64,000 nt of DNA from Nitrosococcus watsonii C-113 (GTDB lineage Bacteria; Pseudomonadota; Gammaproteobacteria; Nitrosococcales; Nitrosococcaceae). The notes under the pieces are model-generated. The model did no database searches and was not told the origin of the DNA. It was given only the letters and a program-made list of their open reading frames with translations. This document shows, piece after piece, positions 1-64,000 of the stretch (position 1 is its first letter; each line of letters begins with the position of its first letter). A program made the position numbers and the translations under genes. The stretch spans positions 1,239,001 to 1,303,000 of the forward strand of contig NC_014315.1 of assembly GCF_000143085.1 (NCBI RefSeq), written 5' to 3'.

Positions 1-2
1 TG

Positions 3-2462
3 TTGGAGAGATTGGGTTGCCGGGTTGAGGTGGTGAGTAATGGTCAAGAAGCGCTGGATGCGATGTCCGGCAAAGTATATGAGTTAGTGTTGATGGATTG
101 TCATATGCCGCAGATGGACGGTTATGAGGCGACTCGCCAAATTCGAATTCGGGAAGCTGGCAAGAAACAAGTACCCATCATTGCCATGACGGCTAATGTT
201 AGAAAGGGTGACAGTGATAAATGTATCTCAGCAGGTATGAATGATTACCTGCCAAAGCCGCTTCGGTTGAGTGTATTGCGAGATAAATTGCGGCATTGGC
301 TAGGTACGGGTTCTGCAGATACAGATTCCGAAAGTACTCAAATGGAAAGCGAGGAGCGTGAAACTCCTCTGGATCTGCTTGCCTTGAATCGACTCCGCAC
401 CAGTGTTAGAGATGCTTTTCCCAGGATGGTGGAAACTTTTATTGAGGATACTTCGCTTTATTTGGATATTCTGCAAAAAGCGATCTTCGAGGACAAAGTC
501 CACAAAGTAGGGGAAATGGCCCATAGTGTTAAGGGTAGTGCTAAGAATTTTGGCGCTAACCGGTTCGCCTCTATTGCTAAGCAATTAGAAGATTTAGGAC
601 GTTCTGGTTCTCTGGAAGGAGCCAAGGAACTGTTTGATAAGTTATTCTCTGAATACTCGTTTGTTAAAAGGGCATTACAGCAAGAGAACGAGTCCGGCAA
701 AGAAGTCTGTCTCTTTAACAATAGAAAAAAATCACGGGTGCTTATCGTTGACGATGATCGAACTATGCGTATGGCGCTGCGTAATGTTTTGGAAAAAGGG
801 GGTTATTGGATTGATGAGGTCATAAACGGTAGTCAGGCGCTGGCATTTTGTAAACAGCAGATGCCGGACCTGGTTTTGATGGATGCGGTCATGCCTGTAT
901 TGGATGGCTTTAACGCCTGTGCTCAGATACGAGATTTGCCAGGCAGCAAGCATACACCAGTGCTTATTATTACTGCCCTAGATGATGATCATTCCATTGA
1001 AAGTGCTTTTTCTGCGGGGGCTACTGACTATATTCCAAAGCCGGTGCATTTTTCTGTATTGCAGAAACGGGTTGCTCGTCTTCTCGATGCTAGTAGGGCT
1101 GAAAAGGATATCCACCAATTGGCTTATCATGATGTGCTGACAAATTTGCCAAACCGTACCCTGTTTCACAAGCAGCTTGGGGGGGTAATCAATCGGTCTC
1201 ATTTGAGAGGAGAAAAGTTTGCTGTTCTATTCCTTGATTTGGATCGCTTCAAGCTGGTTAATGATACCCTGGGTCATGAGGTGGGGGATTTGCTGCTGAA
1301 GGCGGCGGCTGATCGGATTGTAGGCTGCCTTCGCTCAAAGGATATGGTGGCCCGGTTAGGAGGAGATGAGTTTACAGTTATCCTGGAACAAATTGAATCC
1401 CCCCGAATAGCGGCGGAAGTGGCTGCTAAGATTTGTAGTGTTCTCTCTAAACCATTCGTTTTCTCGGGCCAGGAGATGTATATCGGCACCAGTATAGGTA
1501 TTTCCCTCTATCCTGATGATGGCGAAGACGCAAGCATGCTCATTAAACATGCGGATACCGCTATGTTTCGCGCTAAAGAGCAAGGCAACAGCTATCAATT
1601 TTATGAAAGAGGTATGGAGACGGCCGCTGTTAAGCGACTAGGCTTGGAAGCCGAACTTCGCCGGGCATTGGAGAAAAATGAATTTACCCTTTATTATCAG
1701 CCGCAAATAGATCTTGGCACGGGAGAAATTACCACCCTGGAAGCGTTGATACGTTGGGATCATCCAGAGCATGGTTTAATTCCGCCGTCAGAGTTTATTC
1801 CCCTAGCGGAAGAAACCGGGCTTATCGCCTCCATTGGCGTCTGGGTATTGCGGGAAGCTTGTACCCAAATGCGGTCTTGGCTGCAGCGGGAATTCGGACC
1901 TTTCCGTATTGCTGTGAATGTATCGGGCCGGGAGTTAGAAAGGGAGGAGCTAATTGATAAGATTGTAACCATATTGAAAGAAACAGACGTGCCTCCAAAA
2001 TGGTTAGAGCTTGAAATTACTGAAAGCGTAGTGATGAAACGGGCGAGTGCGGTGATACCTAAATTTCATCGTTTGAGAGAGATGGGAATAAAACTCGCTA
2101 TCGATGATTTTGGTACGGGTTACTCATCACTCAATTATTTGAAAAGTTTTCCCGTCGATATATTAAAGATTGACCGTTGTTTTATCCATGACGTTGTCAA
2201 TAATCCGGATGATGCCGCAATTATCAAAGGTATCATTGCGCTTGCCCATAGCCTGCGGCTGAAAGTGGTTGCGGAAGGGGTGGAGAGTCAGGCGCAGGAA
2301 GAATTCCTTAAAGAGCATCAGTGTGACAGGCTTCAAGGCTTCTACCTTAGCGAGCCTTTATCGGCAGCCGAGATTGAACAAGCACTCTTGTCTTGGGGGA
2401 GGGAGGAGGGCTGTTTATCTTTATCGAAAGTATACCTTTTTCATTCTAACGGCACGGCTTAG
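3..2462 (+). CDS. Partial REC-Hpt-REC-GGDEF-EAL cyclic-di-GMP signalling protein
   Basis: The 5' end lies outside the window: the first receiver domain lacks its opening beta strand and acidic pair, so the true protein is longer and may begin with a sensor kinase. Visible order, in window residues: REC (1-100, phospho-acceptor D32 in MDCHMPQMDG), Hpt domain (about 130-225, phospho-histidine H174 in MAHSVKGS), second complete REC (243-360, D294), GGDEF (about 370-535), EAL (about 550-800). The diguanylate cyclase motif GGDEF is intact (453-457), and an RxxD inhibitory site (RSKD) sits five residues before it. The EAL domain keeps EAL and DDFGTGYSS, so both cyclase and phosphodiesterase activity are possible. 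The likely role is to convert phosphorelay input into c-di-GMP turnover at the membrane or in the cytosol. It converges with the ABC permease gene across a 41-bp gap with no obvious terminator. Confidence 0.9.
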   Translation: MERLGCRVEVVSNGQEALDAMSGKVYELVLMDCHMPQMDGYEATRQIRIREAGKKQVPIIAMTANVRKGDSDKCISAGMNDYLPKPLRLSVLRDKLRHWLGTGSADTDSESTQMESEERETPLDLLALNRLRTSVRDAFPRMVETFIEDTSLYLDILQKAIFEDKVHKVGEMAHSVKGSAKNFGANRFASIAKQLEDLGRSGSLEGAKELFDKLFSEYSFVKRALQQENESGKEVCLFNNRKKSRVLIVDDDRTMRMALRNVLEKGGYWIDEVINGSQALAFCKQQMPDLVLMDAVMPVLDGFNACAQIRDLPGSKHTPVLIITALDDDHSIESAFSAGATDYIPKPVHFSVLQKRVARLLDASRAEKDIHQLAYHDVLTNLPNRTLFHKQLGGVINRSHLRGEKFAVLFLDLDRFKLVNDTLGHEVGDLLLKAAADRIVGCLRSKDMVARLGGDEFTVILEQIESPRIAAEVAAKICSVLSKPFVFSGQEMYIGTSIGISLYPDDGEDASMLIKHADTAMFRAKEQGNSYQFYERGMETAAVKRLGLEAELRRALEKNEFTLYYQPQIDLGTGEITTLEALIRWDHPEHGLIPPSEFIPLAEETGLIASIGVWVLREACTQMRSWLQREFGPFRIAVNVSGRELEREELIDKIVTILKETDVPPKWLELEITESVVMKRASAVIPKFHRLREMGIKLAIDDFGTGYSSLNYLKSFPVDILKIDRCFIHDVVNNPDDAAIIKGIIALAHSLRLKVVAEGVESQAQEEFLKEHQCDRLQGFYLSEPLSAAEIEQALLSWGREEGCLSLSKVYLFHSNGTA

Positions 2463-2503
2463 AGACTCGAATATTTTTCCCCTTGTAAAAGCCTATCCAC
2501 GGA

Positions 2504-5056
2504 TCATTCCTCTCTTAGTCCTTCCGCTGGAGGAGTATGGGCCATTCGCCATGCTGGATAAATTCCGGCAAGCACGGCTGCGATGATAGCAAGCAGGACT
2601 CCTTGCAAAAGAATTTCGGGAGAAATAGTAAATCCCATGCTCCAGCCGAAAGATCGCCGGTTAATCACATAAATCAATCCTAGGGCTGAGAGCAACCCAA
2701 GGGGGAGCGCCAGCAGGCCGCAAACCAGTCCTATCAGTCCGGTTTGCCCCGTTACCAGTCCTCTTAGCTGACGGGGAAGGAGTCCCATGGCTCGCAGTAT
2801 GCCAAATTCCCGCGTGCGTTCTAATTGGAGGGCCATTAAAGCGCTAAAAATACCGGCGAAAGCCACTAATCCAGCGAGCAGCCGTACTACTTCCGTGATG
2901 GCGAAGGAGCGGTCAAAGATTTGTAATGAGAGTTCGCGGATAGAACGGTTGGTACGGATTTGTATGTGTTGGCTGCTGTTTATGCTTTCTAGCAGGGTTT
3001 GACGCAGGGTTTCAAGGTCCACATCGGGCTCGGCATAAATACCAATTCCGGAGACTCCGTCATCGGACCAATAGCGCTGGTAGGTGTCACGGTGGATCGT
3101 TACGACCCCCTGATCTGAGCCGTAACTGAGATAAACGCCAGCTACGGTAAAGGACTGTCGTCCCTGGTCGGTGCGCAGGTGCAGGCGTGAGCCAGGTGAT
3201 AGCTGGTGGTGGTAAGCGTAGGGCTCGGAGACCAGTACGGCTCCTTCATGGACAAACGCTTGCCATGCTTTTTCTGGATTTCCCGAGGTAAATTGAAATC
3301 CGGCAAAGCTTTGGGGGGCAGGCGCAAGAGCCACCATATTGGTGAGGCCGTTTTTGCCTTCAATCCGTACCCAGCGGGTAGTGCTGATTGCCGTTACCCC
3401 TGGTGTCGCGGCGATACGTTCAATTAAGGACAAGTCCAGGGAGCTATGAGCCGGACCTGAATGGGTGCCAGGAATGGAAACGTAAAGATCGGCCTGTAGG
3501 GTCGTCGTAAGCCACTGGCTCACGGAGAGCCGAAAGCTATCAATCATAACACCGATGCCAACCGTAGCGGAGACCGCCAGGGTCAGGGCCGCCATGGCCA
3601 CGCCAGTTCGGCTGAGGCTGGCCACAATACCGCGCGTAGCTAACTGGCCTAAAATTCCAAAGCTCCGGCGTAGCAAAGGCTGCGCTAGGGTGAGCAGCAG
3701 AGTGCCCAGAGTCGGTACCAGTAAAGCACATCCTATCTGTAGGGCCGTCAGGCTTACAAAGCCTAGCCCAATGCTTTTGCTAGGTAGCAGTAATACAAGA
3801 ACCCCTGTGATTAATACGCCCCCGCCCATCAGAGCAGCCCTTTTCGACCAGCGGCGGGCTTGATGTTCTAACGAAGAACGATGAAGGGCAGTACCAGGAG
3901 GAGTGTGAGTTGCTTCCCGAGCAGGAACCACGGTGGCCGCGAGGGTAGCGCCTAGGCCCAGAATGAGACCTTTGGTTAAGCTTTCCATGGAGGGGGACAC
4001 ATCACGGACCTGGACAGCGAAGTAAAGATCATTGAAAGTTTGACTGACCAATCCCAGGAGAAATTCGCCTAGGCCGATTCCAAGTAGTATGCCTGTTACC
4101 GAGCCCGCAATCCCGAAACCTAGGGCCTCGGTGAGCAGGAGTAGGAATATTTGCTTGCGAGCGACTCCCAGGGCACGCAGTAAGCCAATCAGGCGGCGCC
4201 GCTGCAACCAGAGAAAAGTGACGGTATTATAAACGATAAAACTGCCTACCAGGAGCGCCAGCAAGCTGAGCGCAGTGAGATTGAGTTGAAAGGCGCGCGT
4301 CATTTCGGTGATTGCCCGGCTGCGGGCGTTCGCTTCGATGAGCTCGGTCTGGGGTGGCAGGCGTTTTTCGAGCTGTTCCTGCTGAGCAACGCCTGCCTCA
4401 CCGGGAGGTAAGATCAGATCGATATGGCTGAGCTTTCCAAGTAAGCCTAATACTTCCTGAGCCGTTGCGATATCGGCAATAAGTAAATTGGCAAGCCCTT
4501 CTTGGGCAAGGCCCTTCTCTTGAAAAATGCTGGCCACCGTTAATTGGGCATGATGAGCACCCACCCGGATTGCCAACTGATCCCCCTGTTGTAATCCTAA
4601 CCGTTGGGCGGTTGCCTGTTCGATAATTACCGCGCCAGGTTTGGTTAAGAGGGCTGGTATGTCCACCTTGGAGCCTGCGCCTGTTCCGCTGGAATAATCC
4701 CGGAAGGGTTGCTCGGCAAAGGGATCGATGCCTAACAGCCGCAAAGGTTGATCGTTGTTATCGGGCAGGTAAATATTGCCTTCTACGATAGGGGCGGAAG
4801 GAAATATCCCCTGATTCAAACGGACATGGAGATAAATCTCCTCCGGTAGCCCATCGGGTCCACCTATAATCCGGTGAGTAGCCCGGCCCGTCACGCTTTC
4901 TGTGGCAACGGTAAAAGCCCGGTTAGCGCTACTGTTAGCAAGGTCGATAGCCACTACCACGGCAACCCCGAGCGCAATACCTAGCAGCGCCAAGGCGATT
5001 TGCCAGGGATGCCGCCCTAAGCTTCGCCAATTAGCCCGCCACAATACTGGCGTCAT
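2504..5056 (-). CDS. FtsX-family ABC transporter permease, 850 aa
   Basis: This inner-membrane permease has a duplicated FtsX/MacB layout. An N-terminal membrane segment (about residues 17-40) is followed by a large periplasmic region, a block of three or more membrane spans around 250-370, a second periplasmic domain and a C-terminal block of spans ending near residue 850. Length and layout match the YbbP/large FtsX permease group rather than the half-size LolC/LolE type. The start ATG overlaps the stop of the upstream ATPase gene by 4 bp, so the two are translationally coupled and form one transporter. Relatives of this group move lipophilic substrates or act on the envelope. The substrate cannot be read from the sequence. 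Confidence 0.85.
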
Positions 5057-5742
5057 TGGGGAGGCTCTTCGGCGACCAGCCCTTCGGGACGTAACCGCAG
5101 GATGCGGTCTGCTTGTCCAACTACTTCCGGGCTGTGAGTGACCATGATGAGGGTTTTACCCTGTTGTTTGGTAAGGCGGTCTAGGAGGGCCAGAACCCGG
5201 CGGCCGGTTTCCAGATCCAGGTTTCCTGTTGGCTCATCGGCCAGTACCAGCAAGGGATCGTGGACCAGGGCGCGGGCAATGGCAACGCGTTGTTGCTCGC
5301 CCCCGGAGAGTTCATCAGGAAAGCTATGGGCTCGTTCCAGCAGGCCAACTTCTTGCAGCAAGCTCTGAGCATAAGCGTGTTCCGTGGGATTATTGCGACC
5401 GTTAAGTTCTAGGGGCAGCAATAAATTTTCCTCTACGGTAAGCGTGGGAATAAGGTTGAAGAATTGAAAAATGAAGCCAATATAGCGCCGGCGCAGCAGG
5501 GTGCGATCTTCCTCGGAAAGCCGAGTCAAGGATATCCCATTGATGTTCACCTCGCCGGCACTGGGAAAATCGATACCCGCAATGAGGTTAAGGAGGGTGG
5601 ATTTGCCCGAACCGCTGCGCCCGAGCAGCACTATACATTCACCCTTTTGGATCGTAGCGGTGAGCTCATGGAGTACCCGGTGCTCGGTTTCGCCTTCCCA
5701 GTAAGATTTACTAAGGTTGAGGAGTTCTAGTACCGGTATCAT
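5053..5742 (-). CDS. ABC transporter ATP-binding protein (LolD/YbbA type)
   Basis: This 229-aa nucleotide-binding subunit is the partner of the FtsX-type permease that follows it. Walker A is GRSGSGKST (about residue 41), the signature is LSGGEQQR, Walker B is [12 protein letters not shown], and the switch histidine is in MVTHS. This combination, including the GNLD after Walker B, is typical of the LolD/MacB/YbbA branch that energises FtsX-like permeases without transport through the membrane in the classical sense. The gene overlaps the permease gene by 4 bp (ATGA). The region upstream (5743-5879) separates it from a divergent deaminase gene and must hold promoters for both. Confidence 0.9.
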
Positions 5743-5879
5743 GCGTCATTTAATAAGAGACCTAGAGGCTTACTAACAGGACATTATTCTCTATCATACT
5801 AGCAGTAAATGAAACTGATGGTGACTGGGTCCTTTGGAAATGCCTGTTAGATTGCAGGTGAGTCAGTGGGAGAAGCGGT

Positions 5880-6347
5880 ATGCATGCAAGGTTCATGGCG
5901 GAGGCGATTAGCCTGGCAAGCAAGGGTATGGGTGATGGTCTTGGGGGACCTTTTGGCGCTGTGGTGGTGCGCGATGGAGAAATACTTGGGCGCGCCTGCA
6001 ATGATGTTATTGCATTGCGCGATCCCACTGCCCATGCAGAAGTTCAAGCTATTCGCATGGCTTGCAGGAATCTTAATGATTTTCATCTGGAAGGTTGCAC
6101 TCTATATTGTAGCTGCGAGCCTTGCCCCATGTGTTTGGGAGCCGCCTATTGGGCTCGGATCGCGCGGATTTATTATGCCGCTGGCCAGGAAGATGCGGCC
6201 CATATCGGCTTTGACGATGCAGCCATTTATAGCGAATTATCCCTTGAACCAGGCAGGCGCCGGATTCCCATGTTTCAGCTCATGCGGAATGAAGTTCTGG
6301 AGGTTTTTGCGCGCTGGCAGGAAAAGCCCGATCGAACCCTTTATTGA
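5880..6347 (+). CDS. guaD: Guanine deaminase-like nucleoside deaminase
   Basis: This 155-aa zinc enzyme of the cytidine-deaminase fold has HAE (zinc ligand plus catalytic glutamate, about residue 52) and PCPMC (two cysteine ligands, about residue 81). Its size equals that of the small bacterial guanine deaminase (about 156 aa). Family knowledge assigns guanine to xanthine plus ammonia in purine salvage. The start ATG is preceded by GGGAGA at good spacing. A tRNA-adenosine deaminase (TadA) has the same zinc motif, but the long C-terminal tail ending in a Tyr and the PFGAVVV start of the domain favour the GuaD branch. It stands alone, divergent from the ABC operon. Confidence 0.78.
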   Translation: MHARFMAEAISLASKGMGDGLGGPFGAVVVRDGEILGRACNDVIALRDPTAHAEVQAIRMACRNLNDFHLEGCTLYCSCEPCPMCLGAAYWARIARIYYAAGQEDAAHIGFDDAAIYSELSLEPGRRRIPMFQLMRNEVLEVFARWQEKPDRTLY

Positions 6348-6527
6348 TGGAAGAGTGGGTTAGGTTGCCGCCGAAAGGGTGTTTTGCCAGGTTTGCTTCC
6401 AATCATTTTTTTAAGAGATAAATGCTTGGGGTTGCGGCGTTCGCATCAAAGCTGCGTTTCCCGCTCCTGGGGGGCATCGCACTTCCTTGTGCCATCCCCT
6501 CAACGATCTTAAAGATAGCGGGTTGGG

Positions 6528-8300
6528 TTAGTCATTATTACCCTTGTTATGTTGGTCGGTCTCCATTTCCTCAGGAGGTACCGCCATTTTGGGTACAGAC
6601 ATTTCCCCAGGGGGATGAATAATGAGATCCTGATTTTCCCCGTTGCTGCCTGTGGGTATAGCGATTCCTTCGATGGATTGAGTGAGATCATCGTATTGTT
6701 GACTATATCTCCCATCATTGCTCGTTGGGGCATCGATTCCCCCGACGGGTTGGGGTTTGCCAAGATCGTTATATTGAAGAACACCGAAGGGCTGTATCTG
6801 CTCGTCGGTAGGCAGTTGCTCGCGGTTCCAGCCTCCGCCGAGTGCCCGGACGAGCTCAACCGAGGATTTCATCAGCTCAGCTTTACCCCTGACTACCTCG
6901 ATACGCGCATCCAGGGTGTTGATTTGCGCGAACAGAAGGTCAAGACTGGTTGCCAGTCCCCCTTGATAGAGGTTGACGGTCAGGTTTTGCGTTTCCAGGG
7001 CGGCTTCAACCGAGGTTATCAGTTTTTCGACTTGGGCAGAGATCAAATTCGTCCGGCTCAAACCGTTCTCGACCTCGCGAAAGGCATTGAGTACCGTCGA
7101 ACGGTAATCGTCTACCGTCTCGCGATAAACCGACCAAGCTTGTTGCAAGCGGGCGCGGCGATGCCCACCCTGGAAAATCGGGAGCGTAACCTCTAAGCCA
7201 TAGGTCCAGAAACTCTTGGCCATATCGAATAGGCCGGTGCCTCCTTCAAATCCGCTGCCAGCCCTGAATGAGATATGGGGATAAAAGGCGGCGCGGGCAA
7301 TGCCGATAGTGCGGTTCGCCTGGGCCATCTTGCGCTCCATGGCGGCAATATCGGGCCGGCGCTCCAGTAAGGTTGATGGAATTTCAACCGGTAATTCAAA
7401 CTTGGCCATGGGAAACTCATCGAGCGGCGCGACTTTAAAGCTGCTCGCTGACCGGTTAACGAGCACGGCGATCGCATGTTCTATGACCTGGCGTTGGGCC
7501 TGAATCTCAAGGAGCCTCGCTTCCGTGCTGAATAACAGGAACTGGGTACGCGTGACGTCGATTTTCGGCGAAATAGCCCCGTTAAAACGGTCTTCAACGA
7601 CGCCCAGCAAGTTTTTGTAGTAGTCGACCGATTGACTCAGGATGGCCGTTTGCCCATCCAGGCTACGCAATGTGTAGTAATTGGTTGCAACTTCCGCTTG
7701 CAAGCTGAGCCGGGCAAGTATGTATTCAGCAGCCCGTTGCTCGGCGCGGTAAATTTTCATGCGGGTTCTATTGCGAATCCTTGACCAGAAATCCGGCTCC
7801 CAGCCAGCAAGTCCCCCAAATTCAAGCGTCGTTTCTCGGTCAGGTTCGCCAAGGCCGCGGAATAGCCGCTCTTCCGACTGTTTATTGTTGGAAGCGCCGA
7901 ACCCTACTCCCAGCTGGGGAATGAGCCGTGAGCGGACCTTCATCATGATGGCCCGAGCCTGAATGAATCGCTCAGCGGCAGCATGGAGATCCGGGTTGGC
8001 CTCCATGGCCTGTTTTTCGAGCTCATTCAAAACTGGATCGTCATAAAGTTTCCACCAATCCGGGCGCAGCTCGCCTTCCGACGGGTTCGCTTTAGCAAAT
8101 GGCCCCGACCCGCGCCACGAGTCGGGGAGAATAAATTTTTCCGGTTGATAGTCAGGCGTCAGATCGATGGCGGGACCCCCCATGCAAGCAGACAAAGCGA
8201 GCGTTAATAGGGAAACGCAACCGCTCCGGGCGCGGCGAACAAACACGTGGGCATGGCTCTTTCGGTATGCCCCTTTACCGATAGTATTGTGCTTGATCAT
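6528..8300 (-). CDS. Outer-membrane efflux lipoprotein (NodT/OprM family)
   Basis: This is the TolC-like channel that completes the tripartite RND pump encoded just upstream. A signal peptide ends in a lipobox (LALSAC, about residue 39), so the protein is probably lipid-anchored. Two outer-membrane efflux repeats follow, with the usual coiled-coil-rich segments and the conserved ERRPDIAAMERKMAQANRTIG stretch. At 590 aa it is roughly 100 residues longer than common NodT proteins. The extra length is a C-terminal tail (about 490-590) rich in Pro, Gly, Asn and Gln, with no domain I recognise. It is the last gene of the operon, 109 bp after the adaptor stop, and that gap holds a perfect hairpin that may reduce or process the transcript. 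Confidence 0.88.
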   Translation of the reverse strand: MIKHNTIGKGAYRKSHAHVFVRRARSGCVSLLTLALSACMGGPAIDLTPDYQPEKFILPDSWRGSGPFAKANPSEGELRPDWWKLYDDPVLNELEKQAMEANPDLHAAAERFIQARAIMMKVRSRLIPQLGVGFGASNNKQSEERLFRGLGEPDRETTLEFGGLAGWEPDFWSRIRNRTRMKIYRAEQRAAEYILARLSLQAEVATNYYTLRSLDGQTAILSQSVDYYKNLLGVVEDRFNGAISPKIDVTRTQFLLFSTEARLLEIQAQRQVIEHAIAVLVNRSASSFKVAPLDEFPMAKFELPVEIPSTLLERRPDIAAMERKMAQANRTIGIARAAFYPHISFRAGSGFEGGTGLFDMAKSFWTYGLEVTLPIFQGGHRRARLQQAWSVYRETVDDYRSTVLNAFREVENGLSRTNLISAQVEKLITSVEAALETQNLTVNLYQGGLATSLDLLFAQINTLDARIEVVRGKAELMKSSVELVRALGGGWNREQLPTDEQIQPFGVLQYNDLGKPQPVGGIDAPTSNDGRYSQQYDDLTQSIEGIAIPTGSNGENQDLIIHPPGEMSVPKMAVPPEEMETDQHNKGNND

Positions 8301-8352
8301 AGTTTTTTATTGATTTATTTAGAAAAGCTGTTATCAGGATGACGGCGCGGTA

Positions 8353-8396
8353 TTCCCACTAAGGACGATGAGCTCGCTCATCGTCCTTAGTGGGAA
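8353..8396. repeat. Perfect 20-bp inverted repeat inside RND operon
   Basis: The arms at 8353-8372 and 8377-8396 are exact reverse complements with a CTCG centre, so the RNA would form a 20-21 bp hairpin. It lies between the adaptor stop and the channel gene start. No T-tract follows on either strand, so it is not a classical Rho-independent terminator. It could be a transcript-stabilising or attenuating hairpin, or a small palindromic mobile repeat. Confidence 0.85.
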
Positions 8397-8409
8397 ACGG
8401 ATGAGGAGG

Positions 8410-10074
8410 CTAAGGATTGTCTCTCATAGCCAGCTCGCCGTGACGGCCAGAGGTCATATCGAGCACTGCCTTCTGCTTCGGTGTGCCGGCCGTTTCGAAC
8501 CAGAGCGTTAACGACCAATCGCCTGCTTTAGGTAAGTCAAGCGATCCACCGTAAATACCGGGTTTCACCTCCCTCACCTCGGCTGGAATCTCTGTTGGTT
8601 TTTGGGAGTCCTCCGTCGTTATTTTAGCAACCGCTTCAATTGCAGCGTTTTGGATAGGTCGTCCTTGCTGATCTCGAAGGTAAATCACCAATATATTTTT
8701 GCCTACCACTGGTTTGTTAGGCTTCAGGGCGACATCGAATTGATAGGGGCCTACTTTATAAGGCAGCGTGCGGTTATCGGTGTCTTGCTTGCCTGCCGCC
8801 TCTTGAGGGGGTTGTGCACCAGTCTCGGGGGAAGATGTTTTACTGGCCGTTTTCTGGGTCGGTAAATCAGAATCGGTCGTTTCATAGGGTGATTTTATAT
8901 ACCCTTTCGCCGGCTTATCAATGATGCGCACCTCGTCTCCCTCGAGCAAGGCGGCACTAGGGTTGTCCACAAGGCGATCAGTTGTGGAGATACCCGCCAC
9001 TTCCAGAGTCCTGGCGCGAATTCTTCTCACTTCAATCGGCTTGAAGTGAATACGGTTGTCTGCGGTTACGATGGCCGCCGTCGCCCCCTCTTCCTCAAAC
9101 ACCAAGGAAGTGGTCGGAATGGAAACCGCGCCGCGCTCAACCGGCGCCGTAATCCGGACTGAGGCGTAGGAGCCAGGCCAGAGCACCCCGTCCTCGTTTT
9201 CGATGATAAATTCGGTTACCGCGGTCCGCGTGCTCACGTCAAAACCCCCAGCCACCGTTAGGAAATTGGCTGTGAAATGGCGCTTGGGAAACTGGGGTAC
9301 GGTGACATCGGCTGTCAGGCCGGGCTTAAGAAAGGGTCCGAATGATTCCGGCACGCTGACAAAAAGACGCATCTTGCTGGTGTCGGCCACGGTGAACATG
9401 TTGGCTTGCTCTTCTCCTTTCAGGCTAAGGCTGCCGGTCTCGTTGACATAATCGCCGACGTTAACGTTACGCTCTATCACCACTCCATCGAAGGGGGCAA
9501 GGATGTGCCTGAAGCTTCTCTTCGCTTCGATGTTTTTGAGTTCCTGTTTCGCTCGGTTGAGCTCTGCATTTTTGACTCTTTCATTGGCCGTTTTCACCGA
9601 GACCGATTGGGTGGAAACCGCTTTGGTATCACCCAGATTAACCCAGCGGCCCTTGGTTACGACGGCAAGTTTATATTCGGCCTCTTTAGCCTTCACTTCC
9701 GCTTCGGCCATTCTATACTCAGCGTTAACCATCGGCGTGTTGAGTTCAGCGAGAAGGTCGCCTTTTTTCACCTTGGCGCCGTAGTCCGAGTACCACATGT
9801 CCACATAGCCCGATATCCGGGCGTAGATGGGCGCTTGGTGCCAGGCCACAAAATTCCCGGGAAGGTCAATGGTCTGGTTTGCCTCCAACTCCTGGGGATA
9901 TAGGACCGTTACCGCTGGAATAGCCCTTTCCAGGGTTTCTTCCCGTACTGCAGTGGCGTTGTGTTTGCTTTCGTAAGCCCGGTAGCCTAAATAAAGCACG
10001 ACAATAACCACGATGACGACGATCAGCAGGGCGCTTCCGCGCCATGATTTTTTACGATGCAAGTTCTCGTTCAT
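8410..10074 (-). CDS. RND efflux periplasmic adaptor with extra C-terminal domain
   Basis: This membrane-fusion protein (HlyD/AcrA/CusB class) links the inner-membrane pump to the outer-membrane channel. One N-terminal membrane anchor (about residues 12-30) is followed by a lipoyl/barrel-sandwich half (IYARISGYVDMWYSDYGAKV), a helical hairpin (about 120-200), the second lipoyl half (APFDGVVIERNVNVGDYV) and beta-barrel domains to about residue 385. A Ser/Thr/Pro/Gln-rich linker leads to an additional beta-rich domain (about 435-545) that looks like a YtkA/FixH-type domain (PGIYGGSLDLPKAGDWSLTL). Its start overlaps the pump stop by 4 bp. The added domain suggests a specialised cargo or metal-binding step; that is inference. 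Confidence 0.87.
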   Translation of the reverse strand: MNENLHRKKSWRGSALLIVVIVVIVVLYLGYRAYESKHNATAVREETLERAIPAVTVLYPQELEANQTIDLPGNFVAWHQAPIYARISGYVDMWYSDYGAKVKKGDLLAELNTPMVNAEYRMAEAEVKAKEAEYKLAVVTKGRWVNLGDTKAVSTQSVSVKTANERVKNAELNRAKQELKNIEAKRSFRHILAPFDGVVIERNVNVGDYVNETGSLSLKGEEQANMFTVADTSKMRLFVSVPESFGPFLKPGLTADVTVPQFPKRHFTANFLTVAGGFDVSTRTAVTEFIIENEDGVLWPGSYASVRITAPVERGAVSIPTTSLVFEEEGATAAIVTADNRIHFKPIEVRRIRARTLEVAGISTTDRLVDNPSAALLEGDEVRIIDKPAKGYIKSPYETTDSDLPTQKTASKTSSPETGAQPPQEAAGKQDTDNRTLPYKVGPYQFDVALKPNKPVVGKNILVIYLRDQQGRPIQNAAIEAVAKITTEDSQKPTEIPAEVREVKPGIYGGSLDLPKAGDWSLTLWFETAGTPKQKAVLDMTSGRHGELAMRDNP

Positions 10075-13000
10075 GAATTACTCTCCAGTTGAGCAACGGT
10101 CCGCTGCTGACGCCGGTTGTAGATGATGGCGTACACGCACGGCACGAAAATCAAGGTAAATATGGTGGCCACTACCAGACCGCCTATGACGGCACGTCCA
10201 AGTGGCGCGTTTTGGGAATTGCCGAGCGACATCGGTATCATGCCGACAATCATGGCCGAGGCGGTCATCAGTACCGGACGGAAGCGGGCAATCCCGGCTT
10301 CGACCGCCGCCTTCAATGCTTCGCCGTGCATTTCGATACGCTCTCGGGCATAGGCGACCACCAGGATCGAGTTGGCGGTGGCCGTTCCCATGGTCATGAC
10401 GGCGCCGGTCAGGGCGGGTATGGAAATATTGGTATGGGTGAGGAACAACATCCAGGCGATGCCCGCCAAGGCGCCAGGTAAGGCCGTGATGATGATGAAA
10501 GGGTCGACCCAGGACTGAAAGTTAACGACAATCAGCAAATAAATCAGCGCGATTGCGGCGATAAGACCGACGATCATCTCCACGTAGGCGCCCTCCATGA
10601 GGCTGGCCTGGCCGTGAATTTCCACTACCGCGCTGTGGGGCAGCTCGTCTTTCATCTCATGGACGACGTGCCTGACATCTTTGAGTATTGCGCCCAGATC
10701 CCGTCCTTCTGGAGAGACATAAATATCGAATAGCGGCATGATGTCGGCATGGGTAACAACCCCTGGGGTGCCGATGGGGGTTACCGTGCCGACATTGCCG
10801 AGCAATTGCAGTTTGTTGCTTGAACCCTCGCCGCCTTCGTTGCTTTGAATGGGCACCGTCAGCAATTGATCAACCGTTTTGAGTTGTGGCTGGGGGATGC
10901 GGACATTAATGGGGTAGGTCATGCCGGTGGCTCGATCCAGCCAGAAGTTCAAATCGATCTGATAGCTGCCAGCGGTTGCTACTAGCATATTGTGGCCAAA
11001 GGTCTTCTGGTTGATATCGACGCCCAGACCGAAGGGCCGATCGGATTCGACCAAAAGAGTCGGCGTATTCATAGTCTGCTGGATGACCACATCCCTGGCG
11101 CCTGGAATCTTGCTTAACTGGCCGCGCAATTTACGGGCGAACACGAAATTATCAACCGGATCGGGACCGTTGATCTGCACATCGATAGGGGCCGGAGAGC
11201 CAAAATTGAGAATCTTTGCGGTCAAGTCAGAAGGCTGGAAGGTAAAATCAGTGCCTGGGTAGCGTTCTCTCAAGCCCTTGCGCAGGGTTTCCCGGTAATC
11301 CCAGACCGGCGATTCCTTATTTTTCAAAGTGATGGTGATATCGCAATCCTGGGAGCCGATGGTTGGGGTTGGAATGAAGGCCAGGTTATGGGGACCGACT
11401 GGTAGGCCGCAATTGTTGATGACATCTTCCACCTGTCCGGGCAGCAGCCGCCTGATGTCATGCTCCACCAGGGAGGCGATGCGGCTTGCGACCTCGATAC
11501 GTGTGCCGAGAGGTGCCCGCATATGCATTTGCATGATATCGGATTTAATTTCGGGGAAAAAGTTGCGGCCGTTGAAATAGAACAGGCTCCAGGACAACAG
11601 GGCTATGATCAACATGACGATGACGGTTAAACCGCGGCGGTCAACCGACCGTTCAAGCACGCCGCCATAGCTATCGCGAAAGCGATTGAACCCGCGTTCG
11701 AAGCCTTGCTGGAAACGGCTGAAGATGTTGCTTGGTTTTTTCTTTTCCTCCGGCACGGGCACGGCAAAATGGGTGCCTCCAACATTATGCATGGCTTCCT
11801 CTTCCGACTCCCGCTCGGTCAGTTCGTAGGTTTTCTGGGCGGAGCGGTCGATTTCCGGATGATCAGGATGGGGATGGTCGCTGGGGGCGTTGGGATCGTG
11901 CAGAATGTATTTCGCCATCGTCGGCAGCAAAGTATAGGACAGGAAAAATGAAGCGATCATGGCGAAAATGATGGCTTTTGCCATGGGCCCGAACAGGAAG
12001 CCGGATACCCCGCTAAGTCCGAACAAGGGGAACCAGACGATCGAGATGCCCAACGTGGCGACAAAGGTGGGTAGAAGGATCTGCCTGGAGCCATCGAGGA
12101 TAGCGGTCTCCAAGGGCTTGCCCATATGGATATGGGTATCAATATTTTCTATTACCACGGTTGCGTTATCCACCAGTACCCCCACCGCTAGGGCCAACCC
12201 GCCCAGAGTCATGACGTTGATCGTCTCTTCAGAGGCGTGCAGGGCAATTAGCGAGCACAGAATGGATAAGGGGATGGTGGTGATGATGATTGCCGTGGGT
12301 CGCCAGGAACCAAGCAGTAGCAGCACGATCAGGCCGACCAAGGCCGCGGCGATGAGAATTTCATGCACCACCTCCTCGATCGAATGCTCCACGAAGCCGG
12401 AAGCATCGTTGACGACCTTGAGCTTCACGCTTTCGGGCACGACCTTTTCAATCCGCGGGATCATTGACTTGACCCCCTCCACCACCTCCAGGGTTGAGGC
12501 CTCGCTGCTTTTCATGACCACAATCATGACTGCTTGCTTGCCTTCCACCAGCACCGGGTTCTTTATCACTCGGCCCATGAGGTTAACATCGGCGACATCG
12601 CGCAGATAAATGTAATTATTGCCCTCTCTTTTGATAGGAATATTTTCGTAATCCTCGACCTTCAGCACGGAGGAGTTGGTCAAAACGACCCAATCGTAGG
12701 AGTAGATTTTCATGTCTCCTCCCGGCAGCACCAGATTTTGCCGGTTGACCGCTTCGTGGACTTCCTCGGGGGTGAGGTGACGTGCCAACAATTTTTCCCG
12801 GTCAATCATGATTCCAATCTGCATGTCCTGCCCGCCATAGGGATGGGGCAGAATCGCTCCCTCTACAGTGACTAGCAGAGGGCGGATGCGCATGATGGAA
12901 AGGTTGTACAGTTCCCCCGGTGTCAGGTCATCGGAGGTTACCTGCAGAGTGGCCACCGGCACTGACGAGGGTGCAAGCTTCATGATCATGGGAGGAGCAA

Positions 13001-13376
13001 TATCCGGTGGTAAGAAATTGACCACCGTTTGGGCAATCGCCGTGATGTCGGCTTCGGCTTGGGCAGGGTCGACGCCGTGTTCTTGCAAAAATATATTGAT
13101 GATACTGCTGCCAAAATAGGAATGGCTGTGGATATACTTGATGCCTTCGACCGTCGAGGTCAAAAACCGCTCGAACATATAGGTGATCCGCCCTTCTATG
13201 TCTTGCGGCAGCATGCCATCGTAGGCCCAGACCACCGAGGTGACGGGGATTCTGATACTCGGGAAGATATCGGTCGCTGCGTTGCGCACCGACTGAAATC
13301 CGAGTATCACAATAAGAATGGAAAGAACAACGAAAGTATAAGGCTTTCGTAGGGCAATAACGACAAGCTCGTTCAT
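10071..13376 (-). CDS. RND-family inner-membrane efflux pump
   Basis: This 1101-aa proton-driven transporter is of AcrB/CusA architecture: membrane helix 1 at the N-terminus, two large periplasmic loops, and two six-helix halves. The helix-4 proton-relay region reads VGVLVDNATVVIENI, so only one of the two usual acidic residues is present. The helix-10 region GAVMTMGTATANSILVVAYA lacks the usual lysine. Between the halves is a cytoplasmic loop (about 490-560) with a His/Asp/Pro-rich stretch (SDHPHPDHPEID) and a charged segment. It is the first gene of a three-gene operon with adaptor and channel, both downstream. The substrate is unknown. The relay differs from both classic HAE1 and HME pumps, so neither label is safe. 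Confidence 0.9.
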   Translation of the reverse strand: MNELVVIALRKPYTFVVLSILIVILGFQSVRNAATDIFPSIRIPVTSVVWAYDGMLPQDIEGRITYMFERFLTSTVEGIKYIHSHSYFGSSIINIFLQEHGVDPAQAEADITAIAQTVVNFLPPDIAPPMIMKLAPSSVPVATLQVTSDDLTPGELYNLSIMRIRPLLVTVEGAILPHPYGGQDMQIGIMIDREKLLARHLTPEEVHEAVNRQNLVLPGGDMKIYSYDWVVLTNSSVLKVEDYENIPIKREGNNYIYLRDVADVNLMGRVIKNPVLVEGKQAVMIVVMKSSEASTLEVVEGVKSMIPRIEKVVPESVKLKVVNDASGFVEHSIEEVVHEILIAAALVGLIVLLLLGSWRPTAIIITTIPLSILCSLIALHASEETINVMTLGGLALAVGVLVDNATVVIENIDTHIHMGKPLETAILDGSRQILLPTFVATLGISIVWFPLFGLSGVSGFLFGPMAKAIIFAMIASFFLSYTLLPTMAKYILHDPNAPSDHPHPDHPEIDRSAQKTYELTERESEEEAMHNVGGTHFAVPVPEEKKKPSNIFSRFQQGFERGFNRFRDSYGGVLERSVDRRGLTVIVMLIIALLSWSLFYFNGRNFFPEIKSDIMQMHMRAPLGTRIEVASRIASLVEHDIRRLLPGQVEDVINNCGLPVGPHNLAFIPTPTIGSQDCDITITLKNKESPVWDYRETLRKGLRERYPGTDFTFQPSDLTAKILNFGSPAPIDVQINGPDPVDNFVFARKLRGQLSKIPGARDVVIQQTMNTPTLLVESDRPFGLGVDINQKTFGHNMLVATAGSYQIDLNFWLDRATGMTYPINVRIPQPQLKTVDQLLTVPIQSNEGGEGSSNKLQLLGNVGTVTPIGTPGVVTHADIMPLFDIYVSPEGRDLGAILKDVRHVVHEMKDELPHSAVVEIHGQASLMEGAYVEMIVGLIAAIALIYLLIVVNFQSWVDPFIIITALPGALAGIAWMLFLTHTNISIPALTGAVMTMGTATANSILVVAYARERIEMHGEALKAAVEAGIARFRPVLMTASAMIVGMIPMSLGNSQNAPLGRAVIGGLVVATIFTLIFVPCVYAIIYNRRQQRTVAQLESNS

Positions 13377-13474
13377 AATAACTTACCATGGATGTTAATT
13401 AGGACATGCCCATAACCCGTGCAGCATCAATGCCAATTTGTTTATACAAATAAAAATCAATAGCTTGTATGAGG

Positions 13475-13498
13475 TTTAAGCCAGTACACTGGCTTAAA
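13475..13498. promoter_or_regulatory. Palindrome between RND operon and MauE-like gene
   Basis: Arms of 11 bp (13475-13485 and 13488-13498, TTTAAGCCAGT / ACTGGCTTAAA) surround a 2-bp spacer. The site lies about 100 bp upstream of the RND pump start and about 175 bp upstream of the divergent membrane-protein gene. Size and position fit an operator for a dimeric repressor such as a TetR-type regulator, but no regulator gene is in the neighbourhood. Read as RNA it could also fold as a hairpin. Confidence 0.45.
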
Positions 13499-13670
13499 TC
13501 ACCCACGGTAATTCTTGAGAAAGGCTGAAAACCACCATATTTTTGAACACAGTTGTATTTTGAACTATGTTTTAATTATTAGGATTGGATAGGTTTCACA
13601 GGGTTGGTTGAGTAGTCGTACACAATTGGCCCTACTCTTCTTCAAATTGGGATAGGGGGATAAAGAGATT

Positions 13671-14204
13671 ATGAGTAGGGCATTATCAAGCAATGATGCA
13701 AAAGTACGGGATGGGGGGCGAGGCGAGACGCTGGCGGATTACTGGCCCTTGATCTCCCTAGTGGGCGGCTCCGCACTGGCGGCATGGGCAATCGCGGATG
13801 GTTTCGCCAGTGTTGATATGCGTACCTTTATGCATGCTTATATGGGCGTATTCTTGTTGGTATTCGCGCTATTGAAGATTTTTAATTTAAACGGCTTTCA
13901 GGACGGATTTGTGATGTACGATTTGCTGGCCAAGCGGGTCAGAACCTACGGCTATGTTTATCCTTTTATTGAGCTGGCCCTTGCCATTATGTACCTTAAT
14001 TTCATTGCGCCGGAGCTTACCTACTGGGCTACCGTGGGGGTTTTTAGCTTTGGTGCGATTGGCGTCGTAATAGCGTTGCGGCAGGGACTTGATATCAATT
14101 GTCCCTGTATGGGCAGCGTGCTTTCGGTTCCTCTCTCAACCGTAACCTTAACGGAAGATATTGGCATGCTAGTAATGGCCCTACTGCTATTGTTCGTTGA
14201 GTAG
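13671..14204 (+). CDS. MauE/DoxX-family redox-associated membrane protein
   Basis: This 177-aa inner-membrane protein has four predicted membrane spans (about residues 25-45, 57-75, 100-120 and 122-142) and a last hydrophobic helix at the C-terminus. A CPCMG motif (about residue 144) sits between the last helices. Relatives named MauE/DoxX support disulfide or heme-protein maturation; the Cys-Pro-Cys motif is the likely redox site. GGGGGATAAAGA precedes the ATG and acts as ribosome binding site. The gene is alone between the divergent RND operon and the convergent antiporter operon, so no partner can be named from context. Confidence 0.72.
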   Translation: MSRALSSNDAKVRDGGRGETLADYWPLISLVGGSALAAWAIADGFASVDMRTFMHAYMGVFLLVFALLKIFNLNGFQDGFVMYDLLAKRVRTYGYVYPFIELALAIMYLNFIAPELTYWATVGVFSFGAIGVVIALRQGLDINCPCMGSVLSVPLSTVTLTEDIGMLVMALLLLFVE

Positions 14205-14220
14205 CCTATTCCCGAGTACG

Positions 14221-15918
14221 TTAAATTATGAGGGAGCCGAATAATAGGAGGGCAATCATCAAGAATAGGAGGCCAAAGTTCTTCCAACGCCGCAAGACTG
14301 TTTCCAGATAGGCTGAGGCCGTGGGGAGATCCCATTGTCCAGATAACCGCTGGGGTAGAGTCAAGATTTGAGGCTGAAGGCGAAAGATTGGATGAATTAC
14401 CTTATTCCACCCGCGGGCGATAAAGCTTAACCATCGCTCGATCAGAACCAAAATATCGCCGCTCGGAATAAACCAACTCACCCCAAGCCGGTGGCACAGT
14501 AAACTTCCTAATATAAAGAGCGCGACGCCCAGGAGAATGCCCCACCCTCCGCTTTTGATAGCAGCCGAGGTGAGGGAAGACGCGGCGGCTTGCTCGGCGG
14601 CAGGCCAAAGCCAGGTGGCAAAGTTAACGGCCAATAGAAGCCCTATGGCAGGTAGCCACATTCCTGGAGGTAGGCGGCCCCCTAAGCCTTTAGGCCAGGT
14701 GAGGTTAATAAATCGCGCCATGAGCAAAGTTGTTCCCAGACTGGAGGCAAACAAAAGGCCAGGCAACCCATCACTCCACGGCGGAGCAGTTAAAGGACTT
14801 AGGGATTTTAAGGCTGTTTTAGCAATGATCCCGCTGGTAAAAGGAGCGCCCGCGAGGGCAAGCGCCGGCAATAAGAGGGTCAGGCGTACTAAAATCCCGC
14901 CGCTATGGTGGGTCAGTCCTACGGCCAGGAACAACGCGCTCTTAGCCAGAGCGTGGTGAAGAGCAAAGAGGGTCAGGACGGTGAGTACCAGAGGCCAGTG
15001 GGCGGGTGCCCCTAAACTAACACCGACTCCGAAGGTCATTAGTCCCATTTGGCTAATACTGGAATAGGCCAGAAGAATTTTGGGCTCCCGCTGGGTTAGG
15101 CCCACCAGCACGCCATAGAAAGCAGCGGCAAAGCCGGCTATCATCAATCCATTGCCCCACTGAGGAAGGGCCATTTCTCCCAAGGGCAAGAATCGTAGCC
15201 AGCCGAGCAGTCCGGCATTAATCATGGCCCCCCCTAAGACCGCACCCCCTGGCACGGGGGTCGCCCCGTAGGCCAGGGGCAGGGAGAAATGTAGAGGCAG
15301 GAGTCCCAATTTAATGCCGAAACCTATCAATAACAGGGTTAAAACCACCGGACCGTAGGTTGCGGGGGAGGAGTGACTCATCTCTACGGTGCCTGTTTTG
15401 ACAGCCAATAATATAAGGGCGGAGAGCAAACAGGCTTCGCCGATGATAACCAGGGTTAGATAAACATGTCCGGCCCGTCTTGCTTCTTCGCTCCCTGAAT
15501 GGACGATTAAACCGTAGGCGGCTATGCTCATCAAAGCGAAGAAGAACAGAAAGCTCATCATATCCTGGGCCAGGATCAGCCCTAGATTGCCGGTCATGGC
15601 GAGGAGATAGAAGAAAAAGAACCGCTCCCGGTGAGGATCTTTGACCTGGTAGCAAAGGCCATAAAGGCCGGCCAGCCACCACAGCAAGGCAGTAAGAGAA
15701 AGAAAGAGAGCGCCGGTAGAATCTAGACCCAAGCGTGTCCCCAAAAGTAGCCACGGAATCTGAATTTCAGTGCCCACTGGCAGCCAGTAGCTGGCTACTA
15801 ACGCCGGCAGAGCGGCCCAAGGAGTAAGCAGGGTGATAAGCGGACGCAAAGCGGGTATTGACCAGGCCAAGATCAAGCCTAGGGGCAGAAGCAGGATGAG
15901 GGGCAGCACTAGACTCAT
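14221..15918 (-). CDS. Third MrpD/NuoN-like antiporter subunit, degenerate channel residues
   Basis: This is a proton-conducting-transporter family membrane protein of 565 aa when started at the ATG that overlaps the upstream stop (TGATG). A longer reading frame exists upstream but lacks a membrane-type sequence and overlaps the previous gene. About 14 membrane spans are expected. The helix-7 lysine region GIKLGLLPLH and the later lysine LAKSALFL are kept. However, the helix-5 position that normally holds Glu reads FLFFFALMS, and the helix-8 position that normally holds Lys reads GGAMINAGLLG. The C-terminus is extended by an amphipathic segment and a final helix. It is the last gene of the Mrp/Mbh-type operon and probably sits at the distal end of the complex. 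Confidence 0.85.
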   Translation of the reverse strand: MSLVLPLILLLPLGLILAWSIPALRPLITLLTPWAALPALVASYWLPVGTEIQIPWLLLGTRLGLDSTGALFLSLTALLWWLAGLYGLCYQVKDPHRERFFFFYLLAMTGNLGLILAQDMMSFLFFFALMSIAAYGLIVHSGSEEARRAGHVYLTLVIIGEACLLSALILLAVKTGTVEMSHSSPATYGPVVLTLLLIGFGIKLGLLPLHFSLPLAYGATPVPGGAVLGGAMINAGLLGWLRFLPLGEMALPQWGNGLMIAGFAAAFYGVLVGLTQREPKILLAYSSISQMGLMTFGVGVSLGAPAHWPLVLTVLTLFALHHALAKSALFLAVGLTHHSGGILVRLTLLLPALALAGAPFTSGIIAKTALKSLSPLTAPPWSDGLPGLLFASSLGTTLLMARFINLTWPKGLGGRLPPGMWLPAIGLLLAVNFATWLWPAAEQAAASSLTSAAIKSGGWGILLGVALFILGSLLCHRLGVSWFIPSGDILVLIERWLSFIARGWNKVIHPIFRLQPQILTLPQRLSGQWDLPTASAYLETVLRRWKNFGLLFLMIALLLFGSLII

Positions 15919-17417
15919 CAGGGGGAGGGGTATTCCCGGACGGCAATAAGGCGGGCCCATTCGGCGGGGCTGAAGGGCGCATGGGCCAGAAGACCAGCGC
16001 CTAGAGCCATGGCCGCGGTGATGAGGGGCGGCAGGAGTAGCATCCAGTGAGTCTCTAAGCGGCCACGGGATGTTTCCTCGGGCCAAGGATTTTTCTGGGG
16101 ACTGAACCAGGCCCTATAAAGAATGGGTAGAAAATAGGCGGCATTCAATACACTGCTAAGAGCCAGTATCCCTAACACCCATTCTGCCCCCGCCAAGACA
16201 GAGCCACTTCCCAGGTACCATTTACTGATAAAGCCCGCTAGGGGCGGGACGCCAATCATTCCTAGGGCGCCTAGGGTAAAAGCGGTCATGGTCCAGGGCA
16301 TGCGCCGTCCCACGCCAGCCATCTCGCTAATACGGTGGATGCCGAGAGTTTCGGCTAAATTGCCGGCACAAAAAAACAAGGTGATCTTCATGAGCCCCTG
16401 ATGTACCAGATGGGCCATGGCCCCAATGGTGGCAACTGGATTTAAAAGGGCGATGCCCAAGGCAATATAAGAGACTTGACTGATAGTGGAATAGGCCAGT
16501 CGGCGTTTGAGATCATCTTGAAACAGGGCCCGTACCGAGCCGTAAATAATCGTAAAGGAAGCCAGCCAAGCCAGGGGTGCGGCCACGCCTAACTTGGCAA
16601 CAAATTCGACCCCAAATACGTTGTCCACGATTCGGACGATACCGAAAGCGCCTGCTTTGACCACCGCGACCGCGTGCAAGAGGGCGCTGACGGGTGCCGG
16701 CGCTACCATGGCTTGGGGGAGCCAACCATGCAAAGGTACAAGGGCAGCTTTGACGCCTACACCGGCGATGAGCAGTGTAAAGATGATGGTCAAGGTTTGG
16801 GGATCGATGGGAGGAGCCTCGGCCAGTAGTCCTCCCTCGGTGAAGCTAAGCGGTCCCGCCAGCGTTTGCAGCCAGGCCATGCCCGTTAGCAGCAGCACAC
16901 CCCCCATTAAAGTATAGCCCAGATAAATTTTGCCCGCGCGCAAGGACTTCTTTGTCCCTCGGTGAGTTACTAGGGGATAAGTGGAGAGGGTTAGCATTTC
17001 GTAAAAGATAAAAAAGGTTATCAGGTTACCGGCAAGGGCAATTCCTACCGTGGCGCTTACGCACAGACTGAAAAAGCCGAAAAAGCGACTTCGATGGGGG
17101 GAGGCTTCCAAATAACCTATGGCATAAAGCGTAGTAAAAAACCACAAAATCGAAGAGAGGGTAATGAATAACACCGATAGGGTATCTGCCCGGAGCAACA
17201 AATCCATCTCCGGTAGTAGAGGCAGCCGGGTCTCGTAGCTTTGGTGGTGGAAAACACCCCAGACTAAAGCCGCCACGAGCAGCAACTTGATAGTCGCCGC
17301 TGTCATATTGAGGGTAGTACGGGTCCTATAGGCACGTTGGGGGAGAAAAAAGATCACAATTCCGGCTCCCAAAGAACTCAATAGGATAAGCAGTGGCAGC
17401 CAGAAGCTCCAATTCAT
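15918..17417 (-). CDS. mrpD: Mrp-type antiporter D-like subunit (second copy)
   Basis: This 499-aa integral membrane subunit of a multisubunit cation/proton antiporter is homologous to NuoM/NuoN of complex I. Proton-path residues are in place: Glu in FFIFYEMLTLSTYPL (helix 5), Lys in GVGVKAALVPLHGWLP (helix 7), Lys in LLHAVAVVKAGAFG (helix 8) and Lys in LMKITLFFCAG. The start overlaps the preceding D-like gene by 4 bp and the stop overlaps the next one by 1 bp, so all three are translationally coupled. With its paralogues it should form the ion-translocating row of the complex in the cytoplasmic membrane. Which of the three copies carries cations cannot be told from sequence. Confidence 0.88.
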   Translation of the reverse strand: MNWSFWLPLLILLSSLGAGIVIFFLPQRAYRTRTTLNMTAATIKLLLVAALVWGVFHHQSYETRLPLLPEMDLLLRADTLSVLFITLSSILWFFTTLYAIGYLEASPHRSRFFGFFSLCVSATVGIALAGNLITFFIFYEMLTLSTYPLVTHRGTKKSLRAGKIYLGYTLMGGVLLLTGMAWLQTLAGPLSFTEGGLLAEAPPIDPQTLTIIFTLLIAGVGVKAALVPLHGWLPQAMVAPAPVSALLHAVAVVKAGAFGIVRIVDNVFGVEFVAKLGVAAPLAWLASFTIIYGSVRALFQDDLKRRLAYSTISQVSYIALGIALLNPVATIGAMAHLVHQGLMKITLFFCAGNLAETLGIHRISEMAGVGRRMPWTMTAFTLGALGMIGVPPLAGFISKWYLGSGSVLAGAEWVLGILALSSVLNAAYFLPILYRAWFSPQKNPWPEETSRGRLETHWMLLLPPLITAAMALGAGLLAHAPFSPAEWARLIAVREYPSP

Positions 17418-18886
17418 GGCAGCAAATATTGGTAAGACATAGGGGCGCCGATCTCAATGAGAGTCAGGGGTGTTTGGGTGATAAAACCAAGGCAGATGGC
17501 CATCAGGGCGAGCAGGAGCGCCGGCCACTCCATCAACCAGGGAACGGGACGGTAATGGGCTTTGCTTGGGGCTTGCATGAAAACGTAGGACAATACCCGG
17601 AAAACGTAGCCAGCGGCGAGCAAACCACCCAGTACAATAATGATTGCCCACCCCCACTGGCCATTGGCGATGGCGGCGGTAAGCAAAGACCACTTGGCGA
17701 GAAAACCCGCGCTCGGTGGCAATCCCATGAGGCTAACCCCCGCCAGTCCAAAGGCAAAGACGGTGACGGGCAAACGCCGGCTGATCCCGTTTAAGGCTTG
17801 AATGCGATCCTGTTGCAAGGCGTACAATAGGGTGCCAGCGGCCAAAAACATGCTTCCTTTCGCCAGGCCGTGGGCGAGGGTGTAATAAAGCGCGCCGCTC
17901 CAAGCGGTGGATGCCGCCATGCTATTTTGGGTCAAAGGAAAAACCAGAAACAGATAGCCCAACTGGGCCACGGTGGAATATGCCACCAGGAGTTTGAGAC
18001 GCGGGGTCTGTAAAGCCTGAATGGAACCCCAGAGAATGGCAAAGGCGCCCAGTAGCCCTAGCAGGTTAGCCGCCGCTCCAGTGGTGCTATCGGGAAAAAC
18101 AGTAAACCATAGTCGCAGCAAGAGATAAAAGGGCGCCTTGACTACCAACGCCGAGAGGGCGCTGCTGACCGGTGTAGGCGCATTGGCATGGGCTGGAGGC
18201 AGCCAAAAATGGAGGGGGAAAAGGGCGGTTTTTAAGAGCAGCCCCACCCCCATCAAGGTAAGCGCTGCCCTTGGCAAGGGTCCGGCCTGGACTGCTTGAC
18301 CCAAGGATGCCATATCAACGGTGTGGTAGCCAGCATACAACAAGCCGACACCCAGCAGATAAAATAGAGAGCCTAGCAATCCTACCAGCAGATAACGCAT
18401 AGCGGCATTTAAGGCCGGCGCCTGGCCTGAAAGCCCCACCAGCGCCACGGAAGCTAGCCCAATTAATTCTAGGGTAACATAGGCATTAAAGATATCGGCG
18501 GTAAGGAAAAGGCCGTTTAAGGCGGCCCACAAGAAGAGCCATAGGGGCCAAAAATAATCGGAGCCATGGTTGCGTTGGCGAAACCCAGCGTAGCCCATGC
18601 CATAAAAACTAACAAAAAATCCTACCGCGGCTGTCAGCAGGAGCATAAGCGTACTGAGGCCGTCCGCATAGAGATCAATCCCGAGGGGCGCGCCCCAACC
18701 CCCGATAGAATAACGCTGGGGGCCCTCTGTGAGCACTTGTTGCGTGAGCGCGATCACTGCCCATAGTATTCCTATGGCGGTCATGAGGCCGATAAGATTT
18801 TGGTAGCGATACAGGATGAAGGTCAGGAGTGCCCCCGTTAGGGGCAGCACCATGAGCCATGGGGCGCTGTGGTTGAAGATTGCCAT
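17414..18886 (-). CDS. mrpD: Mrp-type antiporter D-like subunit (first copy)
   Basis: This 490-aa polytopic membrane protein belongs to the same family as its two downstream paralogues. The helix-5 Glu is in NAYVTLELIGLASVAL, the helix-7 Lys in GLLLKTALFPLHFWLPPAHA, the helix-8 Lys in SALVVKAPFYLL and a later Lys in LAKGSMFLAAG. The set of key residues is therefore complete for a proton half-channel. It follows the MrpC-like gene by 33 bp and overlaps the next gene by 4 bp. Within the operon it stands where MrpD/MbhH is expected, directly after MrpC. Confidence 0.88.
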   Translation of the reverse strand: MAIFNHSAPWLMVLPLTGALLTFILYRYQNLIGLMTAIGILWAVIALTQQVLTEGPQRYSIGGWGAPLGIDLYADGLSTLMLLLTAAVGFFVSFYGMGYAGFRQRNHGSDYFWPLWLFLWAALNGLFLTADIFNAYVTLELIGLASVALVGLSGQAPALNAAMRYLLVGLLGSLFYLLGVGLLYAGYHTVDMASLGQAVQAGPLPRAALTLMGVGLLLKTALFPLHFWLPPAHANAPTPVSSALSALVVKAPFYLLLRLWFTVFPDSTTGAAANLLGLLGAFAILWGSIQALQTPRLKLLVAYSTVAQLGYLFLVFPLTQNSMAASTAWSGALYYTLAHGLAKGSMFLAAGTLLYALQQDRIQALNGISRRLPVTVFAFGLAGVSLMGLPPSAGFLAKWSLLTAAIANGQWGWAIIIVLGGLLAAGYVFRVLSYVFMQAPSKAHYRPVPWLMEWPALLLALMAICLGFITQTPLTLIEIGAPMSYQYLLP

Positions 18887-18919
18887 GAATTCCTAGGATG
18901 AAACAGTCCTTTTAAGGGT

Positions 18920-19237
18920 TTATTCTGAGGGCGAATTATCATCCAGTTCCGTGCGCCCCGTTTTTCCCTTGACTCGAGCCGCGAGGGCCAGTCCGAGCAG
19001 CATGGAAGCCGAGGCTACCACAATCCCCGTCAGTACCATAGCTTGAGGGACCGGATCGGAAATCCCTTCCGGGCTGCGGTAAGCCGCGGCTACATAGACT
19101 AAAAAAACCCCGCTAGCCATGATGTTGAGAGCCAGAATTTTACGCAGCAGATGGGAATGGACGAACAGGGCGTAGAGGCCCAGGATGAATAATCCAATTC
19201 CTGTCAGGATATAAAGTAAAGCGGGCGTGAATATCAT
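18920..19237 (-). CDS. mrpC: Mrp-type antiporter C subunit (NuoK-like)
   Basis: This is a small membrane protein of 105 aa with three predicted helices, homologous to NuoK and MrpC/MbhG. The start chosen is the ATG that overlaps the MrpB stop by 4 bp (ATGA). A longer in-frame version would begin inside the upstream gene and carries a non-membrane, Cys/Trp-rich leader without family resemblance. The PQAMVLTGIVVASAS segment is the hallmark of this subunit, where NuoK and MrpC share PQALVLTAIVI-like sequence. The C-terminus is a short charged cytoplasmic tail. Confidence 0.88.
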   Translation of the reverse strand: MIFTPALLYILTGIGLFILGLYALFVHSHLLRKILALNIMASGVFLVYVAAAYRSPEGISDPVPQAMVLTGIVVASASMLLGLALAARVKGKTGRTELDDNSPSE

Positions 19238-19953
19238 GGCTGCTTGTTGGTATGCCGGTGAGGCTGGCCACCCGCAAAAAGGGCAGCCAGGATTACCCCA
19301 ATGGAAAGAGCGGCAGGAAACTCCAGCCATAGAATCTTGGTTTTCATCCACTGGGGAGAAACCGCCAACAGCAGATCCCCGCCCACAAGGGGAATCATGG
19401 CTGCGGTGAGAAAAATGGCGATGCCTAGCGCCGCGGCAAGGCGTAGCCAGATTTCCGGGGGGAGAGGAATCCCAGAAAGATTGGAGAGTCGAAAGAGTGC
19501 CCCTATTGTGCCCAACATGGCGCCGCCCTGGAAGGCGCCGCCAGCAGCGCTTCCCCCCGCCCAGACCAGATAAAAGAAAGCGAGGGCCATGAGGGGAAGC
19601 ACCAGCCGTAGAAAATCGAGTAGGATAGGATCAGGAGAACTCGGGGAGGGAGGAGGGGCCTCCCCGAAGGACCATACGCCAACGAGGGCTAGGAGTAACA
19701 CAGCCAATTCCAGCAAGGTATCGTAATCGCGAAAGAGCAACAGTACCGCCGTCACTGGACTGATTTCCCCGCCCGGCTCCTTGCCCGGCTCCTTAGCGGC
19801 AAAGACCATTGGCCCCAAGCCCGTTGCAATGGGGGCAAGATCCATGACTCCCCAGATCAGAATAGCCATGAGCACTAATAGCAGGGATAGCAGCACAGCT
19901 CTATAGGGATCTATCATGGCTGTGATTGCTGATCGAGACTTATTGGGGGTCAT
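19234..19953 (-). CDS. mrpB: Fused MrpA-tail (MbhE-like) and MrpB antiporter subunit
   Basis: This is a membrane protein of about 240 aa. The first part, with VTAVLLLFRDYDTLLELAVL near residue 65, matches the MbhE-like end of MrpA. The second part has the MrpB signature GGAFQGGAMLGTIGALF and four helices. In canonical Mrp these are separate: the A C-terminus and B. The archaeal Mbh layout also splits this end of A, as here. The start is uncertain: ATG at 19953 overlaps the preceding gene by 14 bp, and ATG at 19917 gives a protein that begins MIDPYRAVLL. Neither has a strong ribosome binding site. The stop overlaps the MrpC start by 4 bp. Confidence 0.83.
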   Translation of the reverse strand: MTPNKSRSAITAMIDPYRAVLLSLLLVLMAILIWGVMDLAPIATGLGPMVFAAKEPGKEPGGEISPVTAVLLLFRDYDTLLELAVLLLALVGVWSFGEAPPPSPSSPDPILLDFLRLVLPLMALAFFYLVWAGGSAAGGAFQGGAMLGTIGALFRLSNLSGIPLPPEIWLRLAAALGIAIFLTAAMIPLVGGDLLLAVSPQWMKTKILWLEFPAALSIGVILAALFAGGQPHRHTNKQP

Positions 19954-20230
19954 GGTGGTCGGGATTCGGTTTGCTTTGCCTGGGCTGGCCATTACTCATT
20001 CGGCGCCAGGTCACCAGCAAGGCGGTGCCCGACAGGCCCGCGCCGATAGCTGCCTCGGCGAGAGCGATATCGACGGCAGCCAGCCGCACCCAGGCCAATG
20101 CCATGATGAAGCTAAAGGCAACAAATAGCACGATGGCTTGGAACAAATCTTGGCCGGTGAGCATTCGCCAGGCTAGCCAAAGTAGGGTAAGTGCCAGCAA
20201 CCCATCGATGCCCCACTGCCAGAAATTCAT
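19940..20230 (-). CDS. MrpA C-terminal piece (DUF4040/MbhD-like)
   Basis: This 96-aa protein has three predicted helices. The motif AAVDIALAEAAIGAGLSGTA is the DUF4040/MbhD signature, normally part of the C-terminal region of MrpA. Here it is encoded as a separate small subunit, as in the membrane-bound hydrogenase (Mbh) module of archaea. The conserved Asp and Glu in this motif belong to the proton path at the A/B interface in structural work on Mrp and Mbh. Its start overlaps the MrpG stop by 4 bp. The last 18 residues are a hydrophilic tail rich in Asp, His and Pro. Confidence 0.85.
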   Translation of the reverse strand: MNFWQWGIDGLLALTLLWLAWRMLTGQDLFQAIVLFVAFSFIMALAWVRLAAVDIALAEAAIGAGLSGTALLVTWRRMSNGQPRQSKPNPDHHDPQ

Positions 20231-20541
20231 GGTTTATCCTTGGGCTGAATGCCCTGCTCTAATGTGGTTCGGGCAATGAGAAAGCTGGTAGTAGCGCTAG
20301 TAACCATCACCAATAGCCAGATCAAAATCAATTTGAGCGCGCTACTTAAAGTATCGGTCTGTAGCGCTAATCCAGCGATGAGAAGCCCAAGCCCCAGGTT
20401 ATCCGCTTTGGTAAGGGCATGGAGACGGCTGTAGATATCGGGAAACCGCAGCAAGCCGAGGGTACCCACGATAAAGAAGAAGGTTCCCGACACGGTCAAT
20501 GCCGCACTTAACCATTGGCTGATAGACACCGGATTAGTCAT
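20227..20541 (-). CDS. mrpG: Mrp-type antiporter G subunit
   Basis: This 104-aa membrane protein has three helices and carries the MrpG/PhaG signature: GTLGLLRFPDIYSRLHALTKADNLG, abbreviated here to its key residues RFPD, R-H-A and K-D-N. It is a small accessory subunit required for complex assembly and ion exchange in characterised Mrp systems. It overlaps both neighbours by 4 bp (start with the MrpF stop, stop with the MrpA-tail start), which places it firmly in the operon. Confidence 0.9.
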   Translation of the reverse strand: MTNPVSISQWLSAALTVSGTFFFIVGTLGLLRFPDIYSRLHALTKADNLGLGLLIAGLALQTDTLSSALKLILIWLLVMVTSATTSFLIARTTLEQGIQPKDKP

Positions 20542-20807
20542 CGCTCTGGGGGTGATACGCTCCAGATATGCCGGATGAAAGCGATGGTGGCAACAGCCGC
20601 CAGCAAGGCAAGTACTAAGGCGACATTCTGTAGGGAAGGTGCCTGCATTGCCTCGGCCAATAACAATAAAATAGCCACGCTGGTGGTGCCAAAAAGTTGC
20701 GCGGCGAGCATCCGGTCTGCCGCCGTAGGTCCTCGCAGCACCCGGATGAGGCCCATCATAATGGTGACGATGAGAATAAGCGCTAATCCTAAATTAAGTG
20801 ATGTCAT
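20538..20807 (-). CDS. mrpF: Mrp-type antiporter F subunit
   Basis: This 89-aa, three-helix membrane protein is of the MrpF/PhaF type, with the family pattern RVLRGPTAADRMLAAQLFGT (positions 23-42). The gene starts only a few bases from the left end of the inserted IS200/IS605-type element, so its native upstream sequence and mrpE coupling are lost. Translation of F and everything downstream now depends on whatever initiation signal the element end supplies. If the element is removed on paper, the sequence ATGAGAAAATCGGGA before the present start stays in frame, so the original start may have been slightly upstream. Confidence 0.88.
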   Translation of the reverse strand: MTSLNLGLALILIVTIMMGLIRVLRGPTAADRMLAAQLFGTTSVAILLLLAEAMQAPSLQNVALVLALLAAVATIAFIRHIWSVSPPER

Positions 20808-20808
20808 A

Positions 20809-22046
20809 AATATTGCGGCTGGAGACCGCCCTCTTTAGGGGGCGGAGGTGGAAAGCCGCCCATTCGTTGATTCCGTGCTTTGCTAGTGATATAACTTTCA
20901 CTATGAGTAAGCGCACCGTAAAATGCAAAATGCAGCCAACGCCCGCTATGGCGAAACAATTGGCGGATACTTGCGAGTCTTTTGCGAACGCCTGCAACGA
21001 AGCGCTTGCGGTTGCAGTGCGGCAAAACATATCGAATAACATCAAGCTGCATCACGCCTGCTATACCGACATTCGGAAAACCCACGGTCTTTCCGCCAAC
21101 CTGGCAGTCCGGGCCATTCGCCGCGTAAACGCGGCCATGACCCGAGCTAAGCGCTATGGCGGCAAGCCTCGTGCTTTTCGTCCGACTAGCGTTGATTACG
21201 ATGCCCGGATATTTGCTTTTCGAGAATCTGACGAAACGGTTTCGTTGACGGTAATGGGTGGACGCATCCATGTGCCGCTTGTGCTGGGTGACTACCAGCG
21301 CCGAGTACTTAAAGCTAAGAAACCGACCGCCGCCGTGCTGACTCGTTCGCGCGGGCGATTCAATATCAACATCGTGATCGAGGATATTGACGCCGAGCCA
21401 CCGGGCGATAACACGCTGGGCGTTGACTGCGGCATCCGCAATACGGCGGCGACTAGTCACGGCACACTCACTGCACAATGGTCAATCCCGCCAACAATAC
21501 AAAGCCAAGCGGGCGGCTGTCCGCGCTAGCTTGCAAAGTAAAGGAACACGCGGTGCACGGCGTGTTCTGAAGCGGCTCTCGGGCCGAGAATCGCGCCACA
21601 TACGGCATGAGAACCACCTCCTGTCCAAGGCTCTCGTTGACGAAGCGCAAATGCACCAGTGCGGCACGATCCGACTGGAAAAGCTCACTGGCATTCGGGC
21701 GAGAACCAAGGTCAGAAACAAGCACTTGAATCGTATGGTCAACGGATGGTCGTTCGGCGAATTGCAAAAATTTGTCGAGTACAAGGCGACACGTGCTGGA
21801 ATCAAAACCGAGCACGTTAATCCGGCCTACACCTCTAAAACCTGCTCGTGTTGCGGTAAACGCGGTAGCCGTCAACAGGATGTTTTTCGTTGCGCAACCT
21901 GCGGTGAAAGCCACAGCGATATTAACGCTGCGGCCAACATCGCAGGCGGGGGCGTGTGTAAACCGTCCCGAATCAATGCAGATTGTGAAATTAACTTTTC
22001 GCATGATGTAGTTGAAAGCTGCCTGCTTTAGCTGGCAGTTGTTTAC
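20809..22046 (+). mobile_element. IS200/IS605-superfamily (tnpB-only) element inside the mrp operon
   Basis: About 1.24 kb separates mrpE from mrpF and carries a tnpB-type gene opposite to the operon. The ends show subterminal hairpins rather than inverted terminal repeats, as expected for this superfamily. On the left, nested stems run 20815-20820/20854-20859 and 20826-20833/20838-20845. On the right, a hairpin at 22019-22038 is followed by TTGTTTAC. No tnpA (Y1 transposase) gene is present, so it depends on a helper elsewhere. Exact ends are estimates, because such elements leave no target duplication to mark them. Confidence 0.82.
20903..22031 (+). pseudogene. tnpB: Frameshifted TnpB RNA-guided nuclease
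   Basis: Two overlapping frames together give a TnpB of near-normal content. The first (20903 to about 21470) holds the N-terminal half and the RuvC-I Asp in LGVDCGIRN. The second (about 21470-22031) holds the arginine-rich helix region, the RuvC-II Glu in IRLEKLTGIR, the CxxC...CxxC zinc ribbon (CSCCG, CATCG) and the RuvC-III Asp in SDINAAANIA. The switch is +1 near 21465-21475, just after the first RuvC strand. All catalytic residues survive, so the lesion is probably recent. The gene start ATG is preceded by a weak ribosome site. TnpB is the ancestor of Cas12 and uses a guide RNA from the element's right end. Confidence 0.85.
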
Positions 22047-22069
22047 TCCCGATTTTCTCATGATTGCTG

Positions 22070-22585
22070 CTATTTAGTGTGCGGCAATCGAAACAGAGCT
22101 GCAATACGTGTTTCAAGGGCTTGGGCTTCGGCGGCGATTGGGGCCTGGGTATCCAGGACATGGAGGGTAAGGCTATGGCGGCGGACGCGCGTCACTAGGG
22201 TGCCAGGCAAAAGGTTGATCGCATTGATAAGCAAGGTATGGGCCGGCGTACCTGGAGACAATTGGGTTGGGAATTCCACCAGGCCAAGATTAAGGGGTAA
22301 ACGGGGCTGAAGCACCCGTTTTGCCACATCGATGCCAGCATGCAATGATTGCCAGCAAAAAAAGAGGATAAAGGATAACAGGCTCAGGTAATCCAGTTTG
22401 AAAGGGGCTGCCCGCGAGAAGCGGAAGCTAATGTAACTTGCTATTAGTATAGCGGGTACGCCTACACTCCAGGAAGCAGGAGCACCGTCCGTCAGAATCC
22501 ACCATAGGCAGGCAAAGAGTAGTATTCGTACCAGGATAGAGCGCCAGGAAGCTAGCAAGAACTGTTGCGGGGGCTGGGATTTCAA
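22070..22585 (-). CDS. mrpE: Mrp-type antiporter E subunit
   Basis: This 171-aa protein has an N-terminal pair of membrane helices (about residues 17-58) and a hydrophilic MrpE domain containing INLLPGTLVT and a beta-rich C-terminus. The start is TTG at 22585, supported by GGAAGAG about seven bases upstream; no in-frame ATG fits the family. It is the first gene of the antiporter operon, divergent from the universal stress gene with about 190 bp between them. The rest of the operon lies beyond the inserted IS element, so E may now be transcribed without, or with reduced, read-through into F. Confidence 0.87.
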   Translation of the reverse strand: MKSQPPQQFLLASWRSILVRILLFACLWWILTDGAPASWSVGVPAILIASYISFRFSRAAPFKLDYLSLLSFILFFCWQSLHAGIDVAKRVLQPRLPLNLGLVEFPTQLSPGTPAHTLLINAINLLPGTLVTRVRRHSLTLHVLDTQAPIAAEAQALETRIAALFRLPHTK

Positions 22586-22778
22586 CGGGATTTCTCTTCC
22601 TTGTCTGGGTTATCTGGTAGTTATTGTGGAGCTGCGAATAGGGGGTATGCTTATGACTAAGAGCGCCTCCCGCCAATATTTATTATTTTGCCCCCATGCA
22701 AAAGTAAGTCAAGGATAGTCTATAATTAATATCAAGAATGGTTTACTAAACAATTAATTAGCAGGCGGGTTAAGCAGT

Positions 22779-23711
22779 ATGAAAGAAATCAGGAATATCC
22801 TTTTAGCCCTCGATGGTAAATATCAGCGGCAGGCATTGATAGCCCAAGTGGCCGCGGTAGCAGAAAGCAGAGGCGCGCGGGTAACGCTATTGAGTGTTTT
22901 GGAGTCGCCGCCCAGCAGGCAGGAAGTAGGGATGGCATCGTCGGAACTCCAACAGCTTATGACCGAAGAGCGGGCAGAGCGGTTACAGGCTATCGCCTCG
23001 GAGCTTGAACAACATGGTGTTCAAGTAACGGTTAAGGTTGTTCAGGGAAAAGCTTTTATGGAAATCATTCGTGAAGCTTTAAAAGGGAAATACGATCTGG
23101 TTATGAAGCCCGCTGAAAGCGAGTCGAGCGTAAGAAGCATGTTGTTTGGCAGCACCGATATGCAGCTTTTGCGTATGTGTCCTGCTCCGGTTTGGGTTAT
23201 TAAACCGACTCACCATCCCCAGGTGAGCAAGATTATGATAGCGGTGGATTTATTGCCCCTTGACGAAGAAAAAACCGCCCTTGCCGACACCGTGATGCAG
23301 TGGGGAAAAATTATCGCTCGCCTAGCCGGTGTTCAGCTTGATGTGCTTCATATCTGGGATCTGTATGGAGAAACGACCTTGCGGGGGAGAACGGTGCTGG
23401 CGGATACTATTGATAACTTGGTGCGAAATGAGGAGCAACGGCACCGCCAGTGGTTGGATGAATCGCTTTCAAAAAACGGGTTAGCGCCAGAAAAAGTACG
23501 GATACACTTTTATAAGGGCGAGGCGAAAGAGCTGATTCCCGTTATAGCCAACCAAATGGAAACGGATCTGTTGATAATGGGGACGGTGGGGCGCACCGGA
23601 ATACCGGGTTTTTTCATCGGCAATACGGCTGACTCGGTGCTTCAGCAGGTGGACTGCTCCGTGCTTGCTATCAAGCCAGAGGGCTTTGTTACGCCAGTTA
23701 AGGTTGATTAG
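22779..23711 (+). CDS. Tandem universal stress protein (UspA family)
   Basis: This 310-aa cytosolic protein has two Usp domains: residues 1-146 and about 150-306. The second keeps the nucleotide-binding pattern GTVGRTGIPGFFIGNTADS, typical of ATP-binding Usps. The first has a modified version around FGSTDMQLLR and may not bind ATP. The length and tandem arrangement resemble E. coli UspE. Ribosome site AGGCGGG precedes the ATG. It is divergent from mrpE, which raises the possibility of shared control under ionic or pH stress, but no direct evidence exists in the sequence. Confidence 0.88.
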   Translation: MKEIRNILLALDGKYQRQALIAQVAAVAESRGARVTLLSVLESPPSRQEVGMASSELQQLMTEERAERLQAIASELEQHGVQVTVKVVQGKAFMEIIREALKGKYDLVMKPAESESSVRSMLFGSTDMQLLRMCPAPVWVIKPTHHPQVSKIMIAVDLLPLDEEKTALADTVMQWGKIIARLAGVQLDVLHIWDLYGETTLRGRTVLADTIDNLVRNEEQRHRQWLDESLSKNGLAPEKVRIHFYKGEAKELIPVIANQMETDLLIMGTVGRTGIPGFFIGNTADSVLQQVDCSVLAIKPEGFVTPVKVD

Positions 23712-23784
23712 GGTTCTGTTGCCTCTGATGGGAGGGTATTGAAGGTTTGTTCGACTTTTTATCGATCCCAAACACGAACGAGAC

Positions 23785-23817
23785 AAAAAAGGGCCGACAT
23801 TTCTGCCGTGCCGGCCC
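23785..23817 (-). terminator. Rho-independent terminator of the PEP-CTERM gene
   Basis: On the minus strand a stem with GGGCCG / CGGCCC arms is followed directly by a run of six T. It sits just after the stop of the PEP-CTERM gene and in the gap to the convergent universal stress gene. Confidence 0.75.
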
Positions 23818-23825
23818 CCTCGCGC

Positions 23826-25490
23826 TTATGCGTGCTCAAACGAATGGCCTTGCGGTTTCCAAGCCACAACTTTTCTCCTGCGACGTGCCATCAGGAGCCC
23901 ACTTAGGCCAAAACCGAGCAGTCCAAGCGTGCCTGGTTCGGCCACGAAAACCGTTCCACCTTCCGCCGTCAGAGCAAACGTTTCACCTCCCAAGCCAATA
24001 TTGACGGTACTGCCGCCAGTAATGCCCGAGTCGGCTGTGAACATCACGTCAATATTGGCGAAAGGGTTAAAGGTGTTATCAACCTGGAACAGAGCGAACC
24101 CAGAGAAAAAATCCTCGATATTGAGAATGTCCACCGGCTCAAACCCAAGAGTCAAATCGATCATGGCCGTTGCGCCAAAGATCACATCGCCGGAGACGAT
24201 GAATTCATCCCTATCGAAAAGCGAATTGATCTCAAGTTCAAGCGTGCCGTCATTGACTATAAAATCGCCATCGATGGTCATTGTGCCCGGCGAATTACCC
24301 GGCGCGACCGTGCCGCCGTCGACAATCACATTACCGGTGATCATCCCATCGCCGGAAAGCCGGCCATCCGCATTGACGAACACGTTCTGCGCTGTGGCCA
24401 TTCCGCCATTGCGCACCGTTAGGGAGGAATCCTGCCCGCTCACGGGTGTCACGTGGGGATCGGTATTGTTACTGGAAATATTGATATCGGTAAGGGTGGT
24501 CACCTCGCCGCCATTTTCCACTAGAAGATGGCCTGTTGATTTTCCCTGGGATACTTCGATGCCGATATCAATATCCGTAACGGCGGAAAGGCTCGATGCG
24601 ACACCGCCCGCTGATATGCCACTAACATTGACCTGCGCGCCGTTGGCGTCAAGCGAATCAATAATAATGCCCGGTTCCTGCTTTCCATCAAAGACGAAGC
24701 CTGGCTCAAGCTGTTTCACCGCGCCGCCATCCGTGATGTTGACAACAGCCTGGCCAAATTGATTCTCGACAAAGATGCCGTGCTGGGCTTGTATTGTCGA
24801 GCCCTCGCCCGTCACGGTAACGTTCACATTTGTTGCCGTGGCTTCAGAATAATCGCCAATGAAGACGGCGCCCTGTTCAAATTCGCTCAATTGGCTGCCG
24901 ACCGCATCAACAAGACCGCCATTGGAAACGGTCAATGTGCTGCTCGCCGAACCGAATGGAACAAGTATCCTGCCGCCGCCAGCGAAGGAGCCGCTTGCCG
25001 TCTGGCTTCGCAGCACCGATTCCGCGCCATCAATGGTGACATTTGAAGTCCCGGCGCTGCCTGAAAAACTCTCGCCGAGATGGATATCCGCATTGCTTTC
25101 CAGGACGCCACCTTGGCGAACCTCAAGCGCGCCGGAACCGCCAAAACCAATTCGCGCACCGATACCATTATTGATGGCTGCCGTGGCCGATCCCGAAATG
25201 CCATTACCAATGATGCGTACCTCGCCCGTTGATCCGGCGCTTGCACCAACGAGAAGTCCGCTGCCGCCGATTGCGGTAAAACTGTTTCCAGTCGCTCCCC
25301 CATTGACTTCCACTTCACCCGAAGCGCCTCCGTATCCGACATTGATCTGGCTCGTGCCAGTCGGTGTGATAGCTACATTCGGAAACACATAACCATTCGT
25401 AATCACTGTCGCACGCGCTCCGAACGCCATCACTGATACACTGGCGGCTAGAGCCAGGTTTATGGTTGTTTTTAAACGATTGCAGAACAT
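23826..25490 (-). CDS. PEP-CTERM-sorted beta-strand-repeat surface protein
   Basis: This 554-aa exported protein has a signal peptide (about 1-27, ending ...FGARA), a long Gly/Ser/Asn/Thr/Val-rich beta-helix-like region with irregular repeats (NGG, VTVTGEGST, TVSNGG), and a C-terminal sorting tail. The tail shows the PEP-CTERM pattern: short motif EPGTLGLLGFG, a hydrophobic helix and a cluster of arginines (ARRRRK). The middle resembles autotransporter passenger repeats, but no beta-barrel follows. Export through Sec and processing by an exosortase is the family expectation; no exosortase gene is in the window. AAGGAGT precedes the start and a terminator follows the stop. It is a stand-alone gene, likely a cell-surface or biofilm-matrix protein. 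Confidence 0.82.
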   Translation of the reverse strand: MFCNRLKTTINLALAASVSVMAFGARATVITNGYVFPNVAITPTGTSQINVGYGGASGEVEVNGGATGNSFTAIGGSGLLVGASAGSTGEVRIIGNGISGSATAAINNGIGARIGFGGSGALEVRQGGVLESNADIHLGESFSGSAGTSNVTIDGAESVLRSQTASGSFAGGGRILVPFGSASSTLTVSNGGLVDAVGSQLSEFEQGAVFIGDYSEATATNVNVTVTGEGSTIQAQHGIFVENQFGQAVVNITDGGAVKQLEPGFVFDGKQEPGIIIDSLDANGAQVNVSGISAGGVASSLSAVTDIDIGIEVSQGKSTGHLLVENGGEVTTLTDINISSNNTDPHVTPVSGQDSSLTVRNGGMATAQNVFVNADGRLSGDGMITGNVIVDGGTVAPGNSPGTMTIDGDFIVNDGTLELEINSLFDRDEFIVSGDVIFGATAMIDLTLGFEPVDILNIEDFFSGFALFQVDNTFNPFANIDVMFTADSGITGGSTVNIGLGGETFALTAEGGTVFVAEPGTLGLLGFGLSGLLMARRRRKVVAWKPQGHSFEHA

Positions 25491-25977
25491 TTTGTAGACT
25501 CCTTGCTTCTTAATCCGACCATTGTTGCATTGCCATAGGCAAAAATAACGCCAATAATTTTTTATTTTTTAAAACAAGTGGTTAATCAAAAATTAGCAGA
25601 GTTAAGCCGAAGCCCTTGTAAAGCAGGAGACACAATCAAATTATTATGAGTGGGTGCGCGCCTCGAAGAGGCCCGTGATTCGCGCTCCTTTCGGAGATTA
25701 AAATCCCCCCGCCTGCATGCGACATGCTTGGTATCAAAACCCTAAGGCAAAAATATCCCAACCCGCTCCAAGAGATTGTGAGATCAAGGTAAGTGATGAC
25801 AATGCCTAAGTAAGTCCCTTGCAATTGAACCACTTGCGGCCGCTGAAGGGGAACGCTGGGTAATACATTGGTGGCAGCATCAATGGTTAACCTGCTCGGG
25901 CTGCCCGTTGCCCCTGGAAGGCGGGATGCGTTTTCGCTTTCCCGCCCTACGTGGTCCCAAAGGGAATCGAATCTCTG
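25491..25977. other. 487-bp intergenic region with one repeat element
   Basis: No convincing gene is seen. The left part is AT-rich and should hold the promoter of the PEP-CTERM gene. The right part holds the REP-like palindromic element at 25919-25950. A short open frame on the minus strand (25636-25833) has no coding character. Confidence 0.6.
25919..25950 (-). repeat. REP-like palindrome (GTAGGGCGGG...CCCGCC type)
   Basis: Read on the minus strand it starts GTAGGGCGGGAAAGCGAAAA and ends in CGCATCCCGCC. This matches the general form of a short dispersed repeat seen in many proteobacterial genomes, where GTAGGGxGG and CCxCC flank an AAGCGAA...GCG core. It can fold with a GGCGGGA / TCCCGCC stem. 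Only one copy is in this window. Confidence 0.5.
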
Positions 25978-27237
25978 TTACCGCCTTGATAAGGCGTAGG
26001 TAACAAGAATTACTACACAAAAGCCTCCTATTCCGGCAAGCACGATGAAGAAATCGCGATTGTTTAGGTCCTCTGAAGGAGCATTTTGACTGGCAAGAAA
26101 GAGGCCCAGAGTCGCCCCAATTCCTAGGCTCCGTTTGGCGATGCCGAGCAGGGATAGGGCTGTGGCGCGCAGGCCCCCCACCGCGTAATCTAGCATCCAG
26201 GATTTAACGAGTGGCGGCAGGGCGAGCAGGATTGACTGCGCTAAGCCCAACAAAAGGGGGATAGCAGGCGGGGGGCCGGTTATTGCCGCGGCGCCCAGGC
26301 TAAGAGACAGGCAAAGCGCAGCCGCGATGAGCAATGCCCGTTGCTTATGGGTCAGCTTCTGGGTGGGGAAACGCCAAGCCAGATAGGTGCCGAGAGCGCT
26401 TACCAGCACCACCACGATGCAGTTGAAAGCGAAGATGCTCAGCGCGCGGTCGGCGACGGTGCTGCCTGGCAGTAGCTTAGCGGGTGCGAGGTAGTCGATA
26501 TACTGAAACAGTAAATTGGTGCCGGCGCCTATGGTGACTGCAACCAGGAGGCCTGCGCGCCCACGCCGCAATACCGCCAGATAATCACGGAGGGGAAAGA
26601 CGAGAAGTTTCCGTGAGCGGGGGGGCTGGGTGCTTAAATTCGGTAGCCGGGGAGGGCGTAGTAAAATCGCGCTACTAGCCAATCCCAGGGCAAGCGCGTA
26701 GGGAGCTAGACTAATATTGGCCAAGTTAGGGCGATCTAGGGAGGCATCCCAGGGCGGGCCGTAGAGTAGGGGAAAGGCCAGAGTTGCGGCCCCGAGATAG
26801 CCCAGATTATAGAGTAAATACCCTTCGGTAAGTTGGCGATCCGTAGCTGGAAGCCCGCCAGTCTTCCGGTTCCAGGCTTCGTCCAGCCAAGCATCCAACG
26901 AGGCGTGGTAGAGTCCCAGGCCGATACCAAAGCTCAGTCCAGCAGCATAAATTAGGGAGGGGGCGTTTCCGATAATCCCACCTATTGTCAGCAGGGCCCA
27001 ACAACCCTGTGCCCCAGCAGCGGCGGCGATGGCGGCTGGGCGGCTATAATGATCGGAGACTGGGGGCGCGGCCAATTCTCCGAGCAGCATCCCAGCAAAG
27101 CTGGCGGCCATGAGCACCAGGACGGCGCGGTCCCCGGGCGCCAGCCGAGCGAACACCCAAACCTCCAGGGTATAGCGCAGGCCCACCAGGGCGCCAAATA
27201 GGGCGCAGAGCAGAAGATAGCGCGCCCGAATACCCAT
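25978..27237 (-). CDS. MFS-like transporter, unknown substrate
   Basis: This 419-aa integral membrane protein has about twelve predicted helices and a short central hydrophilic loop (about 205-225), as in major facilitator proteins. A charged pattern after helix 2 (SDHYSRP) stands where MFS proteins carry the loop-2/3 motif. I do not recognise a specific subfamily. Codon use looks GC-rich and similar to the antiporter block. It begins 20 bp after the stop of the next gene upstream on the same strand, so the two are likely co-transcribed. Substrate and direction of transport cannot be inferred. Confidence 0.7.
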   Translation of the reverse strand: MGIRARYLLLCALFGALVGLRYTLEVWVFARLAPGDRAVLVLMAASFAGMLLGELAAPPVSDHYSRPAAIAAAAGAQGCWALLTIGGIIGNAPSLIYAAGLSFGIGLGLYHASLDAWLDEAWNRKTGGLPATDRQLTEGYLLYNLGYLGAATLAFPLLYGPPWDASLDRPNLANISLAPYALALGLASSAILLRPPRLPNLSTQPPRSRKLLVFPLRDYLAVLRRGRAGLLVAVTIGAGTNLLFQYIDYLAPAKLLPGSTVADRALSIFAFNCIVVVLVSALGTYLAWRFPTQKLTHKQRALLIAAALCLSLSLGAAAITGPPPAIPLLLGLAQSILLALPPLVKSWMLDYAVGGLRATALSLLGIAKRSLGIGATLGLFLASQNAPSEDLNNRDFFIVLAGIGGFCVVILVTYALSRR

Positions 27238-27257
27238 CTCTGGATAGGGTTGCCTAT

Positions 27258-28664
27258 CTACCTCCGCAGCAGCATCATGGAAGCATAACGGGCATTTTCG
27301 AGGTGATAGGCTTTGAAGTTTTCATCTTTTATCAAATGGTACGCTTCGGCCAGGGTGGGGGCGCCGGTGGCGTTTTCAAAGGCGCCACGAACTGCCTCGA
27401 TGAGGTTCCGTACGGGTGAGGCGCCGATTTGATCATTGGCCAAGGACACGTCTAGGGTCTCGAGCCAGGGGATAATTCTATCGTGTACTTTCTGGGCTGC
27501 TTCCACGTCCGCTCCCTGCACTTTTTGGAATACCAGTGGAACCTCAATATGCTCTTCGTTGGAAGTTGATGAAATGATGCGCTTGAGGAACAGAGGCGGC
27601 TGTATTTGCCAAAAGCTGCTTGCGTTAATGGGGTGGATCTCATCCAGGCTGACTGCCGCCAGATCGATGCGCCCGGAAAGGTCATTGGAGAAGCGCTTTA
27701 GATTGACGATCAAATAATCCTCTTGGACAGCATCGTCATAGTAGGCGAGGATTAGACAGTCCACCGGATTCTCAGAAATCTCTTCGTAATAACCCTTATA
27801 GGAGCTATTAGAGGAGAAACGCTTCATTCTCCGTAGTGTTCCGCTGTTTTTATCGCTATCGCCCACGAAGATTACCGAAGCGGTTTTTGCATCAGACTCG
27901 GTCCCATGGGACTCGAAGCGGATATAGGTATTTTCCCCTTCCCGCAGGCCCGTGATGCGTTGCACTTTGATGACCGCTTTTTCAAAATAGAAAAATACCG
28001 TGGTGATATGGGGTTCCCTTAGCATGGCTAGCGGTTTGCCACCCAATTTGCGGGTCTCATAAAGACCGCCTAGCAAGTTGCGCAGGGTTGTGGGCTCCTC
28101 CTCATCGAAAATTTTATCCACGGTATCTTGGTCTTTTTTCCAGTTGGTGTAGCTGCTCCAATTGAGCTCCCTCTCCATTACTTGGGTAATGAGATCGCCA
28201 AATTTTTCAATGGTGACGGGCCGCCTAAGGGGCTCTTCAGACCGCTTGGCCTGCTCAAACAAATCAGCTGCTTTTTCAAACAGCGCTGTCGGCGGTACGA
28301 GGTAAAAGAATAGCAGCATACCGCTAAACCACAGGGCGACAGGTCCCGCAACTGCTACGGTCAGGCCCATTAGGGTGCCACCAATGCGAGTGGAATTGAC
28401 AAACAGCAACGAGTTCGCAGTAGAAAGGGCAAAGAACATGAGTACGATGATCACAACAAAGCTGGGGAGTGTCCAATCATCCGGGTTAAAGAGGTAGAAG
28501 ATGGTGGCGCCAAGCGCCACCAAGGTGATTACGGTGGCCACGGCGAAGATGTGCTTGGGATTAATACGCTCCAGGGTTGCGGTGCGAGGAGGGTCAGGAG
28601 GCCCATTCTGGAATTCGCGTGGTTCCGGAGCTGTTTGCTTGCTACCTATCCTCGGTTCTTCCAT
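27258..28664 (-). CDS. Membrane protein of unknown function, 468 aa
   Basis: I do not recognise this gene. The start chosen is the ATG at 28664, preceded by AAGGCGG on the minus strand; an upstream in-frame ATG at 28718 would add an 18-residue basic leader. After a hydrophilic N-terminus come three hydrophobic stretches (about residues 38-55, 62-83 and 92-120 of the shorter form), then a soluble region of about 340 residues with no cysteine-rich or nucleotide-binding motif that I can see. The soluble part is mixed alpha/beta in composition and would face the cytosol or periplasm depending on the number of spans. It lies directly upstream of the MFS-like gene, so a joint function is possible. 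Confidence 0.65.
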   Translation of the reverse strand: MEEPRIGSKQTAPEPREFQNGPPDPPRTATLERINPKHIFAVATVITLVALGATIFYLFNPDDWTLPSFVVIIVLMFFALSTANSLLFVNSTRIGGTLMGLTVAVAGPVALWFSGMLLFFYLVPPTALFEKAADLFEQAKRSEEPLRRPVTIEKFGDLITQVMERELNWSSYTNWKKDQDTVDKIFDEEEPTTLRNLLGGLYETRKLGGKPLAMLREPHITTVFFYFEKAVIKVQRITGLREGENTYIRFESHGTESDAKTASVIFVGDSDKNSGTLRRMKRFSSNSSYKGYYEEISENPVDCLILAYYDDAVQEDYLIVNLKRFSNDLSGRIDLAAVSLDEIHPINASSFWQIQPPLFLKRIISSTSNEEHIEVPLVFQKVQGADVEAAQKVHDRIIPWLETLDVSLANDQIGASPVRNLIEAVRGAFENATGAPTLAEAYHLIKDENFKAYHLENARYASMMLLRR

Positions 28665-28758
28665 TGAATAATACCGCCTTCGGCGCTTCGGCCCGTGGAT
28701 ACTCGTTATGAAAAGCAATTAATTATTAGTTTAGCCTAAGGGAGGTAAGGGTGATGTG

Positions 28759-28787
28759 AAAATTTTACTTTATTAAAGTAAAATTTT
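28759..28787. repeat. AT-rich perfect palindrome in a divergent intergenic region
   Basis: Arms of 14 bp (28759-28772 and 28774-28787, AAAATTTTACTTTA and its complement) flank one T. The site lies between the unknown membrane-protein gene (minus) and the yajD-like gene (plus). It may be an operator or a cruciform. No T-run typical of a terminator follows outside the palindrome. Confidence 0.6.
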
Positions 28788-28948
28788 ACCGATGATGTGG
28801 GGAGCAATTTTTATTGCCCGCAGCTATTGCTCAAAGCCGATGGTTGAGGGTGGATTTTGTTTCTGGCTATTGCCAGTATCTGCTACTCGCTAGCCGCCCA
28901 TTTTTAGGGTGGAGGCGGAACACTATCAATATAGGAGCAAGTGAGCTA

Positions 28949-29326
28949 ATGAAAAAAACCCGATCAAGCACCCATAAACTGGATGAAATCGTTGCCGAGG
29001 CTCAGCGTAATCGGACTAAACGGGAACAGGGTTATAGAGAGAAGTCGCTGCGGATGTATCCCTGGATTTGTGGTCGGTGCAGACGGGAGTTTACGCGCGC
29101 TACGGTGCATGAACTTACTGTGCATCATAGGGATCATAATCATGACAATAATCCTGCTGACGGCAGTAATTGGGAACTATTGTGCCTTTATTGCCATGAC
29201 AATGAACATGCCCGCTTTATTGATAGGGTAGACGGTGGAGCCCTGGATTCTCCTGCTGGAGAAAATCAGGCTGCCGGTTATAAAGCTTTCGCCGGGCTGG
29301 GAGAATTATTGAAAAAGAAGGAATGA
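28949..29326 (+). CDS. yajD: YajD-like HNH nuclease family protein
   Basis: This 125-aa protein has an HNH-type core: a first zinc pair in CGRCRREF, then HELTVHHRDHNHDNNPADGSNW and a second pair in LCLYCHDNEH. Layout and length agree with E. coli YajD (about 115 aa), a family whose cellular role is unsettled. The start ATG at 28949 is preceded by AGGAG at about 11 bases. A longer frame upstream runs through sequence without coding character. A variable Ala/Gly-rich tail ends the protein. It is transcribed alone and converges with the YchJ gene. Confidence 0.8.
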   Translation: MKKTRSSTHKLDEIVAEAQRNRTKREQGYREKSLRMYPWICGRCRREFTRATVHELTVHHRDHNHDNNPADGSNWELLCLYCHDNEHARFIDRVDGGALDSPAGENQAAGYKAFAGLGELLKKKE

Positions 29327-29361
29327 GAAAGCGGCAGGATTAGCTTATTAAATAATGTCTC

Positions 29362-29853
29362 CTATTTAGGCTTTCCGCAGCAGCGCTTGTATTTCTTGCC
29401 GCTGCCACAAGGGCAAGGCGCGTTTTTCCCTTTATTGGTGTGCTGACCTACCTTGGCAATGGATTTGACTGCGCCGTCCAGATAATACCACCGTCCCTGT
29501 CCCTTGCGAAAACGGCTGATTTCATTAACAGCATATTCCTCACCTTCCAGTAAATAATAGGCTTTAAATTCAACAATTCCTTTTGTATCTTGGGCACCTC
29601 CTTTTTTCTTTTCCATAATTTCCAGGCGCTTCCACTGAGTGCCCTTTTTCGGAAAATCCACCCTTGGTGGCCGCTTGGTGGGCTCCCAAGTTTCCAATAT
29701 ATAAGCTTCATTTTCCATAGCAAAGGCTGTAAAGCGGGTACGCATGAGTATTTCCGCGGTAGAAGCATTTTTTTTGCCGGAATGGTAAAGCCCGCAGCAT
29801 TCTGTATAAGGCATACCAGAGCCGCAGATGCAATCAGTAGTAAGCTGTTCCAA
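29362..29853 (-). CDS. ychJ: YchJ-family SEC-C motif protein
   Basis: This 163-aa protein has an N-terminal CxCGSGxxYxxCCG motif (CICGSGMPYTECCG), a central NTF2-like domain (about 30-135) and a second C-terminal SEC-C motif (APCPCGSGKKYKRCCGK). SEC-C motifs bind zinc and often mediate contacts with SecB or other partners. YchJ has no firm biochemical role. The start is TTG at 29853 with AAGGAAA just upstream; the first codons then match the family N-terminus. It follows relA by 11 bp on the same strand and is probably co-transcribed. Confidence 0.85.
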   Translation of the reverse strand: MEQLTTDCICGSGMPYTECCGLYHSGKKNASTAEILMRTRFTAFAMENEAYILETWEPTKRPPRVDFPKKGTQWKRLEIMEKKKGGAQDTKGIVEFKAYYLLEGEEYAVNEISRFRKGQGRWYYLDGAVKSIAKVGQHTNKGKNAPCPCGSGKKYKRCCGKPK

Positions 29854-29864
29854 TTGGGTTTCCT

Positions 29865-32009
29865 TTACTTTCCTGGATTGAAGCGGTGAGCATTGATGAT
29901 ACCGGGAAGCCTGGTGAGGCGTTTGAGCAGGCTGTTTAGCTGCTCGGTATCGTTTACTTCAATGGTTAACCGCATATGGGCCTGTCCAGAGGAGCGATCG
30001 CTGACCGTATTGATAGCGAGGATGTTAGTATCCGTTTGTGCCAGAAGGCGGGTAATATCCTGTAGCAATCCTTTACGATCTTCCGCTTGAATGGAGATAT
30101 CCATGGAGTGGGCCTCTCCCATTGGGTGACGCCAAGCCACCTCCACCAGACGATTCTGGCGCTCTTGCGAGAGTTTAATAATATTGGGGCAATCGCGGCG
30201 GTGGATAGCGACGCCACTCCCCTGGGTGATATAGCCTGTAATGGGGTCACCGGGGATAGGGCTGCAGCAACGGGCTAGACGCGATAGCAAATCGCTGACT
30301 CCTAGTACGTGGATAGCATTTTCAGTTGTTGAGGAGGCCCTTGGGGGTGGGTTTGCCCCAAACGTTGGCGGGGGAGGTTCCGGCTGTTGTTCCCGGAGTG
30401 CTGTATTGAGCTGGCCAAGGCTGATATCACCACGTCCTAGCGCTGCCAGCAAGCTATCCGGACGGGGGTGACGAAACCGTTTGAGTAGTGGCGCTAAATC
30501 CACTTCCGTCAGCCTGAGCCGCTGCCGTTCCCGGTCCAGGAGAGTTCGGCCGCGGGCTGCGTGGAGGCTATGATCTTGCTGCTTAAACCAGCGTTGAATC
30601 TTGGCTCGGGCGCTCGGAGTATGGAGGTAACCTAAGCGCGGATTAAGCCAGTCCCGGCTAGGGGCGCCTTCCCGGGTAGTGAGAATCTCTACTTCCTGGC
30701 CACTGGCGAGTGGTTGGGTTAAAGTCACCATGGCCCCATCTACTTTGGCGCCCCGGCAGCGATGGCCGACCTCAGTGTGAATAGCATAGGCAAAGTCCAG
30801 GGGAGTTGCTTTTTCGGGTAAGTCGATAACGCGTCCCTGAGGCGTTAGAACATAGATGCGGTCATGGAAGGCTTCGGATTTGAATTGTTCAATGAGATCG
30901 GTGCTACTGGAGCCGGACTCATTCCGGTCCAAAAAGCTTCGAAGCCAGGCAACGCGCTGCTCAAAACCCGTATCCAGCGCCGCTCCTTCCTTATAACGCC
31001 AGTGAGAGGCTACTCCTAACTCAGATTCTTCGTGCATCTGCAAGGAACGGATCTGTATTTCCATGGGTTTTCCCTGTGGGTCAAGCACTGCGGTATGCAG
31101 GGAACGGTAGCCATTGGGTTTAGGGTGGGCGATATAATCGTCAAATTCCTCGGGGATGGGGGTCCAGAGTGTGTGTACTAGGCTTAGGGTCGCATAGCAA
31201 TCTCTTACATCCACCACAATGACCCGGAAGGCATGGACATCAAATAGCTGATGGAAGGCTAGATTTTTAGCCTGCATTTTTTTCCAGATGCTGTAAAGAT
31301 GCTTAGGGCGACCGCTGATTTGGCCCTGGATACCTGCCTGGGCGAGTGCTTCTTTGAGCTGTTCTTTCACCTGGATAATATATCGCTCACGGTCTACCTG
31401 TCGCTTATCCAGAGCCTTGGTTAGCCGTTGGTAAATTTGAGGTTGCAGATAGCGCAAAGCCAAATCTTCCAGTTCCCATTTAAGTTGCCAGATACCTAGG
31501 CGATTAGCCAGGGGGGCGAAGATATCCAGGGTTTCTTGAGCTAACGTTTGGCGAGTCGCTATGGCCGCATTGTTAGCGTTGCGCAGGCGATAGAGGTGAT
31601 CGGCCAAGCGTACGAGGACGACCCGGGGGTCTTCCACAATAGCTAGTAACATCTTACGCAGTTTTTCAGCTTGAATCGGATCTTTTTCGCTATTATTACG
31701 GTAATGTTTTAGCACCGCCAGGCGTTCAGATCCTCGGAGTAGCCGCGTAATTGTCGGAGCCAAATTTTTGGTGACAATTTCCCGTTTAAGCAGTCCTGCT
31801 TCCATCGCTGGCAACAATAGTCCGGCAATTTGGGTCTCGGTATCCACTTGCAACTTCGCTAGCAATTCCACAATGGCGTCCCCCTGGACGATCAAAGACC
31901 TCACTTGGCTTTCATCATCAATTTCATCTGCTAGAAGCGCTCGGGCTTCTTCCAATTGGGAGGCAGACTGAGGGAGTAAATGATCACTGTGGCGTTGGGT
32001 TGAAATCAT
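29865..32009 (-). CDS. relA: (p)ppGpp synthetase RelA
   Basis: This 714-aa enzyme transfers pyrophosphate from ATP to GTP or GDP at the ribosome during amino-acid starvation. Order: a pseudo-hydrolase domain (about 20-180) in which the HDxxED metal site is absent (LLLPAMEAGLLKR instead), the synthetase domain (about 215-345; key stretches RPKHLYSIWKKM and HPKPNGYRSLHT), the TGS domain (about 385-445), helical and zinc-finger regions, and a C-terminal ACT domain. Loss of hydrolase residues defines RelA as opposed to bifunctional SpoT. It stands between hrpA upstream (22-bp gap) and ychJ downstream on the same strand, suggesting one transcript. Confidence 0.95.
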   Translation of the reverse strand: MISTQRHSDHLLPQSASQLEEARALLADEIDDESQVRSLIVQGDAIVELLAKLQVDTETQIAGLLLPAMEAGLLKREIVTKNLAPTITRLLRGSERLAVLKHYRNNSEKDPIQAEKLRKMLLAIVEDPRVVLVRLADHLYRLRNANNAAIATRQTLAQETLDIFAPLANRLGIWQLKWELEDLALRYLQPQIYQRLTKALDKRQVDRERYIIQVKEQLKEALAQAGIQGQISGRPKHLYSIWKKMQAKNLAFHQLFDVHAFRVIVVDVRDCYATLSLVHTLWTPIPEEFDDYIAHPKPNGYRSLHTAVLDPQGKPMEIQIRSLQMHEESELGVASHWRYKEGAALDTGFEQRVAWLRSFLDRNESGSSSTDLIEQFKSEAFHDRIYVLTPQGRVIDLPEKATPLDFAYAIHTEVGHRCRGAKVDGAMVTLTQPLASGQEVEILTTREGAPSRDWLNPRLGYLHTPSARAKIQRWFKQQDHSLHAARGRTLLDRERQRLRLTEVDLAPLLKRFRHPRPDSLLAALGRGDISLGQLNTALREQQPEPPPPTFGANPPPRASSTTENAIHVLGVSDLLSRLARCCSPIPGDPITGYITQGSGVAIHRRDCPNIIKLSQERQNRLVEVAWRHPMGEAHSMDISIQAEDRKGLLQDITRLLAQTDTNILAINTVSDRSSGQAHMRLTIEVNDTEQLNSLLKRLTRLPGIINAHRFNPGK

Positions 32010-32031
32010 AGAGCAATATTTGGGGTTTTAA

Positions 32032-35000
32032 TTAAACCTCTTGCCATTGAGCGGCTAACCGCTTAGGGGAGACTGGGTGCTTGGTCCCTAGTTCCTGGGC
32101 AAAAAGGGAGATCCTGTACTCTTCCAGTAGCCAGCGATAGGTTTCCAAGGCTGGAGATGGTCCGTTTTCCTGGTGCTGTATTGCCATTCTTTTCTCATAA
32201 GCTTGCCATAAAGGGGTAATTTCTGCTTGTCGTTGCTGATCTCGGTGGGGGTTTGCCTGCAGTTTTGCAAGTCGTAGCCTTATCCCTTTGAGATAGCGGG
32301 GAAGATGACTAAGCCATGCTGGCGGTGTCTGGTTAATAAAACCATGATAGACCAAATGGGCTAGTTGTTCCTTCATGTCACGAATGGAGGTTAGCCATAC
32401 AAGGGGAAGATTGCCCTTTAGCTGCTTGGCGGCCTCGTGATATTCAGCCAGGATTTCCTCCACGAGATGACAGAGTTTATTGGCGGTGGCCATGAGTTCA
32501 GCGCAGCCTTTTTCCTTACGGGCCATAAATGCTTGCTTATTGCGAATGGGAGGGCGGTCAAGAATAAAAGTGCGGTCTATGACTCCCTGAATCAAGGCAT
32601 CCTTGAGGCTTTCGCAAGAGGATTGGGAAGGGGTATTGCCCCCCCACGGCATGGCTGGGAGGCCCGTATAGTGCAAGCACATTTTCTGAATGCCTGGCAG
32701 ATTTTTTCTTAAATATTTAATTTGCTGAGTCAATACCAGCATAAACAGACGCCGTAATCCCAAGCAGGTGAGTTCCTGCGCCGTCTCGGCTGAATCCATA
32801 ATGACCAGGGAAACCGCGGTTCCTGTATCCTGCAATGCAGGATAACCCTTGAGTTTAAGCCCCTGGCGTTCTAATTCAATCTGTTCTGGTAGTTCGCCAA
32901 AATCCCATTGGGTGATCCCTTCACGGGTCAGTTCGTTATTATCCCAGCCCCGAAAGCTGCGCTGGGCTTTGCTGGCCCACTGTTGCTGTAGGATGGTCAA
33001 ATCCCTGCCGGTAGCCAGCTCTTTATCCTTTTCATCCACTAGCCGGAAATTCATTTGCAGATGGCGTGGCAGCTCTATTTCTTGCCAGCAAGTAGCGGAG
33101 AGGGGGACTCCCGTCATGATTTGGAGGTGGCGAGCTAGCTTGTCTAGCAACGGGCCTTGTGCGGGAGATAAAGCGCGCATACAAGCCTCTGCAAAATCAG
33201 GCACGGGCACGAAATTACGGCGTAAACTCTTAGGTAGGGCTTTAATCAGACAAATAATTTTTTCTTTAAGCAGCCCTGGGACTAGCCATTGAAAACGGTT
33301 TGCTTCCAATTGATTGAGCACGGCGAGGGGGACGGTTAGCGTTACTCCATCCGCAGGATGGCCCGGTTCAAAGTGATAGGACAAGGTAAGGGGGAAACCT
33401 TTTACGGTTATTTGATCGGGAAAACGCGTTCCTGTTATCTCTTTTGCATCATGACGCATCAATTCTTCCCGGCTGAGGAATAATAGCCGGGGATTTTTTT
33501 TCTCCGCCTGTTGGCGCCACTGCTTAAAGCCAGTGCCGTTGTAGATCCCCGCTGGAAGCCGCTCCTCATAGAATTGATAGAGGCTCTGCTCATCAATAAG
33601 CACATCCCGTCGCCGGCTTTTGTGCTCTAGTTCTTCTATTTCTGCTACCAATTTCTGATTATGGCGGAAGAAGGGGGCCTGGGTATCATAGTCGCCATTA
33701 ACCAGGGCCTCGCGAATAAAGATTTCCCGCGCCTCTTCGGGATGAATGGGACCATAATGAATCCGGCGCTTAGGGATCACCGTAAGACCGTAAAGGGTGA
33801 TCCGTTCATAGGCTATTACCTGGGCAGGGCGTTTCTCCCAATGGGGGTCAAAATAACTGCGTTTAACGAGATGGAGGGCAAGAGGTTCAAGCCATTCAGG
33901 CTCAATCTTACTGGTGCAGCGGGCATAAAGCTGGGAGGTTTCCACCAATTCCGCCGCCATGATCCACTTGGGGCTTTTTTTAAAGAGGGCAGATCCGGGG
34001 AAGATCTGGAGCTTAATATTTCTTGCGCCCAGATAGTGATTTTTTTCTGATTTAGCAGCGATATTGCCCAGCAGTCCCGTGAGCAGCGCCCGATGAATAG
34101 CCTCGTATTCCGCTGCCACCTGATTGGGACGAAAGCCAAGTTGGGTGGCCAGTAGTTTGAGTTGTTGGTGGATATCGCGCCATTCCCGAAGGCGCAAGTA
34201 GGAAAGAAAATGCTCCCGGCAGTAAGCCCGGAGTTTATTCTGGGAAAGGCGTCCCCATTGGCGTTGCAAGTCCTCCCATAGTTTTAGATAAGAGAGAAAA
34301 TCAGAGCGCTCATCCTGAAACCTGGAATGGGCTTCATCGGCGGCTTGCTGGGCGTCAAGGGGGCGTTCCCGGGGGTCCTGGATACTGAGGGCGCTGGCGA
34401 TGATAAGTATTTCCCTAAGGCAATGAAATTCACCACCTGCCAACACCATGCGGCCAATACGAGGGTCAATGGGAAGTTGCGTCAGCCTTTGGCCTATAGG
34501 GGTTAAATTATGGGTCTTGTCTATAGCCCCTAATTCAGCTAGTAGCCGCAGACCATCATTAATCATTTTGGGGAGAGGGGGATCGAGAAAGGGAAAATCT
34601 TCCACCGCTCCTAACTGCAAAGATTTCATTTGCAGAATAACCGATGCCAGATTGGTTCGGAGGATTTCCGGATCGGTAAATTCAGGCCGGTCGAGGAAGT
34701 CTTCTTCGCTATAGAGGCGGATGCAAACCCCTGTCGCAATGCGGCCACAACGGCCTGCCCGCTGATTAGCGCTGGATTGGGAAATTTTTTCGATAGGCAA
34801 GCGTTGCACCTTGCTGCGCACGCTGTAGCGGCTCAGACGGGCCAACCCCGGATCCACGACGTAATGAATGCCTGGTACGGTTAAGGAGGTTTCCGCAACA
34901 TTGGTTGCTAGCACGATGCGTCTTCCTGAATGGGGTTTGAAAACCCGATTCTGCTCGGCGGAGGAAAGCCGGGCATAAAGGGGCAGGATTTCAGTGTGGG

Positions 35001-35937
35001 GGGGATGGTGTTTGCGCAGGGCCTCGGCAGTCTCGCGGATTTCCCGCTCCCCAGGGAGAAAAACCAAAATATCCCCCGGACCCAGACGGGACAGTTGATC
35101 CACCGCATCTAGAATACCCTCGGATAAATTCCGCTCCTGGGTTGCTTGTTCGCCACAAAGGGGACGATAGCGGATCTCTACCGGATAAGTGCGCCCGGAA
35201 ATTTCGATAATGGGCGCTTGGCTGAAATGCTGAGAAAAGCGTTCGGTATCAATCGTGGCAGAGGTGATAATAACCTTGAGATCAGGCCGTTTCGGCAGCA
35301 GTTGCTTGAGATAGCCCAGCAAAAAATCAATATTGAGACTGCGCTCATGGGCTTCATCGATAATGAGAGTATCGTATTGGTCTAGAAAGCGGTCTCCCTG
35401 AGTTTCAGCCAAGAGAATACCGTCGGTCATAAGCTTAATATAGGTACTAGGGCCAACCTGATCATGGAAACGCACTTTATAGCCTACGATTTGCCCCATA
35501 TCACTGTTGAGTTCTTTGGCAATTCGGTTGGCCACAGTACGGGCCGCGATTCGGCGCGGTTGGGTATGGCCAATCATGCCCGCAACGCCCCGTCCCAGTT
35601 CTAAGCATATTTTGGGCAATTGGGTAGTTTTTCCAGAACCCGTCTCGCCACATAGAATAACCACTTGATGATTACGGATAGCTGTCCCGATTTCCTCCCG
35701 CCGTTCAACGACTGGCAAGGATTGCTCAAAAGCTGGTTTAGGTAATTGATTTTGGCGCTGTTCCCGCCACAGGCGGGAATCTTCGATGGCTTGGGTTAGG
35801 CGGTCTAAATTGTGGCTTGAATTTCCTTTAGTGAGTCGTTGCAGGCGCCGTTTTAGCCGATGTTGATCGCGCTGCATGCAGGAGGGAATTTTCGAGGCTA
35901 ATATTTCTAGTTGCGGCTGCAAGATAATGGAACCCAT
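32032..35937 (-). CDS. hrpA: ATP-dependent RNA helicase HrpA
   Basis: This DEAH-box helicase of about 1301 aa is near the E. coli length (1300). Motif I is GETGSGKTTQ, motif II DEAH (DEAHERS), motif III SATID, and motif VI QRAGRCGR. The helicase core is followed by the HA2 and OB-fold regions and the long C-terminal domain particular to HrpA (from about residue 730). The family unwinds RNA or stalled ribosome/mRNA complexes. ATG at 35937 is preferred to an in-frame TTG eight codons upstream. It is the first gene of the hrpA-relA-ychJ row. Confidence 0.94.
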   Translation of the reverse strand: MGSIILQPQLEILASKIPSCMQRDQHRLKRRLQRLTKGNSSHNLDRLTQAIEDSRLWREQRQNQLPKPAFEQSLPVVERREEIGTAIRNHQVVILCGETGSGKTTQLPKICLELGRGVAGMIGHTQPRRIAARTVANRIAKELNSDMGQIVGYKVRFHDQVGPSTYIKLMTDGILLAETQGDRFLDQYDTLIIDEAHERSLNIDFLLGYLKQLLPKRPDLKVIITSATIDTERFSQHFSQAPIIEISGRTYPVEIRYRPLCGEQATQERNLSEGILDAVDQLSRLGPGDILVFLPGEREIRETAEALRKHHPPHTEILPLYARLSSAEQNRVFKPHSGRRIVLATNVAETSLTVPGIHYVVDPGLARLSRYSVRSKVQRLPIEKISQSSANQRAGRCGRIATGVCIRLYSEEDFLDRPEFTDPEILRTNLASVILQMKSLQLGAVEDFPFLDPPLPKMINDGLRLLAELGAIDKTHNLTPIGQRLTQLPIDPRIGRMVLAGGEFHCLREILIIASALSIQDPRERPLDAQQAADEAHSRFQDERSDFLSYLKLWEDLQRQWGRLSQNKLRAYCREHFLSYLRLREWRDIHQQLKLLATQLGFRPNQVAAEYEAIHRALLTGLLGNIAAKSEKNHYLGARNIKLQIFPGSALFKKSPKWIMAAELVETSQLYARCTSKIEPEWLEPLALHLVKRSYFDPHWEKRPAQVIAYERITLYGLTVIPKRRIHYGPIHPEEAREIFIREALVNGDYDTQAPFFRHNQKLVAEIEELEHKSRRRDVLIDEQSLYQFYEERLPAGIYNGTGFKQWRQQAEKKNPRLLFLSREELMRHDAKEITGTRFPDQITVKGFPLTLSYHFEPGHPADGVTLTVPLAVLNQLEANRFQWLVPGLLKEKIICLIKALPKSLRRNFVPVPDFAEACMRALSPAQGPLLDKLARHLQIMTGVPLSATCWQEIELPRHLQMNFRLVDEKDKELATGRDLTILQQQWASKAQRSFRGWDNNELTREGITQWDFGELPEQIELERQGLKLKGYPALQDTGTAVSLVIMDSAETAQELTCLGLRRLFMLVLTQQIKYLRKNLPGIQKMCLHYTGLPAMPWGGNTPSQSSCESLKDALIQGVIDRTFILDRPPIRNKQAFMARKEKGCAELMATANKLCHLVEEILAEYHEAAKQLKGNLPLVWLTSIRDMKEQLAHLVYHGFINQTPPAWLSHLPRYLKGIRLRLAKLQANPHRDQQRQAEITPLWQAYEKRMAIQHQENGPSPALETYRWLLEEYRISLFAQELGTKHPVSPKRLAAQWQEV

Positions 35938-36321
35938 TGTACCGAAGCTGAGAGTTTGCAAATTTCTTATTTTACTAAGCTGGTTGCTGTTAGCAAGGCG
36001 AACAGCCCTTAAAAAGGTATATAAATAGTTTATAAATCAAGAATTAATCGGCTACTTATTTTGAACTTGCTTTTACGTACTGGTCTAAATTAGTAAGGCA
36101 CTGAGACAAGGTGAGGGAAAACGGTTAGATGTACTCATTAATTTTGTTAAAGGTGTAATTTATAGAATCTAATTCTTTGTTTTAGGTAGAGAAAATACAT
36201 CTTTTATTTAGGTTGATCTTTCAGTTGAGATGGAGTAAGTAAGTCTTTTGAGTTAGCGCAATAACTGAGGGCAGGTTGAAAATAATGAGTGCCCTCACTT
36301 AGCGTTGCTTAAAGGAGGGTG

Positions 36322-36370
36322 CGCGGTCCTGCCTTCCACTGGCTAAAAGCCAGTGGAAGGCAGGACCGCG
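36322..36370. repeat. Perfect 23-bp inverted repeat
   Basis: The arms at 36322-36344 and 36348-36370 are exact complements around AAA. The arms are GC-rich in an AT-rich setting. No T-run follows on the plus strand (TATTAACATG); on the minus strand the flank is CACCCTCC. It is not a typical terminator. It resembles the hairpin at 8353-8396 in design but not in sequence. Confidence 0.88.
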
Positions 36371-36441
36371 TATTAACATGGGGTTGGGTAAATAAGGACT
36401 TTTCTGCCAAGCCTATGGTTTTGTTGAGGACTAGTTCACTT

Positions 36442-36924
36442 ATGAAGCATACTAATGTAAATCCCATTAAAAATAATAAAATAAATAAGGATAGTATAAA
36501 AGTCATTATTGGAGGCCCTCTTGGTATTCTTGCCTGGAGCGCATCAGCGGGGACGATGTTAATTATTTTTGTCTGGGGACTGGAGAAATCTGCACTTGCC
36601 GTGATAATTGTTAAAATGGTTTCATGGGGAATGTGGGGGATGGGGGTACTGCGAGAAAATTTAAAAAAACGTGTTTATTTATTAAATAAAACAAAAAAAT
36701 CCTCCTTTCACCTTTCCTGGGGATTGATCTTTTGCTTACGCTCGATGGGTGAGCGGAAACGGCCTAGTTACCACGTGCTCTTGATGAGTTTGAGCTTTCA
36801 CCGCGAGTGTCATGTTCCTGCTGAATATCATCTTTCCGAGCTTACTCATACCCATTTTCATTTACCAGAACCCAACCGTCGCTCTCCTAACCCCTCAAGT
36901 ACCCCGAATTTATCACCAGAATAA
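36442..36924 (+). CDS. Doubtful small membrane protein
   Basis: I do not recognise this frame. Starting at the ATG at 36442, with TGAGGA about ten bases upstream, it gives 160 aa. It has a basic, Asn/Lys-rich N-terminus, two hydrophobic stretches (about residues 22-43 and 47-66), a Lys-rich segment, and a His/Pro/Ser-rich C-terminus that looks non-native and may reflect a frameshift. The frame could begin earlier (36319), but that would run through the perfect hairpin. Base use is unlike the flanking housekeeping genes. It may be a decayed or foreign gene, or no gene at all. Confidence 0.3.
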   Translation: MKHTNVNPIKNNKINKDSIKVIIGGPLGILAWSASAGTMLIIFVWGLEKSALAVIIVKMVSWGMWGMGVLRENLKKRVYLLNKTKKSSFHLSWGLIFCLRSMGERKRPSYHVLLMSLSFHRECHVPAEYHLSELTHTHFHLPEPNRRSPNPSSTPNLSPE

Positions 36925-36981
36925 GTTGCTCAGCCTATCAAAGTGCCTTGCCCTGGCTGGGGAATTACTGCTTGGTTCTAG

Positions 36982-39342
36982 ATGTTAGGGGAAATGCCAA
37001 GATTAAATCGTACTTCAAAAGATAAAAAATATCTTCTCATGAAATCGGCAGGAATAATTGCTCAGGAACTCGGAATTCGGCCTGAACAGGCAAGCGCAGC
37101 TATACGCCTTTTAGATGGAGGTGCTACAGTGCCTTTTGTAGCCCGTTATCGGAAAGAAGCTACGGGAGGGATGGATGATACTCAGCTACGTTATTTGGAA
37201 GGCCGTTTAGCTTATTTACGTGAGCTTGAAGAACGTCGGGAGACGATTGTACGTTCCATCGAAAAACAAGATAAGCTAACTGCGGAATTAGAACAGCAAC
37301 TTCTAGCGGCAATGAGCAAGACCGAGCTGGAAGACTTATATCTGCCCTATAAGCCAAAGCGCCGCACTAAAGCACAAATAGCTCGTGAAGCGGGACTTGA
37401 ACCGCTCGCATTACAGTTACTGGAAAATCCGGAACTCGATCCAGAAGCAATGGCGGTGGATTATTTAAATCTGGATAAGGGTATCGAAGAGGTACCCGCA
37501 GCCTTAGAAGGTGCGCGGCGGATTTTAATGGAGTATTTTGCTGAGGAGGCTAGCTTGTTGGGCCAGCTCAGGGAGTATCTATGGAAAGAGGGTAAGCTGA
37601 GCGCTAAAGTACAGGATGGGAAAGAGGAACAAGGTCGTAAGTTCGCGGATTATTTTGAATATCAAGAAGCCATTTGCAAAATTCCCTCCCATCGGGCCTT
37701 GGCACTTTTTCGTGGTCGGAACGAAGGAGTGCTTAAACTAACCCTAGATACGCCGCCCGCTAGGGAGCAGAGAGAAGAACATCCCTGTGAATTCATGGTA
37801 GCCAGGCATTTCGGGATTGAGGAGCAAGGGCGGCCTGCCGATGCCTGGTTGCTGCAAGCTGTGCGCTGGGCTTGGAAAATAAAGCTTTATCCTCGTCTAG
37901 AAGCGGATCTTAAATTACGCCTGCGGGAGCAGGCAGAGGAAACGGCTATTGATGTCTTTTCCCGGAATTTGCGCAGCCTCCTATTAGCTGCTCCGGCGGG
38001 CTCTCGTCCAGTTTTAGGGCTGGATCCAGGCTTCCGCACGGGTGTGAAAGTTGCCGTCATCGATAAGACTGGGAAGCTACTAGAAACCGCCACGATCTAT
38101 CCCCATCCACCCCAGAAACAGTGGGATGCTGCGATTAATACCCTCTCTAGCTTGCTACAAAAGCATGGGGTTGAATTGGTTGGTATCGGCAACGGTACGG
38201 CATCTCGGGAAACTGAACAGTTGGTGGCGGAGCTATTAAAAAAATTCCCGCAGTTTGAATTGCAAAAGCTGCTGATAAGCGAAGCGGGAGCTTCTGTATA
38301 CTCTGCTTCCGCTGGCGCGGCTGAAGAATTACCGGATCTTGATGTCTCCTTACGAGGTGCTGTTTCCATTGCTCGCCGTTTGCAGGACCCGTTAGCGGAA
38401 TTAGTTAAAATCGATCCCAAATCTATTGGTGTTGGCCAGTATCAGCATGATGTCAATCAGCCCCAATTAGGCCGGGCACTAGTGAGCGTCGTGGAAGATT
38501 GTGTTAATGCAGTGGGGGTTGATATCAACACGGCTTCTCCAGCCCTGCTGTCCTATGTATCCGGCTTTACTTCAACGGTAGCCCGCAACACTGTGGAATA
38601 CCGCGATACGCATGGCCCCTTTGCTTCCCGCGAGGGTCTCAAGGAGATTCCCCGTTTTGGAGCGAAGACATTTGAGCAGGCGGCTGGCTTCCTGCGTATC
38701 AGAGGAGGGAATAATCCGCTTGATGCCTCGGCAGTCCACCCAGAAACTTACCCTATCGTGCAAAAAATCATGGAAGAAACTGGGCATGATATACATTGCT
38801 TGATTGGTCATACGGATTTTCTGAATTCCCTTGATCCGGCCTTATTCGTTGATGAGCAATTTGGCTTGCCTACATTTCAAGACATCCTCAGGGAACTTGA
38901 GAAACCAGGGCGCGATCCTCGTCCCGCCTTTAAAACCGCAGTATTTAAGGAAGAAATTCAAACGTTGGAGGATCTCAAGCCAGGAATGATCCTAGAAGGC
39001 GTGGTCACCAATGTTACTGCTTTTGGTGCTTTTGTGGATGTAGGAGTGCATCAAGATGGGTTAGTGCATATTTCCGCCTTGGCAGACCGGTTTGTCAAGG
39101 ATCCCCATGAGATCGTTTCGGCGGGGGATATCGTGAAAGTGAAAGTTCTGGAAATTGATAACGTTCGCAAGCGGATTGGTTTAACCATGCGATTAGGCGA
39201 GATGGCAGAAAAACAATCATCCCAGCTTACAGCCAAAGAGCCCATGAAAAAACCTCGGCATAGTAAAGCTAAATTATCGCCGGCTGCTCAAGGAGGAGGG
39301 GTAATGGCAGAGGCCTTTTCACGGGCAAAAAAAAGCACTTAG
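36982..39342 (+). CDS. tex: Tex-family RNA-binding transcription accessory protein
   Basis: This protein of about 770-786 aa has the Tex layout: an N-terminal helical region (ARPEQ-like start, [17 protein letters not shown]), a YqgF/RNase-H-like domain (about 330-460, [17 protein letters not shown]), helix-hairpin-helix domains (about 490-600, VGVDINTAS...) and a C-terminal S1 domain (about 655-730, [20 protein letters not shown]). By family it binds nucleic acid and influences transcription; Tex is essential for toxin expression in Bordetella. Comparison with E. coli YhgF favours the start at 37039 ([12 protein letters not shown]) over 36982, which adds a basic 19-residue leader. A strong terminator overlaps the stop. 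Confidence 0.93.
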
Positions 39343-39366
39343 TTTTTTATAAGTGCTTTTTAAGTT
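39330..39366 (+). terminator. Rho-independent terminator of tex
   Basis: The 12-bp arms AAAAAGCACTTA (39330-39341) and TAAGTGCTTTTT (39350-39361) flank a T-rich loop, and TAAGTTTTAT follows. The left arm includes the last codons and stop of tex. Confidence 0.85.
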
Positions 39367-39489
39367 TTATTTCGCTGCAAGCAGCTTATAGCCGGGAGGA
39401 GAAAATACTACCCACTCTCACCAAAACTGGTCCGGCAAAGATTAAGTGCTGGCGCAAAATACCCGCAGGCTGCCTTAGCGTGACTTAGG

Positions 39490-39762
39490 TTATCGCTCTG
39501 ACGAAGGACAGCCCTCCATCTGATAAATATAGTATCCGTGTTGCTTGATATGTTGCTGCACTTTGGGGTTAGCAGCTTCACTGTGGCAATAATTGCAAGA
39601 TTCCTGTTGGACATCTTTTGTATGGATACCAATGCTTTCAAGCCATTCTTTGGCATATTGCCGTGCCAGTTCTCCCTGCTTGCCTGTAGGAAGAAACACA
39701 TCGAAATGCAGCCGTTTGCCTTCTGTTGTCGTGACGTAGGTATCAAACACATCAATTTGCAT
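39490..39762 (-). CDS. DUF2024 family protein
   Basis: This 90-aa protein follows the DUF2024 pattern: an opening strand with VFDTYVTTTEGKRLHFDVFL, a central AKEWLESIG, a conserved CNYCHSEAANP (Cys-x2-Cys-His) and an end GYYIYQMEGC. The Cys-Cys-His-Cys set could bind a metal. The family has no established function. ATG start at 39762. It lies alone on the minus strand, between the tex terminator and the upstream region of cysJ; the divergent cysJ start is 302 bp away. Confidence 0.8.
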   Translation of the reverse strand: MQIDVFDTYVTTTEGKRLHFDVFLPTGKQGELARQYAKEWLESIGIHTKDVQQESCNYCHSEAANPKVQQHIKQHGYYIYQMEGCPSSER

Positions 39763-40064
39763 GTAATGATTGCTCCATTTGTAAATAAATTGGCATTCGT
39801 TGCTTATAAGTCTAGTATCAATTATACGGAAATGTGCAATAGCAAGCTATATGGGGCGATATTTTCCTGCAAGGTCTTTTCCTGCTCAATTAAGTGATTT
39901 ATTGCTGTAATTATAACAAATAATTATAATAAATAATTTTTTATTACTTTACATTATAAGGCGTGTTTGTTATTTTTCTGCCTTAATGAAGGCTTATCGC
40001 CGGAATCATCACGATTTTTTAGCAAGTCATAAGAATTACTTAGGAGACACTGACATAACTCGCC
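39763..40064. promoter_or_regulatory. AT-rich divergent promoter region upstream of cysJ
   Basis: The 302-bp gap between a DUF2024 gene and cysJ has no gene. It has a very AT-rich core (39895-39960, many AATTATAA-like runs) of the sort that serves as UP element or bent DNA. A CysB site cannot be proven by eye. The cysJ ribosome site AGGAGA lies unusually far (about 17 bases) from the ATG. Confidence 0.4.
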
Positions 40065-41897
40065 ATGGGACACGATTTATTTAGTACTCAAAATAGTATT
40101 TTTACCGAAAAACAGGCGGAATATTTAAACCGCCTTATCCCTCAGCTTTCTCCTGAACAAATGACCTGGCTCAGCGGTTATCTTGCTGGTTTTAATGCGG
40201 CCCAGCAGGGAGCCGCGAGTGTGGTGCAGCCTACAGCAGCCCAGCCACTAACGGATTCTGGTACTGCTGCTCGGACTGCTACAGTATTATTTGGTTCTCA
40301 AACAGGCAATGCGGAAAAGCTTGCAGAAAAGCTGTGCGGCCAACTGTCCCAGGCAGGTTGTGTTCCTACATTACAAGATATGGGAAGCTACAAGCCTCGA
40401 CAGTTGAAGCGGGAGAATTACCTTTTCGTGATCGTGAGTACTCATGGCGAGGGTGATCCTCCGGATAATGCCGAAGCATTCCATGAGTTTCTTCATAGTA
40501 AAAAAGCGCCTAAGCTGGATGGTCTTCAGTTTTCGGTTTTGGCGCTTGGGGATAGCAGCTATGAGTATTTTTGTAAGACTGGGCAGGACTTTGATACGCG
40601 CTTGGAGGAACTGGGAGGAAAGCGTTTCTCGCAGCGGGCAGACTGTGATGTGGACTACGATGATGCCGCTGATGCTTGGATGGATGGGATACTGCAAACG
40701 CTTTCCGAGCGGCTCGACACGCCGGCGGTAGCAGCCGTCAGCTCAACAGTAGCTACTCAGGCCATAGCTTCAAGCTATACGAGAAAAAACCCTTTTTCTG
40801 CGACCTTATTAGAAAACCTCAGAATTACGGGGCGGGGCTCTAGTAAGGACGTTCGACATATCGAGCTGTCCCTGGAAGGTTCGCAGTTTTCATTTGAGCC
40901 TGGGGATTCCCTGGGTGTTGTCCCGAGCAATTGTCCAGAATTAGTGGCTGAACTGATAGAGGTGTCAGGGCTTGATCCCCAGGCGATTGTTACCGATGGC
41001 AAGGGAGAGAGCAGCACGTTGGAAGACGCTTTGTCTCATGGCTATGAAATCACTACGATTACCCGGCCATTCCTGGAAAAATATGCTACCTTTGCTGAGT
41101 CACGAGAACTTGGCAGGCTGCTACAAGAAGAAAATCGGTCGCAACTTCGAAATTTCATCTATGGCCGGGAAGTCATTGATGTTATTCGTGGTTTTCCTTT
41201 GCCTGGAATCACGGCCGATCAATTTGTCGGTTTGCTGAGAAAGTTGCCACCACGGCTTTATTCTATTGCTTCCAGCTACCAGGCTAATCCCGATGAAGTT
41301 CACCTGACGGTAGCGGTGGTCCGCTATCAAAGTCATGGGCGCAGTCGTAAGGGCGTGGCTACCACATTCCTTTCCGAACGGGTTTCCGAGGATGGTACAG
41401 TGCCCGTTTATGTGGACAGCAATAAAAATTTTCGCCTTCCGGAAGATCCCAATGCGCCTCTTATTATGATAGGCCCAGGAACTGGTGTGGCGCCTTTCCG
41501 TGCTTTTTTGGAAGAGCGGGAAATTATTGGCGCCACGGGAAAGAATTGGTTATTTTTTGGGGATAGGCACTTTCATACTGATTTTCTTTATCAGCGGGAA
41601 TGGCTCGATTACCGCAAAAAAGGCCTGTTAACCCGAATTGATGTGGCTTTTTCCCGGGATGAAGAGAAAAAAACGTATGTTCAGCACCGGATGCTTGAAA
41701 ATAGCCGTGAGTTATATGCATGGTTAGAGGAAGGTGCCTATTTTTATGTCTGCGGCGATGCTGAGTATATGGCGCCCGATGTCCATGAGGCGTTGCTTGC
41801 CATTGTGGAAAAGGAAGGTTGCGTATCCCGCGAGAAAGCGGTTGAATACATGAGAGACCTGCAACAAGGCAGACGCTATCAACGAGATGTATATTGA
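40065..41897 (+). CDS. cysJ: Sulfite reductase [NADPH] flavoprotein alpha subunit
   Basis: This 610-aa diflavin reductase passes electrons from NADPH through FAD and FMN to the hemoprotein subunit CysI. The N-terminal flavodoxin domain (about 72-210) opens with [18 protein letters not shown] and has SDSSYEYF-like FMN contacts ([11 protein letters not shown]). The FAD-binding region holds PRLYSIASS, and the NADPH-binding region holds [19 protein letters not shown], ending DVY. Length is close to the E. coli protein (599). It is the first gene of a cysJI pair, with 14 bp to the likely cysI start. Assimilatory reduction of sulfite to sulfide in the cytosol. Confidence 0.94.
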
Positions 41898-41911
41898 CGA
41901 GGTTTGGGGCA

Positions 41912-43651
41912 GTGACTCACGATTTGCAGCAAAAAAGCAAGCTTAGCGCGGTAGAAAAGATTAAGGCAAAGAGCCGCTATCTGCGCGGGACAATTAAGGA
42001 AGGCCTGGCCGATCTGGCAACGGGTGCGGTCGTGGAGGAGGATACTAAACTACTTAAGTTTCACGGCACCTACCAGCAGGATGACCGGGATTTGCGTACG
42101 GAACGGATGCGCCAGAAGTTGGAGCCGGCCTATTCATTCATGGTGAGGGTTCGGATGCCAGGCGGGGTTTGCTCGCCGAAACAATGGCTGCAACTGGATG
42201 AGCTGGCGCGCAAATACGCCAATAATTCCCTGCGTATTACTACTCGCCAAACTTTTCAATTTCATAGCGTGGTCAAGCGCCATCTCAGAAGTACTATTGC
42301 GGGAATTAATGAGGCGTTATTAAGCACCATTGCTGCTTGTGGCGATGTTAACCGTAATGTGGTCTGTCACAATAATCCCTATCTTTCCCCCCTCCACAAG
42401 TCAATTTATGACTGGTCCAAGCGGTTGAGTAATCATTTCTTGCCTCAGACCCAAGCTTATCATGAGATCTGGATGGGGAAGGAAAAGGTAGCGGGTACAT
42501 TACCTGAAAATGAAGAGCCGATTTATGGTGAGACTTATCTTCCCCGTAAATTTAAGATAGGCATTACTATTCCGCCGAACAATGAGATTGATGTTTTTTC
42601 CCAGGATCTCGGACTTATTGCTATCGCAAAAGGTAGTCGCCTGGTTGGATTTAACATTTGCGTGGGTGGTGGCATGGGTATGACTCATAGCGAACCATCA
42701 ACCTATCCCCGCCTGGGAGATGTCATCGGTTTCTGTACCCCTAACCAACTGCTGGAAGTGGCTGAGAATATCCTCAAAATTCAGCGCGATTTTGGTAATC
42801 GTTGTGACCGCAAGCAAGCGCGGCTGAAGTATACGATTGATAGCCGCAGCATCGATTGGTTTAAAGCTGAGCTTAACCAACGGTTAGGTTGGGATTTGGA
42901 ACCGGCGCGCCCATTTCATTTCGAAAGTAATGGTGATCATTTTGGTTGGGTCGAGGATTCAAAGGGCCGTTGGCATCTTACGCTATTCTTGCTAAGCGGC
43001 CGTATCAAGGATACGCTGGATCAGCCTCTGATGACGGGTCTGCGGGAAATCGCCAAAATCCATAAGGGAGATTTTCGCCTGACTACTAATCAGAATTTGA
43101 CCATCGCCAATATTTCCAAAACTAATAAGCCGCGCATCGAGGCTTTACTGGAAAAATACCGTATTCCGATGCCCGAACGGTTTAGTCCTATCCGCCAGCA
43201 TGCCATGTCTTGTGTGGCATTGCCTAGCTGTGGCTTGGCTATGGCTGAAAGCGAGCGTATGTTGCCGGGGTTTCTGACTCGGCTGGAAGCCGTGGTGGAG
43301 AAAGCAGGGCTTGCCGATGAGCCGATCACCCTTCGTGTGACCGGCTGCCCAAATGGTTGCAGCCGACCTTACATAAGTGAAATCGCGCTGGTGGGTAAAT
43401 CCCTGGGACGTTATAATCTTTATCTGGGAGCGGGCTTTGCTGGCCAACGCTTGAATAAGCTCTACCGGGAGTCTCTGACAGAGGATGAAATTATTGCAAC
43501 GCTGACTCCTCTTCTTGAACACTATGCCAAAGAAAGGCAACAAGGCGAGCACTTTGGGGATTTTGTAGTCCGGACGGGTTATGTCGATGAAGTCAGAGAG
43601 GGTCGGGAATTCCATGAAGTTCGGTCGGAGAAGGCAGTACAAAGCGCTTAA
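41912..43651 (+). CDS. cysI: Sulfite reductase hemoprotein beta subunit
   Basis: About 579 aa. It carries the siroheme/4Fe-4S ligands CVALPSC (Cys-x5-Cys) and TGCPNGC (Cys-x3-Cys) near the C-terminus, and two ferredoxin-like half-domains (N-terminal RVRMPGGVC... and TTRQTFQFH). It catalyses the six-electron reduction of sulfite to sulfide with CysJ. The start chosen is GTG at 41912, preceded by GAGG and giving the usual short N-terminus. A TTG at 41894, overlapping the cysJ stop, is less likely. No cysH or cysG lies nearby in the window. Confidence 0.94.
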
Positions 43652-43742
43652 CGGAAAGCCGACAGGATAGAGGGGTTGGCGTTCTTCAGATCTATTCGCT
43701 ATCATTCCCTATTTATAAAATAACTTACTAGGAGGAAGCGTC

Positions 43743-44381
43743 ATGGCATTACATATCGGCGATGTCGCGCCGGATTTTACGCAAGAGTCCACCATAGGTC
43801 CGCTTCACTTTCATGATTGGATTGGCAACAGTTGGGCGGTGCTTTATTCCCATCCTGCCGACTACACGCCAGTATGCACCACGGAGCTAGGTACCACCGC
43901 CAAGCTAGCGGATGAGTTTAAAAAGCGTGATGTCAAAGTGGCGGCCCTAAGCGTTGATGATGTGGATTCCCATAAAGGGTGGATCAGCGACATTAATGAA
44001 ACCCAAGGATGCCAAGTGAATTTTCCTATCATTGCTGATGCGGATCGAAAAGTATCCGAATTCTATGATATGATTCATCCCGGCGCCAGCGAGACTGTGA
44101 CGGTGCGCTCAGTTTACTTTATTGATCCTAACAAGAAAATTCGCGCTGTCATTACTTATCCCCCGAGTACAGGGCGTGATTTCGGCGAGATCCTGCGGGT
44201 TATCGATTCTCTGCAATTGACGGATAATTATAGCGTGGCGACACCAGTAGATTGGAAAGATGGAGATGATTGCGTGATCGTTCCATCCTTAAAAGATCCG
44301 GAAGTTCTTAAAGAGAAATTCCCCAAGGGCTACAAAGAAATTAAGCCTTATCTGCGCATGACTCCTCAGCCAAATAAGTAG
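43743..44381 (+). CDS. 1-Cys peroxiredoxin (Prx6 family)
   Basis: This 212-aa thiol peroxidase has the peroxidatic Cys at residue 45 in HPADYTPVCTTELG and the long C-terminal dimerisation domain typical of Prx6 (ending EIKPYLRM). No resolving cysteine is seen in the usual AhpC position. The start has a perfect AGGAGG seven bases upstream, so strong expression is likely, and a Rho-independent terminator follows. It lies 91 bp after cysI, so it could be read from its own promoter. It removes hydrogen peroxide and organic peroxides in the cytosol. Confidence 0.9.
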   Translation: MALHIGDVAPDFTQESTIGPLHFHDWIGNSWAVLYSHPADYTPVCTTELGTTAKLADEFKKRDVKVAALSVDDVDSHKGWISDINETQGCQVNFPIIADADRKVSEFYDMIHPGASETVTVRSVYFIDPNKKIRAVITYPPSTGRDFGEILRVIDSLQLTDNYSVATPVDWKDGDDCVIVPSLKDPEVLKEKFPKGYKEIKPYLRMTPQPNK

Positions 44382-44393
44382 TTTTTACCTTGG

Positions 44394-44427
44394 AAAACGC
44401 CTGCTCTTTTAGCAGGCGTTTTTGTTT
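44394..44427 (+). terminator. Rho-independent terminator of the 1-Cys peroxiredoxin gene
   Basis: The 12-bp arms AAAACGCCTGCT (44394-44405) and AGCAGGCGTTTT (44411-44422) flank a 5-nt loop, followed by TGTTTTTA. A strong terminator shortly after the stop. Confidence 0.9.
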
Positions 44428-44507
44428 TTAATTTAAAGATAGTGAGTAGTTAGCCAGCCGTGCCAAACCTTATCCTTTGGAAGGACGGGAGGATATCAAT
44501 GCTAGTT

Positions 44508-45323
44508 TTATGGTTTGCATTTCGGTCGCCGGCCTTCAGAAAGTGCTTGTTGATAGATATCCAGTGCTTGGGGTAAGTGTTGTTCTAGTTCGCTAATGCG
44601 GGCTTTTTCAGAGGGATGGGTGGATAGAAATTCAGGTGGCTTGCGTCCGCCATCGGCTGCCAACATATTCCGCCACAGTTGAATACTTTGACGCGGATCA
44701 AAACCAGCCTGGGCCATGTAGCGTAAGCCAAGGATATCTGCTTCGCTTTCTTGAGCACGGCTGAAAGGCAAGATAATCCCAACTTGGGCGCCTACCCCCA
44801 TTAGGGCCATGAGCTGTTGTCCGGTAGCGCTGCCAGGAACGCCCGCCAATGCTTGAATGAGTTGAAGGCCAGCTTGGGTAGCGTATTGGGTAGACATGCG
44901 AGCATTGGCGTGTTCGGCGATGACATGGCCAATTTCATGGCCAATGACCGCCGCAAGCTGATCAGCGTTCTCAGCTACTGAAAGAAGACCGGTGTAAATG
45001 CCGATATGGCCTCCCGGCAAGGCAAAGGCATTGGCCTGGTCGGCTTTAAATACAGTTACTTCCCACTGCTCCCCGTTCTCAAGAGGAGGGACTAGCGGCG
45101 TGATAGCATTGGCTACACAGCGTATATAGCGGTTGATTTGCGGATCTTTTGAAACAGGTGTTTCTTGTTTGATTTGTTGATAAGCTGCCTTTCCCATTTG
45201 CGCTATTTGGCTAGAAGGGAAAAACTCCAACTGCGACCGACCTGTGGGGGAGGTAGCGCAAGCGATCAGCAGAAGTAGGGCTGATAGGCTTAAAAGAACG
45301 TTTTTGTTTGAGTTGTTCTGCAT
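44508..45323 (-). CDS. M48-family metalloprotease lipoprotein
   Basis: This 271-aa protein has a signal peptide with lipobox LLLLIAC (Cys22), so it is anchored in the envelope facing the periplasm. The zinc site is HEIGH (129-133), with a downstream Glu in ESEADILGLRYM as third ligand. Size and layout match the LoiP/YcaL group of outer-membrane quality-control proteases. A Cys-bearing segment (RYIRCVANAITPLVPP) precedes the catalytic domain. It is transcribed alone, towards the peroxiredoxin terminator. Confidence 0.87.
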   Translation of the reverse strand: MQNNSNKNVLLSLSALLLLIACATSPTGRSQLEFFPSSQIAQMGKAAYQQIKQETPVSKDPQINRYIRCVANAITPLVPPLENGEQWEVTVFKADQANAFALPGGHIGIYTGLLSVAENADQLAAVIGHEIGHVIAEHANARMSTQYATQAGLQLIQALAGVPGSATGQQLMALMGVGAQVGIILPFSRAQESEADILGLRYMAQAGFDPRQSIQLWRNMLAADGGRKPPEFLSTHPSEKARISELEQHLPQALDIYQQALSEGRRPKCKP

Positions 45324-45439
45324 ATCAGGCTCCGCGAAGTAGGTAAAAACTTGACTTTGATAAATACCTGCTCGATCTTCTATGTGTCAAGTCATCCCGA
45401 ATGTCCTATCCTTAATAAGAAATACTATATTTTTGACTC

Positions 45440-46073
45440 AAGTACGAGCGCACTCCGGGCTGCCGAAGGGTTAAGTAACCTGAATTTGCTGTTTCCCATG
45501 ATTAGCGCGGTTTCCGAGTTGGAAGAAGCCATCCATATAGTACGGCGGGCCTATGAAGGGCTGGTAGAGGAAGGTGTTCGGGTTACTTGGCCTCGGGTGG
45601 GAGTCATGATTGAGGTGCCTGCCGCAGTCTATCAGGCGTAAGCGCTGGCACGGCGGGTAGATTTTTTTTCCATTGGTACTAACGATCTGGTTCAATATCT
45701 ACTGGCGGTTGATCGCAGTAATGAGCGGGTGGCGGAATTATATCATTCCCTCCATCCGGCTGTTTTGGCGGCCATTCACGCAGTAGTTAAGGCGGCTCGC
45801 CGACACCATAAGCCCGTTAGCGTGTGTGGTGAGATGGCGGGAGAAGCCACGGCAGCTATATTATTACTCGGTATGGGGATAGATAATCTCAGCTTGACCG
45901 CTGGCGATTTACCCCGGATTAAGTGGATAATAAGAAATTTTAGCCAACAGCATGCTAGGGACTTGCTCGCTCGAGCTTTGCAGGAGGAGGAACCCGAGCC
46001 CATCTATCGAATGTTATGCCAGGCGTTTGATAGCCGAGGGTTAGGGGGGTCTAGTACGGGTAGGAAAAGGAGG
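45440..46073 (+). pseudogene. ptsP: ptsP (nitrogen PTS enzyme I) 3' remnant
   Basis: Homology to the C-terminal PEP-binding domain of PtsP begins near 45440 (ALRAAEG...NLLFPMISAVSELEEA). It continues through GVMIEVPAAVYQA, an in-frame TAA at about 45639, then the same frame with VDFFSIGTNDLVQYLLAVDR, the catalytic-Cys region VSVCGEMAGE, and the C-terminus QAFDSRGLGG. The GAF domain, phospho-histidine domain and first part of the barrel are missing. So the gene lost its 5' two-thirds and then took a nonsense change. A functional copy must lie elsewhere if the pathway is intact. Confidence 0.85.
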
Positions 46074-46304
46074 TTGACTGAGTACCCTTGCTCGCAAGGT
46101 ATTTTCGGAGGCTCTTACAGTAGCAGAACGCGGTTATGGTCCAAGGGGTGGACCGATTACTGCTTCTTGTCTGTCACCGTGCTCCCTGGTGCAAATCTTA
46201 CGGATTTCTGGTGCCGCGCTCGGATCGGGGAAAGCTTGAAACGGATGCCCGATAACTTCTATTTTTCCGTCTCACGCAATAAGGCCCAAGAGATTTTTCG
46301 CTGA
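46074..46304 (+). pseudogene. Truncated unknown ORF before the STAND NTPase
   Basis: A short frame follows an AGGAGG-like ribosome site at 46069-46073 and ends LKRMPDNFYFSVSRNKAQEIFR (key residues RMPDN and SRNKAQE). Its stop overlaps the next start in a TGATG arrangement, which suggests that the 3' end is a genuine coding end, coupled to the following gene. The 5' end merges with the ptsP remnant in the same frame. I do not recognise a family. It is probably the tail of a lost partner gene. Confidence 0.4.
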
Positions 46305-46618
46305 TGACTCTTCCGGGATTAGAGTCCCTCCGGCAGAAGGTAGAGGACTCCACTCAGTTTATCAACTGGCTCGCCGAGAAGGTGCGCACCAGGAATTGGG
46401 TGGCACTGCTCATGCTCTGCTTTGTGGCTGCTGCGGTCTTACTCAACCCCGTTTCAATCAAGGCGCTTTATCCTTGGCTGATGGGCCAGGACCTGCCCGA
46501 GGATTTCTTGGACGGGTATCCGTGGGCTTATGGGGTACTGTTGATCGCACTTTTTTTGAGCGCCCTGATCCTTGCTATTCGAGTCAAGGCCCGCGAGCAG
46601 GAAATCTCCACCCATTGA
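46304..46618 (+). CDS. Small two-helix membrane protein, possibly the N-terminus of the STAND protein
   Basis: This 104-aa frame starts with ATG overlapping the upstream stop (TGATG). Residues 1-30 are amphipathic. Two hydrophobic helices follow (about 32-50 and 74-92), and then a basic segment. The frame ends within the first codons of the NTPase frame. The NTPase frame lacks a good start of its own, and its first conserved block (PPIDLSERSAIKGL) begins exactly here, one frame over. A single gene broken by a +1 frameshift is as likely as two overlapping genes. No known family is recognised for the helices. Confidence 0.55.
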   Translation: MTLPGLESLRQKVEDSTQFINWLAEKVRTRNWVALLMLCFVAAAVLLNPVSIKALYPWLMGQDLPEDFLDGYPWAYGVLLIALFLSALILAIRVKAREQEISTH

Positions 46619-48608
46619 TCTCAGCGAACGCAGCGCCATCAAGGGCCTGTGGTCCTTCACCTATGAAGATGCCGACCTTTTTAAGCGTCTGGGACGAACC
46701 GACAGTCTGCGTAAATGCCTGGATAATGTCACCCACCCGGACTTTCGTTTCGGGGTCCTCTCTGGGGAGTCCGGCTGTGGCAAAACCTCTTTCCTTCAGG
46801 CCGGGCTCTGGCCCGGTCTGGAAAGCCGGGGCTTTCGTTGCCTCTACGTCAAATTAACCGAGCGCGACCCTCTTGCGGTCATTCGGCAGGGGCTGCCGCA
46901 ACAGACAGAGATTCCTCAAGCCCCGGTGAATGAGCTGGATTTCCCTGCCATTCTCGAGGCGACCGCCGGCGGTGAGCCGGCGTCCTCCGACAATAAGGGG
47001 GTCGTGCTGGTGCTTGATCAATTCGAGCAGTTTTTTGTCCACCAGCGCTACAAAGCCGACCGCCAACCGTTTCTGGAGGCTTTGGCCGCTTGGTACCGCC
47101 AATCCGGGCATCCCGTCCGGCTCCTAATCAGCATCCGCAAAGATTATGTGGGCTACCTGTATGAACTTCAGGAAGCCATGGGCTATTCGCTCGGCCCGAA
47201 TGAAAGCTTCTATCTGGAGAAGTTCGAACCCCGGGAAGCCGCCAGCGTGTTGCGGGTGATGGCGGAAACCGAAGCTTTGGGGTTCGATGAAGGGTTTGCG
47301 CAAGAGCTCACCGCCCAGGAACTGGCCAGCCCCCGGGATGGATTGGTTTCCCCGGTCGATCTGCAAATTCTGACCTGGATGATCAAGGCCCAAAAAGGGG
47401 CCGAGCGAAAAGCCTTCGATCGTTCCACCTACCAAAAGCTCGGCGGGATCGAACACCTGCTGGAGCGCTTCCTGCAACAGGTGCTCCAGGCGCGGGAAAC
47501 CGAGGCGCGCCGACAGGCGGCGGTCAAGGTGTTGCTGGTCTTGGTGGATCTGGAAAGCAGCACCCGGGCGGGAGTCCTGACGCTGAGCGATCTTCAATGC
47601 AAGCTTTCCGGGTTATTGAGGGCTGAAGAGGCCAAGGAAGCCGTGCACTGGTTGTCGCGGGGGGACATCCGGCTGGTCACGGCCAGACACCAGGAAAAGG
47701 AATCGGGCTATGAACTGGCCCATGAACGTCTTATTCCCGCCTTGCGCCGACTGGCCGGTAAGACCTTGTCCGAGGCCGACAAAGCCAACCAACTCTTGGA
47801 CCGGCGGGTCAACGAATGGATGGGGAATCAGCGCGCCGCGCGCTATCTGCTGCGTTGGCGGGAATTGAGGCTCATTCAAAAACAACACCCCTATTTGGTG
47901 TGGGGGACCAAGCGAGCGCAAAAGGAAGCCTTGATTGCAAAGAGCCGACAGCGCCGAAACGGGGGGTTGGCAGCGGTCGGGATGGCGGCGGTTATTGCCG
48001 TCTCCCTTACGACCATGTATTACAGCGACCGAGGACAGATCTGGTTAATGGAGCGGGACTTGCGCTTCCTGGCGCAAAAAACCAGAGACCCGGCGCTGCT
48101 GAAAAAGAGCGCCCTGGCTTTTTTCGCCAGAAATCATGTCCAAAAGGCTTTGGAGGTGGTGGAGCGTATTCGATGCCCGCAGGACAAAGCTCGTGCTTTG
48201 CAGGCGTTGGCCGAGGCCGCAGGGCAACTTGAGCAATCCGAGCAGGCGGTGGCGTGGCTAAAGGCTGCGGGAGAAGCCGCCACCGGGATTAAAGATTCCG
48301 GGGACAAAGCTCGTGCTTTGCAGGCGTTGGCCGAGGCGGCGCTGAAACTTGAGCGATCCGAGCAGGCGGTGGCGTGGCTGAAGGCTGCGGGAGAAGTCGC
48401 CACCGGGATTGAGGATTCCGGGGATAAAGCCAGGACCTTGCAGGCGCTGGCCGAGGCAGCCGCTAAAGCCGAAAGCTGGCGGCTGGCCCGTGAAATAGCG
48501 GATATGATTCCGTCAGTTGATGGGCGTATTCAGACGTTCTCCCAAATTCTTATGATTTGGGCGGAAAAAGAAGCTTTGCCTGCTGCCAAGAAAAAAGCAG
48601 CTTCTTAA
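46572..48608 (+). CDS. nSTAND-type NTPase with membrane segment and repeat domain
   Basis: This predicted NTPase of about 660-678 aa has Walker A SGESGCGKTSF (about residue 64), Walker B VVLVLDQFEQFF, and an ISIRKDY sensor-like stretch, which together match the nSTAND1 pattern (DQFEE-type Walker B). A winged-helix-like region (about 300-400), a membrane helix (about 465-483, AAVGMAAVIAVSLT) and C-terminal helical repeats of 40 residues (DKARALQALAEAA...) follow. STAND proteins act as regulated switches in signalling and in antiphage or conflict systems. The only start codon in frame is TTG at 46572, without a clear ribosome site, so the true N-terminus may lie in the upstream frame. The gene is GC-richer than its surroundings, which suggests transfer. 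Confidence 0.72.
   Translation: MLFESRPASRKSPPIDLSERSAIKGLWSFTYEDADLFKRLGRTDSLRKCLDNVTHPDFRFGVLSGESGCGKTSFLQAGLWPGLESRGFRCLYVKLTERDPLAVIRQGLPQQTEIPQAPVNELDFPAILEATAGGEPASSDNKGVVLVLDQFEQFFVHQRYKADRQPFLEALAAWYRQSGHPVRLLISIRKDYVGYLYELQEAMGYSLGPNESFYLEKFEPREAASVLRVMAETEALGFDEGFAQELTAQELASPRDGLVSPVDLQILTWMIKAQKGAERKAFDRSTYQKLGGIEHLLERFLQQVLQARETEARRQAAVKVLLVLVDLESSTRAGVLTLSDLQCKLSGLLRAEEAKEAVHWLSRGDIRLVTARHQEKESGYELAHERLIPALRRLAGKTLSEADKANQLLDRRVNEWMGNQRAARYLLRWRELRLIQKQHPYLVWGTKRAQKEALIAKSRQRRNGGLAAVGMAAVIAVSLTTMYYSDRGQIWLMERDLRFLAQKTRDPALLKKSALAFFARNHVQKALEVVERIRCPQDKARALQALAEAAGQLEQSEQAVAWLKAAGEAATGIKDSGDKARALQALAEAALKLERSEQAVAWLKAAGEVATGIEDSGDKARTLQALAEAAAKAESWRLAREIADMIPSVDGRIQTFSQILMIWAEKEALPAAKKKAAS
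48183..48480 (+). repeat. 120-bp tandem repeat in the NTPase C-terminus
   Basis: Two near-identical copies begin at 48183 and 48303, and a partial, more diverged third begins at 48423. The period is exactly 120 bp, or 40 codons. Each unit encodes a helical hairpin starting DKAR. The copy-to-copy similarity is much higher than normal for old TPR-like repeats, so the expansion is recent. Confidence 0.9.
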
Positions 48609-48689
48609 GTAAAGCCTTGATGTTGAGTCCCCGGTTTGACTGAAATTTTCATACTTTCGTGTCTTTAAATGATCGGTCATTGACTCAAC

Positions 48690-48950
48690 CAGCTCCCTAC
48701 TTCGGTAGGAGACGTTACTCGCGAATTCTGGGGTATGGGTAGGTGTTACCTCAGCCGGTAAAGATAGGCACTTTGGGGTGCATTCCTAGCTCCGAACACT
48801 GCGCCAGGGGGTTAAACAGTACGGACCGGTAAAACGGGCAGTGCTTCCTCGATGGATTGACCCGCAAGGGTGGGACAAACCGGGAGATAACCGAGCGAGG
48901 GAACCTTAACCCGCGTAAGCGGTGGCTCGTAAGAGCAGGCGAAAGCCAAC
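48690..48950 (+). ncRNA. Highly structured RNA, HEARO/omega-RNA-like, stand-alone
   Basis: About 260 bp without coding potential fold on the plus strand into many short hairpins capped by stable tetraloops: UUCG at 48696-48709, GCAA at 48860-48871, GUAA at 48911-48922, GUAA at 48925-48936 and GAAA at 48938-48947. A long-range 6-bp pairing joins 48797-48802 with 48838-48843. The loops are of the stable types only on the plus strand, which fixes the orientation. Overall form (300-nt class, terminal GNRA hairpins, accessory locus) resembles HEARO, the omega RNA of IscB nucleases, but the family match is from memory. No iscB/isrB gene follows; pepN begins at once on the other strand. A group II intron or retron RNA is a less likely alternative. 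Confidence 0.6.
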
Positions 48951-48961
48951 CCTACTTTCCG

Positions 48962-51613
48962 CTAGCCCAGGGCCTTTGTGGTAATCTCATAAACGTCTTT
49001 AGAAATCCGGAGTGACTTAACGATGTGTTCTAATTGCTCCTTCATTATTATTTGCCGGCTTTGATCGTAACGCCGCCAGAGATTAAAAGTGCTGGCTAAA
49101 CGGGCCGCAATTTGCGGGTTAAGCGGATCGAGTTTAAGAATATAATCCCGAAGAAAACGGTAACCTTCACCGCTAGGATCATGAAAGCGAACTGGATTTC
49201 CCTGGCAGAAAGCGCCAATAAGGGCGCGGACTTTGTTAGGGTTAGTTAGTTTAAAAGCAGGATGCTGGGTGAGTTTTTTAACGATAGCAAGTGTATCCTG
49301 GCGCCGCGAGAGGGCTTGGAGAGAAAGCCATTTATCCATGACTAAAGAGTCGTTTTTCCATTGGTTATAAAAAGCTTGGAGAGCGATTTTTCTCTCGGAA
49401 CTTTCGGTATCCGCGAGGCTAGAGAGGGCAGCAATGACATCGGTCATATTGTCGGACTCGTTAAATTGCTGAAGGCAGCGGCTTCTAATGTCTGGCCCAT
49501 CCAGCGTCATGAGATATTCAAGACAGATATTGCGCAGCTTACGCCGGCCTATCTCTTCAGGAGAGGAGTGATAGGGACTAGTACCGGCTAGAGATTCGTA
49601 AGTGGTGGTAAAAGTACCGTGCAGGGCTTCAGCAAGGCCGCGCTGAAGGAAACGGCGCGCTTTATAAGCGGCCTCTGGATCGATGACTGCCATAAATTCA
49701 GCCAGATAATGCTCAGAGGGTAACGTTAGAATTTGAGCCACGAAGGCTTGGTCTGATTCGTCGCCCGCTAGGATTTTTTCAATCGTATTGGTAAAGGCAG
49801 GATCTAAAATAAGCGGCTTTCCTTGTTGGTGATCTTCCACCAGTCCCAGAAGAATTTTGATGGCCAGTTGTTGGCCTGCTTCCCAGCGATTGAAATGATC
49901 CTTGTCATGGGCAAGAAGAAAACAGTATTCCTCATTGCTAAGGTCCAGATAAAGTTTGACCGGCGCTGAAAAACCACGTAATAGGGACGGTACCGGTTTA
50001 AAAGGAACATTTTGAAAAACAAAGGTTTCTTCTGTTTGGCGTAATTCGAGAACGCGGGTACCGGTAATTGCTTCCACCTCTCCGGCAAGTTGTAGGGGAA
50101 GATCCTGGCCTTCAGCATCGAGCAGGCCGACAGCCAGGGGAATATGAAAAGGCGCTTTATGGGGTTGCCCCGGTGTAGGGGGACAGGTCTGTTTTACCTT
50201 AAGGGTATAAGTAGATGCTTTGGGATCATACACGTTACTGATTCGCAGTTCTGGTGTTCCTGCTTGGCTATACCAAAGGCGGAACTGAGAGAGATCGACA
50301 TGATTCGCCTCTTCTAAAACTTGGACAAAATCGTCAGTGGTAACGGCCTGACCGTCGTAGCGTTCGAAGTAGAGATCAGTCCCCTTGCGGAAGCCCTCCG
50401 TACCTAATAGACAATAAAGCATACGTACAACTTCGGCACCCTTTTCATATATGGTTAGGGTATAGAAGTTATTAATTTCCACGTAGGAATCCGGCCGTAT
50501 GGGATGGGCCATAGGTCCAGCATCTTCACGGAATTGATAGCTACGCAAGCGGTTGACGATCTGGATACGCTTGACGGCGGATGAGCCTTGATCGGCGCTG
50601 AACTGTTGATCACGAAAGACTGTAAAACCTTCTTTGAGGCTTAACTGAAACCAGTCCCGGCAAGTGACTCGGTTACCTGACCAATTATGAAAGTACTCAT
50701 GGGCGATCACTGCCTCGATATTTTCATAATCCGTGTCGGTAGCCGTTTCCGGTTTAGCCAGTACATATTTGGAATTGAAGATATTAAGACCTTTATTTTC
50801 CATAGCGCCCATGTTGAAGTCATCCACGGCAACGATCATGTAGATATCCAAATCATATTCCCGGCCATAGACCTCCTCATCCCATGCCATGGCTCGTTTA
50901 AGGGAGTCCATGGCATGGTCGCATTGATCCCGGTTATGAAATTGTACATACATATGCAGTTGGATTTTACGGCCTGATCGAGTGATAAACTCATCCTCGA
51001 TGCGGGCTAAATCGCCAGCCACTAAAGCAAATAAATAGGAGGGTTTGGGAAAAGGATCTTGCCATTTGGCAAAGTGGCGGCCAGTATCCCGTTTGCCTTG
51101 AGCGATCAAGTTGCCATTGGAAAGTAGTATTGGATATTTTTTTTCATCCGCCACAATGGTGGTAGTGTAACGGGCCATCACATCGGGACGATCTAGGAAA
51201 TAGGTAATACGGCGGAATCCCTCTGCTTCGCATTGAGTACAGAAATTTCCGTTTGAGGTATATAGTCCGGAGAGAGTGGTATTATCCTGAGGGTAAATGC
51301 GAGTCTCGATTTCTAGGGTAAAGCGATCCGGGACTTGGAGGAGGGTAAGCGATTCCGAATCTTGATGATAATCCTTCGTGCTTAAAACTTGACCGTCCTG
51401 TTTAATTGAAAGTAATTCTAGCTCTTCGCCATTCAAGACGAGAGAGGAGGAATCGGTCTTTGAGCGGCGGGAGAGTGCGAGCCGGGAATGAACCGTTGTG
51501 TGTTTTTCTCCGAGTTCAAAATGCAGATCAATAGTTTCAATATAATAGTCAGGGGCTTGGTAGTTCTTTAAATAAATAGTTGGAGGGGCTTTGGAGGCTT
51601 TAGTTTCTAGCAT
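48962..51613 (-). CDS. pepN: Aminopeptidase N
   Basis: This 883-aa zinc metallopeptidase of family M1 has the exopeptidase motif GAMEN (in NMGAMENKGLN), the zinc site HEYFHNW, and a Glu ligand 19 residues on. The C-terminal alpha-helical domain is complete (length near E. coli PepN, 870). It removes N-terminal residues from peptides in the cytosol. The stop lies only a few bases from the structured-RNA element, so the native terminator may have been displaced. ATG start at 51613; upstream 235 bp separate it from the phosphonate block and hold no gene. Confidence 0.95.
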   Translation of the reverse strand: MLETKASKAPPTIYLKNYQAPDYYIETIDLHFELGEKHTTVHSRLALSRRSKTDSSSLVLNGEELELLSIKQDGQVLSTKDYHQDSESLTLLQVPDRFTLEIETRIYPQDNTTLSGLYTSNGNFCTQCEAEGFRRITYFLDRPDVMARYTTTIVADEKKYPILLSNGNLIAQGKRDTGRHFAKWQDPFPKPSYLFALVAGDLARIEDEFITRSGRKIQLHMYVQFHNRDQCDHAMDSLKRAMAWDEEVYGREYDLDIYMIVAVDDFNMGAMENKGLNIFNSKYVLAKPETATDTDYENIEAVIAHEYFHNWSGNRVTCRDWFQLSLKEGFTVFRDQQFSADQGSSAVKRIQIVNRLRSYQFREDAGPMAHPIRPDSYVEINNFYTLTIYEKGAEVVRMLYCLLGTEGFRKGTDLYFERYDGQAVTTDDFVQVLEEANHVDLSQFRLWYSQAGTPELRISNVYDPKASTYTLKVKQTCPPTPGQPHKAPFHIPLAVGLLDAEGQDLPLQLAGEVEAITGTRVLELRQTEETFVFQNVPFKPVPSLLRGFSAPVKLYLDLSNEEYCFLLAHDKDHFNRWEAGQQLAIKILLGLVEDHQQGKPLILDPAFTNTIEKILAGDESDQAFVAQILTLPSEHYLAEFMAVIDPEAAYKARRFLQRGLAEALHGTFTTTYESLAGTSPYHSSPEEIGRRKLRNICLEYLMTLDGPDIRSRCLQQFNESDNMTDVIAALSSLADTESSERKIALQAFYNQWKNDSLVMDKWLSLQALSRRQDTLAIVKKLTQHPAFKLTNPNKVRALIGAFCQGNPVRFHDPSGEGYRFLRDYILKLDPLNPQIAARLASTFNLWRRYDQSRQIIMKEQLEHIVKSLRISKDVYEITTKALG

Positions 51614-51848
51614 GAATTTTTCTCCTAAGCTTGTTTATTAAAGAGGCAGTTATACTGTTGGGCATAAGAAGGAAGGGGCAAGATAAAAAATCTTGGAGCA
51701 AGAGCGAATGGAAGTCATATCTAATTTCTCTAAAATACCCCTTATCCTGGACTTAATATCTGGATGTGCATGGTAGGCGCAAAGCCTAGAAGCTGAGCAG
51801 CTTGGGGCATGCTTCTATTACCCTCCAAGGCACAGAAGTTAAATAAAA

Positions 51849-52919
51849 CTACGTTAAAATATTGTTAACTGCAGTGAGAAATCGTTGCATGTCTTGTACG
51901 GAAATGGCACCCATGGTGGATATCCGGAAGATTTTGGCTACTAATCCTCCTTGCCCAGCGTAGATGATGAAGCCTTGTTGTTTGAGTTCATCGTGTAATG
52001 TCTCGTAGTCAATATTCGGCGGCAAATGATAGGATCGTAGGACGCAAGACGATGATCCACGGGGTAACAATGGTTTGATATCCATTTGCCTGAGTCCATC
52101 GGCAACTAAATTAGCTAAGTGGCGATAGTGTTCTCCTCGGGCCTGCCAACCGCCAGCGTCGGTCAATTCATGCAAGGCTTCCGATAGGGCATAAAAACAT
52201 TGGATGGCTGGCGTGAAGGGGGTATTTCGCCGATCCTGCTCTTGGCAGTAGGTTGCTAAATTTAGATATAGGCTGCGGCAGGGAGGAGGTGTGGGCAGGC
52301 TATCCCGGCGTATTATGACAAAGGCGGCACCTGGCGCACCGTGCAAACATTTATTAGCAGTGGCTGCTAAGGCGCTGATTCCCCATTCTTCGAAGGCCAG
52401 AGCCTCAGCACCAAAGCTGCTGACGCCATCGGCTAGCAATTGGGCATTGTACCGGCGGCAAAGTGCGCCAATTGCCGCCAGATCATTGAGTCGTCCGGTA
52501 GTGGTTTCGTGATGGACAGCAGCCACATGGGTAATGCAGGTCTCCTCTGCGAGCATTTGTTCTAGTTGCGGGATATCAATTTCGGCTCCCCAGTTATGGT
52601 GCAGGGCAGTATGAGGGATGCCATGAATTTGAGCAATTTTGGAAAGCCGCTCTCCATAGATCCCATTTTCAATAACTAGCAGTTTTCCTCGATCTGGAAC
52701 TAGGCTGCTTATCATGGCTTCCATGGCGGCGGTGCCGGAGCCACTTAGCAGTATGGCTGCCCAACGTTCGGGATCAAGCCCATAGATAGCCAATAGTCGC
52801 TTCCGGATCTGGTCCTGCAAATCGGCAAACTCCGCTTCCCGATGGCAGAGATCGGGTTGCAGTAAAGCTGCTCGGACTCGTTCGCTAAGATTAACCGGAC
52901 CTGGATTGAGTAGAATCAT
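51849..52919 (-). CDS. phnW: 2-aminoethylphosphonate:pyruvate transaminase
   Basis: This 356-aa class V PLP enzyme opens with LNPGPVNLSERV, typical of the PhnW/alanine-glyoxylate group. The Schiff-base lysine is in ATANKCLHGAPG (about residue 188), with the acidic residue in LLADGVSSFGA. In catabolism it converts 2-aminoethylphosphonate to phosphonoacetaldehyde. Next to PEP mutase and phosphonopyruvate decarboxylase it must work in the biosynthetic direction, amino-transferring to phosphonoacetaldehyde to make 2-AEP. No phosphonatase (phnX) is nearby. It is the last gene of the seven-gene block, overlapping its upstream neighbour by 4 bp. Confidence 0.88.
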   Translation of the reverse strand: MILLNPGPVNLSERVRAALLQPDLCHREAEFADLQDQIRKRLLAIYGLDPERWAAILLSGSGTAAMEAMISSLVPDRGKLLVIENGIYGERLSKIAQIHGIPHTALHHNWGAEIDIPQLEQMLAEETCITHVAAVHHETTTGRLNDLAAIGALCRRYNAQLLADGVSSFGAEALAFEEWGISALAATANKCLHGAPGAAFVIIRRDSLPTPPPCRSLYLNLATYCQEQDRRNTPFTPAIQCFYALSEALHELTDAGGWQARGEHYRHLANLVADGLRQMDIKPLLPRGSSSCVLRSYHLPPNIDYETLHDELKQQGFIIYAGQGGLVAKIFRISTMGAISVQDMQRFLTAVNNILT

Positions 52920-54070
52920 GGAATCCTCTTTAAGTGGGCTATTAACCGAGCTTTAGTCTCTGGCGGAGCTAAGGGGGGACGGGGTAGATCCGCGGGAGCT
53001 CCCGGGCGGGTTTTAAGTTGGGCAAAACGGGGACCGTTAGAATCGGGGATCGAAAATAATTCATCCAGCAAAGACAGGCTGTTTCCTTCCAGGGCCAAGG
53101 AGTAACCGCAAGCCTTCGCTACCTGGGCAAAGGAGAAGTTGTTGGAAACTGTTGCCTGGGCTCCCGTGGAATCATGAACTTCATTGTCCAGAAGGATATG
53201 GATTAAATTAGAGCCGCCGTAGGTACCCACTGTTGCTAAATTGCCCATACGCATCAAGGCGGCGCCATCACCATCAATGACCACTACCTGTAAATCCGGG
53301 CGGACTAGGGATAAGCCTAAGCCCAGTGAGGAGGCGCAGCCCATAGAGCCCACCATATAAAGTTGATTGGGCCGATCCTCAAGGGCGCATAACTCTCGGC
53401 CCGTGTAGCCTGTGGTAGCAATGACCACGGTATTTTTTTCCGGCGTTCGGGAAAGCAGAGCAGCTAAAGCCTCGGAGCGGGAGCAAAGAGAACCAGCCTG
53501 GTAATAGCGATGTAGTTCGTTATTTTGATGGGTGACGCGTTTGAGAACTTTACTGCCGCTTGCACCATAGGGGGCTACGGAATCTTTGCGCATAATAAAG
53601 GCGTAGGGGCGCTCTGCTTGGCGCATATATTGGTTGGCCCGCCCCAAGGCTGAGTGGATTTGCTTGCTTTCCAAAGGAAAATACTCCCAGGGAATGTCCA
53701 TGGTTTCCAGCAGTGAACCGGTAATTTGTCCCATAAGCTCATGTTGAGGTTCATCTTGAAGCGTTGGGTCCCCTCTAAGGGTAATAATGAGGAGTATCGG
53801 GATATGGAAGGTATGGGTCAGGGAGGTCAGTGGATTAACGGCATTACCGAGGCCAGAATTCTGCATCATGGCAATAGCTGGCTGCCCGCCTAAATAGGCA
53901 CCCGCAGCTAGCGCTACAGCATCACCTTCATTGGCCGAAGAAACATACGTTAAATCGTTGCGCTCGATAACATAGTTAATAAAAGGAGTGAGGAAGGAGC
54001 AGGGAACGCCTCCATAACAGCTAAACCCGCCTTCGCGAGCACCGTCGATAAACTCATGGGCTTCTATCAT
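52916..54070 (-). CDS. aepY: Phosphonopyruvate decarboxylase
   Basis: This 384-aa thiamine-diphosphate enzyme turns phosphonopyruvate into phosphonoacetaldehyde and CO2, the irreversible step that pulls the unfavourable PEP mutase reaction forward. The N-terminal PYR-type domain shows the catalytic Glu in SSANEGDAVALAAGAYLGG and QNSGLGN. The C-terminal PP domain has the ThDP motif GDGAALMRMGNLATVGTYGG, ending in DNEVHDSTGAQ. The start chosen (ATG at 54070, MIEAHEFIDG) gives the usual N-terminus; an in-frame ATG at 54148 would lie within the previous gene. It overlaps phnW by 4 bp and begins 11 bp after the mutase-nucleotidyltransferase gene. Confidence 0.92.
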   Translation of the reverse strand: MIEAHEFIDGAREGGFSCYGGVPCSFLTPFINYVIERNDLTYVSSANEGDAVALAAGAYLGGQPAIAMMQNSGLGNAVNPLTSLTHTFHIPILLIITLRGDPTLQDEPQHELMGQITGSLLETMDIPWEYFPLESKQIHSALGRANQYMRQAERPYAFIMRKDSVAPYGASGSKVLKRVTHQNNELHRYYQAGSLCSRSEALAALLSRTPEKNTVVIATTGYTGRELCALEDRPNQLYMVGSMGCASSLGLGLSLVRPDLQVVVIDGDGAALMRMGNLATVGTYGGSNLIHILLDNEVHDSTGAQATVSNNFSFAQVAKACGYSLALEGNSLSLLDELFSIPDSNGPRFAQLKTRPGAPADLPRPPLAPPETKARLIAHLKRIP

Positions 54071-54081
54071 GGGAATCCTAA

Positions 54082-55752
54082 TTATTGATGACCGTGGGCA
54101 AAGTCGCCAGCGCGAGTTAGATCCTCCATGTTGTTTACATCCAGCCAATGGCCGTTAATGTAGAGAACCTTGATAGGATGGCCGCTGGCGACCAGATGAT
54201 TGAATAAATCGGGCATTGCAAGTTGGGGAAAATTCTCTTGTTGCCGTAACGCTTGGAGAGCATCGAGTAGCCATTGGCGTCCTTCGCCCGCGACTCGTAC
54301 CATGCCGATCCAGCGACCGTGGGATTGTTTACCGAGCTGCTCTTTTTGCGCCTCAATGCGAAGGAGGTCCACATCCTGGCGGAACAAGGAACGGTCATCG
54401 GGCTGGGAGCAGAAAGCCACATCCCGGATGTCATCCTTCATGCCAGGAGAAAGGGCAGAATCCACCACGACCACAATGTTTCCTGGCACGTGGCGCAAAT
54501 CATTTAGGATATAGCTGCGGAATAGCAGGTCGCCATAGGTAATGATGGTATCTTCCGTTAAGCTCTCAAGGGCACAGGCAAGGGAGGATAACTCACTGCT
54601 ATGGCCGTAGTCTGGATTATGAATGAGGGAAATCCCTTTGACATCAATAGCTTCTGGTTTATAGCCAGTCACTACCGTGATGCGATTAATGTGCTGGCGT
54701 TTAAATTCGTCTACCAGGCGGCGTAGTAGTGGGATGCCAGCCACCGGCAGCATGACTTTGGGGCGTTCTTGAGTGAGGCTTTCCAGCCCTTTGCCTTGGG
54801 TGGCTCCCAACACAATCGCTCCCGTCTCGGCTTCTGGGGCAGTGCTGTAGCGGCGTTCAGCAGCTAGTAATTCTTCGGCTCCTTGGAGACGGAAGATTTC
54901 ACTGACCGGTGCAACCCGATCCTCAATGTTAACCAGGGTTTGCGTGGCATGGATTTCCCGCGCCACTTGGGCCATCGCGGCCGCTGCGGCCCGAATTAAA
55001 TGATTGGCCCAAATGACGGTGCTGATGCCCGCCTTGCGGAATACCTCGGTGGGCGTGCTGTAGTATTTAGTGGGGACAATAATGAGCGGTGCCCGGTTTC
55101 CCCATTCCCTGGCGAAGGCCAGAATCTCATCGGCTTGGGAGAGCTTACTGTGGATTAAGATGGCATCCGCGCCAGCCCGATGGTAAGCTTCTGCGCGGCG
55201 CAAGGCTTCATCCAGCCCCCAGCCCGCGATTAAAGCTTCGACTCGTGCCACGATGGAGAAATTCGGATCGCTTTGGGAATCTTTCCCAGCCTTGATCTTG
55301 CCGCAGAATTCGTCTATCTCAGCTAAAGGCTGGCGCTCGCCACCAATGAAGCTGTTAGTTTTAGGAAAGATTTTATCTTCGATACAAACGCCGGCAATCT
55401 CCCTTTGTTCTAGCTTTTTCACCAACCGGCGCAAGTTATTAAAGTTTCCATAGCCTGTATCGCCATCCAGGAGAATAGGAACGGTAGTAGCGTCGGACAT
55501 AAACTCCAGCATATCCACTATCTGGGTCCAGCTAGCCTCATTATTGTCCCGCACGCCAAACTGGGAAGAAATAGCCAGGCCGCTGGCCCAAATTCCCTTA
55601 AACCCGGCTTCTTCAGCAATTCGGGCACTGAGGCCATTGTGGGCTTCCAGTAAAAACTCCGTAGGTTTAGATTCCAACAAAGCCCGTAATTGGGCAAATT
55701 TTGAAGGTCGGTCTTTAAAAGGTTCAGCCGCGGGCAAGGGTACAGTGCTCAT
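54082..55752 (-). CDS. pepM: PEP mutase fused to a nucleotidyltransferase
   Basis: This 556-aa bifunctional protein makes the carbon-phosphorus bond. The N-terminal domain (about 1-295) has LDGDTGYGN and the PEP mutase signature [11 protein letters not shown] (from about residue 125), where the EDKxxxxxNS pattern separates mutase from isocitrate-lyase-type lyases. The C-terminal domain (about 308-550) is an NTP-transferase fold with [20 protein letters not shown] as the nucleotide loop and TYGDLLFRS near the metal site. Its loop is a variant of the normal GxGxRLxPxT...PK. By family, such domains activate 2-AEP with CTP (PntC-like). So the first and the activation step may be encoded in one chain. 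Cytosolic. Confidence 0.9.
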
Positions 55753-55783
55753 ATCAGGGTCAATATTTTTGGTGTCAAGAAAT

Positions 55784-56554
55784 TTAAATGTTAGCGTTTG
55801 GTGCAGACGGCTCTAGGGACTGTAAGTAGGGTAAAATGCTATTATTAGCCTGCTGGATATCTTCCGGAAAATCAATTTCTATCCAGGGCAATCCGGTGAT
55901 ATCCTCGATCCCAAAACGCTCCGGCGTTGCTAGCAGCAAATCCCGCACGGCCTCTTCATGGGGTGCCTCTTGGTGTGCTTGATCGAGGTAGTGTTGGCAC
56001 CGGTCAGCGAGTCGGGAGGCCATTTCTTCCGCGAAGCGAAAGAAGCCTACCGACTCGCCTATTGTATCGTAGTGTAGTTCTGCTGGGATCTGTTTACGAA
56101 ATTCCACCAGAAGCCCCTTCCGAAGGCAGAGTTTGACCGGTTCTTCGCCAGGTTCGAAGTCGCGGTCAAGTAGAAAGCAATTGCTGTGGGGGGATTGCAG
56201 GAGGCGTTGCCCTAGGCGATAGTCATAGAGCACATCCGCATCCATTAATAAAATCTCTCCCCCGGCGCGGAGTTGATCCCGCAAGGACCATAAGCTGACG
56301 ATGCTGCCTGCATTAAAATCAGCATTATATACAGTTTGTGGGCGAGGGAGGAATGCCAGTCTATCGAGTGCTTGTTCCACCTGCTCAGCCTGATAGCCTA
56401 CCGCAATGGCGATATCTTGAACGCCTAACCGGGAAAGGATGAGAAGGTGGCGCTCAAGTAGGCTGTGGCCGCCGAATTCCAGCAAGCATTTGGGTTGGTT
56501 ATGGTGATTGGCAAGGCGTTTGCCGCGACCGGCGGCTAGAATAAGGGCGCGCAT
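55784..56554 (-). CDS. Stand-alone nucleotidyltransferase
   Basis: This 256-aa NTP-transferase of the sugar-nucleotide/CTP-phosphonate type has canonical motif [20 protein letters not shown] at residues 6-25 and [10 protein letters not shown] as the metal-binding aspartates. The tail has [12 protein letters not shown], found in phosphonate- and phosphocholine-type cytidylyltransferases. It may use CTP and 2-AEP or a related phosphonate or phosphate alcohol. It lies 22 bp after the hopanoid phosphorylase gene and 31 bp before the fused mutase, at the seam between the two pathways. Two nucleotidyltransferase domains in one operon need different substrates, or one has lost activity. Confidence 0.83.
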
Positions 56555-56576
56555 GGTTTGCTAGCATTCACTCAAT

Positions 56577-57347
56577 TTATGGCGCCAGGAGAGTAGGGCC
56601 TATCCTTGCCACTACCGTCCGTAAAGTGGCCCTTGCAGCCTGAAAATACCTTGCAAGTTGCCATAAATCAAGCATTTCCCAGGGGCGCTTAAGCAGGTTT
56701 GCCAGCAAGGGGAATAGCTGTAACTGCCCTTTGCTATCCAGGGCCTTTAGAGCGGATGGGGGCAAGGCAGTTTGAGCCGGATCGGCTATCGCCCGGATCA
56801 CCAAAAATGGGACACCGGCGCTAGCTGCCGCTTTGCCCACGGCTGCGCTTTCCATATCCACCGCCACACAGCCTGTTTGCCGATAAAGGCGGGCTTTTTC
56901 CTCTGGCGAGGAGAGGATAGCTTCTGTGTGCTGGAGGGGTGCGCTGGATAAGAGTAATGTTCCTTCCAATCGCTCTAAAAGGGATTGCAGCCAGCAGGGA
57001 TCAGTGCCGTATTGCTCTCCATTGAGGAGGCGTACCTGCTCTGGTAGAAGCAACACTCCTGGTTTCAGGTGAGGCGCTAGGCCACCCGCGACTCCCCAGC
57101 TAATTAGCGCTTTGGCGCCTGTGGATAATAGGTTTTCGGCAGCCCGGTGGGCCCGTTCAGGACCGATACCGGAAAGCTGCAAATGAAGTGAGTCCGACAA
57201 AACAATCTTATCGCCAGGGCGCAGCCGCTGTTTGGCAAGGCAGCCGCCTTCCGCTGGTAAGGCGGCCACCACGCCGGTCCGCGTAGACGATAAGGGTAGC
57301 GCCACAGTCGTTTGGCGGACCGCTTTGCGAGCGTTTGTGATCAACAC
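56577..57347 (-). CDS. hpnG: Hopanoid-associated nucleoside phosphorylase
   Basis: This 256-aa phosphorylase-superfamily protein has GVAGGLAPHLKPG (about residue 86) and VDMESAAVGKAA (about 163), the phosphate- and base-contact motifs of the PNP/MTAN fold. HpnG removes adenine from adenosylhopane in the synthesis of extended (C35) bacteriohopanepolyols. The start is GTG; it overlaps the squalene-hopene cyclase stop by 7 bp, so the two are tightly coupled. HpnH, the radical-SAM partner that makes adenosylhopane, is not in this window. It is placed between the cyclase and the phosphonate genes. Confidence 0.85.
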   Translation of the reverse strand: MLITNARKAVRQTTVALPLSSTRTGVVAALPAEGGCLAKQRLRPGDKIVLSDSLHLQLSGIGPERAHRAAENLLSTGAKALISWGVAGGLAPHLKPGVLLLPEQVRLLNGEQYGTDPCWLQSLLERLEGTLLLSSAPLQHTEAILSSPEEKARLYRQTGCVAVDMESAAVGKAAASAGVPFLVIRAIADPAQTALPPSALKALDSKGQLQLFPLLANLLKRPWEMLDLWQLARYFQAARATLRTVVARIGPTLLAP

Positions 57348-59320
57348 TGCCGATTAAGATGGTTGCGATAGCGGGCGAGGGCCCACAGGGGGAAAATTTT
57401 ATCATAGCCATGGTATTTAAGATAAAACACTCGGGGAAATCCTGGCGCATTAAAGGCTGGATGGTCCCACAGCCCATCCTCTTGTTGAACCTGCAGGAGG
57501 TAGGTAATGCCTTTTTTAACGGCCTCGCTATTGGCTTCCCCTACGGCCATGAGGGCAAGCAGGGCCCAGGCGGTATGAACGGGTGTGCTTTCTTGATAGT
57601 GCCCCGCAAGTGAGCTGTCGAAGTACGAGTAGTTGTCTTCACCCCAGCCTCCATCTAAGCGTTGAACTTGTTTCAGCCACTCAACCGACTTCCGAATAAA
57701 TCCTTCTTGGGGGTCGATACCCGCCTGCTCCAAGGCGGTTAGGATGGACCAGGTTCCATAAATATAATTGGTGCCCCAACGGCCAAACCAGGAGCCATTA
57801 GGTTCTTGTTCCTGGCGCAGATAATCGAGGGCGCGCTGCAAGGGTTCTGCATATTGGGGGGCTTTTAGACGCCCTAGCAATACGATGCAGCGGGCAGTAA
57901 CATCAGCAGTGGGAGGATCGAGCAGCGCCCCATGATCGGCAAAGGGGATTTCATTTAGATAATAATGGGTATTATCTGCTTCGAAAGCAGCAAATCCGCC
58001 ATTGCGAGATTGCATCCCGCAGAGCCAATCGCTGGCTCGCCCTATAGCTTCCCCGTAGTGCTCCGGGGTTGCGGCTTGATCCATGGCCCAGGCTACGAGA
58101 GCTGTATCGTCGAGATCAGGGTAGTAACTATTATTATACTGAAAGGCCCAGCCACCGCCTTTAAGGTGAGGGTGTTGCTCCTGCCAATCTCCAGGCTGTT
58201 CCAGAATTTGCCGTTCCTTGAGCCAATCGAGGGCGCGGATGACCGGTGCCGTGGTGTGCCCGCCCTCGGTTTCCTGGAGGGCCAGAGCAGCTAAACCCGT
58301 ATCCCAAACCGGTGACAGGCAGGGCTGACAGGAAGCGGAACTCTGCTCTTCTATCACCAGATTCTGAAGTGCTTTTTTAGCCTGAACCCGCCTCGGATGA
58401 TCCGGGCTATAACCCAGCAGAATCAAAGCCTCATGGGCATTGACCATGGCGGGGAAAATTCCCCCGAGACCATCTTCTCCGTTTAAGCGTGCGGTAAACC
58501 AGGTTTCCGCTTTTTTGAGGGCGCGGCGCCTAAGCATCGATGGAATCAATGGCTCCAGCAGGCGGGCCGTGCGTTCCACCGAAAGTAAAATTTTGTTGAG
58601 GCGGGAGCGTACCGGAAAATAGTGACGTTCCTGCTCCGGTGGAACAGTGAATAACTCTTGGACATGCACATTCCGGGGGTTTTGGGCCTGCGCCTTAAGG
58701 CTGTAAAGAATAGCCAGGGGAACCATAACTGTCCGCGACCAATAGGAGACTTTACTCAAATGGAAAGGGAACCAACGGGGCAGGAGCATGATTTCCACGG
58801 GAATGAAAGGAACTCCACGCCAGGGAATCTGGTTAAACATAGCCAAGGCAAGGCGGGTGAAAACGTTCGCGCGGGCGCCGCCACCCTGGGCGAGAATGGC
58901 TTCGCGGGCCCGGCGCATGTGGGGCGCATTGGGATCATCCCCGGCCAATTTTAGGGCGTAGTAGACTTTTACTGAACAGCTAATGTCCAAGTCGCCCCCT
59001 TCGTACAGGGGCCAGCCCCCATGGCTGGCTTGCTTGGCGCGCAAGCGAGCGGCGAGTTTACGCTCGATTTCCAGTTCCAGTTCGCCCGTGAAGTGAGTCC
59101 AAAGAATATACTCAGCAGGGATGGTGCAGTCTGCTTCCAGTATAAAGCACCAATGGCCATCTGCCTGCTGGAGTTTGAGTAAAGCATCCCGGGCAGCGGT
59201 GATGGCTCCACCGAGCTCTCTAGGGCGAGTATCTTGGTGTAAGGTTTCAGTGGCTGGTGCGGCGGTGGCAATATCTATGGCGCCGGCTGATTCCGGAGCT
59301 TGTCGAAGTGCGCGGGTCAT
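57341..59320 (-). CDS. shc: Squalene-hopene cyclase
   Basis: This 659-aa membrane-associated cyclase converts squalene to hopene/hopanol. The catalytic acid motif is DLDD (DxDD, about 404-407) in YPDLDDTALVAWAMD. Several QW repeats are visible (QxDGHW near residue 53, QQEDGLWDHPAF near the C-terminus, and repeats such as QRLDGGWGEDNY). The length is in the normal range. ATG start at 59320, 36 bp after the squalene synthase stop. The family's second-half motif GTxGDFxxG-like stretch (PNGSWFGRWGTNYIYGTW) is typical. Confidence 0.95.
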   Translation of the reverse strand: MTRALRQAPESAGAIDIATAAPATETLHQDTRPRELGGAITAARDALLKLQQADGHWCFILEADCTIPAEYILWTHFTGELELEIERKLAARLRAKQASHGGWPLYEGGDLDISCSVKVYYALKLAGDDPNAPHMRRAREAILAQGGGARANVFTRLALAMFNQIPWRGVPFIPVEIMLLPRWFPFHLSKVSYWSRTVMVPLAILYSLKAQAQNPRNVHVQELFTVPPEQERHYFPVRSRLNKILLSVERTARLLEPLIPSMLRRRALKKAETWFTARLNGEDGLGGIFPAMVNAHEALILLGYSPDHPRRVQAKKALQNLVIEEQSSASCQPCLSPVWDTGLAALALQETEGGHTTAPVIRALDWLKERQILEQPGDWQEQHPHLKGGGWAFQYNNSYYPDLDDTALVAWAMDQAATPEHYGEAIGRASDWLCGMQSRNGGFAAFEADNTHYYLNEIPFADHGALLDPPTADVTARCIVLLGRLKAPQYAEPLQRALDYLRQEQEPNGSWFGRWGTNYIYGTWSILTALEQAGIDPQEGFIRKSVEWLKQVQRLDGGWGEDNYSYFDSSLAGHYQESTPVHTAWALLALMAVGEANSEAVKKGITYLLQVQQEDGLWDHPAFNAPGFPRVFYLKYHGYDKIFPLWALARYRNHLNRQC

Positions 59321-59356
59321 AATGCGATCCCCTTGGGTTTATTAATTCCATCAAGC

Positions 59357-60457
59357 CTATTTCTCTGATGACGCTTGCGGCGCAGATATTTGTTTACTGT
59401 CGTTGCTATTTGCCTCTAGTGGTATAAAAGGCACACCTTTTGCCGCAAGTTTAAATAGGAATGTTAATACCTTATCGTGATTTGCTGCAACACTTGTTAA
59501 GAGTATTGTTGCTTTTACGCTACGACGGGAGATCTTGACTTCCCGGCTAGCTGAAAAATTCCGGCGCCGATGGAGCTTGCGTAATGTCAGCATGGCAAGG
59601 CCAATAGCCCACAGACAAAAACGTCGGATACCTCCTTCTTCTGGAGGAATGAGTAGAGTATAGGTTAAGGCGTTGCGGAGATGGGCATGGGTAATGCCAA
59701 TGAGGTGTTGGAGGCCATCGCCAAAGGTGGATTGATAGTGGCCGGGTTGAAGGTTATCCAAATTAAAGCCCGCTTGTTCGAAGATAGTGCGGGGCAACCA
59801 GCAGATTCGCCTTTTTCGATCATCCCAGATGTCCTTGAGAATATTGGTCATTTGCAAACCTTGGCCAAAAGAGACCATGAGATTGCGCAGGGCTTCGCGG
59901 TTGCGGTTGATCCCAGGAGAGTAATCGCAAAAAAGCTCCGTCAGCATTTCGCCGACGACGCCGGCGACAAAGTAGCAATATCGGTCCATAGCCTCCATAT
60001 CGGCTAGACCCCGTAAGCTGGCGGTATTCTGAAAGTGAGGCATACCGTCGCACATAATGCGCACGCAGCGTTCTAGGGCTGCGCGTTGGCGGGAATTGAA
60101 GCTGTGGGTAATGCGGATAATCCGCGGCGTATTTCGAATGAGTTCCCGTTCGGCGGCTAGGGTATGCTCTGATAGTAAAGGGTAGAGGGCGTGGGCAAAA
60201 GCCTCAGCCGAGGATTGCCCTGCGACTACCGTAACGAAGTCGTTGGAAAAGTTTTTTTTCTGGGTGGTGCTGAGGGTGGGTTCATCCTCAATGGTATCGG
60301 CTATGCGGCACAGGAGATAGCCATTAGCTACCACCTCTTGCAAGGGGGAAGGGAGCTGGGGAATAGTAAGGGCAAAGGTACGGGAGACGCCAGGAAGAAT
60401 ATAATCCTGGTAGTTTTTGTCGGTTGAATCGTAACTAATATGATAAGAGCCCATCAT
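59357..60457 (-). CDS. Squalene synthase (eukaryote-like)
   Basis: This 366-aa enzyme of the trans-isoprenyl-diphosphate head-to-head class has first aspartate motif DTIEDE (54-59) and second motif MTNILKDIWDDRKRR (about 200-214), with GVSRTFALTIPQLP near the N-terminus. These features match farnesyl-diphosphate farnesyltransferase of eukaryotes and of hopanoid-making methanotroph-type gammaproteobacteria, and not the HpnC/D/E route. A C-terminal hydrophobic stretch may anchor it to the membrane. It makes squalene from two farnesyl diphosphates and supplies the cyclase downstream. It is the first gene of the seven-gene block; I see no clear ribosome site before its ATG-ATG start. Confidence 0.88.
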   Translation of the reverse strand: MMGSYHISYDSTDKNYQDYILPGVSRTFALTIPQLPSPLQEVVANGYLLCRIADTIEDEPTLSTTQKKNFSNDFVTVVAGQSSAEAFAHALYPLLSEHTLAAERELIRNTPRIIRITHSFNSRQRAALERCVRIMCDGMPHFQNTASLRGLADMEAMDRYCYFVAGVVGEMLTELFCDYSPGINRNREALRNLMVSFGQGLQMTNILKDIWDDRKRRICWLPRTIFEQAGFNLDNLQPGHYQSTFGDGLQHLIGITHAHLRNALTYTLLIPPEEGGIRRFCLWAIGLAMLTLRKLHRRRNFSASREVKISRRSVKATILLTSVAANHDKVLTFLFKLAAKGVPFIPLEANSNDSKQISAPQASSEK

Positions 60458-60691
60458 TTTGGCAAGGAGGCGCTGTTATTTTCCTGATTGTTATTGAGAA
60501 ATGTGGTTGCGTGTTCCGAAACTTAATATTACCGGAATGGCAAGGGTAAGTCTCCATGGAGGGTATAATTTAAAGAAAAAAGATATTTTTTCTTCCGGGG
60601 CTTTCCAGAGATATTATACGATGTTTTTTCTCAACCATGATAAGCGGCTGCAGCGGCGTAGAAGCATTAAAGTGCGAGGGATAGGGTGTAA

Positions 60692-60707
60692 CCTCGGTAT
60701 GCCGAGG
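60692..60707 (+). repeat. Small GC hairpin upstream of a membrane-protein gene
   Basis: CCTCGG-TATG-CCGAGG forms a perfect 6-bp stem with a tetraloop. It is 30 bp upstream of the ATG at 60737, within the 279-bp divergent region between squalene synthase and this gene, and could affect translation or act as an operator. Confidence 0.45.
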
Positions 60708-60736
60708 GGTCCTAGCCTGATAGAGGCGATGATTGG

Positions 60737-61645
60737 ATGACTGCTATTAAGAAGCGCCGCCGAAAACCAAATGGCGGCCAGCCAGAGAGATCTGCTGGAA
60801 AGGCGGTAGCCGATCAGCGGGTTTTCCTAAAAAAGCTGGCTTTAACTACGTTGCTTCTAGGTTTGGTGGCTTTAGCCTGGTTGGGTACCCTCAGCCAATA
60901 TGGGGAGGATTATATTGACCGAGTCTTTACACAGGCGCTGACTACATTTGCGGTAGCGCGGGCCTTGAATGGCGTAATTTCCGTGGCCCAGGGCACTAAA
61001 TTGGCTGTTGAGCCGGCAGGCGTGGGAGCGAATTTTGCCCTGGGGGAAGTGCTCGATCCCATCAATGATCTTATCGAGCGTTTTTCCTGGGTTATGCTGG
61101 CTAGCACCACTGCCTTGGGTCTGCAAAAGCTGTTGCTGGAGATGGCAGGTTGGTGGGGAATACGCATTTTTCTGTTGGGCTCAACACTATTGTTTATGGT
61201 CTGCATGTGGTGGCCATCCCGTATTTATGGGCAATTTTCTCCCTGGGTGACGCAATTATTACTGACAGCCTTGCTCCTTAATTTCGCCGTGCCTACGGTG
61301 ACTTTTTTTAGTGACCAGGTATTTGAGGATTTTATTAGGGAAAAGCAGCAAATCTCGATGAATGCACTAGAGCAGGAGAGTCAGGAGTTCAAACGAATTG
61401 AGGAGTCGTTGCCAACTGAGAAAGCTCGGATAAAGGAGCAGACCTGGCGGGAGAAATTATCCCAGTTAATGGGAGGCATGCGGGAATCCTTGGATTTCGA
61501 GGCGGAGATTCAACGGTTAAAGGTAAAATCGGAGGAAATTGCCGAGCATGTGATTGCTTTGATTGTGGTGTTTGTTTTACAGACGATTATTCTTCCCTTG
61601 CTGCTAATTTGGCTATTACTGCGGGCTATCAGAATAATCCAATGA
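60737..61645 (+). CDS. Membrane protein of unknown function with coiled-coil
   Basis: I do not recognise this 302-aa protein. It has a basic N-terminus, a first helix (about 30-50), a second hydrophobic stretch (about 118-158 and 168-190), a long charged helical segment rich in Glu/Gln/Arg (about 200-268) likely to be a coiled-coil, and a final hydrophobic helix (about 275-295). It has no catalytic motif. It is divergent from the hopanoid-phosphonate block with 279 bp between starts, so a shared promoter region exists. A role in the envelope is plausible, but no partner can be named. Confidence 0.7.
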   Translation: MTAIKKRRRKPNGGQPERSAGKAVADQRVFLKKLALTTLLLGLVALAWLGTLSQYGEDYIDRVFTQALTTFAVARALNGVISVAQGTKLAVEPAGVGANFALGEVLDPINDLIERFSWVMLASTTALGLQKLLLEMAGWWGIRIFLLGSTLLFMVCMWWPSRIYGQFSPWVTQLLLTALLLNFAVPTVTFFSDQVFEDFIREKQQISMNALEQESQEFKRIEESLPTEKARIKEQTWREKLSQLMGGMRESLDFEAEIQRLKVKSEEIAEHVIALIVVFVLQTIILPLLLIWLLLRAIRIIQ

Positions 61646-61701
61646 GCTTGCCACAAATCAGTCTTGCCTCCGGGACATACAGAGCAAGCCTGTTTAGGTG
61701 A

Positions 61702-61726
61702 GCCAGGAGAGGAAACCTCCCCTGGC
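61702..61726. terminator. Hairpin between convergent genes
   Basis: GCCAGG-A-GAGG and CCTC-C-CCTGGC pair around AAA with one mismatch. It lies in the 97-bp gap between the unknown membrane-protein gene and the convergent peroxiredoxin gene, where a bidirectional terminator is expected. No T-run follows, so the call is tentative. Confidence 0.45.
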
Positions 61727-61742
61727 CCGATATAGTCGAGGC

Positions 61743-62315
61743 TTAGCCAACAAATGCGCGGCGGGGCTCGGATACTTCCGTTGTCTCCTCTCCCTTAAGG
61801 GCGGCTAGCATGGTATCAGCATCGGAAACCTGGAAGGGATCGGTGGGGCAGTTATCGGAGAAATCAGGCTCCACGAATAATTCTTCAATCTTTCCATCAT
61901 CTACCAGCATGGAGTAACGCCAGGCACGCATGCCAAAGCCAAGGTTGCTCTTATCTACCAGCATCCCCATCTTGCGGGTAAATTCGCCATTGCCATCAGG
62001 CAGCATTTTAACTTTTTTCGCTTCGATATGGCGGCTCCATTGGAACATGACAAAGGCATCATTCACCGAGAGGCAATAAATTTCATCTATCCCCATGGCC
62101 TTGAATTCATCATAAAGTTCTTCATAACGAGGCAAGTGGTTAGATGAGCAAGTTGGCGTGAAGGCCCCGGGTAGGGAGAAAACAATTACCTTCTTGCCGG
62201 TAAAAATTTCCTTGCTGGTGATATCCTGCCAGCGGTAAGGATTGGAGCCTTCGATGGATTCATCTCTGACCCGGGTTTTAAAGGTGGCGTCGGGAGCATA
62301 TTCAATTCTGTGCAT
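61743..62315 (-). CDS. Prx5-like peroxiredoxin
   Basis: This 190-aa peroxiredoxin has peroxidatic Cys56 in [14 protein letters not shown], the signature of the Prx5 branch. A possible resolving Cys lies at about residue 82 ([11 protein letters not shown]) and a second in DNCPTDPF. It is somewhat longer than bare Prx5 (about 160 aa) because of a C-terminal tail; no fused glutaredoxin domain is present. ATG start at 62315 with an AGGAGAG ribosome site. Reduces peroxides with glutathione/glutaredoxin or thioredoxin in related proteins. Confidence 0.88.
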
Positions 62316-62652
62316 GTTCTACTCTCCTTAGATGCGTGGTGCTTGAATAAATCACCTGCGATGCCTTTTAGGCGTAATAGCGACGGCATCCAGATGAATG
62401 AGCGATTTTCTTTTAAGACAGTTAAATATCTTAATTAACCATAGCTCATGAGATACTTTCCAGCAAATCTTAGACGAAAAGCAAGGGAAAGGGTGATGTT
62501 GCCTTTCCTCAAGTTACGCTACTTGATAAAAATAGTTCTATTGAGGGGCGGACTCTGTGCCTCTGCTATCCGCTATCTTAATTTTAAGGAGCAGGCTATT
62601 GGGTAATTTAAAAAGGCGGCGATTCGTTAGGGTGAAATGCCTGCTGGGTCTT
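62316..62652. other. 337-bp intergenic region
   Basis: It holds the promoter of the peroxiredoxin gene. I see no gene, terminator, or known RNA. AT content is high in the first 100 bases. Confidence 0.5.
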
Positions 62653-63225
62653 CTACCACCAAAACCCATAGGGCCAACCGTAATAGCCATAGAAATTGCC
62701 ATAAAAATAGGGGTAAGGTCCGTAGAACCAAGGGCTATTGTAGTAGCGTCCATAATCGTAATAATCGGAGCGGGGCTGCCAGAGATAGGATGACTCCACG
62801 GTAATGACTGGAAATTGGTAAGGAAATTCACCGATAGGGTGGGTCTCTACCCCGCTCACAGTACCAAAGATCGTCAAGTCCTGCTTGACGCTGTAGATGG
62901 CTGGATCAAGAAACTCCTTGAATCTAGCGATGAAGCGTCCCTCGCTTTGACTATAATCCTTGGGTCGCCCCTCGCTATCGAGTTGATGGGAAACCACCTC
63001 AATGGAAGTTTCGGATTTGCCGTTCTTGATGGCGGCAATGGTACCGCCCCATCGCACCTGGGTTTCCATATAATGGTTTACATCGGCACGAACTTCCGCC
63101 ACGCTTGGGTTTTCCGGAGGGGGAATGCGAATGACCACCGGTACCTGGCTTGCGCAGCCGATCTCCAATAGTCCCACAAAGACTATTCCTATTTTCCAGT
63201 TTAGAAGCATCTTTCGAATCAACAT
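62653..63225 (-). CDS. Slp-family outer-membrane lipoprotein
   Basis: This protein of about 190 aa has a signal peptide and lipobox LLEIGC, so it is a lipid-anchored envelope protein. The Slp-type domain shows VRWGGTIAAIKNGKSETSIEVV, a pattern shared by Slp/YeaY starvation lipoproteins. The C-terminal 40 residues are strikingly rich in Tyr, Phe, Gly and Pro (many YGYY/PYF repeats) and end GFWW; this tail is absent from E. coli Slp. The ATG at 63225 is preferred over a GTG at 63234, because GGTGAAG precedes it. Transcribed alone. Confidence 0.82.
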   Translation of the reverse strand: MLIRKMLLNWKIGIVFVGLLEIGCASQVPVVIRIPPPENPSVAEVRADVNHYMETQVRWGGTIAAIKNGKSETSIEVVSHQLDSEGRPKDYSQSEGRFIARFKEFLDPAIYSVKQDLTIFGTVSGVETHPIGEFPYQFPVITVESSYLWQPRSDYYDYGRYYNSPWFYGPYPYFYGNFYGYYGWPYGFWW

Positions 63226-63362
63226 GATCTTCACCCAAGCCTATAAAAATAGTCTGCCTTGTATAAAAATAGACTATTTATGAAGCCGCATACATAGTCG
63301 GAAGCGGAAGATGTTTTACCCAAAAAAAGGAAGACCTTCGCTGAGATGGCTCCGCTTAGATA

Positions 63363-64000
63363 TTAATCCCTATCGCGCCATTGGCGGCGGTTGATGGCAT
63401 AGCCGGTTATCTGGCCAATGAAGGGCAATCGCAGCATTCCCGGCAGCCAGGCACAGTGGCGGAGGTCACGAAAAGTATGGATACCAATGTCCATAGTTTT
63501 ATGGCCTGCACGGGGTTGATCGCGATAGGTGCCAAGTAGCCGATCCCACCAGGGCAGGTTGAAGCCAAAATTGGAGTTGGTTTCATCGTCTTCTATGGAA
63601 TGATGTACTCGGTGCATATCGGGGGTCACCAAAAACCAACGTAGTATTCTATCCAACTGGGTAGGGAGATATACATTACTATGGTTAAACATGGAAGTGG
63701 CATTCAGCAGAATTTCGAAGATGATGACGGCTGCCACGGGTGGCCCTAGTACCGCAATGGCGGTAAATTTGATCCCCATAGACAGCACTATTTCCAGGGG
63801 ATGGAAACGGACCCCCGTGGTCAGATCAAAGTCGAGATCGGCATGATGGACTCGGTGGAGTCGCCACAGGGCCGGTACGGCATGGAACATGACATGCTGA
63901 AGCCAAATAGTAAAGTCCAGTATCAGCACCGAAAGGGCAGCAGCCAACCAAAGTGGGAGTGGATAGATATTGAACAGACCCCAATTCTGTTCGGAAGCAA
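63363..64000 (-). CDS. Sterol desaturase/fatty acid hydroxylase family protein (partial)
   Basis: The reading frame stays open to the right edge of the window, so the 5' end is missing. At least 212 residues are visible. Histidine motifs of the di-iron membrane hydroxylases are present: HVMFH, HRVHH and HRVHHS, with hydrophobic stretches between. Family members hydroxylate or desaturate sterols, fatty acids, ceramides or carotenoids. Near a hopanoid gene set, a lipid substrate is likely, but the hopanoid block is separated by three unrelated genes and the link is only by distance. Confidence 0.85.
   Translation of the reverse strand, partial: ASEQNWGLFNIYPLPLWLAAALSVLILDFTIWLQHVMFHAVPALWRLHRVHHADLDFDLTTGVRFHPLEIVLSMGIKFTAIAVLGPPVAAVIIFEILLNATSMFNHSNVYLPTQLDRILRWFLVTPDMHRVHHSIEDDETNSNFGFNLPWWDRLLGTYRDQPRAGHKTMDIGIHTFRDLRHCAWLPGMLRLPFIGQITGYAINRRQWRDRD

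What the first reader, a model, noticed from the sequence alone, without database searches (positions are those of the whole stretch)
51849..60457. Hopanoid genes and 2-aminoethylphosphonate genes in one seven-gene block
Seven minus-strand genes follow one another with gaps of at most 36 bp or short overlaps. The order is squalene synthase, squalene-hopene cyclase, HpnG-type phosphorylase, nucleotidyltransferase, PEP mutase-nucleotidyltransferase fusion, phosphonopyruvate decarboxylase, 2-AEP transaminase. Two pathways that normally sit apart are thus arranged like one operon. With a CMP-activating enzyme type at the seam, the set could make CMP-2-aminoethylphosphonate and attach it to a hopanoid side chain or to a co-made lipid. 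To my knowledge, a phosphonate-hopanoid is not an established product; the layout is seen, the product is inference.
Basis: partly seen in the sequence, partly recalled or inferred. Interest (0 to 1): 0.92.

Follow-up and report, generated by a model that had tools for sequence, protein, structure and literature searches.

The report
Phosphonate genes inside hopanoid gene cluster
Some bacteria keep the genes for a carbon-phosphorus headgroup (2-aminoethylphosphonate) together with the genes for hopanoids, the bacterial counterparts of cholesterol, and a lipid-headgroup transferase tends to occur where both pathways do, so they probably make a membrane lipid for which I found no report: a hopanoid carrying aminoethylphosphonate.

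Summary
The seven-gene block is real: sqs-shc-hpnG-PntC-like NT-PEPM/NT-PPD-AEPT, minus strand, gaps 11-36 bp or overlaps, in a Nitrosococcus genome. It is intact in 5 of the 6 family genomes held. In 369 sampled genomes of the class, the PEPM-NT fusion occurs in 24; 21 of these have squalene-hopene cyclase (shc), against 31 of the other 345. In 12 of 24 fusion loci a core hopanoid gene is near, up to a full hpn cluster around the AEP genes; two Brasilonema cyanobacteria have AEP genes beside hpnA-hpnH. The step missing from the block is a ~200-aa CDP-alcohol phosphotransferase, often beside hpnN or hpnA: present in 19 of 21 genomes with both pathways, 1 of 31 with shc only, 0 of 3 with fusion only, 0 of 314 with neither. 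Nitrosococcus carries it unlinked; G004, which has hopanoid genes but no PEP mutase, lacks it. Best reading: CMP-AEP is transferred to a hopanoid alcohol. Limits: no product or enzyme data; 12 mutase loci outside the class show no core hopanoid gene; most Burkholderiales loci show hpnL at best. Prior art: a 2021 paper noted shc linked to PEP mutase in Roseomonas.

The parts
59357..60457 (-). squalene synthase-type gene (sqs), scoring below the cut-offs of HpnC and HpnD
   Evidence: Pfam SQS_PSY 191.5 bits; TIGR01559 105 bits, below its cut-off
57341..59320 (-). squalene-hopene cyclase (shc)
   Evidence: TIGR01507 830 bits against 431; DLDDTA readable in the translation
56577..57347 (-). hpnG, hopanoid-associated phosphorylase (adenosylhopane to ribosylhopane by published role)
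   Evidence: TIGR03468 250 bits against 187
55784..56554 (-). stand-alone nucleotidyltransferase, PntC-like, proposed CTP:AEP cytidylyltransferase
   Evidence: PF12804; best PDB relative Treponema PntC-AEPT 6pd1, E 1.9e-9 single sequence and 8e-43 profile
54082..55752 (-). PEP mutase fused to a LicC-like nucleotidyltransferase domain
   Evidence: TIGR02320 408 bits, PF12804 in the C-terminal half, [10 protein letters not shown] motif; best PDB relatives PEP mutase 1m1b and, for the second domain, LicC 1jyk
52916..54070 (-). phosphonopyruvate decarboxylase (PPD), start taken at the ATG after AGGA; ORF open to 54148
   Evidence: TIGR03297 475 bits against 313; junction sequence
51849..52919 (-). 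2-aminoethylphosphonate aminotransferase (PhnW/AepZ type)
   Evidence: TIGR03301 476 bits against 361

Best explanation
The block joins two halves of one lipid pathway. Sqs, Shc, HpnG and the unlinked HpnH make a C35 hopanoid with a polyol side chain. PEP mutase, PPD and AEPT make 2-aminoethylphosphonate (AEP), and the PntC-like enzyme, perhaps with the fused NT domain, makes CMP-AEP. A dedicated CDP-alcohol phosphotransferase (in this genome at G000:C1:3090626-3091216, outside the window) then moves AEP from CMP onto a hydroxyl of the hopanoid, giving an aminoethylphosphono-hopanoid such as bacteriohopanetetrol-AEP (C37H68NO6P, [M+H]+ 654.486 by calculation). HpnL and HpnN would help move it towards the outer membrane. 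In some lineages a PhyH-type or HalD-type dioxygenase may hydroxylate the headgroup or the side chain. Shown: gene content, order, conservation, co-occurrence and conserved family motifs. Inferred: the substrates of the NT and of the transferase, the acceptor, the product and its location.
For: Family assignments. Block intact in 5 of 6 family genomes held. shc in 21 of 24 PEPM-NT genomes against 31 of 345 others in a 369-genome sample; of the three fusion genomes without shc, two carry a divergent NT and no hopanoid gene nearby and one is 78% complete. A core hopanoid gene in the stretch held at 12 of 24 fusion loci, the window's own included, several stretches being cut by contig ends; hpn identities by NCBIfam on representatives. 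Transferase with the CDP-alcohol signature (complete in 12 of 13) and AF2299-like fold, found in 19 of 21 genomes with both, 1 of 31 shc only, 0 of 3 fusion only, 0 of 314 neither. It lies beside hpnN and/or hpnA in six genomes whose AEP genes are on other contigs, clearest in G291 (sqs-shc-hpnG-PhyH-hpnN-transferase-hpnA, over 20 kb from both contig ends). G004 keeps sqs, shc, hpnG and HpnL but has no PEP mutase (best hit 31% identity), no AEPT or NT at the locus, and no transferase orthologue. Transferase in 28 of 28 Burkholderiales and cyanobacterial genomes picked for holding the fusion. AEP genes followed by hpnA-hpnH in two Brasilonema loci.
Against: No product, transcript or enzyme data. 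In this genome the transferase is about 1.8 Mb from the block by contig coordinates, with no hopanoid gene in the 18 kb held around it. Of the 20 transferase genomes, 4 (G000, G068, G190, G142) show no hopanoid gene near it and G269 only hpnL. Two genomes with both pathways lack it: G220 (87% complete, the genome with the fullest hpn-AEP cluster) and G388 (98% complete). Three of the 21 'shc' genomes (G119, G252, G356) have only a distant cyclase of 35-38% identity. Of 54 Burkholderiales/betaproteobacterial loci, 2 hold a core hopanoid gene, 28 hold hpnL, 26 neither. In the phylum sample, 12 mutase loci in 10 genomes outside the class show no core hopanoid gene in the stretches held. Around the transferase in Chlorogloeopsis and Symploca no hopanoid gene was seen (L359, L362). 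The shc-tree control is in the right direction but underpowered: about 5 pairs same way, 0 opposite, median p 0.06. The transferase profile was built from copies mostly found beside AEP genes, and at most 8 candidates per genome were scored. The NT has Asp where Treponema PntC has the AEP-contacting Glu104. G004 keeps PPD without PEP mutase.
Confidence: 0.63

Rival explanations
1. AEP is put on an ordinary glycerolipid (diacylglycerol, giving a phosphonolipid) by the same transferase, and hopanoid genes are its neighbours because both products fortify the same membrane and are regulated together.
For: By sequence profile the diacylglycerol enzymes CEPT1 and CPT1 are among the transferase's PDB relatives, after AF2299 and IPCT-DIPPS; most Burkholderiales loci have hpnL or no hopanoid neighbour, and 12 mutase loci outside the class have no core hopanoid gene near.
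Against: Such a lipid would not need shc, yet the transferase was found in 0 of 314 genomes with neither gene and 0 of 3 with the fusion only, and often lies beside hpnN or hpnA. Fold matches (AF2299, IPCT-DIPPS and PIP synthases ahead of CEPT1) do not decide the acceptor.
Confidence: 0.22
2. AEP enters the hopanoid in another chemical form, for example through its nitrogen by reductive amination of ring-opened ribosylhopane, or on a sugar that HpnA/HpnB/HpnI place on the hopanoid, with the transferase serving that sugar.
For: HpnA (sugar epimerase-like), HpnB and an HpnI-like glycosyltransferase lie near the transferase or the AEP genes in part of the loci; the functions of hpnA, hpnB and hpnL are unknown (PMC12583986 passages).
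Against: N-linkage needs no CMP activation, yet the NT and the transferase accompany the set.
Confidence: 0.08
3. AEP decorates LPS or a capsule and the shared locus is historical, without a chemical link to hopanoids.
For: Bioinformatic surveys predict that most phosphonate clusters serve cell-wall glycans and lipids (PMC6697681 passages).
Against: Co-location in several families of the class and in Brasilonema, co-occurrence with shc, and joint absence with the transferase in G004.
Confidence: 0.05

Closest known systems
Pnt (phosphonyl tailoring) pathway with PntC, Treponema denticola and Atopobium rimae (PMC6697681)
   Same: PEPM, PPD, AEPT and a MobA-like cytidylyltransferase making CMP-AEP, presumably for cell-surface tailoring; PEPM fused to such a domain is common there
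   Different: The characterised examples sit with LicD-like or glycosyltransferase genes; here the partner genes are hopanoid genes and a CDP-alcohol phosphotransferase. 'hopan' and 'CDP-alcohol' occur 0 times in that paper's main text
Bacteriohopanepolyol headgroup tailoring (HpnI/HpnJ/HpnK, HpnO)
   Same: Adds a polar group to the C35 side chain in the same hpn gene context
   Different: Known groups (PMC12583986 passages and recall) are amine, glucosamine or cyclitol; I found none with phosphorus
CDP-alcohol phosphotransferases (AF2299, IPCT-DIPPS, CEPT1)
   Same: Signature D-x2-DG-x2-AR-x8-G-x3-D-x3-D and fold
   Different: Short stand-alone subfamily tied to hopanoid plus AEP genes; substrate unknown
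shc linked to PEP mutase in Roseomonas (PMC8776678, 2021)
   Same: Same gene pairing noted; authors suggest an 'undiscovered terpene-phosphonate'
   Different: No transferase, mechanism or wider distribution in the passages read; Roseomonas itself was not examined here

Membership tests
PEP mutase (Ppm) | EDKXXXXXNS catalytic motif | tested here: met
   [10 protein letters not shown] in the window protein; 16 of 16 aligned proteins; TIGR02320 over cut-off
PntC (AEP cytidylyltransferase) | MobA-like fold with LAAGxGxR...PK motif, closest to PntC | tested here: met
   PF12804; PntC is best PDB match, E 8e-43; L6, A7, A8, G9, R13, P21, K22 invariant in 17 of 17
PntC (AEP cytidylyltransferase) | Glu at the positions that contact the AEP amine (Glu104, Glu196 in Treponema) | tested here: inconclusive
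   Asp at the Glu104 position, as in LicC; the Glu196 position aligns ambiguously
PntC (AEP cytidylyltransferase) | Forms CMP-AEP from CTP and AEP | not testable with these tools
   Needs enzyme assay
AEP biosynthesis (PEPM, PPD, AEPT) | All three steps over curated cut-offs | tested here: met
   TIGR02320, TIGR03297, TIGR03301 over cut-off
Hopanoid biosynthesis | Shc plus HpnH and HpnG for C35 side chains | tested here: met
   Shc, HpnG; HpnH and HpnN over cut-off in the same genome at C1 about 1.494-1.499 Mb, HpnM by similarity; HpnL over cut-off
Squalene synthase | TIGR01559 cut-off | tested here: not met
   105 of 287 bits; Pfam SQS_PSY met. Named squalene synthase-type only
CDP-alcohol phosphotransferase (unlinked partner) | Signature D-x2-DG-x2-AR-x8-G-x3-D-x3-D; PF01066; fold | tested here: met
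   Complete in 12 of 13 including this genome's copy; PF01066 54.9 bits against 22; top fold match AF2299
Phosphono-hopanoid synthesis | Hopanoid species bearing AEP | not testable with these tools
   No lipid data

The most novel reading that the evidence does not exclude
An undescribed lipid class, aminoethylphosphono-hopanoids (in some lineages possibly 1-hydroxy-AEP), is made by Nitrosococcus, other gammaproteobacteria, Burkholderiales and some cyanobacteria through a dedicated CMP-AEP:hopanoid phosphotransferase that often sits between hpnN and hpnA. It would tie sterol-like membrane lipids to the natural phosphonate pool and explain part of the unassigned hpn gene set.
Probability: 0.57. 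Interest if true: 0.92.

Novelty: new variant of a known kind. Interest (0 to 1): 0.8.

Why it matters
If true, hopanoids, used as molecular fossils and sterol analogues, exist in an ionic phosphonate form that standard hopanoid workups (by recall, derivatised or periodate-cleaved extracts) could miss. It would name a biological sink for AEP in ammonia oxidisers, Burkholderiales and cyanobacteria, offer a function for a gene inside the hpn operon, and be testable with one mass and one deletion.

Tried and rejected
Chance adjacency in one genome: rejected by conservation and by recurrence in other families and in Brasilonema. HpnL as the AEP-specific gene: rejected, HpnL is in all 6 family genomes including G004 without PEP mutase, and hpnL occurs in most hpnH-bearing Alphaproteobacteria of PMC12583986 (absent in 13 of 48, passage). 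A degraded PEPM/NT remnant in G004 between hpnG and PPD: none found; the 1.7 kb holds two ORFs without a match to the block's proteins. PhyH dioxygenase as a proven phosphonate hydroxylase: not accepted; nearest NCBIfam is methylphosphonate hydroxylase but below cut-off, and no phosphonate enzyme is named among its PDB matches. HalD-like protein: only weak PDB matches. Promoter and terminator scan: uninformative. The divergent PEPM-NT type of G268 and G423 was kept in all counts. Dropped before the fusion count: G270, a non-fusion mutase hit (tally is 25 of 369; 24 used). In one search, weak neighbours (HpnA-like 37% in G176; HpnI-like 39% in G302) are inside its '15 of 20'; without them it is 13 of 20.

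Not tested: shc in the 28 named genomes (hopanoid capacity there is recalled); hpnA, hpnB and hpnO in this genome; NT and AEPT elsewhere in G004; transferase or shc in the whole genomes of the phylum sample. Species name Nitrosococcus watsonii is recalled from the contig size; the genus rests on plasmid matches to N. oceani (96.4%) and N. halophilus (84.6%).

Literature: ten searches in an open-licence library listed no paper that I could see reporting an AEP-hopanoid; lists are capped and subscription papers are mostly missing. Papers: passages only of PMC6697681, PMC8776678 and PMC12583986; all others only as search listings with the start of the abstract.
Full report
What is there. The window lies in a 3.37-Mb genome of three contigs that is a Nitrosococcus: its second contig matches plasmids of N. 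oceani (96.4%) and N. halophilus (84.6%); the species name N. watsonii is recalled from contig size. The seven genes run on the minus strand from 60457 to 51849 with gaps of 11-36 bp or overlaps of 4 and 7 bp. Hopanoid part: sqs, shc, hpnG. Phosphonate part: a stand-alone nucleotidyltransferase (NT), PEP mutase fused to a second nucleotidyltransferase domain, phosphonopyruvate decarboxylase (PPD), AEP aminotransferase (AEPT). Five of the seven pass NCBIfam cut-offs; sqs passes only Pfam, and the NT is placed by its solved relatives.

The enzyme at the seam. A profile of 17 NT proteins finds Treponema PntC (AEP cytidylyltransferase, 6pd1) first, E 8e-43, ahead of LicC, E 3e-19. The domain fused to PEP mutase is nearest LicC. 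Clusters with both a fused and a separate NT are on record (PMC6697681 passages). Which of the two activates AEP here is not settled: the PntC-like protein has Asp, as in LicC, where Treponema PntC has Glu104.

Conservation near by. The block is intact in G001, G002, G003 (same genus) and G005 (another genus of the family). G004 has sqs-shc-hpnG, then 1.7 kb without a match to the block's proteins, then PPD and pepN. Its best PEP mutase hit in the whole genome has 31% identity, like the second, weak hits of G000-G003. AEPT and NT were not searched elsewhere in G004.

Conservation far away. In 369 genomes drawn evenly from the class, 25 have a strong match to the mutase, 24 of them fusions. shc is in 52: 21 of the 24 fusion genomes against 31 of 345 others (Fisher p 3e-17; genomes are related, so this p is optimistic). 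Three of the 21 (G119, G252, G356) have a distant cyclase only, 35-38% identical, though each has other hopanoid genes in the stretches fetched. The 21 span 11 families. Of the three exceptions, G368 is 78% complete, and G268 and G423 carry a divergent mutase and NT with no hopanoid gene near. In 12 of the 24 fusion loci, the window's own included, at least one of sqs, shc, hpnG, hpnN, hpnA, hpnH, hpnB, hpnM is in the stretch held; several stretches are cut by contig ends. The fullest case, L094 (the genome G220), reads sqs-shc-hpnG-PhyH-hpnN-hpnA-hpnL-NT-PEPM/NT-PPD-AEPT-(dxs reversed)-hpnH-hpnB-hpnM; HpnH, HpnL, HpnN, HpnM and HpnB of this genome and HpnA of its neighbour G068 were confirmed by NCBIfam.

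Named genomes. A scan of named genomes kept the best 80 of 570 relatives: Burkholderiales and other betaproteobacteria (54), gammaproteobacterial and unplaced MAGs (17), cyanobacteria (9). 15 of 80 loci hold a core hopanoid gene and 41 of 80 hold one or hpnL. In the 54 betaproteobacterial loci only the two Pandoraea hold a core hopanoid gene, 28 hold hpnL and 26 neither. Brasilonema loci L096 and L099 have the AEP genes followed by hpnA and hpnH (NCBIfam for L096). In the phylum sample, 15 of 398 genomes have the mutase; the 12 loci in 10 genomes outside the class show no core hopanoid gene in the stretches held, one (G749) having a PntC-like NT, a PhyH-type gene and an hpnL-like gene. So the link is supported in part of the window's class and in some cyanobacteria, not across all users of PEP mutase.

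The missing transferase. Clustering the neighbours brought out a ~200-aa protein with a CDP-alcohol phosphotransferase domain (PF01066). It carries the family signature in 12 of 13 aligned copies; its model (mean pLDDT 90) matches AF2299, a CDP-alcohol phosphotransferase, best. This genome has the orthologue, 41-59% identical to the cluster copies, at C1:3090626-3091216, about 1.8 Mb from the block by contig coordinates. A profile search of the same 369 genomes at E 1e-20, scoring at most 8 candidates a genome, finds it in 20: 19 of 21 with fusion and shc, 1 of 31 with shc alone (G065, 75% complete), 0 of 3 with the fusion alone, 0 of 314 with neither. The two misses are G220 (87% complete) and G388 (98% complete). 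It was also in 28 of 28 genomes (20 Burkholderiales, 8 cyanobacteria) that I picked, out of the 80 loci, for holding the fusion. Within the family it is in the five genomes with PEP mutase (E 4e-69 or better) and missing from G004, where only a generic relative shows (E 7e-6), while HpnL is in all six.

Where the transferase sits. In 13 of 20 genomes it has a clear hopanoid gene in the stretch held, in 11 of them hpnN and/or hpnA within 150 bp (two weaker neighbours counted there are left out here). G269 shows only hpnL; G142 only AEP genes; G068, G190 and G000 none. It lies beside hpnN and/or hpnA in six genomes whose AEP genes are on other contigs (G291, G119, G356, G252, G153, G230) and in G065, where no mutase was found; several are fragmented MAGs. 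G291 is clean: sqs-shc-hpnG-PhyH-hpnN-transferase-hpnA lies more than 20 kb from both contig ends. In LB400 and two other Paraburkholderia whose transferase regions I fetched, transferase-dioxygenase-hpnL-NT form one group, and PEPM-PPD-AEPT lie elsewhere. In Nostoc and Scytonema (L360, L361) a gene similar to the HpnI-scoring glycosyltransferase of L096 lies within 2 kb of it; in L096 HpnI, the transferase and a PhyH-type gene lie within 4.5 kb; in Chlorogloeopsis and Symploca (L359, L362) no hopanoid gene was seen around it. So in gammaproteobacteria the same gene keeps company with AEP genes in some genomes and hopanoid genes in others, and is nearly always absent when either pathway is. 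That is what an enzyme joining the two products predicts.

Phylogenetic control. On an shc tree of 52 genomes the fusion changes state at least 7 times and the transferase at least 8. With the five other family genomes added, independent pairs on supported branches give about 5 same way and 0 opposite, median p 0.06. The direction is right; the number of pairs is too small to prove it alone.

Other tailoring. A PhyH-type dioxygenase sits between hpnG and hpnN in several clusters; a cyanobacterial relative's nearest NCBIfam model is methylphosphonate hydroxylase, below cut-off. This genome and the three others of the genus have a copy elsewhere (in two pieces in G003); none was found in G004 and G005. 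A HalD-like dioxygenase lies beside the transferase in Burkholderiales. These may hydroxylate AEP or the hopanoid; this is a lead only.

Mechanism. PEP to phosphonopyruvate, phosphonoacetaldehyde and AEP is established chemistry for these families; CMP-AEP is established for PntC (PMC6697681 abstract and passages). Transfer of AEP from CMP to a hydroxyl by a CDP-alcohol phosphotransferase is chemically normal for the fold. The hopanoid as acceptor is inferred from company and co-occurrence. HpnH, HpnN, HpnM and HpnL are present in this genome at C1 1.493-1.499 Mb, so a C35 side chain bearing hydroxyls is expected.

Novelty. Ten literature searches in an open-licence library listed no AEP-hopanoid that I could see. 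One paper (PMC8776678, passages) notes shc linked to a PEP mutase gene in Roseomonas and proposes an unknown terpene-phosphonate; that is prior art for the pairing. As far as these searches show, the transferase, its co-occurrence pattern, the spread to Nitrosococcus, other gammaproteobacteria and Brasilonema, and the specific product are new.

Noticed in passing
L037 (G004:C1:1413000-1432000), 10788-13614: G004 has no PEP mutase and no AEPT at this locus, with two other ORFs in the gap, but keeps an intact PPD (73.5% identical): a decarboxylase left without its known substrate source.
   Followed up: partly
L272/L273 (G003:C1:3500860-3502620): The PhyH-type dioxygenase gene of this genus is in two pieces about 1 kb apart in G003, in one piece in G000, G001 and G002, and was not found in G004 and G005.
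   Followed up: no
L083:1766-3058, and BLAST relatives in L073, L075, L082, L085: In several AEP loci Ser/Thr kinase-like genes (L083's has a cyclic-nucleotide domain) lie near or beside the NT gene.
   Followed up: no
window 46572-48608: A 678-aa ORF that looks like an NTPase with near-identical tandem repeats at its C-terminal end (reading of the translation; no family search made).
   Followed up: no
L096:1959-3611: In Brasilonema a B12-binding radical SAM protein (nearest NCBIfam PhpK-type P-methyltransferase, below cut-off; HpnJ also matched, below cut-off) sits between the HpnI-scoring gene and the transferase.
   Followed up: no
L096:3545-4237 and 9191-9865; G177, G398, G148, G291: Some genomes have two or more copies of the transferase, which may use different acceptors or headgroups.
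   Followed up: no
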